Under the pieces are notes generated by a model. The model saw only the letters and a program-made list of their open reading frames with translations. It ran no database searches and was not told the DNA's origin. From contig JAEUHK010000126.1 in NCBI GenBank assembly GCA_016795465.1, positions 124,001 to 188,000 of the forward strand: 64,000 nt of DNA, written 5' to 3'. Origin of the DNA: Verrucomicrobiaceae bacterium. GTDB taxonomy: Bacteria > Verrucomicrobiota > Verrucomicrobiia > Verrucomicrobiales > Verrucomicrobiaceae. The position numbers and the translations under genes were made by a program. The first letter of the stretch is position 1. Every line of letters starts with the position of its first letter. Of the stretch, positions 1 to 64,000 are shown piece after piece.

Positions 1-2
1 TC

Positions 3-209
3 ACGCTCGACGTTTTTCGCGAGGCCTCACGCTTGTGGATGCCACTGGACTTCGCCCGCAACGAGGTGCTGCTGGGCGGAAGCGAGCCGCAACTGGGTGT
101 GATGGCCTCCACTGTGGCGGAGCAGATGCAGCGGGCCGGGTTTCTGAAAGCACTACCCTCCGGTGACACCTGGATGGACGAGACGTTTTTACAGGAGGTG
201 AGGCCGTGA
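3..209 (+). CDS. C-terminal fragment of a probable ABC-transporter substrate-binding protein (partial)
   Basis: The frame is open from the left edge to a TGA at 207-209 and gives about 68 residues ending in MDETFLQEVRP. The text (DVFREASRLWMPLDFARNEV, then AEQMQRAGFLKALP) resembles the C-terminal helices of NMT1/TauA-type periplasmic binding proteins. That identification is by general appearance only. Its stop overlaps the GTG start of the downstream sensor kinase (GTGA), so the two are probably translationally coupled. A binding protein next to a sensor kinase and LuxR-type regulator suggests ligand-linked signalling, which is inference. The start and most of the protein lie outside the window. 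Confidence 0.5.
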   Translation, partial: TLDVFREASRLWMPLDFARNEVLLGGSEPQLGVMASTVAEQMQRAGFLKALPSGDTWMDETFLQEVRP

Positions 210-1561
210 AGGCGCGTTGGACCATCCAGTGGAAGATCCCCGGCGCGGTGCTGCTCTTTGGCTGTGTGATCATCCTCGTGAATCACTGGCGGAACGAACG
301 ATCCCTCGTGGAACGCCATCTGCAACGCGTGGAGCAGGAGGCGGCGGACACTGGAAGCCGGCTCTCAGGCGTGCTGCAGCATCTCTCGCGCCGCCAGCAG
401 CAGCGTGCCGCGGAGCTCGAGATGTCTTATGCATCCCTCTCCCCCGATGTGGATCTGGGAGTGGTCTGCGGCAGGGATGGCACGATCCTGTATGCCACGC
501 AGTTGCAGTGGTGTGGCGTGCATGTGAAGGAGTCTCCGCTGGCCGATGAGTGGAGCCGTGTGCGCGGCGCGATGGAAAAGATGGCCGCCGCGCAGATGTG
601 GGATGCCAGCCATGCACGGCTCGTGACGATCTCCCCGTTTTACGAGGGCTACGACACGGCAGAAAGGGCGGCGGTGCTGTTGCGCCATGACCCGACCCTG
701 ACGCTCTCCCGCCTGCGTGGTGAGGCGCGGCATGAGTCCGTCCAGCACGCGTGGGTGCTGCTGGCGCTCACACTGCTGCTGTGGTTCACGCTGGACGAGC
801 TGGTGGGCCGGCGTGTGCGCGATCTGCTGGGCCAGGTGCGCATGGTGGGCACTGAAGGGCACGAACCGCCGCCGCTGGCAGGCTCCGATGAGCTCTCGGT
901 CATCTCGCGCGAGTTTCACGATGCGGTCAGCCGGCTGCGCAGCGCGGAAAGGCTGGTGCTGGACGCCGCCGAGCAGGAGCGGCGGCGCATTGGCAGTGAT
1001 TTGCATGATGATCTGTGCCAGCGGCTCTCGGCCACCAAGATGAAGACCGAGGTGATGCTTAACCAGGTGCCACCCGAGTCCAGGGCGCTCGCGGAACAAG
1101 TGGCCGCCGAGCTGCAGGACGCGGTGGGGCTGGCGCGTGGCATGGCTCACGGATTGTCTCCCGTGGGACTCGAGGCTCACGGCCTGGCACATGCGCTGGA
1201 ACTGCTGGCAGGATTTGTGCGCGGCGCGTTCCAGGTCTCCTGCGCGGTCGAACTGGAGGAGGCGGTGGAGCCCGCGCTCAATGTGCCCGAAAAAGAGCTG
1301 GTTTTCCGGGTGGCCCAGGAGCTGGCTGCGAATGCCTGCAAGCACTCGAAGCCGGGGCGCATGAGCATCAGCCTGTGCGTGGAGCACGGCGACCTGGTGC
1401 TGACGGTGATCCATGACGGCATCCCGTATGAAGAACGTGAGAGCGGCGGAATGGGCCTGGCACTGATGAAGCAGCGCCTGCATGCTTTGAATGCCGTGAT
1501 CGAGCGGTCCGTGGAGGCCGGTTTTGCCATCACAGTGGTGCGTGCGCCTTTAAAGAAGTGA
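206..1561 (+). CDS. Membrane sensor histidine kinase, HisKA_3 (NarX/UhpB) type
   Basis: This 451-residue kinase has an N-terminal membrane helix (about 11-27), an extracytoplasmic region of about 150 residues, and a second helix (about 181-197). A linker and a HisKA_3 dimerisation domain follow, with the H-box RRRIGSDLHDDL (phosphorylatable His267). The C-terminal ATPase domain has an N-box like ELAANACKHSKPG and a final glycine-rich GGMGLALMKQRL. The GTG start overlaps the upstream stop. Proteins of this type phosphorylate a NarL/LuxR-type regulator, and one lies 36 bases downstream. The ligand is unknown. The sensor region is the size of a small double-Cache-like module, but I cannot assign it. 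Confidence 0.88.
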   Translation: MKARWTIQWKIPGAVLLFGCVIILVNHWRNERSLVERHLQRVEQEAADTGSRLSGVLQHLSRRQQQRAAELEMSYASLSPDVDLGVVCGRDGTILYATQLQWCGVHVKESPLADEWSRVRGAMEKMAAAQMWDASHARLVTISPFYEGYDTAERAAVLLRHDPTLTLSRLRGEARHESVQHAWVLLALTLLLWFTLDELVGRRVRDLLGQVRMVGTEGHEPPPLAGSDELSVISREFHDAVSRLRSAERLVLDAAEQERRRIGSDLHDDLCQRLSATKMKTEVMLNQVPPESRALAEQVAAELQDAVGLARGMAHGLSPVGLEAHGLAHALELLAGFVRGAFQVSCAVELEEAVEPALNVPEKELVFRVAQELAANACKHSKPGRMSISLCVEHGDLVLTVIHDGIPYEERESGGMGLALMKQRLHALNAVIERSVEAGFAITVVRAPLKK

Positions 1562-1597
1562 CATGGGGCGCACATCCGTGGTTGACGGCGTTTTGAT

Positions 1598-2290
1598 ATG
1601 CCTCTTGATAAACTCATGAAGACCGAGGACGGACGTTCCAAAATCAGAGTGGCTGTCGTGGACGACCACACCATGATGCGTGAAGGCGTGCGGTTGTTTC
1701 TGGAGAATCATCCGGAAATGGAGTGCGCGTGGACGGCGGAAAAGGCAGCCGAGGCGGTGCGAAAAGTCGATGAGGACACGCCTGATATCCTGCTGGTGGA
1801 CATCTCGCTGCCGGATCGCAGCGGTCTGGAGTTGATCAAGGACCTGCGCCTGCTCTGCCCCAAGCTGCAAATGCTGGCCATCTCGATGCACGACGAGCGT
1901 CTCTATGCTCAAAGGGTGTTGAAGGCGGGCGCACGCGGTTACCTGATGAAGAACGCGCCGCAAAAAGCGCTGGAAAACGCCCTGCGCCGAGTGGCGGCCG
2001 GAGGCATCGCCGTGAGCGAGGAGATGTCCGAGGAGATCCTCCGCGCCTTCAGCTCCGGCGCGGCACGTGAGGGGAATGACAGCGTGTCCGAGCTGAGCGA
2101 CCGTGAGTTCGAGGTCTTCATGCTCATCGGCCAGGGCAAGAACACGCCCCAGATCGCCGACGCACTGACGATCAGCCCGAAGACAGTGGATGTGCACAAG
2201 ATGAACATCCGCACGAAGCTGTCGATGAGCGATCCGGCGGAGCTGGCCTACTTTGCCATCCGGTGGGTGGACCGCCACGCTGGAAACTGA
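1598..2290 (+). CDS. NarL/LuxR-family response regulator
   Basis: This 230-residue protein has an N-terminal receiver domain with the acidic pair VVDDH (about 20-24) and phospho-acceptor Asp68 in ILLVDISLPD. It ends in a LuxR-type HTH (LSDREFEVFMLIGQGK, then SPKTVDVHKMNI). It is the likely partner of the kinase at 206-1561, from which it is separated by 36 bases. No good ribosome-binding site decides the start. The ATG at 1616 gives a protein six residues shorter and is an equal alternative. Confidence 0.9.
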   Translation: MPLDKLMKTEDGRSKIRVAVVDDHTMMREGVRLFLENHPEMECAWTAEKAAEAVRKVDEDTPDILLVDISLPDRSGLELIKDLRLLCPKLQMLAISMHDERLYAQRVLKAGARGYLMKNAPQKALENALRRVAAGGIAVSEEMSEEILRAFSSGAAREGNDSVSELSDREFEVFMLIGQGKNTPQIADALTISPKTVDVHKMNIRTKLSMSDPAELAYFAIRWVDRHAGN

Positions 2291-2311
2291 GAAGTGGCAG
2301 GTGCATGAGGC

Positions 2312-3538
2312 TCACTTGCCGGCGGCGATGACCTGCTTGTGGCGGAAGCCAACGATCCTGTTTCCGCCGGGTTTCACGCGGTAGATGCGCTTTTGGTCGG
2401 AGAGCTCCATGAACATCCAGGGCATCGCGGGTGTGCGCCCGTTCTTGGTGAAGACGATGTCCGCGGCGATGTAGTTGCAGGAGTGGATGGCCTCGCCGTT
2501 GTCGTTGAGAAACATCAACACGTCTCCGAAGCGGTAGGGTTCCTCCACCTTGTCGAAGTTTTCGAGAACGGCGCTCGTGGCGGCGGACTGCGTCAGATAA
2601 AAATTCTGCGTGCTGTAGCTGAAAAAGTTCAGCGTGGTCCAGTGGCAGTCCGGCAGCAGGCCCTGGGTCGTCATTTCAGAGTCGGGATAGGTGAAGACGA
2701 GTTTGCGTGTCAGTGCCGGCAGCAGATGCACCAGGTCCAAATGCTGTGCTCCGACGGTCTTTTGCACGCTGCGGAGGATGGGCTCCATCTCCTTGCGCCG
2801 GAGATTGAGGCCGGTGGTCCAGTATTGCATCACCGCGGGAATGTCAGTGTCCTTTTCCACCACGAGCCGCGGCATGATCGTGCGTGTGCGGGTGAGCTGG
2901 CGGTAGAGGGAGCGTGCCTCCCGCTCACCACCAGCCATCTGGAGCAGGGCAGGTACATCACTGAAGGCCACGATGCCATCACGTTCGTAAACGAGTGACT
3001 TGATGCGGGTGACATGATCTGGATGCATGCCGGAACCATCGGCCCAGAGGTCCACGCTGCCGCCGGGGAAGAAGATGGGGTTCTGGTGAAATGCATTCAA
3101 TGCGTGGTCATCCAGCCACTGGTAGATGCTGGCCCTTGTCGCCGCGCCCATTTCCACCAGCATCTGGGTGGGAGGAAAGAGATAGACCCATTCGCCCTCA
3201 GTCAGTGTCGAAGGAGAGGTCAGGAGCTTGAGCGTGTGCTCCTCACTGAGGCCGCATTCACGCAGTTTTGCCCCCACTTCCGGCAGCGGTGCCTTGGGCA
3301 CGGCCCAGCGGTTGATGACGCTGGGAAGGGGAAAGCGTTCCATGAGAGCCTCAGGTGCTTCGAGATAGATGTAGAAGTATTCGATCTTCCCCCAAGGACC
3401 GCTGGCGGCGTGCCCTAAGGCATGAGTTTTCTCGACGTTGGAGACTTCGGCCTGCAATGGGGAGATCGGCAGCAGCGCGGTATGAATGCTCAGGATGGCC
3501 AGATGGACAAAACCGGAAAAAAGGGGCGATTTTAACAT
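2312..3538 (-). CDS. Secreted protein of unknown function, possible NlpC/P60-like (papain-fold) domain
   Basis: This 408-residue protein begins with a hydrophobic export signal (about 1-30). The middle is not recognised. Near the C-terminus, DCHWTTLNFF (Cys298) is followed 54 residues later by RFGDVLMF and then IHSCNYIAADIVFTKNG (His352). That order of Cys, GD-hydrophobic strand and His is what NlpC/P60 cysteine peptidases and amidases show, so cell-wall or peptide hydrolysis is possible but weakly supported. The gene converges on the response regulator at 1598-2290. A palindromic TTAAGCC-type element lies about 45 bases upstream of its ATG. Confidence 0.7.
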   Translation of the reverse strand: MLKSPLFSGFVHLAILSIHTALLPISPLQAEVSNVEKTHALGHAASGPWGKIEYFYIYLEAPEALMERFPLPSVINRWAVPKAPLPEVGAKLRECGLSEEHTLKLLTSPSTLTEGEWVYLFPPTQMLVEMGAATRASIYQWLDDHALNAFHQNPIFFPGGSVDLWADGSGMHPDHVTRIKSLVYERDGIVAFSDVPALLQMAGGEREARSLYRQLTRTRTIMPRLVVEKDTDIPAVMQYWTTGLNLRRKEMEPILRSVQKTVGAQHLDLVHLLPALTRKLVFTYPDSEMTTQGLLPDCHWTTLNFFSYSTQNFYLTQSAATSAVLENFDKVEEPYRFGDVLMFLNDNGEAIHSCNYIAADIVFTKNGRTPAMPWMFMELSDQKRIYRVKPGGNRIVGFRHKQVIAAGK

Positions 3539-3582
3539 GGGGGTGAAGAAGCGTAGTTGGCTGCATCTCGGCGGCGGTTGCC

Positions 3583-3598
3583 ATAAGCCATTGCTTTA
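3583..3598. promoter_or_regulatory. TTAAGCC-type dyad upstream of the 2312-3538 gene
   Basis: The 16-mer ATAAGCCATTGCTTTA is a near-palindrome 45 bases upstream of the minus-strand ATG at 3538. It matches the dyads at 41911-41928 and 48301-48318, which sit at similar distances from their genes. It is probably an operator or activator site for a shared regulator (inference). Confidence 0.45.
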
Positions 3599-3736
3599 GC
3601 CTAAAAGTCTCAATGCTTTACTCGCTGGCACGCCTCGGGTTTGCCATCAGGCAAGCTTCAGCCCTGTAGATTTGATACTGCAAAAACGGCCAACATGCAG
3701 CCCTTCCAACCGGGGGCGCATGCTTCAAATCCAACA

Positions 3737-3750
3737 CCGTAGGGCTACGG
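3737..3750. repeat. Tight inverted repeat in the leader of the giant gene
   Basis: CCGTAG-GG-CTACGG is a perfect six-base inverted repeat about 50 bases upstream of the giant gene's ATG. It may be a dispersed palindromic repeat or an mRNA hairpin. The 261-base spacer 3539-3799 shows no obvious Shine-Dalgarno before 3800. Confidence 0.4.
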
Positions 3751-3799
3751 AGCAGGCGCTTTCGCTGGATGCATTTCACACCGCACCACGCCCAACCCA

Positions 3800-6700
3800 A
3801 TGTACCGCCAAAGCAGCATCCTTCAATGGTTCCGAAACACTGCGAGAATCCCGACCGCGGCCACCGCCCTCTTCCTGCTTGCCAGCGGGATGGTCAATTC
3901 CAACGCGGCCACCATCGTTGACTGGGGAGTCAGCCAGTCCGGCACGCCAGGAGTGTATTCGTGGCAGCATTTGTTCAATTGGAACGCCGCCAGTGCTCAT
4001 GCGACACCAGCCGCGGTGCCCAATGCCCTCGGTGACACAGCGAATTTGAACCTGCTGAACCTCAGCGGCAATCAAACGATCAATCTCGACGCAGCGGTGA
4101 CGTTGGGAACCTTGAACATCGGCGATATCAGCGGTCAGCAAAGCTATGTGATTGCAGCGGGCACGGGCGGCTCGCTCGTTCTCAGCAATGGCGGCACGGC
4201 GGCGATCAACAAAAGCGGCATCGGCACGGATGTGATCACCTCGGCCATCACTCTGACTGATCCGGTGACTGTGGATGTGCAGGATGGGCGTCTCATCCTT
4301 TCCGGGGTGCTTTCAGGTGCGGGCGGCATAACGAAAAATGGAGCTGGCACGCTCATTCTCACCGCGACGAACACCTTCACTGGCGTCAACACGCTCAATG
4401 ACGGCATCACCCTGATCCAGCAGGCCCTCGGAGATAATGCCGTTCTCGGAGCCACTGGCGGTGCCCAGGGAACCATCGTGAATGCAGGTGCCACCCTGGC
4501 GATCAACAATGACCGCGGGGATGCCGGCACTGGCGCTGTGGCTGGCAATGGCACGGGATTCGCCAGTCTGAATTCCGAACCGATCACGCTGAACGGCCAG
4601 GGCTTCCGCAATCTGGGAGCCCTGCGCTACATTGTCGGTCGTGAAGGAGCCCAGTTCACGGGCGTCATTGACCTGGCATCCGCCTCCCGCATCCAGTCGG
4701 ATTACGGGACCTTCACGCTCACCAACACGCTGAATATCGACAACGTGCTGAATGCGGGTGGTGCTGGCTTCATCGACATCGCGGGTGCTGTCACCGGAAC
4801 GGAAACCATCAACCATTACGGCGTTAGCGGCCTCCGCTTCCGCAATGTGACCACCGCGGCCACCTACACCGGCACGATCAATTCCTCGCTCGGTGAAATC
4901 CGCAGCAGCTACGGCACCGACGTGGCAGCCAACAATCCTTTCTCAACCGTTGCCGCATTAAACCTTCGCAATTCCTGGCTGCGAATCGGTTATGGCAACG
5001 GAGCAGGCAATGCCACCCAGGAAGGGGAGGACAACAGCACCGCCAACAGCCGCTGGAATCCTGCCGCGCCCATCAGCATGGCCTCCAGCCAGATCTTCCT
5101 CGACAACCGTTCCTACCAGACTGGAACCAGCAATGCGTTCTTGTTCGACTATGCGGTGGTTCAGGGCTTTGGCACGACGACCATGAACAGCGGCCACAAC
5201 CGCATCGGGATGCGCTCCGCTGATGCTGGATCTGTCGAAATGACCTTCGCTGACATCCTGGTGCCCAATCCCGGCACGACGATGGAGCTTCATGTGGACA
5301 GCCTCGTGGGGGCGGCCCTGGGCACCAGCACGAAGCATCGCATCATCAACAGCGCCTTGGAGGCCGGTCCTACCACAGTTCCGTTTGTGGGCGGCTGGGC
5401 CTACTCGGCTGCTGACTTCCTCAAGTATGTGCCGGTGGCCTCCGGTGGCTTCGGTTACACGGAGCTCGTTGCAGCCGATAACGCGGTGAACACGGCCGAG
5501 GTCACTTGGGCTTCCGGGCAGAATATTTTCATGGATAGCAGCAACCGCACGCTCCCTCTCGGCACCACCACCATCCAGTCTCTGAAAATTGCGGGTGCCA
5601 CGGACCGCACTCTGGGCGGCGCTGCGGGTGCCATTCTTGAGATCGAATCGGGCGGTATCATCGCGCTGGATGATGGTCACACCATTTCGGTGCCCACTCT
5701 CACCGCTGGAGCCGCTGGAAACTACACGCTCTACGATATCGCCTGGTCCTTCCACACCATCCGTTCGGTGATCGCTGACAATGCTGGAAATCCAGTCTCG
5801 CTGGTCAAGACGGCCGGCAACACCACTCGCTTCCTCGGCAATAACACCTACACGGGCACCACTTACCTCAATGAGGGCATGTTTCAGGACATCATCGGTT
5901 CTTTGAACCAGCAGGCTCTTGGCTCCGGGAACCTGAACATCACCGGCAGCGCGAACGCCCAGGCTGTGTATGAGAACGACAATGATTTCGTCCGGGCGCT
6001 GGGCACGGGTGCTGGCGAAGTCCAGCTTACTGGTGGCGGCGGTTTGGGGGGCGGAAGTGCCGGTTTCGGTGCGTATGGTGCGCCGATCGACCTGAATTTC
6101 GGCGGAGCGGGTGCCACGGTGAACTGGGGTGATCCGGCGTTCAATCCAGGCATTTTCACCCTCAATGGCGGCAATGCCACGCATGTCCTCACGATGGTCA
6201 ATCCCATCAACCTCGGCGGGGAGCAGCGTTACATCCGTCTCGATGGCAATGCCTCCGGCGGGAACCGAGCCGTGATGGCCACGATCTCTGGAGATATCTC
6301 GAATGGCGGCATCGTGCGGCGTGGTGGCGGTGTGCTCTTCTTTGACACCCCGAAGTCCTACGAGGCCGGCACTATCATCCAGGAAGGCGAGCTCTGGCTC
6401 CGTGGCACCGGCACGGCGGGGGCCAATGTGGTCTCCAATGACATTCTCATCGGCGCAGCTTCCCGTTTGAAGGTCGATGCACCCTCGAACATCGGCTCCA
6501 AGCAGGCCATCATCATGCAGAATGGTGATGACAATAGCGCATCGGCGATCTCATTCGGACCTGGCTATGGCAATGGCAGCGAAATCAAGTTTCACAGCCT
6601 GCTCACCCAGAACGGTGTGGTGCAGACCGGGCCTTATGACATTCTGATTGGCAACACACAGAGCGGGAACGATCGCCGCAACCGTGTCGGTGTGCAGATC

Positions 6701-9700
6701 AGCGGTATTCACGATTTCTCCACGGATGTCATGGGCCAGATCAAGACCGTGGCGCCGGATGTCGAGGCGTGGTTCGGGGCGGACACCGGTAACGGTGCCT
6801 ATACCGGCACCACCCTCACGGCCACGGGACGCAACAAGACCGGCGGTTCACAAGCCTTCCGCCTTGGTTCGGGCGGCGGCACCATCACCATCGCCAATGC
6901 CAACGTGCTCGATGGAGCGTTCCCGCTCTTTGTCGGGGCACAGGACAACAATGCCCGCACGAATATTGGCGGCGTGGTGTATCTGCCCAAGGCACAAAAC
7001 TACTCAGGCTCCGTCACGGTGGGGGCGGGAGGCATTCTGGTGACGGGTGGCAACAATGCGCTAAGCACCGCCAACAACACCCTCAACCTCCGCGCGGGTG
7101 AGCTGCGCCTCGGCATTGATCCTGCGAATTCCCATTTTGGTCAGACTGACACCCAATACGCCGCACGAAACATTGATGTCCGCGCTGCGAATGCTGTGCT
7201 GAGAACCATTCCGCTTTCCGGCGGCAATTTCGGCACGCTGACCCTGAACAATCTGGCGCTCAACGGCACGGACCGGGTGTTTTCGGTCAACAGCATCGGC
7301 ACGTCATACATTCAAACGGTTTTCAACGGAACCACCGTGCTGGAAGGCGGCACGAGTGCCATCAACCAGTTCTTCGACATCGGAAATGACAACAGCTTCC
7401 AGTCAGGCATCGGTCTCGTCAGCCTCAACGGCGTGGTCAGCCAGACCGGAGCCGGGGCCGTCAGTCTTCAAAAACGCAATGGCGGCGTGCTCATCCTGGG
7501 TGCCGACAACACCTACAACGGCTCCACGCAGGTCCAGCAGGGCCGCTTGGTGCTCACGAACCCTGGTGCCGCCGGCAATGCCGGGTCCAACATCGTCATG
7601 AACCTCCAAAATGACCGCCGGGCGGATCTGGAGTTCCGTCTCGACGGTGCAGGCCCGTTCGTCGTGCCGAACAACATCGTCACCTCCGGCAATGATGGCG
7701 GTGAGACGCGTGTCATCACCGTGGGTTCCTTCGATGGCAGCTCGGCAGATCAGTTGGTGCAGTTGAGCGGGAATCTGACCATCGGCCACGGCGGCACGCA
7801 CACCACTGGTGGCGGAGACAGCAGCGCCATCTTCTTTGATGGCTTCAATGGTTATCGTTTTGAGGTCACGGGGAACACGGTGCTGAACCGCAGCATCGTC
7901 CTGCGCACCCGCGGTGCCATCACCATCCTCAGCGGTGTGGTTTCCGGGGCTGGCACAAACATCTTGGAAAAGTCTGAGCAGGGCACACTCATCCTCAGCG
8001 GCAATAACACCTTCTCCGGCGGGCTGCTGACCAGCAATGGTTATGTCGTCGCGGCTCATGACAATGCCCTCGGCACGGCCGGGGCCACGTTCCGCAACAA
8101 TGCCTTCACCCAGATCCTCGCTTCTGGCGTGCGCACCATCGGCAATGCCTTCACCAACACCGCCACCGGCAGCTCTCAAACGCTGGGTGGTCTGGATGCT
8201 GGCGCCAAGATCTTCTCGGGTGGCATCAACCTTTCCAGCCGTGGTGTTTCCCTCACCGCTGTGAGCGGTGGTGATACCACCTTCACCGGAACCATCAGCG
8301 GTGCCTTTGGCATCACCAAGACCGGCAACGGCACCGTCATTCTCAATCCGGCCTCCGGCGGCAATACCTTCAACACCGGTGGTGTCACGGTGAGCCAGGG
8401 AACACTGGTCGGTGAGGCCCAACTGGCTGGCGATCCGTTTGGTGCCAACAATCCCTTCACGGTGTCAAACGGTGCTCTCCGCCTCAACAACAACACTGGC
8501 GCGGCCAATGCCACGACCAGCACGGGTTCGCTCACGATCAACAGCGGCAATGCCGCGGTCATGGTGGATGGCTCCGGCTCCGGTGGCAATGCCACGACGC
8601 TGACCTTTGGTGGCCTCACACGGACCGGCAACTCCACCCTGACGCTCAAAGGCCTCACCACCGATCTCGGCGCTGCCACGAACGAGGTCGTGGCCTTCAC
8701 CGCCGCCCCTGCACTGACGAACGGAACCATCGGCACCTGGGCGGCGATCCAGGCCTCCGGCAGCAATGCCGCGCACTACGCCGGTGTTTCGGGCTCAAAC
8801 ATCGTGACGGCCACCTACGGCGGCACCGGGGATCTCGACACCTCCGCGGGTGCCACGACTCTGTTTGATGCCGGAGCCACCGCCAGCACGCTCACGGCGA
8901 ACCGCTCGGTGTTTGCCTTCCGCACCAATGCGGCCGTGGATCTGGGCGGGAACGTCCTGAGCATCGGCGACGGCGGCCAGGCCGGTATGATCCTCAACAA
9001 CGGCGCGGGAGTGTCCAACGGCACGGTGAACTTCGGCACCAACTCGCTCGCCATCTACACGGACGATGCCGCGCCCTCCACGATCAACGCGGCCATCACC
9101 AATTTCCGCAGCAATGCGAACAGCACGCTGTCGCTTGGCCTCGTGAAGTATGGCCCTGGCACCCTGGAGCTCTCGGGAGCGAATACCTTCCAGGCGAATG
9201 TGCAGGTGAATCAGGGCACGCTCAGCCTCACCTCAGCCAACGTCATGCCCATGTTCAGCAACTTGAACGCTATTGCTGGCTCCACCGTCACCATCCAGCC
9301 CGGTGCCACGGTGCTGCTGAACGGCAACGACCAGGAATTCGGTGCTCTGGCTGGATCCAGTGTGGTCAGTGCCGTTCAAAACACGGCGGGTACGCTGGAT
9401 CTGGGTGGTGCCACCCTCGTCCTCGGCAGGTCCAACAATGCCAGCACCACCTTCTCCGGCCAGATCATCGGTGGAGCAGGCTCCAAAATCGTCAAGATCG
9501 GCACTGGCCGCCTCATTCTGGACAACTACAACACCGCCACGCCCAGCAGCCTGGCCACCTTGGATATTGCCCAAGGCATTGTGACCACCTGGAACAACGA
9601 CCAGTCCTGGGCCACTCCCAATGGTTTTGTCAGTTCCATCCCGTCCACCACGACCGTCCTTCTCCGTGGCGGTGAGTGGGAAGTCCGCTCCGGTGGTGAC

Positions 9701-12700
9701 AGCACCAGCAACTTCCAGATCATCCCGATTGGCAACAGCATCATCCACGGCGGTGGCAACTCCATCCTCGACACGGATCGCTTCAACAATGGGTCCAACA
9801 AGATACTGACCTTCAACAACCTCACCGTGGACAAGGAGCTCTTCCTTGTGACGGGAGGGAATGCGATCTACCCGCGTTTCGACGGCACCACCACGCTCGC
9901 CAATCACGCTCGAATTCAGACCGATGCCCCGTTGCTGCTCAATGGCACAATCACCGGCAATTACACGCTGACGAAGACCGGGGGCAGCAACCTGGAGATC
10001 GGCGGTAACAACAGTGCCTGGAGCGGCGGCACAGTGGCCACGGATGGCACGATCCTATTCGGCACGCGTGCGCCTGAAGACGCCAGCCGCTACATGGCCG
10101 GCACCAACCTTTTCTCCTACAGCACCACGGCGAATCTCGGAACGGGTGATATCGTGGTGAACCGCAACACCGCGATCCGCATCAACGCACCCAGCAATAT
10201 CTTGAGCGCCCAAGGACAGCGTGTGCAGGTGTTTAGTGATCTGCGCGGCAACATGGCACGTGTGGACATCGGTGTGGACGCCCCTGTGACAGACTACAAC
10301 ATCTTCTCTCTCGGGAATGGTTCGTTGAACCTCGGCCTGCACGACGGGTTCTTCAGCAATACCATCGACCAGTCCAAGATGGGTAACGGCAAGTGGGGTG
10401 TGGGTGCGTGGGATACCACTTATTACACCGCCACGAAGATGGGTGCTGGCGTGGACAACATTTACCGCTTCCTGGGCACCAATGGTGTGCTCGGCATCAC
10501 CCAGACAAACGCCCTCTCAGGCTCCGCGAGCTTGTGGGTGGGCACGCCTCAGTATGACAATGGTTTCGCCCTGGGGAACACCTCTGCCCAGGTCCGCCTC
10601 TACAGTGACCAGGCCTACACCGGCAACACCACCATCTTCCGGAGCGACAACACCGGCAACACCAACAACTTCCTGATGATCATGGGGGACAGCCAGTCGC
10701 CTGTCTTTGACGTGTTCGGCAGCCTGGAGTTCCGCGGTGATGGCCGTGCCACGCGTGATGACGGCAGCCAGTTCAACACGATCAACATGTATCCGGGCTC
10801 CCGCCTGCGCTTTGACTACAGCATGGATGTGAATGACACGATGCTCATCTCACGTCTGGACAACTCGAACCTCGGTCTTGAATCCGACGAGAACAAGTGG
10901 GGTGATACCACCCCGATGACGCTTCGCGGCTCCACAGTGAATTTGCTCGCACAAAGCGGTCGTCAGAACCAGGAGCGCATCGGTGCGATGACGGTGGAGC
11001 AGGGGGCTGCCATCCTTCTGGAGCGCAACGGAACCAACAGCCAGATCGTGCTCAGCACGCCCAGTGTCACCCGCGTGGGTCAGGCCACCTTCATGATCCG
11101 TGAAAACGCCGATGAGCTCGGCCGCGTGGACCTCCAGGGCCAGAAGTTCTTCATTGATAACGGTGCCACCATGCTGGACGCCCAGAACATGCTCCCGGCG
11201 TGGATGATCAATCCCAGCCGCAACACCTTCCTGACTTACAGCGCCGACTTTGGCGTGCAGAACCGGGCTTTCACCCAGTCCACCACTACCGCAGGAGCCG
11301 GCGCGACCTTCCTGGCTGGCCTGACCGCCACTGACATCGCCTCCTATGGAGTAGGCACTGGTGATGCCACCCTCAGTGGCACTGCCAACGTCTGGGCGCT
11401 GCGCATCAGCCACGAGGCCGCCAACAATGACACCACCCTCACCGGCGGGCAGATCAACATCCACAGCGGCGGCCTGATCGTGGACAACCGTGACAACGCA
11501 CGCGTCAATTTCGATACGACGGCCGTTTACTTCGGTGACGGCACGACACCCGTGGAAGGCGTCATCTACTCTGACCAGAGCGGTATCACCACCCGCATTG
11601 GTGGTGTCGTCACTGCCGCAAATCTCACCCATCAAGGAGCTGGGCAGCTTCAACTGACCAACGTGGCCAACGCCATCACGGGCAATCTGCAGATGAACGG
11701 CGGAACGCTCTTCCTGGATGGAGCCGGAACCGCTGGCACGGCCTCCATCACCCTCGCCGGTGACTGGCTGGGCAATAACGACGGCCAGATGCTCGCTGAA
11801 GTCCGCCTGCGCACGAACAACAACGCCAGCGTCACCTTCAACAATCCTGTCATCCTCGCGGCTGACATGCCTTATGCCCGCCTGTTTGCCGAGCGATACA
11901 CCGGCACGTCCACGGGTGGCTCCCTTGTCACGATCCCGAGCCTGACCATCATGGGCTCCAACACCCTCCAAGGCAGCTCTCTCATTGTTAATAACAGCTC
12001 CGGCACGAACAGCGCCAACACCCACAACATTGAAGTTAGTGGACTCACGACCATCAATGGCACCGCGCCCTTCGGCTTGCACATTCAGACGAATCGTCTT
12101 GAGCTCAGTGGTGCCTTGAGTACCCCGGGCGGTGCCCCGCTCATCAAGTCTGGTGACGGACAACTCCGTGTCGAGGCGGACAACACCGGCTGGACCGGTC
12201 CGGTGACACTCAATCGTGGTGAAATCGCCGCCATCGCCAATGCGGGTCTCAACTTCGGTTCGGGCGATTACACGCTGAACTTCGGCCAGATCCGCATGCA
12301 GAGCAATGCTTCACGCGCCTTCTTTGCCTCCGCAGGCCAGGATATCACCGTGGCTGGTGGTCTCACTTTCGTGTCCAACCGCAATGGAGCCACCGCGGAG
12401 CGCAACATGACCATCGGTGCGAACAACGGCGGACAAACCCTGCGGACCATGAATGGGGCCCACATCCGGTTCCTTTCGGACTCGTTTGGAGATGACCACC
12501 TCATCGAAAGCAATGTGATCGTGAACGACAGCGCTGTTTTCCTGCCTGAAAGCACGGAACTGCGCTTCCAAGGCGAGCTGCAAGGGGCAGGACGCCTGAC
12601 CAAATCCGGCATCTGGTATCTCTTCCTGAATGAGAACACGGCGGGCGGCAATGCAGGCTTCTCCGGCATCTGGGATATCCAGCGTGGCACCGTCACCCAG

Positions 12701-15700
12701 CAGCAGACGAATGACTCCTTTGGCGGCGCGGGCAGCTCCATCATCGTCCGCGCGGGTGCGGCCATCGGCGTGCACAGCACGGCAGGCTTCGGCACCGGCC
12801 TTGGAGTGACCTCGGTGACCACCAGCACCACGCATCTGCCTGTGCTCGGCGTGCGGACCATCGCGAACTACGCATCCGTCCTCGACAGCTACAATTCCAA
12901 GCTGATCGGTTCCGGCATCGGCGTGGTCTCCGTCGAAAACGGTCAGACTCTCACCACGGACCCAGCCATGGCCACCCGGTTCGGTGGGAACTGGTTCCTC
13001 GGTGCGAATACGGGTGGCGGCACTCTCAGTGCCAATTCGATCGCACCGTGGGGCACGGGCACGCAGTTCCTCATTGGCGGCGGTTCCTCCACGATCACGC
13101 TGAATCCCGCCGCCGCTGGTGCCCAATTTGCGGGCAGCAACCAGATGATCCTCGGCTCCGCCAATAATGTCTTCGGCCAGGGCACAGCTGTGTTCGGCAC
13201 GAACAGCAATAACACCTATGATGGCGGCACCCTCGTGACGCGGAGCCGCAACATGGATGGAGGTTATCGCGCCTTTATCCTGTCCCTTCAGGGCGGTGCG
13301 ATCGGGACCACCAACACCTTCCGCACCCCTCTGGGCACGGGAATCGTGGATGCCTTTGGTGAAATCCGCATCGAAGGTGCCTCTGGCACCGCGGTGGGCG
13401 GCGCGGGCGTGAACAGCAATACCTGGGTGTTCCATCCCGGTTCACGCATTCGTTTTGACAACAACACGCCTTTCACGGGCAGCGGGACCACCGGGAATCG
13501 TGCCACCGGCACTCTCGGAGGTGAGGGCCGCTGGGCTGATGGCGTGGGAATCACTCTCGATGGCGCGGTTTTGGAGCTTTTCGGGGATAATTCCGACCAC
13601 ATCGCCAACCGTGAAATCATCGGTGATCTGACTATCTCCCGTGGGGCGGAGGTCGTGATCCGCCGGGACACCGACGATTGGGTGGAGCTCTCGGTGGGGA
13701 ATATTACCCGCAGTGGCAGCGGCACACTGCAAATCGCTGGCATGGTGGTAAACACCAACACCGCCAACATGCTCGGCACCGTGGCCGGTAATGTGAACAG
13801 CGCCCTGTTCCTCGCGGCAAACGGGCTCAGCCTCATGAACAACAACATGGTCGATCCGTGGATCGTGAGCCGTTTTGACAATAACTTCGTCAAATACGAT
13901 GCCACGCTCGGCTTCCAGACCATCACGGAGGGAACCGCGCCGGCCAACTACATCAGCTCCGCCGCCGCCACGCTCGACGGCACGGTGCTGCTGCTGAACG
14001 ATGGATCGGAGATTCTCGATGCCACCGCCAACCCAGCCACGCTCGGTGCCAACCTCGACATCTACGCTCTCCGTGTGAGCCGGGACATCAACGTCAGCAC
14101 GGACGGCCAGTTCAAGAACATCATCATCCGCAGCGGAGGCCTCATGCAGGCGGCCAACACACCGACGATCAATGCCGATCTCTACTTTGGCAGCTCTGGC
14201 CTGGGAGATGGCGAGGCGCTCATCTGGGCCAGCAACAACACCTTGCAGATCAACGGCAAAATCTTTGCCAGCGAGGTGGTGAAGTCAGGCACGGCGTTCC
14301 TGAATGTGCGCAGTGACCAGACGCAGTTCACCGGCAACTGGGTCATCAATGGTGGCGGCATCCAGTTCCTCACGCCGGAGGCGGCGAGCACGGGAGAGGT
14401 CATCCTCAATGGCAGCCGCATGAATGATCGTGACAGCACCTACAACATCACGGAAGTGCGCTACAACTTTAACAGCGGCTCGCCGGACCTGTTCACCTGG
14501 AACAGCGGCAAGATCGTAGCCTATGACATCAACCGCATCTATCTGCCCACCGCCAGCGACCGCCTCCAGCAGATCCCGGACATCGATCTGCGCACGACGA
14601 ACGCGGTGGCAGGCAGCGGCCAGGAAGGAACTCTCTTCTTCCAGGTGGACAGTTTCCGCTCCACGGTGCGCACCGGGACCGTCACGCTCCATGACCACTA
14701 TCTGCTGCATGTGGAGTCGGGTTCCTTTGGCACCGGTTCCACCGTCGGTGTGCAGTTCGGCAGTGGTGCAGGCGCTGGAGGCCTGAACAACCAGGGCCTC
14801 TTTGACCTGCGCAAGGTGGGTGACGGCGTCCTCACCCTCGGTGACAACACCGCTTCCTTCACCGGCGGCCGCACCATCACCGTGGGCGAGGGCTCCCTCC
14901 GCGTCCTTCACAACGGTGCCGCAGGTGCCGCTGGCAACACCTTGAAGGTCAACTCAACGGGTGCGCTGGAGATTGCCGTCGCTGGCTTCTCCCCCACTGC
15001 CACCCTCATCATGGATCCAGGCTCTGCTGAGCGCTGGGCCGTGGATGGAGCCCGCAGTGGGAATTACACCCTGCAACAAGGTGTCAGCCTCCAGGTCATG
15101 CATAGTCAGACTGGCACCCAGACCATCGACCTCAACGGCGGCTCCATCATGGGCTACCTGCCGCGTGACTGGGAGCAGGTGGCCGTCATCCACACCCTCG
15201 GCAGCGGCGTGACGATCAACCTGACCGGTGATTCCTTCCTCGGCCAGCCCTACGCCACAAGCAGCAATGGCGTTTATGATCTCAGCGCCATCTATGATCA
15301 GGGCAAGATCAACACGACCACCGGCAGCAATCCCTCCGACCCGGCTCTGCGTGGTTCCTACCTGCAAATTAACGGTACCATCCAGGGCAGCGGCGGCCTG
15401 ACCAAGCTGGGCCAGGACATCATCCTGCTCAACGGGGCGAACACTTACGCCGGTGCGACGAACATCGAAAACGGCATTCTTCAGCTCGGTCGTGACAATG
15501 CCCTGCCGGTGGGCACCTCCCTCGTCATGAAGACCACCAGCGGCATGCTGGACCTGAATGGCAATGACCAGGAAGTGGCCTCCCTCAGCGGCCCCGGCGG
15601 CAGCGTGAACAACGGTGCTTTTGACAACAACACACTCACCGTGAACCAGGCGGGCAGCACCATCTATGGCGGCACGATCGATGGAAACGTCGTTGTCCAC

Positions 15701-18280
15701 AAGAAGGGCGCTGGCGAACTGACCTTCACCCCTGTCACTGCCACAGGTGACACCGCGGCAGGGAATGGCTACCGCGGAGGCACCATCCTCGAGGCTGGCA
15801 AGGTGGCCATCTCGCAGGACAGCGCCCTCGGCTGGACGCAAAACGCCGTGGATGCGGACAATGTGAAGTTCACCGGTGGCACGCTGCGCACCACGGCCAA
15901 CCTGACTCTGCACGCGAATCGCGGCATCACACTGGAAAGCGCTGGCGGCACCATCGAAACGGACGCGTCCACCACCACGCAGGTGGCAGGTGTGGTCTCA
16001 GGCGTCGGCGGCCTCACCAAAACGGGAAGCGGCATCTTGCAGCTCAACAGCGCGGCCAATAACTACCGTGGCGACACCAACGTCGCTGAAGGCACGCTTC
16101 AGGGCGGTTCGGCCAGCACGCTCTCCTCCGTCTCCCGCCACATCATCACGGGTGACACGGCATCTGGCACGCTGGCGCTGAACGGCAACAATCAGACCAT
16201 CGGCTCGCTGGCCTCTGCTGGTGCCACGCAGGCAAACGCCACCGTGGCTCTGAGCAGCACGCTCACCGTGGGTGGTGACGGCACGCAAACGGCCGTCTAT
16301 GCCGGCACCATCACCGGCAATACGAGTTCCATCTTCCGTGTGAACGGCAATGGCGCTGTGCAGACCCTCTCCACCGTGGACAACTCGGCGCAGGTCTGGA
16401 ACACCGAGGTGGCCAATGGCGTGCTGGTGCTCGCCGCGAATGCGAAGCTCTCCACCGGCACCACTGCGGTGCAGCTGGGGGTGACGGGCGTCTCGGGTGC
16501 GGATGACTACACCGGGTTGCATCTCGCTGGCACGTCCTCCTTTGCCAATGACATCGTCGTGAACAGCGTGAACGGCGCCGGCAGCGCCTCCATCACCTCC
16601 GCTGGTGGTGATGCCTCAATCAGCGGCACCATCACACTGAACCGGGACACCTTCATCGGCGCGGACACGGCCACGCAGCTCAGCCTGACCAATACCGTCA
16701 GCGGAGCCGGCCGTGTCACCATCCTCGATGGCGGCAGCCTGCGGCTGACCTCGGCGAACACCTTCGGAACAGGCGCAGGCACTTCCGGCACGGCGGTGGA
16801 TGGCGGCACGGTGGTCCGTGCGGGCACCCTGCTGCTCGAGAACGCCACGGGCGCTGGCTCTCAGGCGATCGAACTGGGTGATGTGACATCCTCCATCACC
16901 ACGCCGGTTGATCGTGCGACCTTCACGAGCATTGTTGGCAGCGGCAGCTTTAATCCGAATGGCGGCGCGAATGGTTTCGGCTCCTTCGAGGGCGTCAGCA
17001 CCACCTTTGATGGCAACACCTATGCCGTTGGCGATGTCGGCACACGACTGCTGGTCTCCGGTGAGGAGGCCAATCCGGAGCGCAATGGCATCTACACCAT
17101 CACCGCGGTCAACGGCAGCACGATGACCCTTGTGCGTGCCACGGACTACCAAACTGGTGGTCAGATCCTCTATGGTGGCCAGGTCGGAGTGACGAACGGC
17201 ACCTACGCGGGGCAGACGATGTTCCAGTTCGAGGAGAACGTGGTGGTGCGCAATGAGCTCACCCAGGAGCCGATCCGCTTCCGTGCGGATGTGCTGAACG
17301 CGGATGTGGCCGCTCTGGTGAATGTCACCGGCCTCACCGTCGCGAACAACATCGAGATCAATGCCACCAACGGCACCGGAATGACCACGCTGGGCGGCAG
17401 CACGGCCTTGGCTGGTGCCTCGGACACGGGTGTCTTCTCCGGCAACATCCGCCTGCAGGACCTTTCCCCGGGCGTGGCCGAGACTCGCACACTGCAACTG
17501 GCCTCCAGTGTGGCCGCCACCAGCGGCACCGGCATCACCTTCAGCGGCACGATCAGCGAGGTGGATTCCACAGCACTCACTGGTGACGTGCTTTCAATCA
17601 CCAAAGTGGACAATGGCGTGGCGACGCTGACTGGAGCGAACACCTACACCGGCACGACAAATGTGATCGGCGGCACTCTTCTGGTAAACAACAGCACGGG
17701 CTCAGGCACTGGTGCTGGCTCCGTCATCGTCGATGGCGGCACCACCTTGGGCGGCACGGGCTTCATCACTCCGGCGGCGAACAACAGCATCTCGCTCAAC
17801 GGCACTTTCGCCCCAGGTTCGCTCGGTGGCAGCAGTGGAGAGGACATCTCGCTGGCGGTCAGCGGCACAGGCAACATCACCTTCAATGCCAGCTCGTCCT
17901 TCGAGATCTTCAGCCGTGTGGCGGGAGCCAATCCGGCCAGCGCCAATGATCTGGCACTCATCAGCGCTGGAGACTGGGCCAATGTGATCTTTGGCGGCAC
18001 CTCGGTCCTGAACGTGATCGACACCACGGGCCTGTCCTCCACAGCCTGGGCGGATGGTGATAGCTGGAAATTGTTTGACTGGACCGGCGTCGGTGGCACG
18101 CCGCCGACCAATGGCTTTGCCTCGCTCAACCTGCCGACGCTCTCCAGCGGCCTGATGTGGGACACCTCGAACCTCTACACCACAGGATTCATCGTCGTGG
18201 CAGTGCCCGAACCCTCCCGCGTGCTTCTGGTGCTGCTCGGCCTGCTCGGTCTCATGAGCCGCCGCCGTCGGAAACTGTGA
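3800..18280 (+). CDS. Giant autotransporter-associated beta-strand repeat protein with PEP-CTERM anchor
   Basis: This 4826-residue surface protein starts with a signal peptide (hydrophobic TAATALFLLASGM, likely cleavage after NSNA). The body is built almost wholly from glycine/threonine/asparagine-rich beta-strand repeats of the PF12951/TIGR02601 kind. Recognisable units include ITKNGAGTLILTATNTFTG, LVKYGPGTLELSGANTF and LTKTGSGILQLNS, at least fifteen in all, interspersed with longer modules. It ends VPEPSRVLLVLLGLLGLM followed by a basic cluster, a PEP-CTERM exosortase signal. There is no C-terminal autotransporter barrel. A long parallel beta-helix displayed on the cell surface or bound to polysaccharide is the likely structure. 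Exosortases at 39550 and 49305 could process it. No Shine-Dalgarno precedes the ATG, but the signal peptide supports this start. Confidence 0.93.
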   Translation: MYRQSSILQWFRNTARIPTAATALFLLASGMVNSNAATIVDWGVSQSGTPGVYSWQHLFNWNAASAHATPAAVPNALGDTANLNLLNLSGNQTINLDAAVTLGTLNIGDISGQQSYVIAAGTGGSLVLSNGGTAAINKSGIGTDVITSAITLTDPVTVDVQDGRLILSGVLSGAGGITKNGAGTLILTATNTFTGVNTLNDGITLIQQALGDNAVLGATGGAQGTIVNAGATLAINNDRGDAGTGAVAGNGTGFASLNSEPITLNGQGFRNLGALRYIVGREGAQFTGVIDLASASRIQSDYGTFTLTNTLNIDNVLNAGGAGFIDIAGAVTGTETINHYGVSGLRFRNVTTAATYTGTINSSLGEIRSSYGTDVAANNPFSTVAALNLRNSWLRIGYGNGAGNATQEGEDNSTANSRWNPAAPISMASSQIFLDNRSYQTGTSNAFLFDYAVVQGFGTTTMNSGHNRIGMRSADAGSVEMTFADILVPNPGTTMELHVDSLVGAALGTSTKHRIINSALEAGPTTVPFVGGWAYSAADFLKYVPVASGGFGYTELVAADNAVNTAEVTWASGQNIFMDSSNRTLPLGTTTIQSLKIAGATDRTLGGAAGAILEIESGGIIALDDGHTISVPTLTAGAAGNYTLYDIAWSFHTIRSVIADNAGNPVSLVKTAGNTTRFLGNNTYTGTTYLNEGMFQDIIGSLNQQALGSGNLNITGSANAQAVYENDNDFVRALGTGAGEVQLTGGGGLGGGSAGFGAYGAPIDLNFGGAGATVNWGDPAFNPGIFTLNGGNATHVLTMVNPINLGGEQRYIRLDGNASGGNRAVMATISGDISNGGIVRRGGGVLFFDTPKSYEAGTIIQEGELWLRGTGTAGANVVSNDILIGAASRLKVDAPSNIGSKQAIIMQNGDDNSASAISFGPGYGNGSEIKFHSLLTQNGVVQTGPYDILIGNTQSGNDRRNRVGVQISGIHDFSTDVMGQIKTVAPDVEAWFGADTGNGAYTGTTLTATGRNKTGGSQAFRLGSGGGTITIANANVLDGAFPLFVGAQDNNARTNIGGVVYLPKAQNYSGSVTVGAGGILVTGGNNALSTANNTLNLRAGELRLGIDPANSHFGQTDTQYAARNIDVRAANAVLRTIPLSGGNFGTLTLNNLALNGTDRVFSVNSIGTSYIQTVFNGTTVLEGGTSAINQFFDIGNDNSFQSGIGLVSLNGVVSQTGAGAVSLQKRNGGVLILGADNTYNGSTQVQQGRLVLTNPGAAGNAGSNIVMNLQNDRRADLEFRLDGAGPFVVPNNIVTSGNDGGETRVITVGSFDGSSADQLVQLSGNLTIGHGGTHTTGGGDSSAIFFDGFNGYRFEVTGNTVLNRSIVLRTRGAITILSGVVSGAGTNILEKSEQGTLILSGNNTFSGGLLTSNGYVVAAHDNALGTAGATFRNNAFTQILASGVRTIGNAFTNTATGSSQTLGGLDAGAKIFSGGINLSSRGVSLTAVSGGDTTFTGTISGAFGITKTGNGTVILNPASGGNTFNTGGVTVSQGTLVGEAQLAGDPFGANNPFTVSNGALRLNNNTGAANATTSTGSLTINSGNAAVMVDGSGSGGNATTLTFGGLTRTGNSTLTLKGLTTDLGAATNEVVAFTAAPALTNGTIGTWAAIQASGSNAAHYAGVSGSNIVTATYGGTGDLDTSAGATTLFDAGATASTLTANRSVFAFRTNAAVDLGGNVLSIGDGGQAGMILNNGAGVSNGTVNFGTNSLAIYTDDAAPSTINAAITNFRSNANSTLSLGLVKYGPGTLELSGANTFQANVQVNQGTLSLTSANVMPMFSNLNAIAGSTVTIQPGATVLLNGNDQEFGALAGSSVVSAVQNTAGTLDLGGATLVLGRSNNASTTFSGQIIGGAGSKIVKIGTGRLILDNYNTATPSSLATLDIAQGIVTTWNNDQSWATPNGFVSSIPSTTTVLLRGGEWEVRSGGDSTSNFQIIPIGNSIIHGGGNSILDTDRFNNGSNKILTFNNLTVDKELFLVTGGNAIYPRFDGTTTLANHARIQTDAPLLLNGTITGNYTLTKTGGSNLEIGGNNSAWSGGTVATDGTILFGTRAPEDASRYMAGTNLFSYSTTANLGTGDIVVNRNTAIRINAPSNILSAQGQRVQVFSDLRGNMARVDIGVDAPVTDYNIFSLGNGSLNLGLHDGFFSNTIDQSKMGNGKWGVGAWDTTYYTATKMGAGVDNIYRFLGTNGVLGITQTNALSGSASLWVGTPQYDNGFALGNTSAQVRLYSDQAYTGNTTIFRSDNTGNTNNFLMIMGDSQSPVFDVFGSLEFRGDGRATRDDGSQFNTINMYPGSRLRFDYSMDVNDTMLISRLDNSNLGLESDENKWGDTTPMTLRGSTVNLLAQSGRQNQERIGAMTVEQGAAILLERNGTNSQIVLSTPSVTRVGQATFMIRENADELGRVDLQGQKFFIDNGATMLDAQNMLPAWMINPSRNTFLTYSADFGVQNRAFTQSTTTAGAGATFLAGLTATDIASYGVGTGDATLSGTANVWALRISHEAANNDTTLTGGQINIHSGGLIVDNRDNARVNFDTTAVYFGDGTTPVEGVIYSDQSGITTRIGGVVTAANLTHQGAGQLQLTNVANAITGNLQMNGGTLFLDGAGTAGTASITLAGDWLGNNDGQMLAEVRLRTNNNASVTFNNPVILAADMPYARLFAERYTGTSTGGSLVTIPSLTIMGSNTLQGSSLIVNNSSGTNSANTHNIEVSGLTTINGTAPFGLHIQTNRLELSGALSTPGGAPLIKSGDGQLRVEADNTGWTGPVTLNRGEIAAIANAGLNFGSGDYTLNFGQIRMQSNASRAFFASAGQDITVAGGLTFVSNRNGATAERNMTIGANNGGQTLRTMNGAHIRFLSDSFGDDHLIESNVIVNDSAVFLPESTELRFQGELQGAGRLTKSGIWYLFLNENTAGGNAGFSGIWDIQRGTVTQQQTNDSFGGAGSSIIVRAGAAIGVHSTAGFGTGLGVTSVTTSTTHLPVLGVRTIANYASVLDSYNSKLIGSGIGVVSVENGQTLTTDPAMATRFGGNWFLGANTGGGTLSANSIAPWGTGTQFLIGGGSSTITLNPAAAGAQFAGSNQMILGSANNVFGQGTAVFGTNSNNTYDGGTLVTRSRNMDGGYRAFILSLQGGAIGTTNTFRTPLGTGIVDAFGEIRIEGASGTAVGGAGVNSNTWVFHPGSRIRFDNNTPFTGSGTTGNRATGTLGGEGRWADGVGITLDGAVLELFGDNSDHIANREIIGDLTISRGAEVVIRRDTDDWVELSVGNITRSGSGTLQIAGMVVNTNTANMLGTVAGNVNSALFLAANGLSLMNNNMVDPWIVSRFDNNFVKYDATLGFQTITEGTAPANYISSAAATLDGTVLLLNDGSEILDATANPATLGANLDIYALRVSRDINVSTDGQFKNIIIRSGGLMQAANTPTINADLYFGSSGLGDGEALIWASNNTLQINGKIFASEVVKSGTAFLNVRSDQTQFTGNWVINGGGIQFLTPEAASTGEVILNGSRMNDRDSTYNITEVRYNFNSGSPDLFTWNSGKIVAYDINRIYLPTASDRLQQIPDIDLRTTNAVAGSGQEGTLFFQVDSFRSTVRTGTVTLHDHYLLHVESGSFGTGSTVGVQFGSGAGAGGLNNQGLFDLRKVGDGVLTLGDNTASFTGGRTITVGEGSLRVLHNGAAGAAGNTLKVNSTGALEIAVAGFSPTATLIMDPGSAERWAVDGARSGNYTLQQGVSLQVMHSQTGTQTIDLNGGSIMGYLPRDWEQVAVIHTLGSGVTINLTGDSFLGQPYATSSNGVYDLSAIYDQGKINTTTGSNPSDPALRGSYLQINGTIQGSGGLTKLGQDIILLNGANTYAGATNIENGILQLGRDNALPVGTSLVMKTTSGMLDLNGNDQEVASLSGPGGSVNNGAFDNNTLTVNQAGSTIYGGTIDGNVVVHKKGAGELTFTPVTATGDTAAGNGYRGGTILEAGKVAISQDSALGWTQNAVDADNVKFTGGTLRTTANLTLHANRGITLESAGGTIETDASTTTQVAGVVSGVGGLTKTGSGILQLNSAANNYRGDTNVAEGTLQGGSASTLSSVSRHIITGDTASGTLALNGNNQTIGSLASAGATQANATVALSSTLTVGGDGTQTAVYAGTITGNTSSIFRVNGNGAVQTLSTVDNSAQVWNTEVANGVLVLAANAKLSTGTTAVQLGVTGVSGADDYTGLHLAGTSSFANDIVVNSVNGAGSASITSAGGDASISGTITLNRDTFIGADTATQLSLTNTVSGAGRVTILDGGSLRLTSANTFGTGAGTSGTAVDGGTVVRAGTLLLENATGAGSQAIELGDVTSSITTPVDRATFTSIVGSGSFNPNGGANGFGSFEGVSTTFDGNTYAVGDVGTRLLVSGEEANPERNGIYTITAVNGSTMTLVRATDYQTGGQILYGGQVGVTNGTYAGQTMFQFEENVVVRNELTQEPIRFRADVLNADVAALVNVTGLTVANNIEINATNGTGMTTLGGSTALAGASDTGVFSGNIRLQDLSPGVAETRTLQLASSVAATSGTGITFSGTISEVDSTALTGDVLSITKVDNGVATLTGANTYTGTTNVIGGTLLVNNSTGSGTGAGSVIVDGGTTLGGTGFITPAANNSISLNGTFAPGSLGGSSGEDISLAVSGTGNITFNASSSFEIFSRVAGANPASANDLALISAGDWANVIFGGTSVLNVIDTTGLSSTAWADGDSWKLFDWTGVGGTPPTNGFASLNLPTLSSGLMWDTSNLYTTGFIVVAVPEPSRVLLVLLGLLGLMSRRRRKL

Positions 18281-18304
18281 TTCCTGAAATCCTGGCCTGG
18301 CTCC

Positions 18305-19045
18305 ATGACATCGGATGAGATCGCACCAGTGAACCGCGATGCTTTGCAGCTCTCAGATTACGATTTGGAGCTCTGCAGCCGCCTGCTGCTCTCCCCGATG
18401 TCCGATCTCCAGGTGAAGCGCACTGCGCGGCTGCTGCTGGCGATGGATGGCCGGCTAGGCTCAAAAGATCAGCCGGCTGTCAGCGGCATTCCGCGTGCCG
18501 TGCCGGCGGGCATCCGGCGTCTTTATGAAACGGAGGGACTTCAGCGAGTCCTTGCAGAGGGTGTTTCGATGGCTCTTCCAACTGATGCCGCAGCCAAAGA
18601 GCTGGCGTTGTCCCCCCAGGAGCGGTCTTTCTGCCAGCAGATCGTAGGCGAGAGGCTCGGCTCCGCCGGACGTCAGAGGCGTGCTCAGGCGCTGCTGCTG
18701 CTGGACGAGGGAATGACGAAGACAGATGCCGCGCAGTCGAGCGGTGTGTGCGGACGCACCCTGGAGCGCCTCGTGGAGCGGTATCACAAGCAAGGTGCGC
18801 AGAAGGCGGTCAATGACAGCTCGCGCAGTGGACGGCCGGTGCGTTACTCACGGGAGGAATTTGTCCCGCTGATCCGCCGGATCATGCAGCAGACGCGGCC
18901 GGAAACTCTGCGGAAATGGACGATGAGCGACTTGAGGCGCTCGCTGATTCATCAGCGTCGCGAGGCTGAGGGCATCTCGCAGCCGACTCTCAGGGCTCTG
19001 GCGCGGCAAGCTGGCGTGGATTTCAGGCGTCTCGCTGCTCGCTAG
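18305..19045 (+). CDS. Tandem-HTH DNA-binding protein related to the IS630 N-terminal domain
   Basis: This 246-residue protein lies 24 bases after the giant gene on the same strand. Residues about 122-180 (RRAQALLLLDEGMTKTDAAQ, RTLERLVERY, then SRSGRPVRYS) match the winged HTH region of IS630-type transposases and related regulators. No DDE catalytic domain follows. Residues about 26-86 (VKRTARLLLAMDG, IRRLYETEGLQRVL) look like a degenerate second copy of the same unit. It is probably a regulator or a domesticated transposase fragment rather than an active transposase. Its position suggests co-transcription with the giant protein gene, and the convergent gene at 19058 begins 12 bases downstream. 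Confidence 0.7.
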   Translation: MTSDEIAPVNRDALQLSDYDLELCSRLLLSPMSDLQVKRTARLLLAMDGRLGSKDQPAVSGIPRAVPAGIRRLYETEGLQRVLAEGVSMALPTDAAAKELALSPQERSFCQQIVGERLGSAGRQRRAQALLLLDEGMTKTDAAQSSGVCGRTLERLVERYHKQGAQKAVNDSSRSGRPVRYSREEFVPLIRRIMQQTRPETLRKWTMSDLRRSLIHQRREAEGISQPTLRALARQAGVDFRRLAAR

Positions 19046-19057
19046 ACTCCATCGAAT

Positions 19058-20152
19058 TCACTGCTGTAGAGCAGGACCTGCCTTGGGCAGCAGGTGAAGC
19101 AGGTCCGCGGGCCGGAAGGGTTTGCGGAGGAAGCCGTTGGCACCCGCGGCGAGACATCTTGTTTCGTCCGCAACGGTGGCGAAGCCGGACATGCAGATGA
19201 TGGGGATGCCACGAGTGGATTCATCGCCAGCTTGCCGGATCTGCTGTAGAGCCTCGATTCCTGACAGGAGGGGCATGCGGAGGTCCATGAGGATGAGGCT
19301 GGGATGTAGCTGCTGGGCGAGGCGGACGACCTCCAGGCCGTCGATGGCCTTTTCCACGCGGTAGCCGAGATCCTGGAGGTAGCTTCCCAGCACGCTCGCG
19401 AGTGCTTCCTGGTCATCGGCGAGGAGGATGAGCGGGCTTTCAGATGCTGTGGGAGAGGCTTCGGCGCTGCTTGCGGGACTGGTGGTGGCTTCGACTGGTT
19501 GGAGACTGATCCAGCAGCTCCAATCGTAGGGCAATCGAAGGCCTAATGAAGGCAGTTGGCGGGCGTCGTGCTTCAGAACGACTTCTCCTGCTTTCTGAAG
19601 CAGCAAGAGGGCAAGTGGTTCAAGGCGCACGAGCTGCGTTTGCACGGCCGGGTGGTTTTGGAGGCTGCTGGCCTCCGCGGGCAAATGGGAGAGATGCAGG
19701 CGGAAGATGGCATTTTTCGGGACGAGAGCGAGCTGGCAGGTCAGGAGACTGCGGAGCAGCTGTCGGAGCTGTGAAGCCGGCGGGGCGTTTTCTGGAAGTG
19801 GGAGGGCGGAATCGAATTGAAGAGTGATCTGCCGGTTTTCGAGCTGGGCGGCTAATGAGCGGATCACAATCTCACAGTGGTCGTGAAGCTCGGAGGCCTT
19901 GATGGCCGCTGGTTCAGCAGCAGGACGCTGAAGCCAGAGGTCTTCGAGTCCTTCGATCTGGTGGAGGCTGTGCTCGAGTTCCTGCCGGATGGTGCGCACC
20001 GCCTCGGACTGTTTTGGGCTGAGAGGACCGAGGATGCCTTCGGCCAGCGTTTCAGCCTGGGCTGAGATGGCTGCCAGGGGGCCTCGGAGCTTGTGGATCA
20101 CGGCGGCGAGGTGTTCCTGGGACAACGGTTGGGCCATCGGAAAAATGGGCAT
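19058..20152 (-). CDS. Histidine-kinase-like protein with degenerate ATPase region and C-terminal receiver
   Basis: With the ATG at 20152 (MPIFPMAQPL) this is 364 residues. An open frame reaches 20281 but would overlap the divergent regulator's start. Residues 12-70 form a HisKA-like helix pair with H-box VIHKLRGPLAAIS (His20). The following region, where an ATPase domain should be, lacks the N-box Asn and the DxGxG loop (QLRQLLRSLLTCQLAL). The C-terminal third is a complete receiver (LILLADDQE, LILMDLRMP, FLRKPF). It probably acts as a phosphate acceptor or scaffold rather than a kinase (inference). It diverges from the receiver gene at 20280. Confidence 0.82.
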   Translation of the reverse strand: MPIFPMAQPLSQEHLAAVIHKLRGPLAAISAQAETLAEGILGPLSPKQSEAVRTIRQELEHSLHQIEGLEDLWLQRPAAEPAAIKASELHDHCEIVIRSLAAQLENRQITLQFDSALPLPENAPPASQLRQLLRSLLTCQLALVPKNAIFRLHLSHLPAEASSLQNHPAVQTQLVRLEPLALLLLQKAGEVVLKHDARQLPSLGLRLPYDWSCWISLQPVEATTSPASSAEASPTASESPLILLADDQEALASVLGSYLQDLGYRVEKAIDGLEVVRLAQQLHPSLILMDLRMPLLSGIEALQQIRQAGDESTRGIPIICMSGFATVADETRCLAAGANGFLRKPFRPADLLHLLPKAGPALQQ

Positions 20153-20186
20153 GGAAGTGAGTGATGCAGGTGCGGTGGATGGCTGA

Positions 20187-20199
20187 CTAAATGTTTCTT
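20187..20199 (-). promoter_or_regulatory. Shared 13-base element AAGAAACATTTAG in a divergent promoter
   Basis: The minus strand reads AAGAAACATTTAG 35 bases upstream of the ATG at 20152. The identical 13-mer occurs on the plus strand at 29731-29743, in the divergent promoter upstream of another kinase gene. It could be a promoter or regulator site. Confidence 0.4.
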
Positions 20200-20279
20200 T
20201 ATTCTCGGGGGCTGAACGTCCTGTTTCAAGAATGACGGTTATAGTTCTTGGGTCTGTATCAGCCCTTTTCCATCGTCTC

Positions 20280-20690
20280 ATGCCTCCATCTTCATCGCAT
20301 CCTTCCGCCAGCGTCTCTTCGCGCCCCCTTGTTCTGCTGGTGGAGGACCATGATGGCTACCGGCGGATCGTTCGCCAGGCACTCGAGTGCTTTTTGCCAG
20401 AATGGACGGTTTCCGAGGCCGATGGTGTGCAGTCAGCGGCTGAGATGCTGGGCCAGAGCAGGGCGGACGTGCTGGTGTGCGATTTGATCCTGCCAGATGG
20501 CACCGCAGCAGACTTGGTGGACCAGCTTCCGGCCCTGAAGTGCGATCAAACCCAGGTCATCGTCTTCAGCAATCATTCCGCGGAGGCACTGGAACCTCTT
20601 CGAAACCGTCCACAGGTGCGCGGGTGCCTGATGAAGGAGCGTGGATTGAAGGAACTGGCTCTGATGATCGAACAAACGACACCCCGCTGA
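20280..20690 (+). CDS. Single-domain response regulator receiver
   Basis: This 136-residue protein is a receiver domain alone: LVLLVEDHDGYRR, acceptor Asp68 in VLVCDLILPDG, a Ser near the switch position (VIVFSNHS) and Lys in GCLMKERGL. It has no output domain, as in phosphorelay shuttles. It lies 43 bases upstream of the multi-PAS hybrid kinase at 20734 and diverges from the degenerate kinase-receiver at 19058. It may pass phosphate between those proteins. The ATG at 20280 is preferred to an in-frame upstream start at 20232 because the receiver fold begins only about 15 residues after it. Confidence 0.85.
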   Translation: MPPSSSHPSASVSSRPLVLLVEDHDGYRRIVRQALECFLPEWTVSEADGVQSAAEMLGQSRADVLVCDLILPDGTAADLVDQLPALKCDQTQVIVFSNHSAEALEPLRNRPQVRGCLMKERGLKELALMIEQTTPR

Positions 20691-20733
20691 GGTCCTTTGC
20701 TGCCTCTGTGAACTGCCATACCCTCTCCATAGA

Positions 20734-23700
20734 ATGTCCGAAACGCTTCCCAAGTCTGAACACCCCGGTGTGTGGCATCGCGAGATTTTTGACTCGATCC
20801 ATGATGCTGTCTTTGTGCATGATCCGGTCACCGGCCGGATCGAATCCATGAACCGCCGCGCCGAGGCGATGTGGGGCATCCGCCGTGATGAGGTGGGCAT
20901 GCCGACGATCGGCGAGATCAGCGCCAATGTGCCGCCTTACACCCAGGTGGAGGCCTTTGCGTGGATCCGCCGCACCATGGACGAGGGGCCGCAGTTGTTT
21001 GAGTGGCAGGCGCGGCATGCCGAGGGACGGGTTTTCTGGGTGGAGGTGAATTTGTGCCGGGCCGATGTGGGGGGCAGTCCGAAGGTGCTGGCGACGGTGC
21101 GCGACATCACGCGGCGGAAAAAGGCTGAGGAAGAGCTGCGCCGCAGCGAGGAGAAGTTCCGCGCCGTGCTGGGCAACACCAAGGATCCGGTTTACTGTCT
21201 AAACCTGCCGACGCTGACTTATGAATACATCAGCCCGGCGGTGGAGCAGGTGCTGGGGTTCACGATGGAGGAGTGCATGGACGGTGGTCTCGATTTTTTC
21301 AAATCAAGAATCCATCCGGATGATCGCGAGCACTTTGAAAAGAGGATGACCGCATTGCTGGCGGGGGGGACGGAGCCACAGCCGGCGGTGGAGTATCGCT
21401 TTGCTCACAAGAAGCGTGGCTATCGCTGGATCAGTGACACGCGCTCTCTCGTGCATGATGCTGTGGGTCTGGCGGTGGCGATCATCGGAAATCTGCGGGA
21501 CTCCACGCTGCGCAAGGAGCAGGAGGCGGCGCTGCAGCAGCAGGCGCACGCGGCGCTGCTTTCGCATCTGGAGGGCACCTCGCTGGCACTGGTGGAGTGT
21601 GACAGCCAGAACCGCGTGTGCCGCTGGTCTCCGCAGGCGGAGAAGTTGTTTGGCTGGAGCTCGGCGGTGGTCATGGGCAGGCATCCATCGGACTGGGGAT
21701 TTATTCATCCGGATGATCTGCCGCGTGCCGAGGCATCACTGAACCGCCTGCTGGACCGCTCCGAGCCGAGAAACACCTGTGTGCATCGAAACTTTACGCG
21801 GGACGGGCGTGTGCTGGTGTGTGAATGGCATAATTCCGTGCTGCTGAACGAGCAGGGGGAGATCCAGTCGATCCTGCAGCTCGCTTCGGACATCACGCTG
21901 GAGAAGAAGATGGAGGCGGCGCTGCGGGCGATGGCCGAGGGCGCGGAATTGAAGAGCGGTGAGACGTTTTTCCAGTTCCTGTGCCTGCAACTGGCGGACA
22001 CGCTGGACGTGAAATTTGCCTGCGTGTCGATGGTCATTCCGGAGCGTGACCGCATGGTGCGCACGCTGGGCTTTTGCGCGGGCGGAAAGGTGCAGCCAAA
22101 CGTGACCTACTCGGTGATCGGCACGCCTTGCCAGGCCGCCTACAATGGCGAGGAGTGCTTTTACGAGTCGGGCGTGCAGGAGCTCTTCCCGAGTGATGTG
22201 ATGCTCCAGGAGCTGGGTGCGGCCTGCTACATGGGCATGCCGCTGCACGCCTCGGACGGGCGGATCATCGGTCTCATCTCCGTCTTCCACACGAAGGCGA
22301 TGGACAGGCGTGACCGCATCCACGCGATGTTCCAGATCTTTGCCGTGCGGGCGGCGGCGGAGATGGAGCGGCACCAGGCGGAGATGGCGCTGCGCCGCAG
22401 CGAGGAGCGATACGCCCTTGCGGCGAGCGGCTCGACGGCCGGGGTATGGGACTGGGACATCCACACGGGCGGCGTGTATTACTCAACGCGTTTCCGCGAG
22501 CTGCTGGGCTATTCCGCGGAGGAGTTTCCGAGCCTGTTTTTCTCGTGGGAGCAAAAGATGCACCCTGATGACCTGCCGCGGGTGCAGTCTGCCCTCGAAG
22601 CGCATCTGGAAAGACGGGAGCCGTTTTGCGTGGAGCACCGCGTCCGGGTCAAATCCGGCGAGTATCGCTGGTTTGAGGCACGCGGGCAGGCCCTGTGGGA
22701 CCAGAATGACATGCCCTACCGCATGGCTGGCTCCGCGCTGGATGTGCATGAGCGGAAGCTCGATGAGCAAAAGCTGCTGCGCCTGAACAAGCTGCACGCC
22801 ATGTCGAGCGGCATCAATGAAGCCATCGTGCGCATTGAGGAGCCGCAGGGGCTTTACAACGCCGCGGTGCGCATCGCCGTGGAAAAGGGCTGCATGCGCA
22901 TGGCGTGGATCGGCCTGTATGAGCAGGCGTCGATGCAGATCAAGCCGGTGGCCTTTGGCGGGATCTACCAAGGGTATCTCGACGACATCGTGCTTTCGCT
23001 GCGCGAGGGGGATCCATCCGGCATGGGACCTGCCGGCAGGGCCTTCAAGACGGGTTCCCATGTCATCTCAAACGACATCTCGAAGGACGAGACCTTCCAC
23101 TACAAGGAGCGGGCGCTGGTGCGCGGCTTCCGCTCCTGTGCCTCGTTCCCGCTGAAGCCGGACGGCAAGTGCGCCGGCGTGCTGCTGATCTACGCGGATG
23201 AGTGTGACTGCTTCCAGGACGAGGAGGTGCGCGTGTTGTGCGCCCTGGCGGACAATCTCTCCTTTGCCCTCGCTGCCGTGGAGCGTGAGCGGGAGCGCCG
23301 CCATGCCATCGAGGCACTGCGGGAAAACGAGCGCATGATGTCCACGCTGATGAGCAATCTGCCGGGCGCGGTGTACCGCTGCCGCGTGGGCACCCCGCTG
23401 GTGGTGGAATTCATCAGCGAGGGCTGCCTGGATATAACCGGGCACGAGGTTTCGGAGGTCATCGGGAACAAATCAGTCGTTTACGAGCAGTTGGTGCATC
23501 CTGAGGACATCGAAAGTGTGCGCGGAGTGATTCGTGATGCGGTGCAGAGCGGCGATCACTATGAGATGACCTACCGCATCATCGCCCGTGATGGATCGGA
23601 GAAGTGGATATGGGAGCGCGGGCAGGCCATCCCCTGTGATGATGGCGCGGTGAGGCACCTGGAGGGATTCCTCACCGATGTGACGGAAAAGCGGCGCATG

Positions 23701-24855
23701 GAGTCCCAGATGCTCCGGGCTCAGCGCATGGAGAGCATCGGCACCCTGGCTGGCGGCGTGGCGCACGACCTCAACAACATCCTCACGCCGATCCTCATGT
23801 CGCTCACCATTCTGCGCATGAAGCTCACGCAACCGCGGGACGTGGAACTGCTCAACAGCCTGGAGTCCAGCGCCAACCGCGGCGCGGACATGGTGAAGCA
23901 GATTCTCGGCTTTGCCCGCGGTGTGGAAGGGCAAAAAGTGCTTCTGAGGCCCAGAGCCGTGCTTTCCGAGATCGAGCATCTGCTCCAAGAAACCTTCCCG
24001 AAGTCGGTTCATGTCACCTGCGAGTGCAAAGAGGACACTTGGAATGTGGAGGGTGATCCGACGCAGATGCACCAGGTGCTGCTGAACCTCTGCGTCAATG
24101 CCCGCGATGCGATGCCTGATGGTGGTGAGCTGCGTCTCACCATATCCAACTTTCAAATCGACGAGCAGTTTGCCAGCATGTACCACGAGGCCAAGCCTGG
24201 TCCGCATGTGGTCTTTGAGGTAAGTGACTCCGGCATGGGCATCCCAGCAGAGTTACGCGAGCGCATTTTTGAGCCCTTCTTCACCACCAAAGAGGTGGGC
24301 AAGGGCACCGGACTGGGACTCGCGACCACGCTGGGCATCATCAAGTCCCACCGTGGCTTCATTGAGCTCACCAGCCAGATGGGGAAGGGGAGTGTTTTCC
24401 GCGTTTACCTGCCTGCGGCACAGGCGGAGACGGTGACGGTCGTGGCCGAGCCGCCGAAGCATCGTCCGGGGCGTGGTGAGCTCATTCTCGTTGTCGATGA
24501 TGAATCAGCCATCCGCACGGCCACCAGTCATGCACTGGAGGCTTTTGGCTACCGGGTCATCACGGCCTGTGATGGCACGGATGGCATCGCCACCTTCCTG
24601 AAAGGGCCGGAGACACCTATGGCGGTGATTTCGGACATGATGATGCCCGTGATGGATGGCCCGGCGATGATCCAGGCCTTGCAAAAGATCCAGCCAGGCC
24701 TGCCCATCATCGGAGCGAGCGGATTGAACTACCAGATGCAGGCGAAGGTGGAGAGCCTCGGGGTGAAACACTTTTTGCGGAAGCCCTACACGGCAGACGC
24801 TCTCCTCGCTGCCTTGAGCGATCTGCTGGATGGCGGAACGGAGCTTTTGGGCTAG
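20734..24855 (+). CDS. Large soluble multi-PAS/GAF hybrid histidine kinase with receiver
   Basis: This 1373-residue protein has no clear membrane segment. In order it has PAS (IFDSIHDAVFVHDPVTGRI), PAS (VLGNTKDPVYCLNLP), PAS (LALVECDSQNRVCRWS), GAF (about 410-550), PAS (GVWDWDIHTGGVYYSTRF), a second GAF (about 700-850) and a last PAS (NLPGAVYRCRVGTPLVVEF). Then come HisKA with H-box LAGGVAHDLNNILTP, HATPase (NLCVNARDAMPDGG, DSGMGIP, GKGTGLGLATTLGI) and a C-terminal receiver (LILVVDDES, VISDMMMPVMDG, FLRKPY). It probably integrates several cytoplasmic cues and starts a phosphorelay. Its stop overlaps the stop of the convergent kinase gene by four bases. Confidence 0.93.
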   Translation: MSETLPKSEHPGVWHREIFDSIHDAVFVHDPVTGRIESMNRRAEAMWGIRRDEVGMPTIGEISANVPPYTQVEAFAWIRRTMDEGPQLFEWQARHAEGRVFWVEVNLCRADVGGSPKVLATVRDITRRKKAEEELRRSEEKFRAVLGNTKDPVYCLNLPTLTYEYISPAVEQVLGFTMEECMDGGLDFFKSRIHPDDREHFEKRMTALLAGGTEPQPAVEYRFAHKKRGYRWISDTRSLVHDAVGLAVAIIGNLRDSTLRKEQEAALQQQAHAALLSHLEGTSLALVECDSQNRVCRWSPQAEKLFGWSSAVVMGRHPSDWGFIHPDDLPRAEASLNRLLDRSEPRNTCVHRNFTRDGRVLVCEWHNSVLLNEQGEIQSILQLASDITLEKKMEAALRAMAEGAELKSGETFFQFLCLQLADTLDVKFACVSMVIPERDRMVRTLGFCAGGKVQPNVTYSVIGTPCQAAYNGEECFYESGVQELFPSDVMLQELGAACYMGMPLHASDGRIIGLISVFHTKAMDRRDRIHAMFQIFAVRAAAEMERHQAEMALRRSEERYALAASGSTAGVWDWDIHTGGVYYSTRFRELLGYSAEEFPSLFFSWEQKMHPDDLPRVQSALEAHLERREPFCVEHRVRVKSGEYRWFEARGQALWDQNDMPYRMAGSALDVHERKLDEQKLLRLNKLHAMSSGINEAIVRIEEPQGLYNAAVRIAVEKGCMRMAWIGLYEQASMQIKPVAFGGIYQGYLDDIVLSLREGDPSGMGPAGRAFKTGSHVISNDISKDETFHYKERALVRGFRSCASFPLKPDGKCAGVLLIYADECDCFQDEEVRVLCALADNLSFALAAVERERERRHAIEALRENERMMSTLMSNLPGAVYRCRVGTPLVVEFISEGCLDITGHEVSEVIGNKSVVYEQLVHPEDIESVRGVIRDAVQSGDHYEMTYRIIARDGSEKWIWERGQAIPCDDGAVRHLEGFLTDVTEKRRMESQMLRAQRMESIGTLAGGVAHDLNNILTPILMSLTILRMKLTQPRDVELLNSLESSANRGADMVKQILGFARGVEGQKVLLRPRAVLSEIEHLLQETFPKSVHVTCECKEDTWNVEGDPTQMHQVLLNLCVNARDAMPDGGELRLTISNFQIDEQFASMYHEAKPGPHVVFEVSDSGMGIPAELRERIFEPFFTTKEVGKGTGLGLATTLGIIKSHRGFIELTSQMGKGSVFRVYLPAAQAETVTVVAEPPKHRPGRGELILVVDDESAIRTATSHALEAFGYRVITACDGTDGIATFLKGPETPMAVISDMMMPVMDGPAMIQALQKIQPGLPIIGASGLNYQMQAKVESLGVKHFLRKPYTADALLAALSDLLDGGTELLG

Positions 24856-27662
24856 GCGGCGATGGCTCCCAGCACCTGCTGCAGTGCCACCAGCAGGCCG
24901 CTGGTGGTATAGGGCTTGGGAAGAAAGGAATCAGCGCCGCAATCCATGGCCCTGGCGGCGTCCATCTGCGTGCTCACGCCGCTGGCGGCGATGATGCGGG
25001 CGGAAGGGTTGAGCTTGCGGATGACGTGGATGGTGGAGGGGCCGTCCATGATGGGCATCATCATGTCCGTGATCACCGCATCGATCTCCTGATGATGCCT
25101 GGCATAGAGTGCGGCTGCCTCGGCTCCATGGCTGGCGGACATCACACGGTAGCCAAAACTTTGCAGGGACTGGCAGGTGATCTCCCGCACCGGCGTCTCG
25201 TCATCGATCACGAGCACCAGCTGGTTGCTGCCATGAGGTAGGGGCTCCTCACGGGGCACCTCGTTCTCGGCGAGGGCGGATGGGTCAGCGGGCAGAAAAA
25301 TGCGGAAAACGGTGCCTTTGCCGGGAGCGGAGTCGGTTTCGATGAAGCCGCCATGGCTCTTCACCATCGTCAGAGTGGTGGAGAGCCCCAGCCCTGTGCC
25401 TTTGCCGGCCTCCTTGGTGGTGAAGAAGGGGTCGAAAATCTTGCCCAGAAGCTCCGGCGGCATGCCGGTGCCCTCATCACTCACGGTGATGAGCACATGG
25501 GGTCCGCTGCGCGCCTCGCCATGGCTTGCGGCATACTGGGCGTCAATCTGGGTGTTGGAGGCCTGGATGCCGAGCGTGCCGCCGCGTGGCATCGCGTCAC
25601 GGGCGTTCACACACAGGTTCAGCAGCATTTGATGAAGCTGCGTGGCATCGGCATGCACCGGCCACAGGTCCGCCTGCTCGCGCATGTCGAGGAAGATGTT
25701 TTTTGGGAAAGTGTCACGCACCATGCAGCCGATCTCCTGGAGCAGCAGATGCATGCGCAGCGTCTGCCGTGTGCCTTCCACGCCGCGGGCAAAGGAAAGC
25801 AGTTGGCGGATCATGTCCGCGCCACGCCGTGCGTTGGTGGAGATGGTGCCCAGGGTATCGAGACAGGCCTTGTCATTGGTCTTGAGCTTCAACATGTCCA
25901 CAGACACGAAAATCGGCGTGAGCACGTTGTTCAAATCATGGGCGATGCCGCCGGCGAGCGTGCCGATGCTCTCCAGCCGCTGGTTCCGGCTGCTTTGCTC
26001 CTCGGCCTTCTTTTTCGCTGTGATGTCGGTGTTGATGGCCAAAATGGATTTGGGCTGGCCGTCTGCGTCCCTCACAAGCGTCCAGTGCCCCTCGACGATG
26101 ACTTCCTCGCCGGTCTTGGTGACTTGATGGATCTCGCAGATGTGCTCGCCGTCGGCCAGGATCTTCGCCGTCTTGGCTGCCACCATATCGGCTTCCCGGT
26201 AGATCAGCGTGGAAAGATCCCTGCCGACCGCCTCCTGGGCCGTCCATCCGTAGAGGCGTTCCGCGCTCTTGTTCCAGTAGCGGATGGTGTTGTCGAGCCC
26301 TCGCACGATGATCGCATCCCGTGCCATATCGAGCAGCGAGGCTTGTTCACGCAGTTGTTCCGCATCCTGGCGATGCTGTGACTGGGCAAAAACGAGCGAA
26401 ATGAGATTCGCCATCGAGAGCGCAAAACTCTTTTCATCCTCCGTCCAGGTCCGCGGGCCTCCCACATGCCCTTGGCAGAGCACGCCCGCCAGGACGCCGC
26501 TGACGTGCAGCGGCGTGTCGAGCATCGCGCCGATGCCCATGGGCTTCAGGTAGCAATCGCGGAATTCCTGGGTGCGCGGATCGGAGCAGGCATCCTCGGC
26601 GGAGATCATCTCATCCTGCTCAAGGGCGCGGAAATAGCCCGGAAAGTCATTTTTGGAGAGTTCGAGCCCCTGGCTGATTTGGCCTGAAGATCGCTCGATC
26701 AGGCTTAGGCACACGATGCAGCCCTTCGCACGGTCCTTCCGCCACACGCTCACACGCTCCACATTCATGCACTCGGCCGTCGCGGAGACAATCTCCTTCA
26801 AGGATTGGTCCAAGTCGGGATTCTGGAGAATCCCGCGTCTCATCAGCCGGGCGATCGCATCCCGCTGCTGCTCGTAGCGGCGCTGGCTGAGCCGCATGTT
26901 TTCCTCCGCCTGATGGCGGGCCGTGACGTCATGGGAAACGGAAAGGACCTCGCAGACGCGGCCATCCGCGCCGGTCAGGGGCACGCTGTGAGTCTCCACC
27001 CACTTGTCCGTGCCCTTCATGCCGACCATGCGGAAAGTGCCGCTGACGGTCTCCCCCGCCGCAGAACGCTCAGCCAGTTCAACGAAGCGAGCACGGTCCT
27101 CCGGCGTGATGAAACGGGTCACGTCCCGGCCCAAAACATCCTCCGCTTCATTCGCCTCCAAGATGCGCAGTCCAGCGGGATTGATCTCCAGCACACGTCC
27201 TGCAGTGTCAGTGAGTTTCACACATGCAGGCTCATGGTCGAGGATTGCACGCAGGCGGGATGCATCTTCCTTGTCGCGTGGCACGGGAGTCCTTTCCTCC
27301 AGTGGCACTTCAATCAGGGTGATGAGGGCACCCGGCAGGTCTACGGTGCTCTGAGATGTCAGGGTGACCTCGATCTGAGGACTGCCCGGTGTGGACTCGG
27401 GCACCTGAAAACGCCTTGCTGGCCCTCCTTGCAGCACGCCGTTCACGAGATCGACCGCGGCCAGCGAAGCCTCCGGCTCCCGCAGGCAGTCACGAACAAG
27501 GTCGAAGCCAGAATTCCCCTTAGCAGGAGGCCTGCCGGCCCACCGAGGGAAAACATCAAGCTCACCGGAGACGCGCTCGATCATGCCATGAGCATTGATT
27601 TGAACCACCAAGCAGCGGCCAAAGGTGAGCGCGACTGCCTGAGGTTGGTGCGCATTGGTCAT
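24852..27662 (-). CDS. Soluble PAS/GAF hybrid histidine kinase with receiver
   Basis: The frame is open to an ATG at 27800. I prefer the ATG at 27662 (MTNAHQPQAV, 936 residues) because the first 46 residues of the longer form are Arg/Ser-rich and domain-free, though no Shine-Dalgarno decides it. The layout is an N-terminal PAS-like region, PAS (ILDHEPACVKLTDTAGRVLE), GAF (LKEIVSATAECMNVERVSVW), PAS (MARDAIIVRGLDNTIRYWNK), HisKA with H-box LAGGIAHDLNNVLTP, HATPase (DEGTGMP, GKGTGLGLSTTL) and receiver (LVLVIDDETP, VITDMMMPIMDG, FLPKPY). The catalytic part closely resembles that of the convergent kinase at 20734, so the two are paralogues. It may be co-transcribed with the kinase gene upstream at 27811-29631. 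Confidence 0.9.
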   Translation of the reverse strand: MTNAHQPQAVALTFGRCLVVQINAHGMIERVSGELDVFPRWAGRPPAKGNSGFDLVRDCLREPEASLAAVDLVNGVLQGGPARRFQVPESTPGSPQIEVTLTSQSTVDLPGALITLIEVPLEERTPVPRDKEDASRLRAILDHEPACVKLTDTAGRVLEINPAGLRILEANEAEDVLGRDVTRFITPEDRARFVELAERSAAGETVSGTFRMVGMKGTDKWVETHSVPLTGADGRVCEVLSVSHDVTARHQAEENMRLSQRRYEQQRDAIARLMRRGILQNPDLDQSLKEIVSATAECMNVERVSVWRKDRAKGCIVCLSLIERSSGQISQGLELSKNDFPGYFRALEQDEMISAEDACSDPRTQEFRDCYLKPMGIGAMLDTPLHVSGVLAGVLCQGHVGGPRTWTEDEKSFALSMANLISLVFAQSQHRQDAEQLREQASLLDMARDAIIVRGLDNTIRYWNKSAERLYGWTAQEAVGRDLSTLIYREADMVAAKTAKILADGEHICEIHQVTKTGEEVIVEGHWTLVRDADGQPKSILAINTDITAKKKAEEQSSRNQRLESIGTLAGGIAHDLNNVLTPIFVSVDMLKLKTNDKACLDTLGTISTNARRGADMIRQLLSFARGVEGTRQTLRMHLLLQEIGCMVRDTFPKNIFLDMREQADLWPVHADATQLHQMLLNLCVNARDAMPRGGTLGIQASNTQIDAQYAASHGEARSGPHVLITVSDEGTGMPPELLGKIFDPFFTTKEAGKGTGLGLSTTLTMVKSHGGFIETDSAPGKGTVFRIFLPADPSALAENEVPREEPLPHGSNQLVLVIDDETPVREITCQSLQSFGYRVMSASHGAEAAALYARHHQEIDAVITDMMMPIMDGPSTIHVIRKLNPSARIIAASGVSTQMDAARAMDCGADSFLPKPYTTSGLLVALQQVLGAIAA

Positions 27663-27810
27663 TTGACCATTAAAAACATTCGCGCGTGAATGCGCAAGCA
27701 CGGTTCTGAGATTCCTGCTAGATCGTCGGAGGGGACGGCGGCCGGCGGAAGATCCGCCAGCGATGCTGGAAGGCTCGTCAACCTGGACAAGAGACCTCAT
27801 GGCATGCGCA

Positions 27811-29631
27811 TCATAAGCGGGCTGGTTTTAACAAAGCATTTCCCACCACCGTCAGCAGTTCAGGCATGCCGAAGGGCTTTGGCAGGAAGTTCTCGCCGTT
27901 CACAAGCTGTTTGGTGTGCTTCAAATTGGCCGCGGCGAAGCCACAGGTGAAGATGACCGGAAGGGAAGGGTCTTCCTCGTTGAGCGCCTTTTCCAGGTCA
28001 AAGCCGCTGGCACCTCCCGGCAGTTGCACATCCACGATGGCGAGCTTGATGACAGCCTTTCGTGAACGCCAAAGCTGCCAGGCCTCGTTCGCATCGCGGG
28101 CCACGAGCACATTGTGCCCCTGACTGGTCAGCACATACTCCATCACCTGCCGCACTGAGTCCTCATCATCGACGATCAGGATCGTGGCGCTCTGCTCCTC
28201 GGCCTCGGGTCGGGATTTGACCGGGGTGGCGGTGGCGGGGCCGTAGCTCTGGGCTGCGGGCAGGTAGATCTGAAATTCCGTGCCCACATCGGTGATGCTC
28301 TTGATGTCCATCCAGCCGTGCAACTGGCGCACCAAGCCCTGGACTGGCAGCAGGCCGGCCGCTTGGCCGAGCTCGCTGCTCTGATTGCCCGAACGATCGA
28401 ACAACGCCGCAACCTCCGCGGAGGTAAGCCCCTGGCTGGTGTCGCCGATGGCCAGCACGACAAACTCGCCTGGTCTCGCCTCGGCATGCAGACGCCGCGC
28501 GGCGACTTCATCACCCACTTGCACGCGGTGGGCGCGGATCGAGAGTCGTCCCCCCGTGGGCATCGCATCACGGGCATGCACGGCGAGGGTCAGAATGATC
28601 TGCCCGAGGTTCGCCGAATCAGCCATCACATCCGGCAGGCTGGACTCGAACCAGGCCTCCACGCCGATCTGTGCGCCCAGCACATGCTTCATCAGGACGG
28701 CTTCGGAGTTGATGCACTGCTCCAGGTTCACTGGCGAGGCCGGTCCGGGCTGTTGATGGTTAAACTTCAGCAGCTGTGAGGTCACTTCAGCAGCCTCTTT
28801 GGAGGAGTTCAGCACCTCGTCAAGCGAGCTCAGCAGCCTGGGGCTGCCATCCCGGGCCGAGAGGGCGATGCTCAGATGCCCTTGGGTGACTGTGAGATGA
28901 TTATTGAAGTAGTGAGCGACCCCCTCGGCCAGTCGTCCCAAGGTTTCCAGGCGTTGAGCCCGGAACAGCCGCTCCTCCAGCCGCATCCGGTGCTCCTGCT
29001 CGGCGTGCAGGCGATTGCTTGCCTCCTCAAAACGGCGTGCCAGATCAAGCATCTGCGTGTTCAGATTTAAATCGCGATAGGACATCTTCTTGTCACTGCC
29101 ATTCTTTGCCACCAGCATGCGCACGAGCTGGCCGGTCTCGAAAGTGGTGAGCCGGTTCTTGAGCAGCAGGAGGTGAGATGGGTCGCTGAGCTCGGTCGCC
29201 AGATGGTCTGGATTGGTGGTTTCCGCGATGTCGTGCAGGACGATGTGAAGGTCCCGCTGGAAATGCCAGATCTGCCTCATGAACCCTTTCGGGTCGCGAT
29301 GATGAAAGAGGCGGCCGTCGATAAATAATGCGGTGATAGGCCGGTGTTCCGCTGCGGCTGCCTCGACACACACCAACACCTCGGTCTCACTGTCACAGCG
29401 TCCAAATTCGATCGCATCCAAAGTTGGGCGAGCTGCGTTCGGGGATGGTGGCACCGCGTGTGAATGAGCGCTGCTGCCGAAAAACTCTTTATGATGAAGA
29501 GCCATCGAGAGCCGCACATCTTCATGAATATTTTTGTCACCGGCAAAGAAGAGGACGCGATCTTTAGTGGCGGAGATGGGATGTGAGGGAGTTAGGAGCA
29601 TGCTGCGATCAAAATCGGCAGTCATATCCAT
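27811..29631 (-). CDS. Hybrid histidine kinase with receiver-like N-terminus and C-terminal receiver
   Basis: This 606-residue soluble protein has no membrane segment. Residues about 24-180 look like a degenerate receiver (DRVLFFAGDKN, then TALFIDGRLF with Asp105). A coiled-coil linker (about 195-225) and a HisKA domain follow, with H-box AEGVAHYFNNHLTV (His240) and an ATPase region (VHARDAMPTGGRLSIRAH). The usual last G-box is poorly kept. A canonical receiver ends the protein (TILIVDDEDSVRQ, LAIVDVQLPGG, FLPKPF). It is followed after 10 bases by the frame of the next kinase on the same strand. It diverges from the operon starting at 29817, and the shared spacer carries inverted repeats. Confidence 0.87.
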   Translation of the reverse strand: MDMTADFDRSMLLTPSHPISATKDRVLFFAGDKNIHEDVRLSMALHHKEFFGSSAHSHAVPPSPNAARPTLDAIEFGRCDSETEVLVCVEAAAAEHRPITALFIDGRLFHHRDPKGFMRQIWHFQRDLHIVLHDIAETTNPDHLATELSDPSHLLLLKNRLTTFETGQLVRMLVAKNGSDKKMSYRDLNLNTQMLDLARRFEEASNRLHAEQEHRMRLEERLFRAQRLETLGRLAEGVAHYFNNHLTVTQGHLSIALSARDGSPRLLSSLDEVLNSSKEAAEVTSQLLKFNHQQPGPASPVNLEQCINSEAVLMKHVLGAQIGVEAWFESSLPDVMADSANLGQIILTLAVHARDAMPTGGRLSIRAHRVQVGDEVAARRLHAEARPGEFVVLAIGDTSQGLTSAEVAALFDRSGNQSSELGQAAGLLPVQGLVRQLHGWMDIKSITDVGTEFQIYLPAAQSYGPATATPVKSRPEAEEQSATILIVDDEDSVRQVMEYVLTSQGHNVLVARDANEAWQLWRSRKAVIKLAIVDVQLPGGASGFDLEKALNEEDPSLPVIFTCGFAAANLKHTKQLVNGENFLPKPFGMPELLTVVGNALLKPARL

Positions 29632-29730
29632 AAATACAATAAATTGAGATTCATTGTTTAGGCGGTTGCTAAATCATTGCAGGGCAAATCCCTCCCAAAT
29701 GCATTCGGGCCTAAGTAAGGCTAAATCTTG

Positions 29731-29778
29731 AAGAAACATTTAGATGATAGGCGAATGCGGGTGTGGTTCATCTAAATG
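29731..29778. promoter_or_regulatory. Divergent promoter region with 11-base inverted repeat and shared AAGAAACATTTAG element
   Basis: CATTTAGATGA (29737-29747) is matched exactly by TCATCTAAATG (29768-29778), a perfect 11-base inverted repeat with a 20-base spacer. The first arm overlaps AAGAAACATTTAG (29731-29743), also found in inverted orientation at 20187-20199. A further dyad TTTAGGCGGTTGCTAAA lies at 29657-29673. The spacer 29632-29816 separates two divergent signalling genes, so regulator binding here could control both (inference). Confidence 0.45.
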
Positions 29779-29816
29779 CGAATTCAGCAGCCAAATCACT
29801 CTTCATAAAACGTTGC

Positions 29817-30545
29817 ATGCTTACCCCTGCCACCACGCCAAGCCCGGAGTCGCCAAGTATTGAGCTTGAGGCTTTGGCGGCCCGTCTGGCTGCGGAAGAC
29901 GAAATGAGGATTCAGCTATCCCATCGTCTCCACAAAGAAGTCGCCGGTGGGTTGGTCGCATGCACGTCGCTCAGTGAGATGCTACGACACGCGAATGCCC
30001 AGCGAAATGATGCCGAGCTCGTCGCCAAGCTTCACGGGGAACTCGAATCAGCCCTGCGGCAGACGCTTGGCGTGGTGCGGGATGTCACAGAAGGACTATA
30101 TCCGCCCGTTCTGAAAGTTTTTGGCTTCAATGCGGCGCTGCAACAGCTCATCCGTGCCCTCACCGAAGGTTTTGGTGGCTCCATCATGCTTCAATTGAAT
30201 GGCAATGAGCCCGAGTTTGAGCTGAAGGACCGGCTGAACCTCTTCCGTGTCGTTGAGGACCTCGTTCACGTCTGCCTGCACAGTTCAGAGGCCACCTGGC
30301 TCGAGATCACCTGCCAGAGCGGGGATCAGCACTGGGAGATATTCATCGATCACGACGGCCGTGGTGACGCCTGGTCCGCGGACCAGACTTCGCCGGAGGT
30401 CGTGCAGGTCGAGGCCCGATGCGCCCTCATGGCAGCCGAGCTGGATGTATCCACTTCGGGAGCAGGTGATCGAGTGCGCATCGCCGTGCGAGTCCCGCTG
30501 CCTGCCACCGGCAAACCTTCGTCCACAGCACTGAAACTCGTCTGA
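29817..30545 (+). CDS. Degenerate HisKA_3-type sensor kinase-like protein
   Basis: With the ATG at 29817 (MLTPATTPSP) this is 242 residues. An in-frame start at 29763 adds 18 residues before the coding-like part. The H-box region reads RIQLSHRLHKEVAGGL. The usual ELHD is replaced by RLHK, so the acidic residue next to His39 is missing. The ATPase half keeps the outline LFRVVEDLVHVCLHSS but lacks the N-box Asn, and the G1 loop reads DHDGRG. It has no membrane helix. It may be a pseudokinase that binds or dephosphorylates the LuxR regulator eight bases downstream (inference). It is the first gene of a six-gene run ending at the terminator near 38050. Confidence 0.75.
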   Translation: MLTPATTPSPESPSIELEALAARLAAEDEMRIQLSHRLHKEVAGGLVACTSLSEMLRHANAQRNDAELVAKLHGELESALRQTLGVVRDVTEGLYPPVLKVFGFNAALQQLIRALTEGFGGSIMLQLNGNEPEFELKDRLNLFRVVEDLVHVCLHSSEATWLEITCQSGDQHWEIFIDHDGRGDAWSADQTSPEVVQVEARCALMAAELDVSTSGAGDRVRIAVRVPLPATGKPSSTALKLV

Positions 30546-30553
30546 CTTCCACC

Positions 30554-31201
30554 ATGTCTCCCGACGCGCCTCTCAACCTTCTTGTGGTGGATGACCACGC
30601 GCTCGTTCGCGAGGCCTTCAGCACCATGCTCAAGGCGGAGTTTCCCGAGTCCAAAGTGCACTCCGCGGGCAGTTGCGCCGAAGCGATGGTTTTCGCTCGC
30701 CAGCATGACTACGACATTGTGCTGGTGGACATCGAGCTGGGGGATCGCTCCGGCCTCGAGCTCACCACCGAGCTGCGCATGCTCGCGAATCCGCCGCGAA
30801 TCATCGCCGTATCGATGCATCAGGAGGAGACGTTTGTGACGCGCACCATGCAGCTCGGAGCCCGCTCCTACGTCACGAAGGACGCGCCACCCCACGAGCT
30901 CTTCGATGCCATCCGCGCCACCATGGCAGGGCGCACCTACATCTCTCGCGAGCTTGCGCAGCGCTTCGCTGATCTCTCCATTCGCAAAAGCACCGTCCGC
31001 AAAGAGCATCAAAAGCTCTCGAATCGTGAGCTGGAGGTGCTCATGCAGCTCGCCCGCGGCAAAAGTCTCAAGCAGGTCGCCCAGGATCTCTCGCTCAGTC
31101 CCCGCACGGTGGCTGTCCACAAGCACAACCTCTGCCGGAAGACCGGCCTCAAGAGCACGGTCGATCTCCTCCGCTACTGCCAGGCCAATGGTCTCGCGTG
31201 A
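30554..31201 (+). CDS. NarL/LuxR-family response regulator
   Basis: This 215-residue protein has a receiver (LLVVDDHALVREA, Asp59 in IVLVDIELGDRSG, Lys in SYVTKDAPP) and a LuxR HTH (NRELEVLMQLARGKSLKQ, TVAVHKHNLCRKTG). It follows the degenerate kinase by eight bases and precedes the FadL-like gene by 14, so it is likely co-transcribed with both. It resembles the orphan regulator at 42356 over its whole length, including the KSLK and VHKHN stretches in the HTH. It is the most likely transcriptional output of the neighbouring signalling locus. Confidence 0.9.
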   Translation: MSPDAPLNLLVVDDHALVREAFSTMLKAEFPESKVHSAGSCAEAMVFARQHDYDIVLVDIELGDRSGLELTTELRMLANPPRIIAVSMHQEETFVTRTMQLGARSYVTKDAPPHELFDAIRATMAGRTYISRELAQRFADLSIRKSTVRKEHQKLSNRELEVLMQLARGKSLKQVAQDLSLSPRTVAVHKHNLCRKTGLKSTVDLLRYCQANGLA

Positions 31202-31215
31202 ATCACTCTTCTCCC

Positions 31216-32478
31216 ATGAAATCCAGCCTTCTACTCCTGCTCTTCCTGCTCCTCGTGCATGGCTTTTCGCCGGCGGCGGAGACGCTCTCCGTCGTTCCGG
31301 ACTCCGCCCAGGCACTCGCCACGGCGGGTGGACGCTTCGCCAACCTGGACGATGCCTCCGCCGTGCGTGTGGCGCCTGCGAACATCGCCGGCATGACAGA
31401 GGCGCAGGTGCTCATGAACGCCGCCGTTTGGAACGGGGACATTCGCTTTGATTCGAACACCGGAGCCTCGGTCAAAATGAGCGAGTCGTGGATCTTTCCC
31501 GGCAGTCTCTACACGGTCATCCCGATCATTCCGGGTAAACTCGCCTTCGGCATCGGAGCCAGCACGCCTTTCGGCATGGCCACGAAGTATCCGAAGGACA
31601 TGGATCCCGCGCTCAAGTATCAGCTCGCCTACGAGTCACGATTGCTCGCCATCGACATCACTCCAGCTATCGCCTGGAAGGTCACGGACAGTCTCAGCGT
31701 CGCCGCGGGCATGGACATCATCTACTCGGAGCTGACCATTCGCCGCGCCTATCCCTGGGCTTTGTGGGCCGGGCCGGGCACGCCAGATGGGGAACTGTCT
31801 CTGCAGGGAGATGGATGGGGCTTTGGAGCGTATGCCAGTGCGAACTGGACCATCGCCAAAGGGCATCGTCTGGCCGTCATGGGCCGTCTTCCGGTGAAGG
31901 TCAATTACAGTGGTGATCTCGAGGCCAAGGGGATGCCCGCGGGCGTCCCGGCGCTTCTGGCCGTGGGGGCCACTCCCACCAGCAGCTTCAAATCGGACAT
32001 GACCTTCCCAGGTTCCATCGCCGTCGGCTACGGCATCGATGTCACAGACCGCCTCACTCTTGGTTTCGACTTCCAATGGTCGCGCAACTCCTCGCACGAT
32101 GACATTCCGATCGACATCGGGAACAATCAGGCCCTCCTCGCCGGCAACAACGCGGCGTTGCTCGGCTGGAAAAACTCCATCGACCTCGGCACGGGCATCA
32201 CTTACGCACTCGACGAGCGCTGGAAGCTGCGCTGCGGCTATCTTTTCTCCGAGACTTCGCAGACCGCCGCGAATTACACGCCCTCTGTGGCCACCAACGA
32301 CCGCCATGTCTTCGGCGTCGGCATCGGCTGGCGAGGGGAGCGCCAGAGCATCGATCTCGCCTACGCCTTTGTTTACAACCCCATCCGCACCATCAGCGGA
32401 AACGCCACGCCGGCCTTCGACGGGCGCTACAAGCACCAGTGGCACGTCATTTCCCTCAGCCTCACTCATCGTTTCTAA
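31216..32478 (+). CDS. FadL/OmpP1-type outer-membrane transport protein
   Basis: This is 420 residues from the ATG at 31216 (MKSSLLLLLFLLLVHG). A GTG at 31198 overlapping the previous stop is possible but gives a less typical signal peptide. After the export signal, SAQALATAGGRFANLDDASA and RVAPANIAGMTEAQ match the N-terminal hatch of FadL-family channels. The rest alternates beta strands, and the protein ends in Phe (LSLTHRF), as outer-membrane barrels do. FadL proteins take up long-chain fatty acids and other hydrophobic compounds. Here it sits directly upstream of a PhcB-like fatty-acid methyl-ester synthase gene, so uptake of a lipid signal is an attractive inference. Confidence 0.85.
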   Translation: MKSSLLLLLFLLLVHGFSPAAETLSVVPDSAQALATAGGRFANLDDASAVRVAPANIAGMTEAQVLMNAAVWNGDIRFDSNTGASVKMSESWIFPGSLYTVIPIIPGKLAFGIGASTPFGMATKYPKDMDPALKYQLAYESRLLAIDITPAIAWKVTDSLSVAAGMDIIYSELTIRRAYPWALWAGPGTPDGELSLQGDGWGFGAYASANWTIAKGHRLAVMGRLPVKVNYSGDLEAKGMPAGVPALLAVGATPTSSFKSDMTFPGSIAVGYGIDVTDRLTLGFDFQWSRNSSHDDIPIDIGNNQALLAGNNAALLGWKNSIDLGTGITYALDERWKLRCGYLFSETSQTAANYTPSVATNDRHVFGVGIGWRGERQSIDLAYAFVYNPIRTISGNATPAFDGRYKHQWHVISLSLTHRF

Positions 32479-32582
32479 CCATCAACTCGCGCATCAATGA
32501 AGCTCCCAATTCATCACCAAACGCACCGAGACGGCCATCCACTCCGTGTCGCACTGGTAAAAACACCCTGGCAACCACTTAC

Positions 32583-32591
32583 AGGAGGAGG
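32583..32591 (+). promoter_or_regulatory. Strong ribosome-binding site of the PhcB-like gene
   Basis: AGGAGGAGG lies eight bases before the ATG at 32600. It is one of the few textbook Shine-Dalgarno sequences in the window, and it fixes this start after a 121-base spacer. Confidence 0.75.
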
Positions 32592-32599
32592 TTTTTGAA

Positions 32600-34051
32600 A
32601 TGGAAACCAAGGACAATTCCCTTCCAGTGCTCAACTCCACAGGTGAGCGCCTGAGCTTCATCATCTGCCGGAACAGCCAGGGCGTCGAGGTGCGTGGCAC
32701 GCTCCACCGTCTTACTCGCTACCTGGGTGTCTTCGAGGTGTACAATCCCTACAGCATCGTCCAGCTCTCGGAGGTTCTGAACGACTTCCGCATCATGATG
32801 AACGATCGCGTCGTCTATTCAGGACGCGCCGTGATCGCCAACCTGGTGAACACCGGCATCATGCTCATCTGCGAGGCCTCCCTCACCGATGAAGGGTGGA
32901 TCGATATCGACATCCTCTCCCCGGCGCAGAACAAAAACCGCCTGCTCGAGGACTTTGCCGAATTCCTCCGCGAGACGGAAAAAAACTACACTGTCTCCCC
33001 GGACTTTAAGCTCGTCGTTGCAGACATGCATACGCTGCTCTCCGACCTCCGGCGCTGGATGGAGCAGGTGGAGCTCGGCGTGCGCTCTCTGCCATCAGGA
33101 GACCGCATTCAGGCAGAGCGTGAGACCATCAAAAAGCTCGAGGAGCCCATCCTGCCAGCTGTCACGCCCCTGCTGGAAAGGTTTGAAGGCACCGCCTCAT
33201 CCATCCCGCCGGAGCTGCAGCCCGTGCACCGCAGCTACATCAAGCGCCAGCTTCACCCCCTCGTGCTCTGCTCACCCTTCATCTACCGCACCTACCAGAA
33301 GCCTCTCGGCTACGCCGGTGACTATGAGATGGTCAGCATGATGCTCCGTGATCCCTACGAGGGCAGTTCCATGTTTGCCAAGGTGCTCAACCGCCTCTTT
33401 CTCGACACCGCGCCCGTCGTGGCGCATCGCAACCGCATCATCTATCTCAAACAGCGTCTGCATGAGGAGACCGAGCGCCTTGCGCAGCAGGGCAAAGTGG
33501 CCCGCATCTTCAACCTCGGCTGCGGTCCCGCCCAGGAGATCCAAAACTTCCTCATCGACGATCCGCTTTGCGACAACGCAGACTTCCTTCTCCTCGATTT
33601 CAACGACGAGACCATCACCAATACCTCCCGCGAACTCGAGGCTCTCCGCACACGTCATCGCCGCCGCACCGGCATCAAGCTGGAGAAGCGTTCCGTGCAT
33701 CAGATCCTCAAGGAATCCACGCGCACAGGCGCAGGCTTCGAGCCAGCCGGCTACGACATCGTCTATTGCGCCGGCTTGTTTGACTACCTTTCGGACCGCA
33801 TCTGCCGCCGCCTGCTGGAGGTCTTTTACGACCTCGTGGCCCCCGGCGGCCTCCTCATCGCCACCAATGTCGACAGCTCCAATCCATCCCGCAACTGGAT
33901 GGAGTACGTCCTCGAATGGCACCTCGTCTATCGTGACAAGGAAGGCTTTACCAAGATCGCGCCGGACAAGGCGCCGCTCGATGCCATCAACGTCAAAGCC
34001 GATGAGACCGGCGTGAACATCTTCCTTGAGGTCCGCAAGCCCGCCCAATGA
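32600..34051 (+). CDS. PhcB-like SAM-dependent methyltransferase (extracellular-factor 3-OH fatty-acid methyl-ester synthase family)
   Basis: This 483-residue protein has an N-terminal beta-rich domain (about 10-105) that may be PilZ-like, and a helical region (about 110-260, with YQKPLGYAGDYEMV). A class I methyltransferase fold follows: motif I IFNLGCGPAQEI (303-314), FLLLDFNDETI, YDIVYCAGLFDYL (385-397) and a late WMEYVLEWHLVYR. The GYAGDYEMV and MEYVLEWHL stretches are typical of the family annotated for 3-hydroxypalmitate methyl-ester synthesis, to which Ralstonia PhcB belongs. The product acyl chain cannot be read from sequence. Its stop overlaps the start of the membrane hybrid kinase (ATGA), which supports coupling and a PhcB-PhcS-like pair. 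Confidence 0.75.
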   Translation: METKDNSLPVLNSTGERLSFIICRNSQGVEVRGTLHRLTRYLGVFEVYNPYSIVQLSEVLNDFRIMMNDRVVYSGRAVIANLVNTGIMLICEASLTDEGWIDIDILSPAQNKNRLLEDFAEFLRETEKNYTVSPDFKLVVADMHTLLSDLRRWMEQVELGVRSLPSGDRIQAERETIKKLEEPILPAVTPLLERFEGTASSIPPELQPVHRSYIKRQLHPLVLCSPFIYRTYQKPLGYAGDYEMVSMMLRDPYEGSSMFAKVLNRLFLDTAPVVAHRNRIIYLKQRLHEETERLAQQGKVARIFNLGCGPAQEIQNFLIDDPLCDNADFLLLDFNDETITNTSRELEALRTRHRRRTGIKLEKRSVHQILKESTRTGAGFEPAGYDIVYCAGLFDYLSDRICRRLLEVFYDLVAPGGLLIATNVDSSNPSRNWMEYVLEWHLVYRDKEGFTKIAPDKAPLDAINVKADETGVNIFLEVRKPAQ

Positions 34052-36726
34052 TCTTCGACAGTCCAGAGGCTCGCGAGAGCATGGCGCGTTCGTTCGAGTT
34101 CTACGAACGCCCCATCCGCATTCGCAATTACAAGCTGGGGGCGTTCCTGGCGGGCATCTTCATGCCCGCAGGAGCCTCGCTGGACTACTTCATGTATGGC
34201 CTGGAGGTGACCAAGAGCTTCTTTATCGTCCGTGTCATCTCCGCCGTGCTCCTCGCCGGTGTGTGGCTGGCCCTGCACTACTTCCCGAACACACCGCACT
34301 ATCGTTCGATTGGCCGGCTTGTGGCGCTGATCCCCCTGGCTGCCATCTCATGGATGATCTACTGCCAGGATGGTGCCACCTCCCCTTACTACGCAGGGCT
34401 GAATCTGATCATGCTGGGTTCTGCCATCCTGCTGCGCTGGACCGTGGCGGACAGCGTCCTGATCTTCCTGCTCACCCTGTTCACCTATTTCCTGGCGGTG
34501 TCATGGCATGGGGAGTTCTCGCTGCACGGACTTTTCTTCAACAACATCTACTTCCTGATCGTCACCGGGATTTTCATCGTCGCCGGCAGTTGGTATTACA
34601 ACATCATCCGCCAGTCGGAGTTCCAGCTTCGCTACCGTCTCGATGCGAACCGTGCCGAGCTGGAGGAGTCCAATCAGAAGCTGCGAGAGCTTGATGAGGC
34701 CAAGAGCCGCTTCTTTGCCAACATCAGCCATGAGCTGCGCACGCCGCTCACGCTCATGATCGCTCCTTTGGAGACCATGCTGCACAATCCGCCTCCTGGC
34801 CGCGTGATCGAGGAGCACGAGCTCATTCAGACCATGCATGGCAATGCCATGCGGCTGCTGAAGCTCATCAATGATCTCCTCGAGCTGGTGCGCCTGGAGT
34901 CCGGCTCCATCAAAATCCGCCCGAAACCCGTGGAGATCGGCGCTTTCGTCCGCGGCATCAGCAACGCCGTCAGCGCCATGGCCCAGGACAAGCGCATCAC
35001 GCTCGGCTCCCAGGTCACTGCGGAGGTCGGCACGGTGATGACCGACCCTGAAAAGCTCGAGCGCATCACGCTCAACCTCATCTTCAACGCCCTCAAGTTC
35101 ACTGCCGCGAATGGTCGTGTCGAATTCAACGCCCACACCGAGGACGAGTGGCTCGTGCTGGAAGTCAAAGACACCGGCATGGGAATCCCGGCGGATCAAC
35201 TGCCGCACATTTTCGGGCGTTTCTGGCAGGCGGACACTTCTTCCCAGCGCAAGTTCCAAGGCATGGGCATCGGCCTTGGCCTCGTCAAAGAACTTGCCGA
35301 AGCGCAGGGCGGCAGCGTCTCTGCCATGAGCGAGGTGGGCAAGGGCACCACGATGACGGTGAAGCTCCCGCTCACGCGTCCCTCCGCCGATGACCTTGCC
35401 GAGGTGGAAGAGAATGAAGACCATCACGACGCTGCCGAGCATCCCGAGGGTGTGCAGAAGGACTGGATCGCCGATTTGTATCGCCGCGCGGAGCTCTTCC
35501 CGGCCATGACCTCGCTCCAGGCCACGCTGAAGCCCGTCGAGATCAGCGTCGCCCGCAGTCGCAAGCCAAAGCTCCTGATCGCCGACGACGAGCCGGACAT
35601 GCTCCGCTTCCTCAAGAGCCAGCTCAGCGCCAATTTCGAGGTGCTCGAGGCCGTCGATGGCCAGCAGGCCGTGGACAAGGCCGCGCAGTTCCTGCCGGAC
35701 ATCATTCTTTCCGATATGATGATGCCTGAGAAGGATGGATTGCAGGTTTGCCGCGAACTCCGGGAGCGCACCTCCACGCGCAACATTCCCATCGTGCTCC
35801 TCACCGCCCGTGCGGACGAGAAAACGAAGCTCGACTGCCTTGAGGCGGGAGCCAGCGACTTCCTGCCAAAGCCCTTCTCGCTGACCGAAGTGCTCGTCAG
35901 GCTCAAAAACCTCGTCGATTCACGCCTGTATCAAAAAGAGATCTTCAGCCAGAAGCAGCAGCTCGAAGCCGCTCTGGAGCAGATCAAGGAAACCGAGTCC
36001 ATGCTCGTGCAGAACGAAAAGCTCGCCGCGCTTGGCCGACTCAGCGCAGGGCTCATCCACGAGATCAACAATCCGCTCAACTACGCCCGCCAGGGGCTGC
36101 ATGTGCTCTCCAAATCCGTCAAGCATCTGCCTGAGCCGGAAAAGCCGGACTTCAACGAGACGCTCAAGGACATCGAAGACGGCATCACCCGCGTGGCGAC
36201 GATCATTTCCGACCTGCGCGGCTTCACCCGTGAGACAAAGGACTTCAATGCCTTCTTCGACCTCAAAACAGTTGTCGATACCGGCCTGCGCTTCTTCTCT
36301 CATGTGTGGAAAAGCGGCATGCAGCGCGAGGTGGAGGTCCCGCCGGGGCTGGAGATCCGAGGCGATGCGAACCAGTTCACCCAGGTCTTCATCAATCTGG
36401 TGCAAAACGCCGTCGATGCCATGGAGGGCAAGACCTATCCGGAAGGCGTGCAGCCCTGCATCCGCATCCATGGCGAGAAACGACGCGATAAAGTGGTCTT
36501 CACACTTCGTGACAACGGCCCCGGCATTCCCGCCACCATCCGGGACAAGATCTTCGATCCCTTCTTCACCACCAAGGACGTGGGCAAGGGCATGGGGCTG
36601 GGCCTCTCCATCTGCAATCGAATCATTTCCGACCATGGCGGCCGTGTCGAGGTGCGCAGTGAACCAGGCCAGTTCACTGAATTCATCCTCGAGTTCCCGA
36701 CCCCCGATAGCCCGGATTTCAACTGA
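34048..36726 (+). CDS. Membrane hybrid kinase with two catalytic cores around a receiver (PhcS-like position)
   Basis: This 892-residue protein begins with five or six membrane helices (about 30-185) without a large external domain, as in LqsS/PhcS-type sensors of lipid signals. A coiled coil (195-220) leads to a first full kinase core: H-box FFANISHELRTPL (His228), NALKF, DTGMGIP, GLGLVKELAEA. A receiver follows (LLIADDEPD, IILSDMMMPEKDG, LPKPF), then a coiled coil and a second full core: LSAGLIHEINNPLNY, NLVQNAVDAMEG, DNGPGIP, GKGMGLGLSICNRI. Both cores keep their ATP-binding boxes. The ATG overlaps the PhcB-like stop. By analogy with PhcS it would sense the methyl ester made by the upstream enzyme (inference). 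Confidence 0.88.
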   Translation: MIFDSPEARESMARSFEFYERPIRIRNYKLGAFLAGIFMPAGASLDYFMYGLEVTKSFFIVRVISAVLLAGVWLALHYFPNTPHYRSIGRLVALIPLAAISWMIYCQDGATSPYYAGLNLIMLGSAILLRWTVADSVLIFLLTLFTYFLAVSWHGEFSLHGLFFNNIYFLIVTGIFIVAGSWYYNIIRQSEFQLRYRLDANRAELEESNQKLRELDEAKSRFFANISHELRTPLTLMIAPLETMLHNPPPGRVIEEHELIQTMHGNAMRLLKLINDLLELVRLESGSIKIRPKPVEIGAFVRGISNAVSAMAQDKRITLGSQVTAEVGTVMTDPEKLERITLNLIFNALKFTAANGRVEFNAHTEDEWLVLEVKDTGMGIPADQLPHIFGRFWQADTSSQRKFQGMGIGLGLVKELAEAQGGSVSAMSEVGKGTTMTVKLPLTRPSADDLAEVEENEDHHDAAEHPEGVQKDWIADLYRRAELFPAMTSLQATLKPVEISVARSRKPKLLIADDEPDMLRFLKSQLSANFEVLEAVDGQQAVDKAAQFLPDIILSDMMMPEKDGLQVCRELRERTSTRNIPIVLLTARADEKTKLDCLEAGASDFLPKPFSLTEVLVRLKNLVDSRLYQKEIFSQKQQLEAALEQIKETESMLVQNEKLAALGRLSAGLIHEINNPLNYARQGLHVLSKSVKHLPEPEKPDFNETLKDIEDGITRVATIISDLRGFTRETKDFNAFFDLKTVVDTGLRFFSHVWKSGMQREVEVPPGLEIRGDANQFTQVFINLVQNAVDAMEGKTYPEGVQPCIRIHGEKRRDKVVFTLRDNGPGIPATIRDKIFDPFFTTKDVGKGMGLGLSICNRIISDHGGRVEVRSEPGQFTEFILEFPTPDSPDFN

Positions 36727-36755
36727 TCCAGTCCCACAACAACACAAACCATCCC

Positions 36756-37991
36756 ATGCAAAACCAATACGACCTCAAAAAATACGCGGTGCTCTACGTC
36801 GATGACGAGGAGAAGGCTTTGAAGTACTTCGAGAAGTCCTTCGGCGACGAGTTCCGCATCCTTACCGCCAACAGCGCTGACGCCGGCCTCAAGCTCATCG
36901 AAGAGCATGGGGATGACATCGGTGTGCTCCTCTCCGACCAGCGCATGCCGGGTCAGACGGGCGTTCAGCTCCTGGAGAAAACCCGCCACCTCCGCCCGCG
37001 TCTCGTTCGCATGATGGTTACCGCGTATGCGGACTACAGCGCCACCGTGGACGCCGTGAACCTTGGCAACATCTTCCGCTACATCTCGAAGCCCATTCAG
37101 ATCGAAGACATGCGGAACACGCTGGAGCGTGCCATGGAGTTCTACATCCTCCAGCAGGAACGTGATGACCTGCTCCGTGAAAAACTCTCCACGTTGCAGA
37201 ATGTGCTCATCGCCGATCGCGTGCTCGGCCTGGGCGTGGCCGCGGGCACGCTCGCCAGCCAGCTCCGCCAGCCGCTGCGTGGCCTTCACAGCTTCCTGGA
37301 GATCATTCCGGGTCGTGGTGGCCGTCCAGTGTTCGACCTCGATCGTCTGCGTCAGGGCACCTTCTGGCGTGATTTCCACGGTCATGTGGCGCAGCAGTCC
37401 GGTCTGCTTGCCGATTCGCTGGCGGAAGCGCTCGCCGCCTCATCCAGCGGTGAAAAGAGCCCGGCGTCCGCGGTGATCCAATCCGTCACCGAGGCGCAAA
37501 AGGCCGCGTTTGCCGCCAAAGGCATTACTTTGGAGGTCGGAGCCTCATTGCCTTCGATGGAGGTGAACAAAGCCGCTTTCGAAAAACTGCTCCAACTGGT
37601 TCTTCAGGCGGAATTGGAACTCCTCGGTGTGGGCAAAAAGGTCACGCTGAATGCGGCCGCGTCCGCGGATGGCAGCTCGATCACCGTTTCGGTGGCCGAT
37701 GACAGCGGCGGCGTCTCGCCTGAGGCCGTGCGTGCCGTGTTTGACCCGCTGCTCACGCAGGCAAAGCCCGGCGTGGATGCTCCTGGCATGGCGCTGCTCG
37801 GTGCCTCGATGCTCGCCAGTCATCTCGGCGGTGTGGCAAAGGTGCCTCGCGGTGCGAATGGCTTCAAACTCGACATCGAAGTGCCTGCCAATGCGGCGGA
37901 AGCACCTGCGGCGGCCGCGAGCAGTCGTGAATTCATCACCAACGTGCTCATGAATGATCTCCTCTGGGAGCGCATTCTGCAGAATGGATGA
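36756..37991 (+). CDS. Receiver protein with degenerate kinase-like C-terminal domain (PhcR/PhcQ-like)
   Basis: This 411-residue protein has an N-terminal receiver (AVLYVDDEEKALKYFEKSFG, Asp61 in VLLSDQRMPGQTG, a Tyr/Ala switch and FRYISKPIQ). A linker helix and a C-terminal region of about 230 residues follow. That region keeps the outline of an ATPase domain (VSVADDSGGVSPEAVRAVFD) but lacks the N-box Asn and clear G-boxes. Ralstonia PhcR/PhcQ are receivers joined to kinase-like C-termini, and the order methyltransferase, sensor kinase, this protein matches phcBSR. It has no DNA-binding domain, so its output is probably protein interaction. A strong terminator begins 35 bases after its stop. 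Confidence 0.8.
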   Translation: MQNQYDLKKYAVLYVDDEEKALKYFEKSFGDEFRILTANSADAGLKLIEEHGDDIGVLLSDQRMPGQTGVQLLEKTRHLRPRLVRMMVTAYADYSATVDAVNLGNIFRYISKPIQIEDMRNTLERAMEFYILQQERDDLLREKLSTLQNVLIADRVLGLGVAAGTLASQLRQPLRGLHSFLEIIPGRGGRPVFDLDRLRQGTFWRDFHGHVAQQSGLLADSLAEALAASSSGEKSPASAVIQSVTEAQKAAFAAKGITLEVGASLPSMEVNKAAFEKLLQLVLQAELELLGVGKKVTLNAAASADGSSITVSVADDSGGVSPEAVRAVFDPLLTQAKPGVDAPGMALLGASMLASHLGGVAKVPRGANGFKLDIEVPANAAEAPAAAASSREFITNVLMNDLLWERILQNG

Positions 37992-38025
37992 GGTGACCTG
38001 TGTGGCAGTGTTTGTGTCATGGACG

Positions 38026-38058
38026 ATCAACCGGCGGAAACGCCGGTTGATTCGTTTT
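38026..38058 (+). terminator. Rho-independent terminator ending the PhcB-like operon
   Basis: ATCAACCGGCG, loop GAAA, CGCCGGTTGAT form a perfect 11-base stem, followed by TCGTTTT. It lies between the convergent genes at 36756-37991 and 38071-39540 and is oriented for plus-strand transcripts. Confidence 0.85.
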
Positions 38059-38070
38059 GGCGCTTGATGA

Positions 38071-39540
38071 TCACTTCAACACCGAAGCCGACTTGCCGGC
38101 AGGGGAGACGGCGGCTGTCCGGTGCTCATTCGCCAGCTCGCTCATGCCGATCTGCTGGTAGAGCTCCGCCAGCTTCGCGTGCGTGGAGGCTTTCACGGGG
38201 GCTTTGGGCAAGGCCAGCTCGAAATCACGAATGGCATCCTTCAGCCGTCCGAGCTTCGCCAGCACATGACCGCGTGTGTCGAGGAAATGCACGTTCTCCG
38301 GCTCCTGGCGCACGAGGTCATCCATGATGGCCAGCGCCTTCTCCAGGTCGTCAGCACGCTCGGAGACGGCAGCAATGGCCATGGCGAGGTTGTTGCTGAT
38401 GATTTTGAAGCCTGGATTCAACGAGCACGCGAGCTCGAAGTGTGAACGCGCATCATCCCTCCTGCCTGCCTTCCAGTCCTGCACGCCGAGGTAGTAGTGA
38501 AGGAAGGACGTGGCGATGCCGCCGTCTCCCAGCACCCGCTCCACGAGGTGCCGCCGCTCTTCCGGCGTTGTCTCCAGCTCTTCGCAATCGGTGAGGAAGG
38601 CCATGATGATGTCCTGGCTTTCAGGGGAGACCTGGATGCCCTTTTGCAACAGCTCCAGCACCTTCAGCTTGTCCACCGCGGGCTGGTCCTTGAGGTGACG
38701 GCTCCACGAAAGGTAGATGCCTCCCAGCAACTGGCGGTCTTCGTTGTTCAGCTTTCCTCCGGTGGCGGTCATCAGCCACTGGATCGCCTGGTCAAAGCGC
38801 CGCTGCAGGCTGAGGCTCACCGCGATGGAGTAGCGGATGCGGTCGGAGCCGCTGGTGACGCCACTTTGCATGTCACGCAGCTTCATCTCCGCGGTGCGGG
38901 CGCATTTGATGCTCTCGTCAGCCATGCCGGAGAGCTGAAGGGCGGTGGCCTTCATGAGCATAAGGTCTGCTCTTTCCGTCAACGGCAGGCGGTTGAGGTA
39001 TTTAAGCACGGACCGCCAGTTCTTTTGTCCGGCTGCAAAGCGTGCCGCGAGCTCCAGCGCATCTTGATTCGTCGGATCGGCGCTCAACGCATGATCGATG
39101 TGGCGCAGAGCAGCCTCGGGATCGGGCTTTTCCTGCGTGAGCAGGCTCGCGGCCTGAGCCACATGCGCAGGTGCAAAGCCCGGCTGGTCCATGGGGGCGA
39201 TCCGGGCCAGCAGTCTCGCGGCTTCATTCGCCTTGCCGAGTCCTCGAAGCGCCTTCGCCTCGATCAGCGTGGCCTTGAGACTTTGTGAAGCATGCTGTGC
39301 GAGCCGTTTCGCCATGATGCGAGCCTCCACGAAACGCTGATTCTCCAGATGCGCGTTCGCTTTCTTTTCGAGTGCATCGAGCTGCGCGGGCGTGATGCCG
39401 CTGCTGGCGTGAAACACGATGAAGCCGAGCAGGATGAGCGCAAACAAGGCTGGCAGTCCGATGAGTCCGTCCAGTGGTCGGCGCTCGTCGAGCATCTGGG
39501 TGAACTGGTGGCGCAGTCGGTAAAGAGTGTCTTGCTGCAT
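38071..39540 (-). CDS. Membrane-anchored tetratricopeptide-repeat protein of the exosortase operon
   Basis: This 489-residue protein has one membrane helix near the N-terminus (GLPALFALILLGFIVFHAS, about 27-45), so the rest is probably periplasmic. From about 55 onward it is helical repeat throughout, with TPR-like units. Clear examples are KPDPEAALRHIDHALSADPT, ALAIMDDLVRQEPENVHFLD and LGRLKDAIRDFELALPKAP. TPR proteins of this kind often accompany exosortase/exopolysaccharide loci as scaffolds. It starts nine bases after the exosortase stop and is the last gene of the minus-strand unit beginning at 41862. Confidence 0.85.
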   Translation of the reverse strand: MQQDTLYRLRHQFTQMLDERRPLDGLIGLPALFALILLGFIVFHASSGITPAQLDALEKKANAHLENQRFVEARIMAKRLAQHASQSLKATLIEAKALRGLGKANEAARLLARIAPMDQPGFAPAHVAQAASLLTQEKPDPEAALRHIDHALSADPTNQDALELAARFAAGQKNWRSVLKYLNRLPLTERADLMLMKATALQLSGMADESIKCARTAEMKLRDMQSGVTSGSDRIRYSIAVSLSLQRRFDQAIQWLMTATGGKLNNEDRQLLGGIYLSWSRHLKDQPAVDKLKVLELLQKGIQVSPESQDIIMAFLTDCEELETTPEERRHLVERVLGDGGIATSFLHYYLGVQDWKAGRRDDARSHFELACSLNPGFKIISNNLAMAIAAVSERADDLEKALAIMDDLVRQEPENVHFLDTRGHVLAKLGRLKDAIRDFELALPKAPVKASTHAKLAELYQQIGMSELANEHRTAAVSPAGKSASVLK

Positions 39541-39549
39541 GGGAATCGC

Positions 39550-41106
39550 TCAGAGTGGGTTTGAGGAGGTGGAAAGGGAGCGGGAGAGGCTTTGGCGTGC
39601 CGCGGTGAGCAGTTCGGCGCAGGCCTCATGTGCCTCTTTGGAGTCGCCGGGTTCGATGCACAGCACTTGAAGCACGACCGTGGTCTCGGCTTCCTGCTCG
39701 GGCTGGAGCCAGCGGCCGACGAGCCGGTCACTCACGCGTTTGACGAAGTCCTCGGAGGGAAACTTCTGCGCGGCACCTTGCTCATCGAAAACGGACAGCC
39801 AGAGGTGCGCCTGCAAAAGGTCAGCAGGTTGGTGCATCTCAAGATGCCGCACCGTGTTCCCGTTTTCGCCCGGCGGAGCGATGTCGGTCTGTTTTTGAAA
39901 CTGCCAGCCCTGGCCGACATAGCACAGGCGTGTGTCATGAAAACCGGTGAAAGGGTAATTCACGGCCACATGAGCCTCCAGCGTGCCACGACGATAAAGC
40001 CACACCTGGTTGCGCACGCCAAGTTTGCCGATGAGCGAGCTTTCGCCGGCTTGTTCGCCTGCACGGCTCCATCCTGCCAGCTCCGCTGGCATCTCAAACT
40101 GCTGCACGGAGGCATCGAGGGTCTGTTTGGCAGACGCTGAGTGCCGTGTCACCAGCAAGGAAGGCCCTGCCAGCAAGACGCCGCCCGTCAAAGCCACTGA
40201 AAGGCTCAACCCAACGGGCAAAAGAGATCCAGAGCGTATCAGATCCGCTTCCTGTCGCGCAGTGACAAGGCGTGGAAGGGAAGCCCGGTTCAGCAAAAAG
40301 CCCGCGCCATGATCCGCGCTCCAAACGAGCAGCAGATCGAGTGCGAAAAAGCCGATGCCGAGAAGCTGGTGCGGCATCCCGCTTTCGAGTTCGAGACCGT
40401 AAAAGTGAGCGCCGCCGATCACGACGCAGATGCGCAGCACATTCGTGGCCACCGACATGGCGGCGGAGATGGCCAGCAGAACCATGGCATGCACGACCGT
40501 GCGCCGGCGCAGGGCGCTCAACACGAGTGCGATGCAGATGATCGTCAGAAGCGAATTGGTGCCGCTGCAGGCGTCATCCACAAAGAAGCGCCGCTGTGGC
40601 GTCACCACGATCGTTGCTTCCACCACATGCAGGAGGTTGATCATGTCGAGCCAGCCCTGGCTCAGACGAGCGGCCAGCCCGGCGAGCATTTGATGCAGAT
40701 CATGGTCCGCCATCAGCGGTGGCGGCACAAAGAACAGAGACAGGGCAGGGAACACCCAGCGTGGCGCATCGTCATCACGGCGGCGTTCATGAGCTGCCGC
40801 GTAAGCCGTCATCGCGGCGGCGAACGCAAGGCCGGCAAAGAAAGGTGAAACCAGCACGAAGCCTGCGATGGCCAGGCTGAAGTGTGCGAAGATCAAAACC
40901 TTGGCGAGGACAGGGACGCGGCCTCCGCTTGGAAGGCCGCTCCTGTCTTTGAACATCAAATAACCCAGCGCCAGCAGCGGGAGCGGCACAAAGCCATACG
41001 CCGGATGACGCAGCCACAGCTCATGCAAAGCAAAAGCGAGGCAGGCGACCGGTGAAGCCCAGGCGAGCAGGCCCGCTGGAGATCGGCTTGATGAGGCGGA
41101 AGTCAT
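39550..41106 (-). CDS. Exosortase fused to a C-terminal EpsI-like domain
   Basis: This 518-residue protein begins with a multi-spanning membrane region (about 10-270). It carries the exosortase catalytic triad in order: Cys180 in FFVDDACSGTNSL, Arg225 in ATNVLRICVV and His246 in ESGMPHQLLG. A further helix (about 297-320) leads to a soluble C-terminal domain (330-505) with YPFTGFHDTRLCYVGQGWQF, which resembles EpsI (DUF3485), usually a separate protein. Exosortases cleave and transfer PEP-CTERM proteins at the inner membrane. A PEP-CTERM gene lies 24 bases upstream (41131-41862) and a TPR gene nine bases downstream. Confidence 0.9.
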   Translation of the reverse strand: MTSASSSRSPAGLLAWASPVACLAFALHELWLRHPAYGFVPLPLLALGYLMFKDRSGLPSGGRVPVLAKVLIFAHFSLAIAGFVLVSPFFAGLAFAAAMTAYAAAHERRRDDDAPRWVFPALSLFFVPPPLMADHDLHQMLAGLAARLSQGWLDMINLLHVVEATIVVTPQRRFFVDDACSGTNSLLTIICIALVLSALRRRTVVHAMVLLAISAAMSVATNVLRICVVIGGAHFYGLELESGMPHQLLGIGFFALDLLLVWSADHGAGFLLNRASLPRLVTARQEADLIRSGSLLPVGLSLSVALTGGVLLAGPSLLVTRHSASAKQTLDASVQQFEMPAELAGWSRAGEQAGESSLIGKLGVRNQVWLYRRGTLEAHVAVNYPFTGFHDTRLCYVGQGWQFQKQTDIAPPGENGNTVRHLEMHQPADLLQAHLWLSVFDEQGAAQKFPSEDFVKRVSDRLVGRWLQPEQEAETTVVLQVLCIEPGDSKEAHEACAELLTAARQSLSRSLSTSSNPL

Positions 41107-41130
41107 TGGCGCTGGGTGTGAGGGGCTGAA

Positions 41131-41862
41131 TCAGGCTTCGGTGGATGGTCCCTCCATTGCCGGCTGGGCTCGGCGACGCTTCAGCGCGAATCCTCCGAGG
41201 AAGAGCATGCCTCCCATGCCGAGAATGATGGATGGCGGCTCAGGCACCGGCGCGATGGGTGCGGCGTCATAGGTGTATGTCACCACGAGATTCCCCGTGG
41301 AGCTTCCGGTGATGCTGGTGAGCCACGATGTCGTCGAGCCGGAGCCCGAGGCAGTGGGTGTGGCACCGAACGTGTTCGTCAGGAAGAGCGGCACGCTGCC
41401 GCTGCCCTTGAACGAATTGAAGTTCCCATCCGCGGAGGTGTAGCTGTCCTCCTGGGTGAAGCCTGTGAAGGTGACGTTGTTCACCGTGTAGGAGTCACCC
41501 TGGAGAAGAGTCACACTGCCGCCAGAAGGCGTGTGGCTTCTGCTGCGGGCCATCTCTGCCACCAGATCGCCATCGGTGCCCATGGACGGGACGTATCCCT
41601 CCACCGTGTTGGTGAAGGTGATGCGGCTCACGTTGACCGTGCCGGTGTTTTGATTGGTGATCGAGGCGGTTGAGATGCTTGAGTTGATCGTCCACGAGAG
41701 TGTGACGCTGGTGAGGGTGCCGAGGGCAGTGTTGAACTGGTTAAAGTACAACTGCTTGTCCCCGGTGATCGTGCCGAAGTCCACCGTTTGGGTGATGACA
41801 TCGGCACGGGCGAAGGCGCTGAGCGCGAGTAGGGTTGCTGCTAGGAGGGATGATGTTTTCAT
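41131..41862 (-). CDS. PEP-CTERM exported protein
   Basis: This is 243 residues from the ATG at 41862 (MKTSSLLAATLLALSAFARA, a clean signal peptide). An open frame runs 13 residues further upstream. The body is Thr/Ser-rich and beta-like, with no recognised enzymatic motif. The C-terminus reads APVPEPPSIILGMGGMLFLG followed by a short hydrophobic stretch and KRRRAQP, a standard PEP-CTERM sorting signal, with about ten further residues. It is first in the operon with the exosortase-EpsI fusion, which is presumably its processing enzyme. A TTAAG/CTTAA dyad lies about 49 bases upstream. Confidence 0.88.
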   Translation of the reverse strand: MKTSSLLAATLLALSAFARADVITQTVDFGTITGDKQLYFNQFNTALGTLTSVTLSWTINSSISTASITNQNTGTVNVSRITFTNTVEGYVPSMGTDGDLVAEMARSRSHTPSGGSVTLLQGDSYTVNNVTFTGFTQEDSYTSADGNFNSFKGSGSVPLFLTNTFGATPTASGSGSTTSWLTSITGSSTGNLVVTYTYDAAPIAPVPEPPSIILGMGGMLFLGGFALKRRRAQPAMEGPSTEA

Positions 41863-42355
41863 AGCGGGACACAAGTGTCGTGCCCGGCGTGTCACCATCA
41901 AATCAATAGGGTTAAGAGATGGCTTAACGGCGCATCAGACTTGTGGAAGAAACCGTCTTTTCTTCGTGCATGACCTCATGCCAGGCGGCTTTTCACCTAT
42001 GGAACAAGGCGCAGGAGTTTGGGGCCAATGCCGCCCGTGCAGGAGAAAAGCTCAGCCGTTCATAAATCCACCGGATGGGTTCAACGGAACGTGTTCACCA
42101 GCAACATGACAGGATACCAAATCATCCATCTGCATGGGAAGAGAGGCTTTTAAACTTCTCATCACGCGGATGAACAACGGGCACGGCGATGAGGCCTCTC
42201 TGAATCTCGGCGTAGGGGTTACTTGAAGCTTTGTTTATTCGAGTAATCCTGAAACTCTGGCAATTTTAGCGAGTCACAGTTTCTGGGCTTTTGAGGTTCT
42301 CTCCGAGCTTCGGGCGAACAGATCAGAAACTCATTCAAGCAACTCCTCTCTTCCC
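41863..42355. other. Intergenic region between the exosortase operon and the orphan regulator
   Basis: These 493 bases hold no convincing gene. Besides the dyad at 41911-41928 there is an imperfect inverted repeat TTACTTGAA (42219-42227) / TTCGAGTAA (42238-42246) with a ten-base spacer, about 110 bases upstream of the regulator at 42356. It could be an autoregulatory site. Nothing else stands out. Confidence 0.5.
41911..41928. promoter_or_regulatory. TTAAGCC-type dyad upstream of the PEP-CTERM/exosortase operon
   Basis: GTTAAGAGATGGCTTAAC is a palindrome with GTTAAG/CTTAAC arms, about 49 bases upstream of the ATG at 41862. Its complement, GTTAAGCCATCTCTTAAC, matches the dyad at 48301-48318 in 13 of 18 positions (14 of the central 16). 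It is probably an operator shared with the genes at 2312 and 47344. Confidence 0.5.
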
Positions 42356-43036
42356 ATGAGCCTAAAACAGCCAAAAACCATTCTGATCGTGGATGACCAC
42401 GCCATGTTTGCCGAGACCCTCGGCCAGTATCTCCGCACGGTGTTCGTCAATGACGAGGTCAAAGTCGTCACCAGTGCTGAGAGGGCCCGCCAGGAGGCTT
42501 CGATGCGTCCGATTGATGTCGTGCTGCTCGACCTCGAAATGGCAGACTGCACCGGCCTGACACTGCTCGCGGACTTTTCCACCCTGCCACGCCCTCCTGC
42601 ATCCATCATCGTGAGCATGCACATGGGCCCGCTGTGGATCGAGCGTGCCTTGAAGGCTGGCGCTCGCGGCTATGTGGCGAAGGATTCCTCGCCCAAGGAA
42701 ATCGTCATGGCCATCGAGCAGGCTCTTCAGGGCAAAAAATACCTTTCACGCAGCGTGGCGCAGGCCTTTGCCGAAAATGCCGTGCGTGCTCCAGCCAATG
42801 GCAAGGAGATCCACCGGGCATTGAGCAATCGCGAGCTGGAGATCTTCCTCCAGATCGCCCAGGGCAAGTCGCTGAAGGCCATCTCGCTCGATTTGAATCT
42901 CTCCGCGAAGACCGTTTCCGTGCACAAGCACAACATCTGGAAGAAGACCGGCATCGACTCCGGAGCACGCATCGCCCGCTACTGCGTCGAGAACGGCCTG
43001 CTGGCCTCCGATCACTCGTTTGCCATCGCCTGCTAG
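42356..43036 (+). CDS. Orphan NarL/LuxR-family response regulator
   Basis: This 226-residue protein has a receiver (TILIVDDHAMFAETL, Asp59 in VVLLDLEMADCTG, Lys in GYVAKDSSP) and a LuxR HTH (NRELEIFLQIAQGKSLKA, TVSVHKHNIWKKTG). No kinase gene adjoins it. It is a close paralogue of the regulator at 30554, so it may share that locus's phospho-donors or target sites. Its place between an exosortase operon and an exopolysaccharide operon suggests control of one or both (inference). A strong terminator follows 25 bases after the stop. Confidence 0.9.
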   Translation: MSLKQPKTILIVDDHAMFAETLGQYLRTVFVNDEVKVVTSAERARQEASMRPIDVVLLDLEMADCTGLTLLADFSTLPRPPASIIVSMHMGPLWIERALKAGARGYVAKDSSPKEIVMAIEQALQGKKYLSRSVAQAFAENAVRAPANGKEIHRALSNRELEIFLQIAQGKSLKAISLDLNLSAKTVSVHKHNIWKKTGIDSGARIARYCVENGLLASDHSFAIAC

Positions 43037-43060
43037 GGGGTGAGGCATCCGTCAAAGAGG

Positions 43061-43093
43061 AACCCGGTCTCGCGAGAGACCGGGTTTTCTTTT
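43061..43093 (+). terminator. Rho-independent terminator of the orphan regulator
   Basis: AACCCGGTCTC, loop GCGA, GAGACCGGGTT form an 11-base perfect stem followed by a T-rich tract (TTCTTTT). It is oriented for plus-strand transcription from 42356-43036. Confidence 0.88.
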
Positions 43094-43110
43094 GCCGCCA
43101 TGGGAAGCCA

Positions 43111-43142
43111 AAAAAAGATGCCCGGTCACACGACCGGGCATC
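43111..43142 (-). terminator. Rho-independent terminator of the BY-kinase operon
   Basis: On the minus strand GATGCCCGGTC, a four-base loop and GACCGGGCATC form an 11-base stem followed by six T residues. It faces the plus-strand terminator at 43061-43093, so the two convergent units are insulated from each other. Confidence 0.88.
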
Positions 43143-43180
43143 TTGCCTGTTCTATACCACACCAACTGCAAAACAAAGGT

Positions 43181-45379
43181 TCAGGACTGGATGAAGGGGG
43201 CTGGATTGGCTCGTTGGCCTGAAGAAGCTCCGACTGGCTCGAGCGGCACATCTTCGCTCTGCTCCGTCCGGTAGTAGGAATTGTAGAAGTAGTAGTCGTA
43301 GCCACGCGTGCGCTGCGTGAGGCGGTTCAGCACGAGGCCGGAGACGGCCACGCCTGCCTGCTGCAGCTTGCGGATGGCTTCGAGCGTGATGACGGATGGT
43401 GTGCGATTGCAGCGCACGACCATGAAGAGCTCGTCGGCGAGATCGCCCAGCACCAGCGTGTCGCTCACCGGGATGAGCGGAGCCGTGTCGATCACGATGC
43501 GGTCGAATCCGGCCTCAAAGGCCAGCTCTTTGAGCCTGGCGATGCCGCAGGTGGCGAGAAGCTCGGCCGGATTGTGAATGCGGCGTCCGGCCGGCATGAT
43601 GGCGAGATTATGAATGCCGGTGGCAAAGCAGGTCTCGCGCAGCGTGGCGGTGCCGAGCAGGAGATCGCTCAGGCCTTTGCAGTCCTCGGGAAGCCCGAAC
43701 TCCTGCCCGAGCGTGCAGCGGCGCATGTCCATGTCGATGAGCAGCGTGCGCAGGTCCTGCGTGGCGAGGCTGACAGCCAGATGTGTGGAGACAAAAGTCT
43801 TGCCCTCCTCCGGCACGGCGCTGGTGATGAGGAAGCAGGCTTTCTCGTTGCGTGTCTTGCGTGTGATGATGGTGCGGAATTCGCGCATGTTCTCCGCCAC
43901 CTGCTTGTGGCTGCTGAGGATGCCGTCGATCGGAGTGGCATCCTCCTGCTTGCGGGCATCATGCGGCGACGTGCGCAGATTGCTCACCATGCCGAACACC
44001 GGCAGGCGCAGCTTCATCCGCGCATCATCCACGGTGCGGATGCTGCGGTCACGCATGACCATGAGGCCGATGATGGCCAGTCCCATCATGAAGCCGCCGG
44101 CAGCGGAGGTGCTCACCGTCTTTTTCGCATCGGGTGAAACCGGCGCGGTAGGTGTCATCGCCAGTTGGTGAACCCACAGCGGCGGGGTCTCCATGCCCTT
44201 GGACACATCCACCTGCTTGATGCGTGTCAGCACGGATTCATACACCGCCTGGTCGGACTCCATCTCCCGTTTCAGCACGTTGTATTGCACGGCGAGCGCC
44301 TCCAGGTCGAGCACATCGCCCTCCTGCTGTTTCAATTGGGCTTGGAGCTTCTTTTCGAGTTCGACGGCGTTGTCATAGCTGGACTGCAAAAGACCCACCG
44401 CATCGCCGAGAAGCACTTCGAGCTGCTTCTCGTGATTGTCGATCACCGCCTGGGCCGATTGATACTTCGGGTGCTTGGGCTTGTAGCGCTCCGCCAGCAC
44501 GGCGAGGGCCGCTTTTTGGGATCCGATCTGTGAGAGGAGGCCGGAGACCTTCGGGTGATTGGCAATCGTGGGCAGGTTGAGAAGCTGGTCGCGTGGCAGA
44601 CCACCCGCTTTGAAGGCTTGAAGATGCGTTTCGAGCATCAGGCGCTCTTTCGACTGCTTGTTGAGGTCGGCGCCTAGTTCCTTGAGTTTTGTCAGCACGA
44701 GGTCTTTGCGCTCATCGAGGGAGATAGCCTCGTTTTGACGCTTGTAGTCGTGCATCGCGATTTCCGACTTCTTGAGTTTTTCCTGCAAACGCTGGCCTTC
44801 AGCCACGAGTGACTGCACAGCCGTCTGCAGCGTCTTCGACTTTTGATTCTCGAGTTCGGACACGAGGCTCATCACAGCCTGGTTCGCGAGCGAGGTGATG
44901 AGATCGGGATCTTCACCGGCCACGGTGAAGTCGATCAGGCGTGTCTCTTTGCGCAGCGAAATCTTGATCATGGCTCCCAGCGTGGCCACCGCGGCATCGC
45001 GGGCTTCTTTGGAGCCCGCGGCATGCGGTCCGGCAAAGGCGGTGCGATTGGCAAGGTTGAGATCGGTGACGATGCGGCCGAGCACATCGCGGCTTTTGGC
45101 GGCCTGGATGAGCGTGTTGATGGCTTTTTCATCGCGCAGCGTCTGGCCGGTCATGGTGTCCATGCCGAGGATGGAGCCCTGCTCGCTGCCGAACTGGCCC
45201 ACGCTCGTGGCTTCATACACCGGACGCTGGCGTTTGTAGTAGGAGTAGCCGAGCACGAGGCCGAGGAAGGTGAGGGTGAGCGGAATCCAGAAGTGCCGCT
45301 TCATGCCGTCCACGATCTGCGCGGGATTCAGCAGGGAGCTTTCCTGCTCGTTTTCGATGTCGATGACTGGCGGGTTCAT
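43181..45379 (-). CDS. Polysaccharide chain-length determinant/BY-type tyrosine autokinase
   Basis: This 732-residue protein has a Wzz-like N-terminal membrane helix (about 31-47) and a long periplasmic coiled-coil region (about 170-350). A second helix at about 420-440 (SAAGGFMMGLAIIGLMVM) leads to a cytoplasmic BY-kinase domain. The kinase has Walker A SAVPEEGKTF (about 520-530), Walker A' LLIDMDMRR (about 542), Walker B-like FDRIVIDTAPL and a C-terminal tyrosine cluster GYDYYFYNSYYRTE for autophosphorylation. Such proteins control polymerisation and export of exopolysaccharide with a Wza partner, here the next gene upstream (45401-46036). It is last in the four-gene minus-strand unit from 48243 and ends at a strong terminator. 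Confidence 0.92.
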   Translation of the reverse strand: MNPPVIDIENEQESSLLNPAQIVDGMKRHFWIPLTLTFLGLVLGYSYYKRQRPVYEATSVGQFGSEQGSILGMDTMTGQTLRDEKAINTLIQAAKSRDVLGRIVTDLNLANRTAFAGPHAAGSKEARDAAVATLGAMIKISLRKETRLIDFTVAGEDPDLITSLANQAVMSLVSELENQKSKTLQTAVQSLVAEGQRLQEKLKKSEIAMHDYKRQNEAISLDERKDLVLTKLKELGADLNKQSKERLMLETHLQAFKAGGLPRDQLLNLPTIANHPKVSGLLSQIGSQKAALAVLAERYKPKHPKYQSAQAVIDNHEKQLEVLLGDAVGLLQSSYDNAVELEKKLQAQLKQQEGDVLDLEALAVQYNVLKREMESDQAVYESVLTRIKQVDVSKGMETPPLWVHQLAMTPTAPVSPDAKKTVSTSAAGGFMMGLAIIGLMVMRDRSIRTVDDARMKLRLPVFGMVSNLRTSPHDARKQEDATPIDGILSSHKQVAENMREFRTIITRKTRNEKACFLITSAVPEEGKTFVSTHLAVSLATQDLRTLLIDMDMRRCTLGQEFGLPEDCKGLSDLLLGTATLRETCFATGIHNLAIMPAGRRIHNPAELLATCGIARLKELAFEAGFDRIVIDTAPLIPVSDTLVLGDLADELFMVVRCNRTPSVITLEAIRKLQQAGVAVSGLVLNRLTQRTRGYDYYFYNSYYRTEQSEDVPLEPVGASSGQRANPAPFIQS

Positions 45380-45400
45380 AAGATGGGAGGGCGTGAGTGA

Positions 45401-46036
45401 TTAAAAAAGGCTTTCCGGCACGGTGATGACGTCATCCTCGCGCACGACGAAGACCTGCGTGCTGTCACCGCTGACCATGCTTTGCACATCGACGCGGATG
45501 GTTTCGGGCCGGCCATTGATGTTCCGCTTCACGGTGACTTTCTTGAGGTTGGCGATGCGTGTGGGACCGCCGGCCATGCCGAGCACTTGCAGGATCGAGA
45601 GCTGCTTCTCCGCCGGCAGGTCGTGTGATCCGGGCCGCATCACCTGGCCGAGCACGGTCACCCGCTGCACGGTGAATTGGGATACAAACAGGTTCACCTC
45701 GGGATTCACCAGGTAGTCCTTTTGATAGGCCGCTTGCACCGCGTGTGCTGCCGCCTGCTGGCTCAGGCCGGCGATGCGGATCTGACCAATGAGCGGGCAT
45801 TGCAGCGTGCCATCCTTCCGTACACGGCCGCTCACCGCGAGCTCCGGTTCATTGAAGACGCTCATCTGCACCATGTCGCCCTCGCGGATCGAGTAGTCAG
45901 GATCCACCACTGGCAATGCGGCGGGCGGTTGGGCAGGGGCAAAGGGCTGTGCCTTGGCAGGATCGACACGCTGCTGGGCGTGGATAGCGAATGGCAGCAG
46001 GAGCACAAAGACGACGAGTCGGATCATGGTTTGCAT
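45401..46036 (-). CDS. Wza-type polysaccharide export protein (short form)
   Basis: This 211-residue protein has a signal peptide (IRLVVFVLLLPFAIHA). The Poly_export region begins DYSIREGDMVQMSVFNEPEL and GRVRKDGTLQCPLIGQIRIA. A single SLBB-like domain follows (FTVQRVTVLGQVMRPGSHDL, ILQVLGMAGG) with VREDDVITVPESLF at the end. It has no lipobox and lacks the C-terminal membrane helix region of full Wza. It pairs with the BY-kinase 21 bases downstream. ATG at 46027 (MIRL) is an equal alternative start. Confidence 0.87.
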   Translation of the reverse strand: MQTMIRLVVFVLLLPFAIHAQQRVDPAKAQPFAPAQPPAALPVVDPDYSIREGDMVQMSVFNEPELAVSGRVRKDGTLQCPLIGQIRIAGLSQQAAAHAVQAAYQKDYLVNPEVNLFVSQFTVQRVTVLGQVMRPGSHDLPAEKQLSILQVLGMAGGPTRIANLKKVTVKRNINGRPETIRVDVQSMVSGDSTQVFVVREDDVITVPESLF

Positions 46037-46059
46037 GGCGGGAGGTTTGGGGGGAGTCT

Positions 46060-47328
46060 TTACCAGGATGTCGTGAGGCCGAGGCCGAGCAGGTCGCGGT
46101 CAAAGCTGCGTGCCGCGGTGCCGCTGGAGGAGTTCGTGGTATGCTGGTAAAACAGCTCCAGCGAGAGATGGCGGTGCAGCGTGTATTTCACCCACGGACG
46201 CACAAACATCAGGCTGTCCTGGCGGTCGCTCAGCACGCCCGCTGAATACGAGCGGTAGTCCGCGTGCTCATAGCCGAAGTCCGCTCCCACGTTCAGCTTG
46301 GTGCCCAGTTGCTGCTGCAGCGTGGTGACAAAGCCGTTCGACTGGAAGTATTGCCCGCCGAGTGACGGGGAGTTTTGCGAGCGTGAATACGCGTTGAAGG
46401 TCATCGAGGTCTTCGGGCCGATCTCGTAGCGCAGGCCGAGCGAGCCCAGCGGCAGGATGCTGTCCTGTCCTTGGGCGGAATGGAAGAACTGCACGCCAAA
46501 CGAGCCGTTCACGAAGAGCTTTTGAAAGGCCTCCCACTCCACGCGGGCCAGCACATCCTGCCCCGTGTGCCTGCCGGAGCCTTCCACGTCTTGCAGCATC
46601 TGGTTGACCTGAAGTCCGAGGCGTAGCTGCGGGCTGAACGCATAGTCCGCGAAGACGCCGACACGATACGTTGTCGAGGAAAGCAGCGCGTCGTAGTCCG
46701 TGCGCTCCATCGCCGTGCTCAGGCCGAGGCGGATCTTGTCGGTGGCATCATAGGTCACCTCCAGCTTGGGAGAGTATTGGAGGCGCTGCGCCTGCCCGCC
46801 CACATCCACATCACCACCAGTTACCTGCGTCACACGTCCGAGGAAGGAGATCGTGGTCTTCTTCAGGCGGTACACGAGCGAGGTGTTGAGGAAATGATTG
46901 AGCGAGTTTTGCGATTGGAAGCGCTCAAAGCGGTTCACCTGGAGGTTGTAGTCCAGCAGCACCTGAAACTGCGACTCCGATTCGCCGAGGCTGTATTGAA
47001 AGCCCGGTGAGAAGCTCCACATCGTGTCATCCTGCTCGCCTGTTTGGGCCAGGAAGAGGTTGCTGTCATAGCGCACGGCACCGGTGGCAAACAGACGCAG
47101 CTTGGAGTTCTTCTGGCGTGAGGCCTGATACAGCAGCGATTCCTCGAGGAAGGCATATTCCTCCAGCTCGGGGCTCAGCACCGGCTCGCCGGAGGCTGGC
47201 TGCGCGAGACTGGAGGGCACGCCGGCTGCTTCATCGCGAGCGGCGTTGGAGGTGCGTGAATCCGCGCCATGCAGACAAGGCATGAGCAGCACGCATGACA
47301 GGACGTGAAGGAATGAAGAGGTGCGCAT
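46060..47328 (-). CDS. Outer-membrane beta-barrel protein of the exopolysaccharide locus
   Basis: This 422-residue protein has a signal peptide (MRTSSFLHVLSCVLLMPCLH) and a short Ala/Glu/Ser-rich linker. Amphipathic beta strands then run through to the C-terminus, with typical aromatic girdle stretches (LRLFATGAVRYDSNLFLAQ, YRVGVFADYAFSPQLRLGLQ, LSLELFYQHTTN), ending GLGLTTSW. This resembles the putative beta-barrel porin family (BBP2-like) often seen with exosortase-linked polysaccharide clusters. It probably forms or assists the outer-membrane exit for polymer. It lies between the FecR-domain gene (15-base gap) and the Wza-like gene (23-base gap). Confidence 0.8.
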   Translation of the reverse strand: MRTSSFLHVLSCVLLMPCLHGADSRTSNAARDEAAGVPSSLAQPASGEPVLSPELEEYAFLEESLLYQASRQKNSKLRLFATGAVRYDSNLFLAQTGEQDDTMWSFSPGFQYSLGESESQFQVLLDYNLQVNRFERFQSQNSLNHFLNTSLVYRLKKTTISFLGRVTQVTGGDVDVGGQAQRLQYSPKLEVTYDATDKIRLGLSTAMERTDYDALLSSTTYRVGVFADYAFSPQLRLGLQVNQMLQDVEGSGRHTGQDVLARVEWEAFQKLFVNGSFGVQFFHSAQGQDSILPLGSLGLRYEIGPKTSMTFNAYSRSQNSPSLGGQYFQSNGFVTTLQQQLGTKLNVGADFGYEHADYRSYSAGVLSDRQDSLMFVRPWVKYTLHRHLSLELFYQHTTNSSSGTAARSFDRDLLGLGLTTSW

Positions 47329-47343
47329 GACGATGGGCGTGGG

Positions 47344-48243
47344 TTACGGCGTGGCAGGAGAGACGACGGGCCGGTCGGGCTTCGGAGTCGAGACATCGGG
47401 ATTGTTCGGCTGCGTGGGCGTCGTGCCGCCGCCACCGGTGCCGCTTCCGCCGCCGTTCGTGGGTGCGGTGCTGTCACCCGAGTTGTCGAGGATCTTGTTG
47501 GACTCGCTCAACAGATCGGCAGGTGCTTTCTGTGGAGTCGATGGCTGCCCATCACTGCCGATGACCGTGTAGGTGCCGGTGAGCGTGTTTACCACCTTCG
47601 CCTCGACGCGGCCTTCCGCACCGCGGGTGAGCCAGATGACCGAGCCTTCCGGCACTTGAATCTGGCCGCCGGTGCCGTTCGCCGTCGTGGCACCACCACC
47701 GATGCTCACGTCCGTGGAGCCTTCACCCACGGCCACGGAGGTGCGGTCTGCCTCGCAATTCACCGTCCATGATCCGCGGCTGCCTTCGACACTGCCCACA
47801 TCCGTGCTCACAGACACATTCACACCGCCGGAAAGGTCGCTGCTCGGTTCAATGGTAAACATCGCCTGCCCGACGAGGATCGAGTAGCGCACGTTCGCAC
47901 TGCCGCCGGGGTTCATGTCGGTGCCATCAAAGCGCACCTTGGACGACATGAAGACCACCACGCTCACGCGAGGCGCCGGACGCAGCAGCACGCCGGAGCC
48001 TGAGCTGCATGAAATCACCGAGCCCGCTCGCACGGTGTCGCCTTGGGCGAGCGGTGTCTCGCGTCCACCGGGTGTGGAGACGGTGGCGCTGCCCTTGATG
48101 GCCGCCACGCGGGCGGTCACGGCCACGGCATGGGCTTGAGATGCCAGGCAGGCCACGAAGAGGCTGATCAGCACGGCAATGAGAAGCCGCGGCGGGCTTG
48201 TCAGAGGTGACGGGTAGAAGGTGAGGACTTGGGGCGTGTTCAT
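47344..48243 (-). CDS. Exported FecR-domain protein
   Basis: This is 299 residues from the ATG at 48243 (MNTPQVLTFY). A hydrophobic export segment (about 21-39, LIAVLISLFVACLASQAHA) is followed by a FecR-like domain: VAAIKGSATVSTPGG, LAQGDTVRAGSVISC, and later SVEGSRGSWTVNCEAD with VPEGSVIWLTRG. The last 60 residues are Gly/Thr/Pro-rich and disordered. FecR domains with a signal peptide are common at the head of exopolysaccharide/PEP-CTERM operons, not only in iron sensing. It is first in the unit with the barrel, Wza and BY-kinase genes, and a triple TTAAGCC half-site element lies upstream. Confidence 0.82.
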   Translation of the reverse strand: MNTPQVLTFYPSPLTSPPRLLIAVLISLFVACLASQAHAVAVTARVAAIKGSATVSTPGGRETPLAQGDTVRAGSVISCSSGSGVLLRPAPRVSVVVFMSSKVRFDGTDMNPGGSANVRYSILVGQAMFTIEPSSDLSGGVNVSVSTDVGSVEGSRGSWTVNCEADRTSVAVGEGSTDVSIGGGATTANGTGGQIQVPEGSVIWLTRGAEGRVEAKVVNTLTGTYTVIGSDGQPSTPQKAPADLLSESNKILDNSGDSTAPTNGGGSGTGGGGTTPTQPNNPDVSTPKPDRPVVSPATP

Positions 48244-48288
48244 CGCCCGGAAAGCTACCACCCTCGCTGTCCGCCGGAACACATCGCG

Positions 48289-48318
48289 GGCTTAATTGCC
48301 TTTAAGCCATCGCTTAAA
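48289..48318. promoter_or_regulatory. Triple TTAAGCC/GGCTTAA half-site element upstream of the EPS operon
   Basis: GGCTTAA (48289-48295), TTAAGCC (48302-48308) and GCTTAAA (48312-48318) make two overlapping perfect dyads: GGCTTAA-N6-TTAAGCC and TTTAAGC-CATC-GCTTAAA. The second lies 58 bases upstream of the FecR-domain ATG at 48243. Related dyads occur at 3583 and 41911. It is a probable operator. Confidence 0.55.
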
Positions 48319-48423
48319 CACGCTCGAAGACGCTGGAAGCCCTGATTTTGCTAGGGAAAGCGGTCCTTGATGATGGTGCAGATCATCATTTGGAAGGTTG
48401 ACAGAGGTCATGCCGCGTTGCCT

Positions 48424-49308
48424 TCATGCGAAAGCATCACGCGGTTGAGAGCCAGCGCTGCGGCTGGAAGCATCCGCCGCTAAGGCTTTGCTTACGCGGG
48501 CCCGGCGGAGCCTCAGCAAACGGTCGTGAAACCAGGCTTTCAAACGAGCTCGATGCATGCTGGCCGCCTCATCGTGCTGTCGGGTGGCCCGCCACCATGC
48601 CTTCACGCTGTTCTTCACGCCGAGCCATGCCACCTTCAGGCCGTTGGTGCGGGCGAATTGGAAGACGATGCTCGCGAATTCATAGTCGCGATTGTGCCCG
48701 CTGCGTTTGTAGCGGAAGGGCAGGGCAAGGCGGCGGCAGACGTGGCCGCTCTTCAGCAGCGAGATGGCCCACGCGTAGTCCTCGGATGTCGGGAGCGATT
48801 CATCGAAGGCCTCACGCGTCCAGAAATGACGGCGGATCATGCCCATGCTGTTGCTGTAGATGGAGCCAAACTTGAGGCCTTTGGCCATCAGCTCCTGCCA
48901 GGTGACCGCATCGCTGTAAAACGCATCCGCGTCCCACTTCAGGCTCACGCACGCGGTGAGTGGATCACGCATCGCCTCGACCATGCGGGCCAGCGTGGTG
49001 GCATCTTCGAGCACCGTGTGCGAGCTCAGGATGAGCACCAGATCCGTGTCGAGATGCTTGAGGCCAAAGTTCAGCACCTTCGAGTGCTCGTAAGCATGCG
49101 GCCAGCGCACCACCGTGCCTCCTGCGGCCTCGATGAGCTGGCGTGAGAGATCCTGGCTCCGCGAATCCACGCCGAGAATCGCATCCGGCCATAGTGTTTG
49201 CCGACGCAGCGCGGCGAGCACCTCCGGCAGCGTTTCGCCTGAATTGGAAAAGCGGATCAAAACACCCACGGAAGGCCGGTGAGTGGCTGGAAGGGCGGCG
49301 GCGGTCAT
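48424..49308 (-). CDS. Family 2 glycosyltransferase
   Basis: This is 294 residues from the ATG at 49308, whose ATGA overlaps the exosortase stop. A start at 49326 adds six residues. The GT-A Rossmann region reads SVGVLIRFSNSGETLPEVLA, LRRQTLWPDAILGVDS and LNFGLKHLDTDLVLILSSHT. The usual DxD is replaced by SSHT, as in some rhamnosyltransferase-like GT2 enzymes. Later motifs are FGSIYSNSMGMIRRHFW and LPTSEDYAWAISLLKSG. The C-terminus is a basic helical tail suggesting membrane association. It probably adds a sugar to the exopolysaccharide repeat unit. It is last in the unit from 51529. Confidence 0.87.
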   Translation of the reverse strand: MTAAALPATHRPSVGVLIRFSNSGETLPEVLAALRRQTLWPDAILGVDSRSQDLSRQLIEAAGGTVVRWPHAYEHSKVLNFGLKHLDTDLVLILSSHTVLEDATTLARMVEAMRDPLTACVSLKWDADAFYSDAVTWQELMAKGLKFGSIYSNSMGMIRRHFWTREAFDESLPTSEDYAWAISLLKSGHVCRRLALPFRYKRSGHNRDYEFASIVFQFARTNGLKVAWLGVKNSVKAWWRATRQHDEAASMHRARLKAWFHDRLLRLRRARVSKALAADASSRSAGSQPRDAFA

Positions 49309-50693
49309 GTGGTCGGATTCTGGCATTGCTCGTGAAACTGCTTCGCCAGCACCTCGCAGGCATCGCTGAAGGCTTGTGGCTCTTGTTTGTCCTTAAGGCA
49401 CACAAAGATCAAATGCACGCCGGGTGGCGACCACGGCCTGAAGGTGCTCTTCACATAGCCGGAGTAGTCGCTGATGAGGTTTCCATCCTGGAGGAAGAAC
49501 TCGCGGAACCAGTGCTTGCCCTCCGTGAAGACCGTCGGGCACTCCGCCACCGGCTCCACGTCAATGCCGCGATACTTCAGGCACACCCGCACCGTGTGAT
49601 GACGGTCACGCGTGGCCGCCGTGTAGCAGGCCAGGCCGATGTCATCCGGTTGTCCGGCCAGGCGGATCTCAAAACCATTCGGCGGCATCGGCCGTGATTC
49701 CACCGTGGCCGGTGGCAGCCAGTTCTCTTGTCCCAGCGAGAGCAGCGTGGACGCCAGAAACGGCATCGGCAGGCAGGCGAAGAAAGCGATGCCCGCCTCG
49801 CGAATCTCCCGCGGGGTGAACGCAGGCGCTTCATCACGTTGCGGCGCATCCGCGTTGTATCGCTGGATCACCAGCCCCAGCAGCGCCACGCCCCAGGACC
49901 AGGGTTGCATCGCCACCAGCGCATGCGTGCAGGAGGCGATCAGCAGACGATCCAGCGTGATCTGGCCGAGCAGCGGGCACAGCAGCAGCCATGGCAGCCA
50001 GAAGGATTCCACGCTCACCATCGCGATGGCTAGTCCGCCAGCCATCCACGCAAAAGTGAGCCAGCGGCGTCTCTGCGCATGATCAAAGCGCACGCGGCTG
50101 GTGGAAAGACACAGCACGGAGGCCAGCGAGACCAGCGTGGCATTCGGCGTGCCGCTCATGGGCGCCAGCAGCGCGATCACGGCCGCCGCCTGCAGCGTCT
50201 CCATGAGACGGGCGGAAAGAGGCCGTTCATCGCGCGGCGTGATCAACGCCACAAAAGGCACCAGCCAGACAAAGCCGATGAAGTAGTGTGTTTGCGGGCT
50301 TTCCACGCCCGGATAGGCCAGCTCGCGGTAGCCGATGAGCGTGAGCACACGCAGCACATTCGCGATCAGCGCCGCCGGAATCATTGCCAGCACCCGCAGC
50401 CAGAAAAGGTGCAGGCGCAGCTCGTTCCGATTCACCCACACCGCCAGCGCCACGAGCACCAGCAGCAGATTGATGCCCGCGCAGTCCCGCGTCCACGGCA
50501 CATGCAGCCGGCCCACGGCCATCACCTCGCCCCGGTCGAGGGCGTCGATGCCGAGGAGCCTCAAAGTGCTCATCACCACCGGACGCGAAAAATCGACCAG
50601 CAGGTCCCGCGACTGCGTGAAGTGCACCGTCACCGCGATAAAAATCGCGGCGAGGGCCGTTCGCAGGTTCGCAGGGCTGCTGATCGACTTCAT
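49305..50693 (-). CDS. Second exosortase/archaeosortase-family protein with C-terminal soluble domain
   Basis: This is a 462-residue membrane protein. The triad is intact: Cys71 in WTRDCAGINLLLVLVALAVW, Arg115 in IANVLRVLTLIGYRE and His136 in SPQTHYFIGFVWLV. Further helices run to about 320. A soluble domain of about 130 residues ends the protein (GLACYTAATRDRHHTVRVCL, then FRPWSPPGVHLIFVCL), which may be a diverged EpsI-like unit. It is not closely similar to the exosortase at 39550. Its gene starts 14 bases after a PEP-CTERM-like protein gene, so that protein is probably its dedicated substrate. Its stop overlaps the GT2 start. Confidence 0.87.
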   Translation of the reverse strand: MKSISSPANLRTALAAIFIAVTVHFTQSRDLLVDFSRPVVMSTLRLLGIDALDRGEVMAVGRLHVPWTRDCAGINLLLVLVALAVWVNRNELRLHLFWLRVLAMIPAALIANVLRVLTLIGYRELAYPGVESPQTHYFIGFVWLVPFVALITPRDERPLSARLMETLQAAAVIALLAPMSGTPNATLVSLASVLCLSTSRVRFDHAQRRRWLTFAWMAGGLAIAMVSVESFWLPWLLLCPLLGQITLDRLLIASCTHALVAMQPWSWGVALLGLVIQRYNADAPQRDEAPAFTPREIREAGIAFFACLPMPFLASTLLSLGQENWLPPATVESRPMPPNGFEIRLAGQPDDIGLACYTAATRDRHHTVRVCLKYRGIDVEPVAECPTVFTEGKHWFREFFLQDGNLISDYSGYVKSTFRPWSPPGVHLIFVCLKDKQEPQAFSDACEVLAKQFHEQCQNPTT

Positions 50694-50707
50694 GACGTGC
50701 GTTCAGA

Positions 50708-51529
50708 TCAGGCGGCGTTCTTGCCGCGAGGGCGGCGGAGCACGAAGACGGCGGCGAAGGCCGAGAGCAGTGTCCAAGGCGGCACCGGAGCACCCGGCAC
50801 CGCAGCCACCGAGGTCTCGTTCAGCACCCAGCGGGTGCCTTCGAGGCTCTTCTCATCCACCTTCGTGGTCGTTTTGCCATCCACAATCACCACCGGCACG
50901 CCAGGCAGCTTGCCATCGGTCAGCGGGTCCCAGGCTTCCACGCGGGTCGTGTAGTTGTCAGACTCAAAGCCGGAGGAGGCGTCATTGGTCATCACGATGC
51001 GGTCCCACGCCGTCTTCTCGTCGCCGAAGAAGTTGATGAAGCCGTAGGGCTCGCCGCTGTTCAGCTTGCGGTTCATCGGATTGCCGTCGTATTCCGAGGG
51101 CAGCGGGTCCATCAGGCTCGCCGTGGTAAAGCGGCCGATCAGCGTGTCGCCGTTGTAGAATTCGAGCACGTTGTGCGGGTCACCGGCGGACCACCACATG
51201 CCGAAGTAGGAGGAGGGCGTCTCCAGCTTCAGCGTGCTCGCCAGCACGCCGGAGCCCGCGCCTTGCAGCGAGTAGCGGCTGCCGTTGGGATTCTTCGCAT
51301 CGGGTGCGCCGCCATACACGTCTGTCTTCGAGATGTAGAGCTTGTCGAACTTGCCGACGCCCTCCCATTCGACGCTGGAGATCTTTCCCGTCTTGAGGTT
51401 GTTGAAGTCGAAGACCTGCGTGTCCTTCAGCGACGAGGTGTAGGCATTCGGATCTTCGGCGTAGGTGATGATGACGCCGGCATTCGCGGAGAGCGTGCCG
51501 GCGAGGAGGAGGAGAAGAATGGGTTTCAT
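50708..51529 (-). CDS. Exported protein with variant PEP-CTERM-like tail
   Basis: This is 273 residues from the ATG at 51529 (MKPILLLLLAGTLSANAGVI). The open frame extends far beyond, over the opposite-strand ligase gene, but only this start gives a signal peptide. The body is a beta-rich domain (LSANAGVIITYAEDPNAYTS, VFDFNNLKTGKISSVEWEGV, YFGMWWSAGDPHNVLEFYNG) resembling the Npun_F0296-like/PEP-CTERM exported family. The tail reads AAVPGAPVPPWTLLSAFAAV then a hydrophobic residue run and RRPRGKN. This is the exosortase-signal layout with VPGAP in place of VPEP. It is followed directly by the exosortase at 49305. Confidence 0.8.
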   Translation of the reverse strand: MKPILLLLLAGTLSANAGVIITYAEDPNAYTSSLKDTQVFDFNNLKTGKISSVEWEGVGKFDKLYISKTDVYGGAPDAKNPNGSRYSLQGAGSGVLASTLKLETPSSYFGMWWSAGDPHNVLEFYNGDTLIGRFTTASLMDPLPSEYDGNPMNRKLNSGEPYGFINFFGDEKTAWDRIVMTNDASSGFESDNYTTRVEAWDPLTDGKLPGVPVVIVDGKTTTKVDEKSLEGTRWVLNETSVAAVPGAPVPPWTLLSAFAAVFVLRRPRGKNAA

Positions 51530-51604
51530 AGGGGCCTCATGGTGCTCCTGGCTTCGTGTAGCGGCCAGACCCGCACTTGAGGGTGATGAGCATGGTGTTC
51601 TCGC

Positions 51605-53008
51605 GTGCATGTTCCCCTCGTGAAAGACCTCATCAAACTGCTCGTGGCATTCGTGCTCTACGGCGGCCTCGCGCCGCTGCTGGGCATCGCCCTGTCCACG
51701 CGGCGGAAATGGCAGCGCGTGCTCTTCGGCTTCATGATGGCCATGCCCTCGCTCCAGCCGGGGCGCATCACCTTCATGCTCGGCAGCATCGACACCTACC
51801 GCGGCCATGCGAAGGGCTATGAAGTCTCCTTCGTCGAGGTCTTCGCGCTCGCTTTGATCATCGCCGTGCTGAAGGGCCCACGCGAGCCCTCCATGCCGCG
51901 ACGGCCCAGGCTGCCACGTGGCACCTTCATCTACCTCACCTTCTGCCTCATCGGCCTCCTCTCCATCGTCAATGCCTGGGAGCCGACATATGTACTCATG
52001 GCCTTCACCCGCTTCGTGAAGGCCACGCTGATCTTCGTCGCCGCCGCCTTGTATCTGCGCGATGACAAAGACATGCGTGCCGCCATCGCCGGGCTCGCCA
52101 TCAGCATGGTCGTGCAGGCGTGGATCTGTTTGAAGATGCGCTACCTGGAGGGCTACTTCCAAATCAAAGGCTGGTTCGAGCATCAGAACCCCATGTCCAT
52201 GTGGGCCTACATGAGCGCCTGCGTCGTCTTCGCCGCAGCGATGCACAAGGAAGTCAAAGGCAAGCTCCTGTGGCTCTGCCTCGCCGCCTTTGCCGCCGCG
52301 GCCTTGTGTGTGCTGCTCTCCGTCTCACGTGCCGCTCTCGCCGCCTATGCCTTTGGCGCGGGCCTGATCCTCATGATGGCCTGGATTCGCGGCCCCGGCC
52401 TGCGCACCACCTTTGTCTCGATGCTCGGTGCGCTCGGTGCCGTCATGGTGCTGCTCTTCGCCATGGACTCCATCAACTCACGCCTCAAGGAGGTGAAGGA
52501 GAGCAAGGAAAAGTATGCCGAGGACCTGCGTCCCGTGCTCAACCGACAGTGCAAGGCCATGCTCAACGATTACCCGCTGCTCGGCATCGGCTGGAACAAC
52601 TACGGCATCGCCAACAGCCGGCCGCGCGGCTTCAAATACAGCGAGATCCTCGAAGAATGGGACCGCGAGCGCGGCTTCGCCATCATCGACGAGAACTACT
52701 GGACCAATCCGCTCACCGAAAGCCTCTACTGGCTGCTGCTCGCCGAGAACGGCTGGCTCGGCTGGGGCTTCTTCCTGCTCTTCGAAGGCATGACCTTATG
52801 GTGCGGCTTCCAGGCCGTGCGCCACGGCGGCAAATCCCTCCTCGGCTACGCCTCCTTCGGCATCCTCGTCGCCCTCCTCATCTGCTACCCCCACGGCATG
52901 GTCGAGCGCATCCTCACGCAAACCAAGAACCTCGCGCACTGGTTGATGCTCGCCGGCATGCTCGCCGGGATGGAGATGAATCGAAGAGCGATGAGGGGGA
53001 AGGGATGA
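51605..53008 (+). CDS. O-antigen ligase/Wzy-type membrane protein
   Basis: This 467-residue protein has about ten to twelve membrane helices. The Wzy_C/O-antigen ligase region is marked by a polar loop after LFAMDSINSRLKEVKESKEK and the stretch CKAMLNDYPLLGIGWNNYGI (about 318-337), typical of the large periplasmic loop. It probably polymerises or ligates exopolysaccharide repeats. It diverges from the PEP-CTERM-like/exosortase unit with a 75-base spacer, a layout common in exosortase-linked polysaccharide loci. The TGA at 53006-53008 is itself part of a heptanucleotide repeat (GATGAGA) that starts at the gene's end. Confidence 0.85.
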   Translation: MHVPLVKDLIKLLVAFVLYGGLAPLLGIALSTRRKWQRVLFGFMMAMPSLQPGRITFMLGSIDTYRGHAKGYEVSFVEVFALALIIAVLKGPREPSMPRRPRLPRGTFIYLTFCLIGLLSIVNAWEPTYVLMAFTRFVKATLIFVAAALYLRDDKDMRAAIAGLAISMVVQAWICLKMRYLEGYFQIKGWFEHQNPMSMWAYMSACVVFAAAMHKEVKGKLLWLCLAAFAAAALCVLLSVSRAALAAYAFGAGLILMMAWIRGPGLRTTFVSMLGALGAVMVLLFAMDSINSRLKEVKESKEKYAEDLRPVLNRQCKAMLNDYPLLGIGWNNYGIANSRPRGFKYSEILEEWDRERGFAIIDENYWTNPLTESLYWLLLAENGWLGWGFFLLFEGMTLWCGFQAVRHGGKSLLGYASFGILVALLICYPHGMVERILTQTKNLAHWLMLAGMLAGMEMNRRAMRGKG

Positions 53009-53051
53009 GGGATGAGAGATGAGAGATGAGAGATGAGAGATGAGAGATGAA
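53003..53051. repeat. GATGAGA heptanucleotide tandem repeat
   Basis: About seven copies of a seven-base unit (GATGAGA with GATGAGG variants) begin inside the last codons of the ligase gene and include its stop codon. Confidence 0.85.
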
Positions 53052-53120
53052 GGGAGCGCGGACACTCCTGTCCGCCGTTCTTGGTTCTTCGTTCGTTGTC
53101 CAAGTTTCCGCGTGCCGAAT

Positions 53121-53170
53121 TGACGAATGACGAATGACGAATGACGAATGACGAATGACGAATGACGAAT
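53121..53170. repeat. TGACGAA heptanucleotide tandem repeat
   Basis: Seven exact TGACGAA copies are followed by a partial one. The same heptad recurs in degenerate form at 60200-60236. Confidence 0.9.
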
Positions 53171-53177
53171 GACGGAG

Positions 53178-53197
53178 GGCGGGATTGCATTCCCGCC
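53178..53197. repeat. Small palindromic element
   Basis: GGCGGGA, six-base loop, TCCCGCC. Two similar elements with TC loops follow at 53282-53295 (CGGGCT/AGCCCG) and 53315-53328 (CCGCCT/AGGCGG). They look like dispersed REP-type palindromes. Confidence 0.6.
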
Positions 53198-53697
53198 GAC
53201 AATCCGCGAGCGAAGGCAGCGCGGACATTCGCTTCGCGGCTTCGGAGCCTGTCCGCTGTTCTTGGTTCTTCGTTCGTAGTTCGGGCTTCAGCCCGCGCCT
53301 TGAGTTTTGTAGTCCCGCCTTCAGGCGGTCTGGAAAGGAGCGCGGACATTCGCTTCGCGGCTTCGCAGCTTGTCCGCTGTTCTTGATTCTTTGTTCGTTG
53401 TTCACGCTTCCGCGTGCCACCCGCCGTCCCACGCCGCGCCAGCACAGTAGCCCTCTCGCTCCGCGAGAGGAGCCATGGACGTCCTTTACACCACGCGTTC
53501 TCCGCCTCCTCCCAGCCGCGCCTCGTCCGCATCAGCGACACCCCACCCCCAGGAGCCGGACTTGCCAAGTCCGGTCGATGCCTCCCTCACGGCCCTTGGC
53601 AAGTGCCTCTCCTTGTCTTCCAGTCTCCAAGTCTGCCCCCCAACCGACCTCGGAAAGGCCAAATCCGACCCGGAAACGGCCTCACCGACCACCCTCG

Positions 53698-53910
53698 TTG
53701 AGCTCAAACACACCGCTCTTTGAGGTCAACGTCCACCTTCTTTGAGGTCGAGGAGACCACTCTTTGAGCTCAAACACACCGCTCTTTGAGGTCAAAGAGA
53801 CCCTTCTTTGAGCTCAAACACACCCTTCTTTAAGGTCAAAGATACCCTTCTTTGAGCTCAAAGAGTCCTTTCCAGACCTCAAAGATCGCGTTCCAGACCC
53901 CCAAAACGCC
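53698..53910. repeat. 22-bp tandem repeat array, about nine to ten copies
   Basis: The TTGAG motif recurs at 53698, 53720, 53742, 53764, 53786, 53808, 53830 (as TTAAG) and 53852, exactly 22 bases apart. Two decayed copies follow. Units alternate between TTTGAGCTCAAA, a 12-base palindrome, and TTTGAGGTCAAA/C. No gene overlaps it. Confidence 0.88.
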
Positions 53911-54017
53911 TCAAACAGGGCGAAATCGACCCGTGGGAGCCTCCGGCTCGCAAGAAGGCGAAGCGTCCCGGCACCCCGGAAGGTCGGGAACGTCAGGACG
54001 GATTGGGAATGGGCACT

Positions 54018-54330
54018 CCTGAGACTCCGGCACGCGAATTCCCTTTGGGTTTCAGCGTCCCCGAGACTCCGGCACGCCCATTCCCTTTGGGTTTCAGCAC
54101 TCCCGAGACTCCGGCACGCCAATTCCTTTTGGGTTTCGACGCTCCCGAGACTCCTGCATGCCAATTCGCTTTGGGTTTCAGCGTTCCCGAGACTCCAGCA
54201 CGCCAATTCCCTTTGGTTTCAGCGCTCCCGAGACTCCGGCATGCCGATTCCCTTTGGGCTTCACCGCTCCCGAGCCTCTGGCATGCCACTTCCCTTTGGG
54301 TTTCAGGGTTCCTGAGACTCTGGCAGGTCA
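54018..54330. repeat. 42-bp tandem repeat array, about 7.5 copies
   Basis: The anchor C(C/T)GAG lies at 54018, 54060, 54102, 54144, 54186, 54227, 54269 and 54311, that is 42 bases apart with one 41-base unit. The core contains GAGACTCCGGCACGCC and CCCTTTGGGTTTCAGC. Either strand is open for part of the array, but the 41-base unit breaks the plus-strand frame and no start with a ribosome-binding site is seen. Confidence 0.88.
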
Positions 54331-54398
54331 AGACGCATTGGAGGCGGGCACGCACCTTTTAGCTGTCACTACGGCGAGTCGAACTCTCCTCCAAGCTG

Positions 54399-55073
54399 CT
54401 AGCCACGAACCTCGTTCGTTTTCAGGTCGCTAAAGTCAAAGTTCAGTTCTGAAGTCAGCTTGTCGATTTCGCTTGTGGCGAAATCTTGGCACGTCCGATA
54501 CAAAGCTTCGACTCTATGTTGAATTGCAGGCCGTGCATCGTCGGACCACTTGATAAAGCGAGCGAAACCCTTTCGGAACTTAACCACTCTCTTAACAGAC
54601 TCAGCGAGGAAGTGGCGCTTTTGACGTTCATCCTGCCAAACTAGAGTCCAGTAGTCGCAGGTTTTGCAACCTTTGGGGCAACGAGTGCCATCATGGGCTA
54701 AAAACGATTCCCATCCGGTTGATGCAAGGGTTAGGGTTTGTTTTTGATCGTCACGTCTCTTTTCGTTATTACATCGACGGCAAGAAACCGCGACATTGCC
54801 AGGAACATGTAGACCAACCCGAAAACGGTTCATTCCATCAAGGTGCTCCACTGCAGCTCTGTCTTGTTCGAGGTCTCGATTGCAATAGACACAGCGATGC
54901 CCAAAGACATTTACGACGGCTCTCAAATAGTCGGGGCTGGATACCTGCACCCCTCCTGCGACCGACACACGGCGACTAATCTCATGCAGAAACATGCTAA
55001 CCAGTTTGTTTGCCACATCTGATTTGGCACGACCTGTGGCAGTCTTCAGAGCTTTGGCGGAGTCAAAACTCAT
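54399..55073 (-). CDS. HNH endonuclease-like protein
   Basis: This is 224 residues from the ATG at 55073, which has an AAGGAGGTG Shine-Dalgarno seven bases away and an ATGA overlap with the upstream XRE gene's stop. The HNH core has a zinc-binding pair CVYCN (Cys61/Cys64), EHLDGMNR (His77), PGNVAVSC (Asn93) and a second pair CRRCNNEKRRD (Cys98/Cys101). A further Cys pair follows (RCPKGCKTCDYW). It resembles HNH nucleases of restriction or defence loci, but no methyltransferase gene adjoins. Its region is visibly more AT-rich than the rest of the window, which suggests transfer. Confidence 0.8.
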   Translation of the reverse strand: MSFDSAKALKTATGRAKSDVANKLVSMFLHEISRRVSVAGGVQVSSPDYLRAVVNVFGHRCVYCNRDLEQDRAAVEHLDGMNRFRVGLHVPGNVAVSCRRCNNEKRRDDQKQTLTLASTGWESFLAHDGTRCPKGCKTCDYWTLVWQDERQKRHFLAESVKRVVKFRKGFARFIKWSDDARPAIQHRVEALYRTCQDFATSEIDKLTSELNFDFSDLKTNEVRG

Positions 55074-55363
55074 CGGGAGCCACCTCCTTGTTTCGTCGGA
55101 CCTCCTGCGGCCTGCAACCCAAGGAGCCATCGAACGTCTACCTTCAGAACCTCGGCGAGGGTCCCAATCTCAAAATCAAAGACACATCGCTGACCGTTTT
55201 CGATCTTGGTGATAGCGACTCTGTCGAGCAGCAATTGTTTGGTGGCAAGCCGACCAGACAACTGATCTTGCGTCAACGGAGGATCGAACGCCAAGCGAGC
55301 TTTTCTCACTTTTGGACCAACGACGTTTTTGGGGCCTGCCTCGCTAGGTTTGGGGCTTCTCAT
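55070..55363 (-). CDS. XRE-family HTH regulator of the HNH gene
   Basis: This is 97 residues from the ATG at 55363 (MRSPKPSEAG). The open frame reaches 55450 but would overlap the divergent promoter palindromes. The Cro/CI-type HTH covers about 17-82: VRKARLAFDPPLTQDQLSGR, VAITKIENGQRCVFDFEIGT, LAEVLKVDVRWLLGL. Its stop overlaps the start of the HNH gene. A small XRE protein translated into a nuclease gene, with palindromes just upstream, resembles the controller (C) proteins of restriction-modification systems. That function is inferred. Confidence 0.8.
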   Translation of the reverse strand: MRSPKPSEAGPKNVVGPKVRKARLAFDPPLTQDQLSGRLATKQLLLDRVAITKIENGQRCVFDFEIGTLAEVLKVDVRWLLGLQAAGGPTKQGGGSR

Positions 55364-55397
55364 TGCCGCCCTGATAGCAAAAAGAGTTGGCAAACGT

Positions 55398-55425
55398 GTT
55401 CTTAACGAGAACATTCGTTCGAATG
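55398..55425. promoter_or_regulatory. Two abutting palindromes in the XRE/zinc-protein divergent promoter
   Basis: GTTCT-TAACG-AGAAC (55398-55412) and CATTCG-TT-CGAATG (55412-55425) are perfect inverted repeats sharing one base. The second includes the ATG at 55423. They lie 35 bases upstream of the XRE start at 55363 and are candidate operators for that regulator. Confidence 0.55.
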
Positions 55426-55746
55426 AAGAACGCAGTTTATCCGAAACCACTGACCCGTTTGCACATTCAGAAGAACAAAGCTCTGGTTGATCGAATCATC
55501 GAGCGGGACCGACGCCGATGCAGGATGTGTGGAGGTGATGAAAGCGACGTCTGTCCCTATCGGCGCTGTCGAGTCACGCTTACTGCCGGACTAGCGTGGC
55601 CAACTCAAGGACGGGGTGGACCAAAAGGGTCGATGTTGATTACGCTTTGTTCGACGTGCTCTCTTGGCCTGAAGGCTTTGGCGAGGCATCCAATTCCTGC
55701 ACAAAAGAGATGCCGAATCGCATCTTACCTCGTTCGTAAGGTTTGA
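55423..55746 (+). CDS. Small Cys-rich HNH-like zinc protein
   Basis: This is 107 residues from the ATG at 55423. It carries two Cys pairs in HNH-like spacing, RRCRMCGGDE (about 33-36) and ITLCSTCSLG (about 76-79), plus CPYRRC between them. The His and Asn of a true HNH motif are not evident, so it may be an inactive or structural relative. It diverges from the XRE/HNH pair. Its 3' end overlaps the truncated XRE frame at 55640-55924 on the other strand by about 107 bases, so one of the two may not be expressed. Confidence 0.55.
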   Translation: MKNAVYPKPLTRLHIQKNKALVDRIIERDRRRCRMCGGDESDVCPYRRCRVTLTAGLAWPTQGRGGPKGSMLITLCSTCSLGLKALARHPIPAQKRCRIASYLVRKV

Positions 55747-55924
55747 CTGGGGCTGACACACTGTCTGCGTTTGAAAAGCAGTTCCTTTTGCATCTCTCAA
55801 CGAGTCCAATGTAGGTCGGGTGAACTTCTGCGCGTTCTGCCAACTCTTCCTGGCTCAAGCCCAATTCGTCGCGTCTACGTCGCACGACGTTGCCAAAAGC
55901 GTGGGAGATTGGAGTGGAAGGCAT
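55640..55924 (-). CDS. Truncated XRE-family HTH protein
   Basis: This is 94 residues. The first 46 give a good start of a Cro/CI HTH (FGNVVRRRRDELGLSQEELA, ERAEVHPTYIGLVERCKRN). The usual continuation (helices 4-5, PTLDT-like) is absent, and an unrelated Ser/Lys-rich tail follows. The conserved ERGKRN-type turn reads ERCKRN, right before the break. This looks like a 3'-truncated or recombined gene rather than a working regulator. It overlaps the convergent zinc-protein gene. Confidence 0.5.
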   Translation of the reverse strand: MPSTPISHAFGNVVRRRRDELGLSQEELAERAEVHPTYIGLVERCKRNCFSNADSVSAPVKPYERGKMRFGISFVQELDASPKPSGQESTSNKA

Positions 55925-56340
55925 GCAACCATCCTCATCTAGAGCACCTAGACTTTTCCACAGACAATAGTCTTGGCTGGGCGGTGTCGAATGATGCCTC
56001 AGCGCTCAACACAGAACTTCTAAGTTCCTTGCCATCGGCCCCCGCCATTGCCTAAAGCACCAGTGGCATGGTTCCTTCCATGTATCCTGATGGGCCGGGT
56101 CGCTCCTTACCGGCTCGTCAAGACCCGCTTGAATGTGGGAAGTAGGCAGCGTGAACAACGCGCTGTCTCTACGCCCTACGCTCTTTGCCCTCGGCTGTTC
56201 GGGTTTCCGTGTGTTCCGTGTCTTTGTGGTTGTTCTTTTAGAACACGAATGAGGAGCCGAATGGGAACGAATGGCCGCGAATGGATGCGTGCCCACCTCT
56301 CACCTCTGACGTCTCACTTCTCACGGCTTGAGCCGCACCT
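55925..56340. other. Intergenic region between the accessory patch and the acyltransferase
   Basis: These 416 bases hold no supported gene. Around 56204-56232 there is a run of TTCCGTG-like units (TTCCGTGTGTTCCGTGTCTT), and near 56262-56282 a set of GAATGG/CGAATGG units. Both resemble the short-unit repeats of neighbouring spacers. Confidence 0.5.
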
Positions 56341-57426
56341 TCACCTCGCCGCAAAGCGCTTCTTCAGCTTCGCGCAGGGCCTTTCGATGGCTTCGTGCAT
56401 GAGCCAGGCGAGGAGCAGGGAGAGCACGAAGGCCGTCACGCCTTGGGCGAGCTTGGAGATCGGTGTGTGGGTCTTCAGCAGGGCGAGGACGAGGGAGTGG
56501 ACGAGGTAGAAGGCATAGGAGAGGACGCCGACCTTGCGGACCCAGGGCCAGTTGAGGAAGCGGAAGGGCAGCCAATCGGGATGGCGGATAACGGCGATGA
56601 AGACGGGGACGAGGGCGAGGCCTTGAACCGTGTAGCGCCAGGTCTCGCGGAAGGCGACGTCGCGCAGGACGAAGCTGCCAAGCAGCACGACGAGGCTGAG
56701 GGGCAGCAGAACGAAGAGCAGGAGGCGACGTGGCAGGCCGCCGGGATCGAGAGCGGGATTTTGCCAGACGGCGAGGGCGCAGCCGAAGAGCAGGCCGTCG
56801 AAGCGGGTGTCCGTGCCATGGCAGGTGCGTGGATGATGGCTGCTGCCGTTGTGGAGGTCGATCACCTGCCAGTGATGCACCAGCAGCATCCGCCATACGA
56901 GCACGAGCCCGGCGAAGCTCATGAGGACGATGAATTGATGCCTGCGATCCGGCAGAAGCTTTCTCAGCCCGAGGTAGAGCAGCGGGAAGAGCAAATAGAA
57001 ATGCTCCTCCACCGCGAGCGACCACATGACCTCCGTGCCCGCCGGCTGAAGGCCGCCGTTGATCTCCCACACATTCGAGAGGAAGCCCGCCTGCGCCGCC
57101 ATGGCCGCCCAACTGAAGCCGCCCTCCACCCAGCCCTGCGCCGCCAGCAGCGTGATGACCGCCAGCACCAAGTAGAACGGCGGAAAGATGCGCAGGGCGC
57201 GTCGCAGGTAGAAATCCCGCAGGTTCACCCCGCCCGTGCGTTCGCATTCCATGCGCATCAGCGTGGTGATGAGGTAGCCGCTGAGGAAAAAGAACACCGT
57301 CACTCCAAACAACCCCGGCACAACATGCGACAGCCCGGCGTGACTCAGGAACACGATGAGGATCGCGACCGCTCGCAAGCCATCGAGGGAAGGGATCTTG
57401 AAAAGACTGGGAGACTTGGAGACCAT
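56341..57426 (-). CDS. Acyltransferase family 3 membrane protein (polysaccharide O-acylation)
   Basis: This 361-residue integral membrane protein has about ten helices. It starts IPSLDGLRAVAILIVFLSHA (catalytic His in FLSHAG). FFFLSGYLITTLM and the conserved FYLRRALRIFPPFYLVL (Arg pair) follow, the hallmarks of acyltransferase_3/OafA enzymes that O-acetylate surface sugars. The start is odd. The ATG at 57424-57426 and the first codons (MVSKSPSLFK) lie in a GGAGACT-type heptad repeat that continues into the spacer. Downstream starts would cut the first helix. It is the last gene of the minus-strand cluster that includes the GT4 at 57746. Confidence 0.88.
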   Translation of the reverse strand: MVSKSPSLFKIPSLDGLRAVAILIVFLSHAGLSHVVPGLFGVTVFFFLSGYLITTLMRMECERTGGVNLRDFYLRRALRIFPPFYLVLAVITLLAAQGWVEGGFSWAAMAAQAGFLSNVWEINGGLQPAGTEVMWSLAVEEHFYLLFPLLYLGLRKLLPDRRHQFIVLMSFAGLVLVWRMLLVHHWQVIDLHNGSSHHPRTCHGTDTRFDGLLFGCALAVWQNPALDPGGLPRRLLLFVLLPLSLVVLLGSFVLRDVAFRETWRYTVQGLALVPVFIAVIRHPDWLPFRFLNWPWVRKVGVLSYAFYLVHSLVLALLKTHTPISKLAQGVTAFVLSLLLAWLMHEAIERPCAKLKKRFAAR

Positions 57427-57606
57427 GAGACTGGGAGACTGGGAGACTGGGAGACTGGGAGATGTGAGATGTGAGATGTGAGATGTGAGATGTGAGATGT
57501 GAGATGTGAGATGTGGAGTGGTGGAGTGGTGGAGTGGTGGAGTGATGGAGTGGTGGGGAAGTTGTTGGTTCGTTGTTCTCGGTTCTCGGTTCTCGGTTCT
57601 CGGTTT
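57405..57606. repeat. Composite of four short-unit repeat families
   Basis: GGAGACT heptads (about 57405-57459, running into the acyltransferase start), GTGAGAT heptads (57464-57513), TGGTGGAG octads (57513-57556) and TTCTCGG heptads (57577-57606) are stacked end to end. They fill most of the 319-base spacer 57427-57745. The rest is TC/GA-rich (for example GACTGACTTCACTGACC) with no gene. Confidence 0.85.
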
Positions 57607-57745
57607 GGGGCGCTGGGGTTCTGACCTCTGCGGCTCTGTGGTTCTGAAGCTCTGACCTGACTGACTTCACTGACCCGACTGACGTCTCACTTCTCACTTC
57701 TAACGACTGACCTCTGACTCTCCGCTCTCTGCCCTTCGCTCTCCG

Positions 57746-59068
57746 CTACGGGCCTCCCATCGGCGTGCCCCAATCGGGTTTGGTGGCGCGGTGGTGGAGG
57801 AGCCAGTGATAGACTTCGACGATCTGTTTGGCCTTGGCGGGCCAGGTGTAGTGGGTGCGGACGTGGTCCTGGGCGCGGCGGCCGGTTTCGGCGAGGCTTT
57901 GGCGCTGGGTTTGGACGTGGAGGAGGAGGTCTCGCAGGCGCGTGATGATGTCGTCACGCGTGGTCATGGGCAGGACGAAGCCGGTGCCGGGCGGGACGAG
58001 CTCGGGCGGGCCGCCGTGATCGAGCACGACGGGCGGCACGCCGAGCGCCATGGCTTCCAAAACGGCCCCGCCGCCGAACTCGCGGATGCTGGGGAAGACA
58101 AACAGATCGCTCTCCCGCAGTCGGGGGCCGAGCTTGGCATGATCGATCCAGCCCTCCATGCGCACGGAGGCGGTGAGGCCGAGCGATTCGATCAGCGACT
58201 GCAAGCGACCGCGCTCCGGGCCATCGCCAATGATGTCGAGCGTGGCACCACCGGCCTTCAGCAAAGGCGCGGCGGCTTCGAGCAGCATGTCCACACCCTT
58301 CAGCGCGACGAGTCGCCCGACGAAGGAAAGGCGCAGCGGCTGCTCGGGATTCAAATCGGGAGCGTCACGCGGCGTGAGAGGGAACTTGGCGAGATCGACC
58401 GCGTTCTCGGGGATGAAGACGCAGCGGTCGCGCACGTTTTCCGGCATCTCCCGCAGGGTGGTGCGTGAGGCGGTGAGGATGGCGCTGGCGCATTCACGCG
58501 TGGCTTGGATGCCGGGTGTGAGTTTGTAAAGCGCCCGCAGCTTGCCCGCGGCATCGCGTTCATTGCGGCGCAGCTCGTCGAAGCCCTTCGGCCATGGCAC
58601 GCCGCCATTGAGAGGACCGAGCGCGAAGGGCACGCCGATCTTCTTGAGCTTCGGAGCGATCCAACTCGGCGTGGTAGGCGAGAGCGGCAGGATGCGGTGG
58701 ACGAGATCAAACTCGCCCGCTTTGAAGCGCGGCTCGAACTCGCGCCACAGCGCCCGCTCGAAGAAGGGATAGACGAGATTTGAAAGCAGGGCGTAGAGGC
58801 TCCAACTGAAGTTGCCCTTGCCGCTGAGCTTGTTGGTGAGGCTCCACGAGAGGTGCTGGAGGCGGCGGTTGTTGATGGCGGTGAAGTCTTTTCCTTCAAC
58901 GAGGCCGGCTTTGATGAAGTCGTCGCGATTGCGCCATTCGGTGACGATGTGCGCATCGGTCTCCGCGGCGATGGCCTGCACGCAGGACCAGCCGACGAGC
59001 GCGGCGCTGGTGAGCGCGGGATTCGCCGCCTCGGCGATGAGGAGCGGGCGGATGCGTTTCGTGCTCAT
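57746..59068 (-). CDS. Family 4 glycosyltransferase
   Basis: This 440-residue protein has the GT-B layout. The N-terminal half has the early RPLLIAEAANPALTSAALVG and the acceptor-side LPLSPTTPSWIAPKLKKIGV. The C-terminal half has the donor-binding domain: LRLSFVGRLVALKGVDMLLE, LDIIGDGPERGRLQSLIESL and the EX7E motif EFGGGAVLEAMALGVPPVVL. It probably transfers a sugar from a nucleotide donor onto the lipid-linked exopolysaccharide unit at the cytoplasmic face. Its ATG shares one base with the stop of the Wza-like gene upstream (TGATG), so translation is coupled. Confidence 0.9.
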   Translation of the reverse strand: MSTKRIRPLLIAEAANPALTSAALVGWSCVQAIAAETDAHIVTEWRNRDDFIKAGLVEGKDFTAINNRRLQHLSWSLTNKLSGKGNFSWSLYALLSNLVYPFFERALWREFEPRFKAGEFDLVHRILPLSPTTPSWIAPKLKKIGVPFALGPLNGGVPWPKGFDELRRNERDAAGKLRALYKLTPGIQATRECASAILTASRTTLREMPENVRDRCVFIPENAVDLAKFPLTPRDAPDLNPEQPLRLSFVGRLVALKGVDMLLEAAAPLLKAGGATLDIIGDGPERGRLQSLIESLGLTASVRMEGWIDHAKLGPRLRESDLFVFPSIREFGGGAVLEAMALGVPPVVLDHGGPPELVPPGTGFVLPMTTRDDIITRLRDLLLHVQTQRQSLAETGRRAQDHVRTHYTWPAKAKQIVEVYHWLLHHRATKPDWGTPMGGP

Positions 59069-60138
59069 CAGTTGCTTCCTCCGCCGATGTTGACGTTCAA
59101 GCCGATGCTCTGCGCATTCGGTGCGCCCGCGTGACTGCCCTCCGTGGCGGCGACGAGGCGCACGAAGGTGTTCACGGCTTCTTTGGCGAGATTGATGGGT
59201 GAGATGGTGCCGGCACCGGGCACGAAGACGATGTCGCCAGGCTCGAGCGGGAAGTTGCCTGCCTTGCCGGTCATGACATCGAGCGCATTCACGGTGGCGA
59301 TCTTTGGCTCGGTGAGCGAGCCGCGGATGATGGAGACGTTTCGCAGGTCCGCGTCCGGCCGGATGCCAAGGCCGCGACCGAGCGCGGACATGAGATTCAT
59401 ATCGCTCATGAAGCCGATGGGCCGCGGCTCCATGACGGCACCGAGCACATAGACCTCGTTCGTGAGGGCGGAGGGCAGATAGACATAGTCATCGGGCTCG
59501 AGGTAGATGTTTTGCGTCATGTCGCCCAGGCGCACGAGTTTCTCGAAATCGACGGGCAGCATCTGGCCGCGGCGGATGAGGAAGCTGTGCTTCAAATCCG
59601 CCAGCTCCTCGGTGGTGCCGGTGAAGCGGGAGGTGAAGAGCCCGCCGGCCTGCGAGATGGCATCGAGCACGCGCATGGGCTGCTTCAGCGGGTAGATGCC
59701 GGGGGCATTGAGCCGGCCAAGCACCCACACCCGCTGGCTGACGGCGTCCCGCAACGTGACGGCGACCTGCGGCTGCTTGTAATACTTCGCGAGCTGCGTC
59801 TCGAGCTCGGTCTGCACCTGCTGCGTGGTCTTTCCCGCGACGTCGATGCCGGGAAGGAGGTCGTAGTAGATCTTCGAATCGGGCGTGACAAAGGTGTCGG
59901 TGCGGGTGCCGGTCTCGCCGAGGATCTCGATCTCCAGTTTATCACCCGGGCCGAGCGTGTAGGCCTTGTTGGGCTGCTGCAGGCAGGAGGGATCGAGCGG
60001 TGGGCTGGGGGAGATCGTGAAGGCCGGCGAGGCCGCGACGGTGTGAGGCTTTCCACGCGGATCAAACAGCGGTCCTTTGAAAAGCGAGCACGAGGAAAGC
60101 AGGAGGAGCGGAAGCAAGGCACATGGTTTCATGAACAT
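59068..60138 (-). CDS. Wza-type polysaccharide export lipoprotein
   Basis: This 356-residue protein has a lipobox LLLLSSC (Cys17) after a short signal. An alternative start two codons later (MKPCALLP) is equal. The Poly_export domain follows (YTLGPGDKLEIEILGETGTR, SKIYYDLLPGIDVAGKTTQQ), then two SLBB-like domains (RVWVLGRLNAPGIYPLKQPM, EVYVLGAVMEPRPIGFMSDM) and a C-terminal helix region. It forms the outer-membrane export channel for polysaccharide. It resembles the C-terminal half of the fused gene at 61281, including DMTQNIYLEPDDYVYLPSA versus DMTQNVPIEPGDYLYFPSA, so the two are paralogues. Confidence 0.9.
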   Translation of the reverse strand: MFMKPCALLPLLLLSSCSLFKGPLFDPRGKPHTVAASPAFTISPSPPLDPSCLQQPNKAYTLGPGDKLEIEILGETGTRTDTFVTPDSKIYYDLLPGIDVAGKTTQQVQTELETQLAKYYKQPQVAVTLRDAVSQRVWVLGRLNAPGIYPLKQPMRVLDAISQAGGLFTSRFTGTTEELADLKHSFLIRRGQMLPVDFEKLVRLGDMTQNIYLEPDDYVYLPSALTNEVYVLGAVMEPRPIGFMSDMNLMSALGRGLGIRPDADLRNVSIIRGSLTEPKIATVNALDVMTGKAGNFPLEPGDIVFVPGAGTISPINLAKEAVNTFVRLVAATEGSHAGAPNAQSIGLNVNIGGGSN

Positions 60139-60199
60139 GAGAAAACCATGGTGCAGGGAGGCGAGTGAACAATCCCCGCAGGTGAGGGAGGAGAAGGGA

Positions 60200-60262
60200 A
60201 TGACGAATGAGGAATGGCGAATGACGAATGCGGAAGAGGAGTGGTGGAGTGGTGGGGTAATG
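60200..60262. repeat. Degenerate TGACGAA heptads followed by TGGTGGAG octads
   Basis: Units read TGACGAA, TGAGGAA, TGGCGAA, TGACGAA, TGCGGAA, then TGGTGGAG twice. The same two families occur at 53121-53170 and 57513-57556. Confidence 0.75.
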
Positions 60263-60323
60263 GGCGGTGGTTTCGTCCTCGTCCTCCTACTCGAACTCGT
60301 CCTCGATCGCGTCGGCGGAGCGG

Positions 60324-60502
60324 GATAGACGATAGAGCTGTCGCTGGCTGAGGGAGCCTATCGTCTATCGTTTATTGTCTATTCCCGTGAGGCACCGGGG
60401 CAGCTTCGGCGGGAAAAGATAGACGATAGAAAATAGACGATAACGCTGTCGCGGATCGAGGGTGCCTATCGTCTATCGGCTATTGTCTATCGTCTATGCC
60501 CG
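60324..60502. repeat. Two direct copies of a stem-loop cassette with ATAGACGATAG arms
   Basis: Each cassette has GATAGACGATAG, a core starting GCTGTCGC and ending GAGGG(A/T)GCC, then CTATCGTCTATC and more TATTGTCTAT-type text. Copy 1 is 60324-60388 and copy 2 is 60418-60502, with an extra ATAGACG unit. The arms are exact reverse complements. The unit in the arms is again seven bases. Confidence 0.8.
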
Positions 60503-60508
60503 CAGGGC

Positions 60509-61198
60509 CTACTGCTGATGCTCGAGATACTTGATCACGGCTTCGGTGCGGGAGCGGACGTGGAGCTTGGTATAGACGGCCTTGAGGTAGTCGCGGACGG
60601 TTTCGTAGCTGATGCCGAGGTCGTGGGCGACTTCTTTGGGGACCATGCCTTGGGCGAGGCGTTCGAGGATCTGGCTTTCACGCGGGGTGAGGCCGGGGAT
60701 TTCCTTCTTCTGCGGCACAACGGGCTCCTGGAAGGTCTTGATGAGGAGTCGCGCGATCTCCTGGCTGAGCGGGGCACCGCCTTCGCTGGCCTGGCGGATG
60801 CCGGCGGCGATCTCGGCGGGCTTGGAGGACTTCAGCAGGTAGCCGTGGGCTCCGGCACGCAGCGCGGCGAAGACCTTGTCGGGATCGTCATGGATGGTGA
60901 GGACGACGAAGGCGGTGTTGCCGAGGCGCGGGGACATCTGGCGGATCAATTCAATGCCGGAGACCTTTGGGAGTTCGAGATCGACGATGACCACATGAGG
61001 CCGCATGTCGGCGATGGGCTTCACGGCGTCCTCGGCGCTTTCCCAGGCTCCGATGAACTCAAAGCCATGCGCAGGCTTCTGGATGAGCTTTTTGAGGAAA
61101 AGCCGCAGCGTCGCGTCATCCTCGACCACGCCGACGCGGAGGATCTTCTGTTCGGGGGAACTGCTGTTCGTTTCTGGCATGCCGGAACTAAACGACAT
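60509..61198 (-). CDS. NarL/LuxR-family response regulator of the second polysaccharide cluster
   Basis: This is 229 residues from the ATG at 61198, which has a GGAGGG very close upstream. The ATG at 61180 (MPETNSSS) is an alternative. The open frame extends to 61522 over the next spacer, but that part is not coding-like. The receiver reads LRVGVVEDDATLRL, with the acceptor in HVVIVDLELPKVSG and Lys in GYLLKSSKP. The LuxR HTH reads TPRESQILERLAQGMVPKEV, GISYETVRDYLKAVYTKLH. No kinase gene adjoins it. It sits between a GumC/Wza fusion gene and a Wza gene and probably regulates this cluster. Confidence 0.88.
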   Translation of the reverse strand: MSFSSGMPETNSSSPEQKILRVGVVEDDATLRLFLKKLIQKPAHGFEFIGAWESAEDAVKPIADMRPHVVIVDLELPKVSGIELIRQMSPRLGNTAFVVLTIHDDPDKVFAALRAGAHGYLLKSSKPAEIAAGIRQASEGGAPLSQEIARLLIKTFQEPVVPQKKEIPGLTPRESQILERLAQGMVPKEVAHDLGISYETVRDYLKAVYTKLHVRSRTEAVIKYLEHQQ

Positions 61199-61280
61199 GC
61201 CCTCCGGGAGGGACAAGGTCTTTTTGTTAAACCTTGCCGTATCGACGGCTAAAACTCCGCGTGTCTTAAAGACCGTGAAC

Positions 61281-64000
61281 TCAGCGAAGCTGCGGCAGCA
61301 GCGGCTGCTGGATGTAGGGTCCGATGTTGTGATTGGTCCAGGCGGAGACCGCGCCTTGCAGGAAGGCATTGATGGCGATGCCGAGCAGTTCTTCCGCACG
61401 AGCCCACGGGCGGTCGGCGATGTAAACGATGTCCTTCGGCTCCAGCCGGAAGCCTTTGCTGCGTGCGGCGAGCACGTCCTCCATGTCCACGACGAATCGC
61501 TCCGGCTTGTCGAGCGATCCACGGATGACGAGCACCCGCCGCGTGTAGGCTTTCTGCGTGAAGCCGCCCGCGGTGGCGATGGCGCTGTGCACGCTGGTAT
61601 GGGCGAGAAGGCCCTGCGTGCCCTGCATCTTCACATCACCGAGGACGTAGATCTCGTTGGAGTTCGCGGAGGGGAAGTAAAGGTAGTCGCCGGGCTCGAT
61701 GGGGACGTTTTGCGTCATGTCGCCCTTCATGAACAGCGCCTCCATATTCACCGGCACGCGCTTCTGGCCGCGCATGAGAAAGCTGCGGCCGAGATCGGCG
61801 AGCTCGACGGTGTTTTGTTGAAACAGACCGGTCTCCAGCCCGCCAGCCTCGGCGACGAGCTCCAGGATGCTCATGGGCCGATGAAGCGGGACCGCGCCCT
61901 TTTTGACCACTTTGCCGAGCACATAGGCTTTGCGGCTCTGAAAAGTGAACGGCGTGACGATGACCTTGGCGTTGCGGTAGTAGCGTTGAAGCTCGGTGGT
62001 GAGCTTTTCGCGCAACTCATCGACGGTGAGCCCCGCGGCCTGGATGTCGCGCGCATGCAGGTAGGTGAGGCGGCCATCAGGACCGATGGAGACTTCCGCA
62101 CGTTGATGGCCTTCAAAGCCGGGCATGTTGATGTTCACGGCATCGCCCGGGCCGAGACGAAGCGGCTCGGGTGAAGGAGCTGCATTCGCCAAAGCGGACG
62201 AAAGCACCAGCAGCGCGGCGAAACGTGCCAGCGCCATCGGCTTGAGCGTGGGGGCGTGATCGAGCACGGCCGCGACGAGGCGGCAGCCGGTGTCGCGATA
62301 CATGCGGAGCGTGTCGCTCACGTTTTGCACACGGGAATGACCGCTGCGTCCGGCCCAGATGAGATTCGGCAGACGTTCGGCGATGAGCAGCGCCTCCGGC
62401 TGCTCGACGGAAGGCAGCGTGATGAGGATGACGAGCTGCGGCGAGGTGCGCCAAAGATTCATGGCGGTGAGCCACTGCTGCCGCTGGGTGGCTGTCCATG
62501 TCCAACCGGGACCGATGCGCAGCGAGCAAACAGTATCGCCCGCCTCACGAAGATGCGTGATGACCTGCTCCGGGTCACGCACGGCCTCTTCGAGGTCAAA
62601 CTGGCCCTCGGTGGAGATCGTGATGCAATTCAAGCCGCGGCGCACGGCGGCCATGGCGAGCCGGTTGGTCATGCGTGAGGCCGTTTCCGCATCATCCGCA
62701 TGCATGAGGCCGCACACGGTGGCCTCGCCACGAGCCGGGATGACAAGCATGGGCTGCAAACGTGTCCACGTGCGGAAGGCCCAGGCCTCCTCGCTCTCGT
62801 GGAGCTGCCGCTGATCCTGCGGCAGCAGGCCGATGACGGGCACGCCGGTGGCGCGTTTCAGATCGCCCGCACTGCGGATGCGGCCATCGAGCAGCGTGAA
62901 GGTGATCGCGAGCAAGGCGACGACGCCTGCTCCAGCCGCGAAACCTCCGCCGGTGACCATGGCGAGCTTTTGCGTGGGTTTTACCGACGCCACATCCTGC
63001 GGGCGGTCCATGGCGAAGAGCTTGAAGTAGCCCTGCGCATCTTCTTCAAACAGAGCGGCCTCACGCTGGCGGCCGGCGAGCAGGTCACGCGAGGCTTCCA
63101 AGGTCTGCTGCTTCGATTTGATGCTGGCGTATTCCATCGCCTTGCGCGGGAGGGTGGCGAGGCGGTCGTTCAACTCCGTGCGCACGGTCTCCAGCTTGCC
63201 GAGCTGCTCCTGCATGACCTTTTTCTCGGAGCGAAGGCGCACGAGCTCCAGGTAAAGACTCTCCGCCACGGCGCTCTCGCCGGGCTTTGGCGGCGCATCG
63301 GCACGCGGGCCGCTGTTTTTGAGCTGTGCCTCCATGGCAGCGAGCTTTTCACGCGCCTCGATCATCGTGGGATGCTCATCGGTGTAGCGCACGGCGAGCT
63401 CAGCGAGCTGTCGGCGGGCCGCATCGAGGCGTGCGGCATTGGTATCGACCTTGGAGAGTTCGTTTTCGACGCCCTGGATGCGCAGGTCGAGTGTCTCGTG
63501 GTCGAGCTTCAGCGTCTCATACTTCAGCGTGAAGTTTCCCAGCTCGCCAAGCCAGGCGTCCATCTGCTTGTCCGCATCGACGAGCTGCTCCCGCTTCGCG
63601 TAATCGAGGAGTTCCTCGTTTGCCTTCACGAGGTCGGACTCGGTGCGCTTGATCTGCTCTTGAAGGAACTGGCGCATCTCCGTGGCGGAGCCGCGCTGGA
63701 GATCGCGGGCGAGCTGGAGCACCTCGGCGGTGTAGGCCTGGAGGATGGCGAGCGATGCCTCCGGGCTCTTGTCGCAGGTCATGCTGATGGAGACGACATC
63801 GGTGTTTCGCTCGGGAGCGATGATGAGGCCGGAACGGATCACGCTTTCATCGAAGCGGCCTTCGAGACGCTTCGCCGCGCCTTCGACGACGGCTCCATTG
63901 TGCATCAGCTTGATGAAGGTGGGAATCGTCATGTCACGCGGGCGGAAGGCCTCGCCGGAGTCGGACTGGCGGAAGGCGGACGCGGCCTCCTGCTTGACGA
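61281..64000 (-). CDS. GumC-type chain-length protein fused to a P-loop-less kinase domain and a Wza-like export domain (5' end outside the window)
   Basis: The frame is open to the right edge, and no start is chosen because the first membrane helix of a GumC protein is missing. An internal ATG at 63932 is not a likely start. From the visible N-terminus: a periplasmic region with long coiled coils, a membrane helix (VTGGGFAAGAGVVALLAITF) and a BY-kinase-like cytoplasmic domain without Walker A (VCGLMHADDAETASRMTN). A signal-peptide-like helix follows (MALARFAALLVLSSALANA, Met at 62237), then a full Wza region: LGPGDAVNINMPGFEGHQRA, KAYVLGKVVKKGAVPLHRPM, NEIYVLGDVKMQGTQGLLAH. Inner-membrane and outer-membrane export parts in one polypeptide are unusual. 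Separate translation from 62237 is possible, though no ribosome-binding site is seen there. Confidence 0.85.
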   Translation of the reverse strand, partial: VKQEAASAFRQSDSGEAFRPRDMTIPTFIKLMHNGAVVEGAAKRLEGRFDESVIRSGLIIAPERNTDVVSISMTCDKSPEASLAILQAYTAEVLQLARDLQRGSATEMRQFLQEQIKRTESDLVKANEELLDYAKREQLVDADKQMDAWLGELGNFTLKYETLKLDHETLDLRIQGVENELSKVDTNAARLDAARRQLAELAVRYTDEHPTMIEAREKLAAMEAQLKNSGPRADAPPKPGESAVAESLYLELVRLRSEKKVMQEQLGKLETVRTELNDRLATLPRKAMEYASIKSKQQTLEASRDLLAGRQREAALFEEDAQGYFKLFAMDRPQDVASVKPTQKLAMVTGGGFAAGAGVVALLAITFTLLDGRIRSAGDLKRATGVPVIGLLPQDQRQLHESEEAWAFRTWTRLQPMLVIPARGEATVCGLMHADDAETASRMTNRLAMAAVRRGLNCITISTEGQFDLEEAVRDPEQVITHLREAGDTVCSLRIGPGWTWTATQRQQWLTAMNLWRTSPQLVILITLPSVEQPEALLIAERLPNLIWAGRSGHSRVQNVSDTLRMYRDTGCRLVAAVLDHAPTLKPMALARFAALLVLSSALANAAPSPEPLRLGPGDAVNINMPGFEGHQRAEVSIGPDGRLTYLHARDIQAAGLTVDELREKLTTELQRYYRNAKVIVTPFTFQSRKAYVLGKVVKKGAVPLHRPMSILELVAEAGGLETGLFQQNTVELADLGRSFLMRGQKRVPVNMEALFMKGDMTQNVPIEPGDYLYFPSANSNEIYVLGDVKMQGTQGLLAHTSVHSAIATAGGFTQKAYTRRVLVIRGSLDKPERFVVDMEDVLAARSKGFRLEPKDIVYIADRPWARAEELLGIAINAFLQGAVSAWTNHNIGPYIQQPLLPQLR

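Follow-up and report, generated by a model that had tools for sequence, protein, structure and literature searches.

A conserved Phc-like gene module with a new layout in Verrucomicrobiota, most likely an acyl-ester signal system

Introduction

Does a run of genes in a verrucomicrobial genome encode a lipid-signal system of the Phc type, and which genes belong to it? With its phc system, the plant bacterium Ralstonia produces and perceives a 3-hydroxy fatty-acid methyl ester, and the output of this system runs via the LysR regulator PhcA. A sequence-only reading of the window (the whole stretch of 64,000 nucleotides that was analysed) had pointed to genes for a PhcB-like methyltransferase, a membrane hybrid kinase and a receiver with a kinase-like C-terminus in the order phcB-phcS-phcR, as part of a six-gene run closed by a strong terminator. 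The phc cluster has been placed only in Betaproteobacteria (PMC10653808), and no link between phcB and Verrucomicrobia was found in the literature searched. We report here that the module is real and conserved, that it is Phc-like but laid out in a new way, and that it is most likely an acyl-ester signal system.

Results and Discussion

Layout of the locus

The features discussed below, with the evidence for each in brackets, are as follows.

24852-27800, minus strand: U2, soluble hybrid kinase, PAS-GAF-PAS-HisKA-HATPase-REC, 982 aa (Pfam; orthologues in relatives)
27811-29631, minus strand: U1, kinase-like protein with C-terminal REC, 606 aa (Pfam; alignment)
29721-29743, no strand: palindrome CTAAAT-N11-ATTTAG, probable operator (genome motif scan; relatives' loci)
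29817-30545, plus strand: degenerate DesK/HisKA_3-like kinase (residue alignment; structure-model matches in PDB)
30554-31201, plus strand: NarL/LuxR-type response regulator, receiver plus GerE DNA-binding domain (Pfam; residues)
31198-32478, plus strand: FadL/OMPP1 outer-membrane channel for hydrophobic compounds (Pfam, 150.8 bits; genome count; adjacency)
32583-32591, plus strand: strong Shine-Dalgarno-like AGGAGGAGG ahead of the methyltransferase (sequence)
32600-34051, plus strand: PhcB-like SAM methyltransferase, MT (Pfam; plasmid search; alignment; tree)
34048-36726, plus strand: PhcS-like membrane hybrid kinase (Pfam; sensor search; profile comparison; residues)
36756-37991, plus strand: PhcR/PhcQ-like response regulator, receiver plus pseudo-histidine-kinase C-terminus (Pfam; residues)
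38025-38059, plus strand: terminator-like hairpin with short T tract (fold; sequence)

All six co-directional genes are open at 29817-37991 in the frames that the earlier reading had given, and Pfam matches over the run comprise a response regulator with GerE, OMPP1/FadL, a methyltransferase fold, HisKA/HATPase-REC-HATPase and a receiver with a weak HATPase. Pfam and residue alignments likewise bear out the degenerate kinase, LuxR regulator and FadL-like channel described for the run. The ATGA overlap of MT and hybrid kinase is real (34048-34051), and the LuxR and FadL reading frames overlap by GTGA at 31198-31201. A terminator-like hairpin is present too: the hairpin proper lies at 38025-38051 and is not listed by a simple terminator scan, although the 56-nt stretch here folds at -33.4 kcal/mol with a z of -7.4 versus shuffles. 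What did not stand is the extent of the unit, to which the divergent genes at 24852-27800 and 27811-29631 and the palindrome at 29721-29743 also belong. As U1 and U2 are kept as divergent neighbours in relatives, the unit comprises eight genes in two divergent transcripts. Directly downstream of the module, at 38071-41901 on the minus strand, lie genes for a TPR protein (convergent, the first after the hairpin), an exosortase-like membrane protein and a PEP-CTERM-like protein; of the loci compared, L002 and L004 alone keep these genes next to the module (numbers of this kind denote the relatives' or plasmid loci compared with the window), and they were therefore excluded from it.

The methyltransferase compared with a Phc-like locus

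For the Phc comparison a phcB-S-R-Q-like locus on a plasmid of Paraburkholderia graminis served as proxy, together with published lengths and residues of the Ralstonia proteins. The proxy locus encodes, in order, an MT of 468 aa, a membrane kinase of 445 aa, a receiver of 134 aa and a receiver protein of 344 aa; published lengths are 464-468 aa for PhcB, 368-374 aa for PhcR and 336-337 aa for PhcQ (PMC8578825), against which the PhcR-like protein of the proxy, at 134 aa, is short. The proxy MT has an Arg at position 22 and its kinase a His at 233, the published residues being PhcB Arg22 (PMC6989110) and PhcS His230 (PMC11960443).

The window MT is composed of an N-terminal beta-barrel (aa 20-95), a helical middle and a class I methyltransferase core (aa about 300-480), in which the SAM motif GCG occupies aa 307-309. 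In a plasmid search it matches the P. graminis MT at 40% identity over 94% of its length with 312 bits, whereas the best other plasmid MT reaches at most 97 bits, and its conserved R32 aligns with R22 of the proxy. The MT tree places the proxy within the verrucomicrobial family, beside members linked to polyketide synthases (PKS; 98/96), with the distant plasmid MTs outside on long branches, and the groupings that support a PhcB-type placement receive 94/96 and 100/100. By the proxy, then, the protein is a full-length PhcB-type methyltransferase as had been proposed, and it did not fall closer to another family. No curated PhcB model was present among the Pfam and NCBIfam matches, and none of the PDB chains matched the MT by sequence. 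A fold search returned general class I methyltransferases only, so that the substrate is not decided by the fold.

Hybrid kinase and receiver-pseudokinase

The hybrid kinase comprises a multi-TM sensor (aa 1-200), a first kinase unit HK1 (218-443), a REC domain (510-619) and a second kinase unit HK2 (about 646-885). Its sensor is membrane-embedded and has no large outer domain, in line with the earlier reading. Searched alone against 72,556 plasmids, the N-terminal 211 residues match a single record, the P. graminis locus (E 6e-8), and the sensor profile matches the P. graminis kinase with a probability of 99.6 and an E of 2e-24 over 216 columns; HK2 is 32% identical to the proxy kinase over 259 aa. 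MT and sensor, encoded by neighbouring genes, thus point independently to one and the same locus, which is strong evidence of shared descent. By the proxy, the protein combines a membrane sensor of the PhcS type with a histidine kinase, and its architecture differs by an extra HK1-REC block inserted between the sensor and the PhcS-like kinase. The HK1, REC and HK2 residues are conserved in an alignment of 44 hybrid kinases, a count from which the L036 row was left out as a bad join.

The third protein joins a receiver to a histidine-kinase-like domain and carries no DNA-binding domain, the layout described for PhcR (PMC8578825), and the receiver with kinase-like C-terminus that had been read from the sequence is recovered by Pfam as a receiver and a weak HATPase. 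The receiver residues are intact in 39/39 sequences, the kinase His is kept in 6/39 and the N-box Asn in 0/39. The window gene is closer to the PhcQ-like receiver of the proxy (44%) than to the PhcR-like one (36%). Arg154 of PhcQ is needed for full function in Ralstonia (PMC6989110), and the matching position, in the proxy's numbering, aligns with an Arg in the window protein. PhcQ as a fourth operon gene was not found, position 37991 being followed by the hairpin and the convergent TPR gene.

With MT and kinase sensor both matching the proxy locus and the order MT, kinase, receiver kept, the Phc-like reading holds. The proxy comparison supports Phc membership for the MT, the sensor kinase and the receiver, the window lacking a PhcQ gene. 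Points that speak against the module reading are the extra HK1-REC block, which is absent from PhcS, the lack of a PhcQ-like second receiver after the run in the window, the shortness of the proxy's PhcR-like protein and the absence of FadL and the LuxR pair in part of the family.

Conservation across Verrucomicrobiota

Searching species genomes with the MT gave 40 loci among the matches listed, all from Verrucomicrobiota. Almost all 40 have MT, hybrid kinase and receiver in this order, and degenerate kinase, LuxR and FadL stand in front in a large subset that includes most close relatives; the possibility that the gene order would not recur in any relative did not materialise. An even sample of 388 Verrucomicrobiota genomes held the MT in 22 and the kinase sensor domain in 23, with a sensor kinase at most 300 bp from the MT in 21 of the 22 MT genes. 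Genome G392 (L141 9670-11496) encodes the sensor domain, with two receiver genes beside it, and yielded no family MT at the threshold applied. FadL and the pseudokinase-LuxR pair are absent from part of the family (L018, L040, L082) and are therefore not essential to the core. In both L036 (Limisphaerales) and L125 the MT is followed by a PhcS-like protein with a single kinase unit (464 and 453 aa, respectively) and a receiver-kinase of 420 aa, which is the layout of phcB-phcS-phcR.

Two further arrangements were observed. A second, class-B Phc-like triad occurs in the genus (L137 5506-9347; L138 4360-8224; L139 6233-10077) and consists of a short MT of 319 aa, a single-kinase PhcS-like protein of about 495 aa and a receiver-kinase of about 417 aa. 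The genome from which the window comes has its class-B MT and sensor kinase on separate contigs (C76, C21). Elsewhere a receiver domain is present at the MT N-terminus (L073 2089-4146, by Pfam; L076 5670-7682 and L079 7498-9507, by receiver matches in searches), followed in L073 and L076 by hybrid kinase and receiver-kinase. In such REC-MT fusions, phosphorelay control may extend to the synthase.

FadL and PKS links to a probable lipid substrate

Besides the FadL gene 121 bp ahead of the MT, the 6.76-Mb genome has no other. Among 96 relatives, 25 of the 36 FadL genes lie 106-173 bp from an MT, and FadL presence tracks MT presence (29/7/4/56; Fisher p 7e-14, kinship ignored). The Akkermansiaceae-type relatives L113 and L027 have FadL downstream instead, and L036 has FadL genes upstream. 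Relatives share no conserved motif in the FadL-MT intergenic stretch, and for this reason we do not propose an operator in it. Five loci from other families of the phylum (L118, L119, L121, L122 and L123) have a type I PKS (KS-AT-DH-ER-KR-ACP) 17-60 bp upstream of the MT, its domains being assigned by Pfam in all of these except L122, which was placed by size and position only; in L120 the upstream synthase reads AMP-ligase-ACP-KS-AT-MT-KR-ACP.

L118 3548-9826; L119 9720-15968; L121 2267-8539; L123 10660-17004; L120 770-8581: PKS genes

As a type I PKS directly precedes the MT in these families, the MT probably acts on an acyl chain, and the FadL and PKS links together point to an acyl substrate. 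In a PKS cluster on an Enterobacter ludwigii plasmid, the C-terminal end of the last PKS gene matches the PhcB-like MT core at 25% (L127 7754-10891).

The same linkage, with the PhcB-like full length, fits a small-molecule substrate, and we hold it very improbable that the MT belongs with the CheR-like protein methyltransferases and adjusts the hybrid kinase through methylation; one distant plasmid relative is annotated as chemotaxis CheR, with 24% identity over half the length. Sensing of environmental lipids deserves more weight, although we consider it unlikely: FadL and the membrane kinase would detect outside fatty acids or hydrocarbons, the MT would modify or inactivate the ligand, and no cell-cell signal would be involved. 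FadL being typically an uptake channel, the membrane-embedded sensor without a large outer domain and the DesK-like fold of the degenerate kinase (see below) agree with such a function. The MT is nevertheless the most constant partner of the sensor (21/22) while FadL is dispensable, and a PKS before the MT in five relatives speaks for synthesis rather than uptake; moreover, PhcB is the signal synthase in Ralstonia (PMC8578825).

Pseudokinases, LuxR regulator and palindrome

In the degenerate kinase the acceptor His is kept in 15/15 orthologues and the ATP-binding N-box Asn of a functional histidine kinase in 0/15, a loss that probably makes autophosphorylation impossible. Its structure model matches DesK chains in the PDB, DesK being a lipid-state sensor and the partner of NarL-type regulators, and we regard the protein as a candidate HPt-like factor. 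U1 shows the same trait in a pseudokinase-REC protein: the His is kept, and at the N-box position every aligned orthologue has His instead of Asn. U1 orthologues are directly divergent in 13 loci. Relatives' loci that contain the degenerate kinase and LuxR gene also hold a U2 orthologue (44-56%) wherever they extend far enough. From their residues we infer that U1 and the degenerate kinase may have phosphotransfer roles like those of HPt proteins. The receiver of the LuxR-type regulator is intact, with D59, S87 and K109 invariant in 15/15. In L113 (5298-5690, an Akkermansiaceae-type relative) this position is taken by another output gene, for an AraC-type regulator, between the receiver gene and FadL.

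The palindrome lies between the divergent transcripts, with the start of the degenerate kinase 73 bp further on, and is the only CTAAAT-N11-ATTTAG site in the 6.76-Mb genome at up to one mismatch; about 0.05 perfect sites are expected by base composition. Of the relatives' loci that have both degenerate kinase and LuxR gene, 11 contain a single copy each, mostly 61-70 bp ahead of the start; the L021 copy deviates by one mismatch, and L009, the closest of these relatives, keeps half only. Apart from a copy of the window's own, the palindrome is absent from the other fetched loci. It is probably the module's own operator, and the LuxR protein would be what binds it. Among the genes examined at 24852-41901 there is no LysR-type, PhcA-like gene.

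A genome-unique site means that the LuxR regulon may be the module alone. This could also suit an internal function in lipid or membrane homeostasis, with the MT making a membrane lipid or an envelope polyketide (compare its PKS linkage), the kinases tuning the pathway and the product staying inside. We judge this quite improbable, as an outer-membrane FadL channel adjoins the MT in several layouts and the sensor is homologous to that of a PhcS-like kinase.

Comparison with known systems

Relative to PhcBSRQ, with the P. graminis proxy as standard, the window agrees in gene order, the MT being followed by a membrane sensor kinase and then by a receiver with kinase-like C-terminus, and has similar protein lengths and homology of the membrane sensor and of the full-length MT including its N-terminal domain. 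It differs in the additional HK1-REC block of the PhcS-like kinase, in the degenerate kinase part of the receiver protein, in having no PhcQ and no linked PhcA-like LysR gene, and in its linked FadL, pseudokinase-LuxR pair and divergent kinases.

LvrAB of Leptospira shares the succession of an HK-REC-HK hybrid kinase and a receiver-kinase protein, and the NCBIfam LvrA model matches the hybrid kinase at aa 197-882. LvrA is a cytoplasmic protein that has a PAS domain but lacks a TM sensor (PMC5863495), whereas the window kinase has such a sensor, and a methyltransferase is not mentioned for the LvrAB operon. Given LvrA without TM sensor and a match of 296 bits, far below the cut-off of 1200, membership in LvrAB was rejected.

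DesK/DesR, a HisKA_3 kinase with a NarL-type regulator, is resembled in that the degenerate kinase is predicted to fold like DesK and adjoins a NarL/LuxR-type regulator, yet this kinase is soluble, has no TM sensor and lacks the N-box in all 15 orthologues. Rhizobia offer a precedent for FadL-mediated uptake of long-chain signals, a FadL-family channel there being tied to the uptake of long-chain AHLs (PMC9938287); the signal in that case is an AHL, and FadL is not reported there in a synthase-receptor gene cluster.

Proposed mechanism

Taken together, we consider it likely that the locus is a Phc-type lipid-signal module, serving acyl-ester signalling with a dedicated channel and a LuxR output. 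We infer the signal molecule, its action between cells and dependence on quorum, the direction of phosphotransfer and the binder of the palindrome as follows. The PhcB-like MT would cap an acyl chain, most simply to a hydroxy fatty acid methyl ester, and so give a hydrophobic signal; FadL would pass this across the outer membrane, and the PhcS-like multi-TM sensor would bind it in the inner membrane. Binding would change the flow of phosphate through HK1-REC-HK2 to the PhcR-like receiver-pseudokinase, U2, U1 and the HPt-like degenerate kinase would carry phosphate to the LuxR-type regulator, and this in turn would bind the palindrome and adjust expression of the module.

A broader proposal we put forward tentatively, as possible rather than probable: the Phc-type family would have diversified in Verrucomicrobiota, with PKS-fed MTs, REC-MT fusions, a FadL channel and a pseudokinase relay to LuxR on its own divergent promoter, and betaproteobacterial phc would be one branch of it, because the P. 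graminis MT groups with PKS-linked verrucomicrobial MTs.

Conclusions

Should the module function in the proposed way, Verrucomicrobiota, which are abundant in soil and water yet poorly understood, would gain a concrete communication system with a named synthase, receptor, channel and switch, and cultured members such as Brevifollis gellanilyticus (locus L023) would be open to testing. In that case, the signal chemistry could be deduced from the gene clusters of the PKS-linked relatives. The family also supplies natural variants with which to study onward signalling by PhcS, a question left open by the Ralstonia papers.
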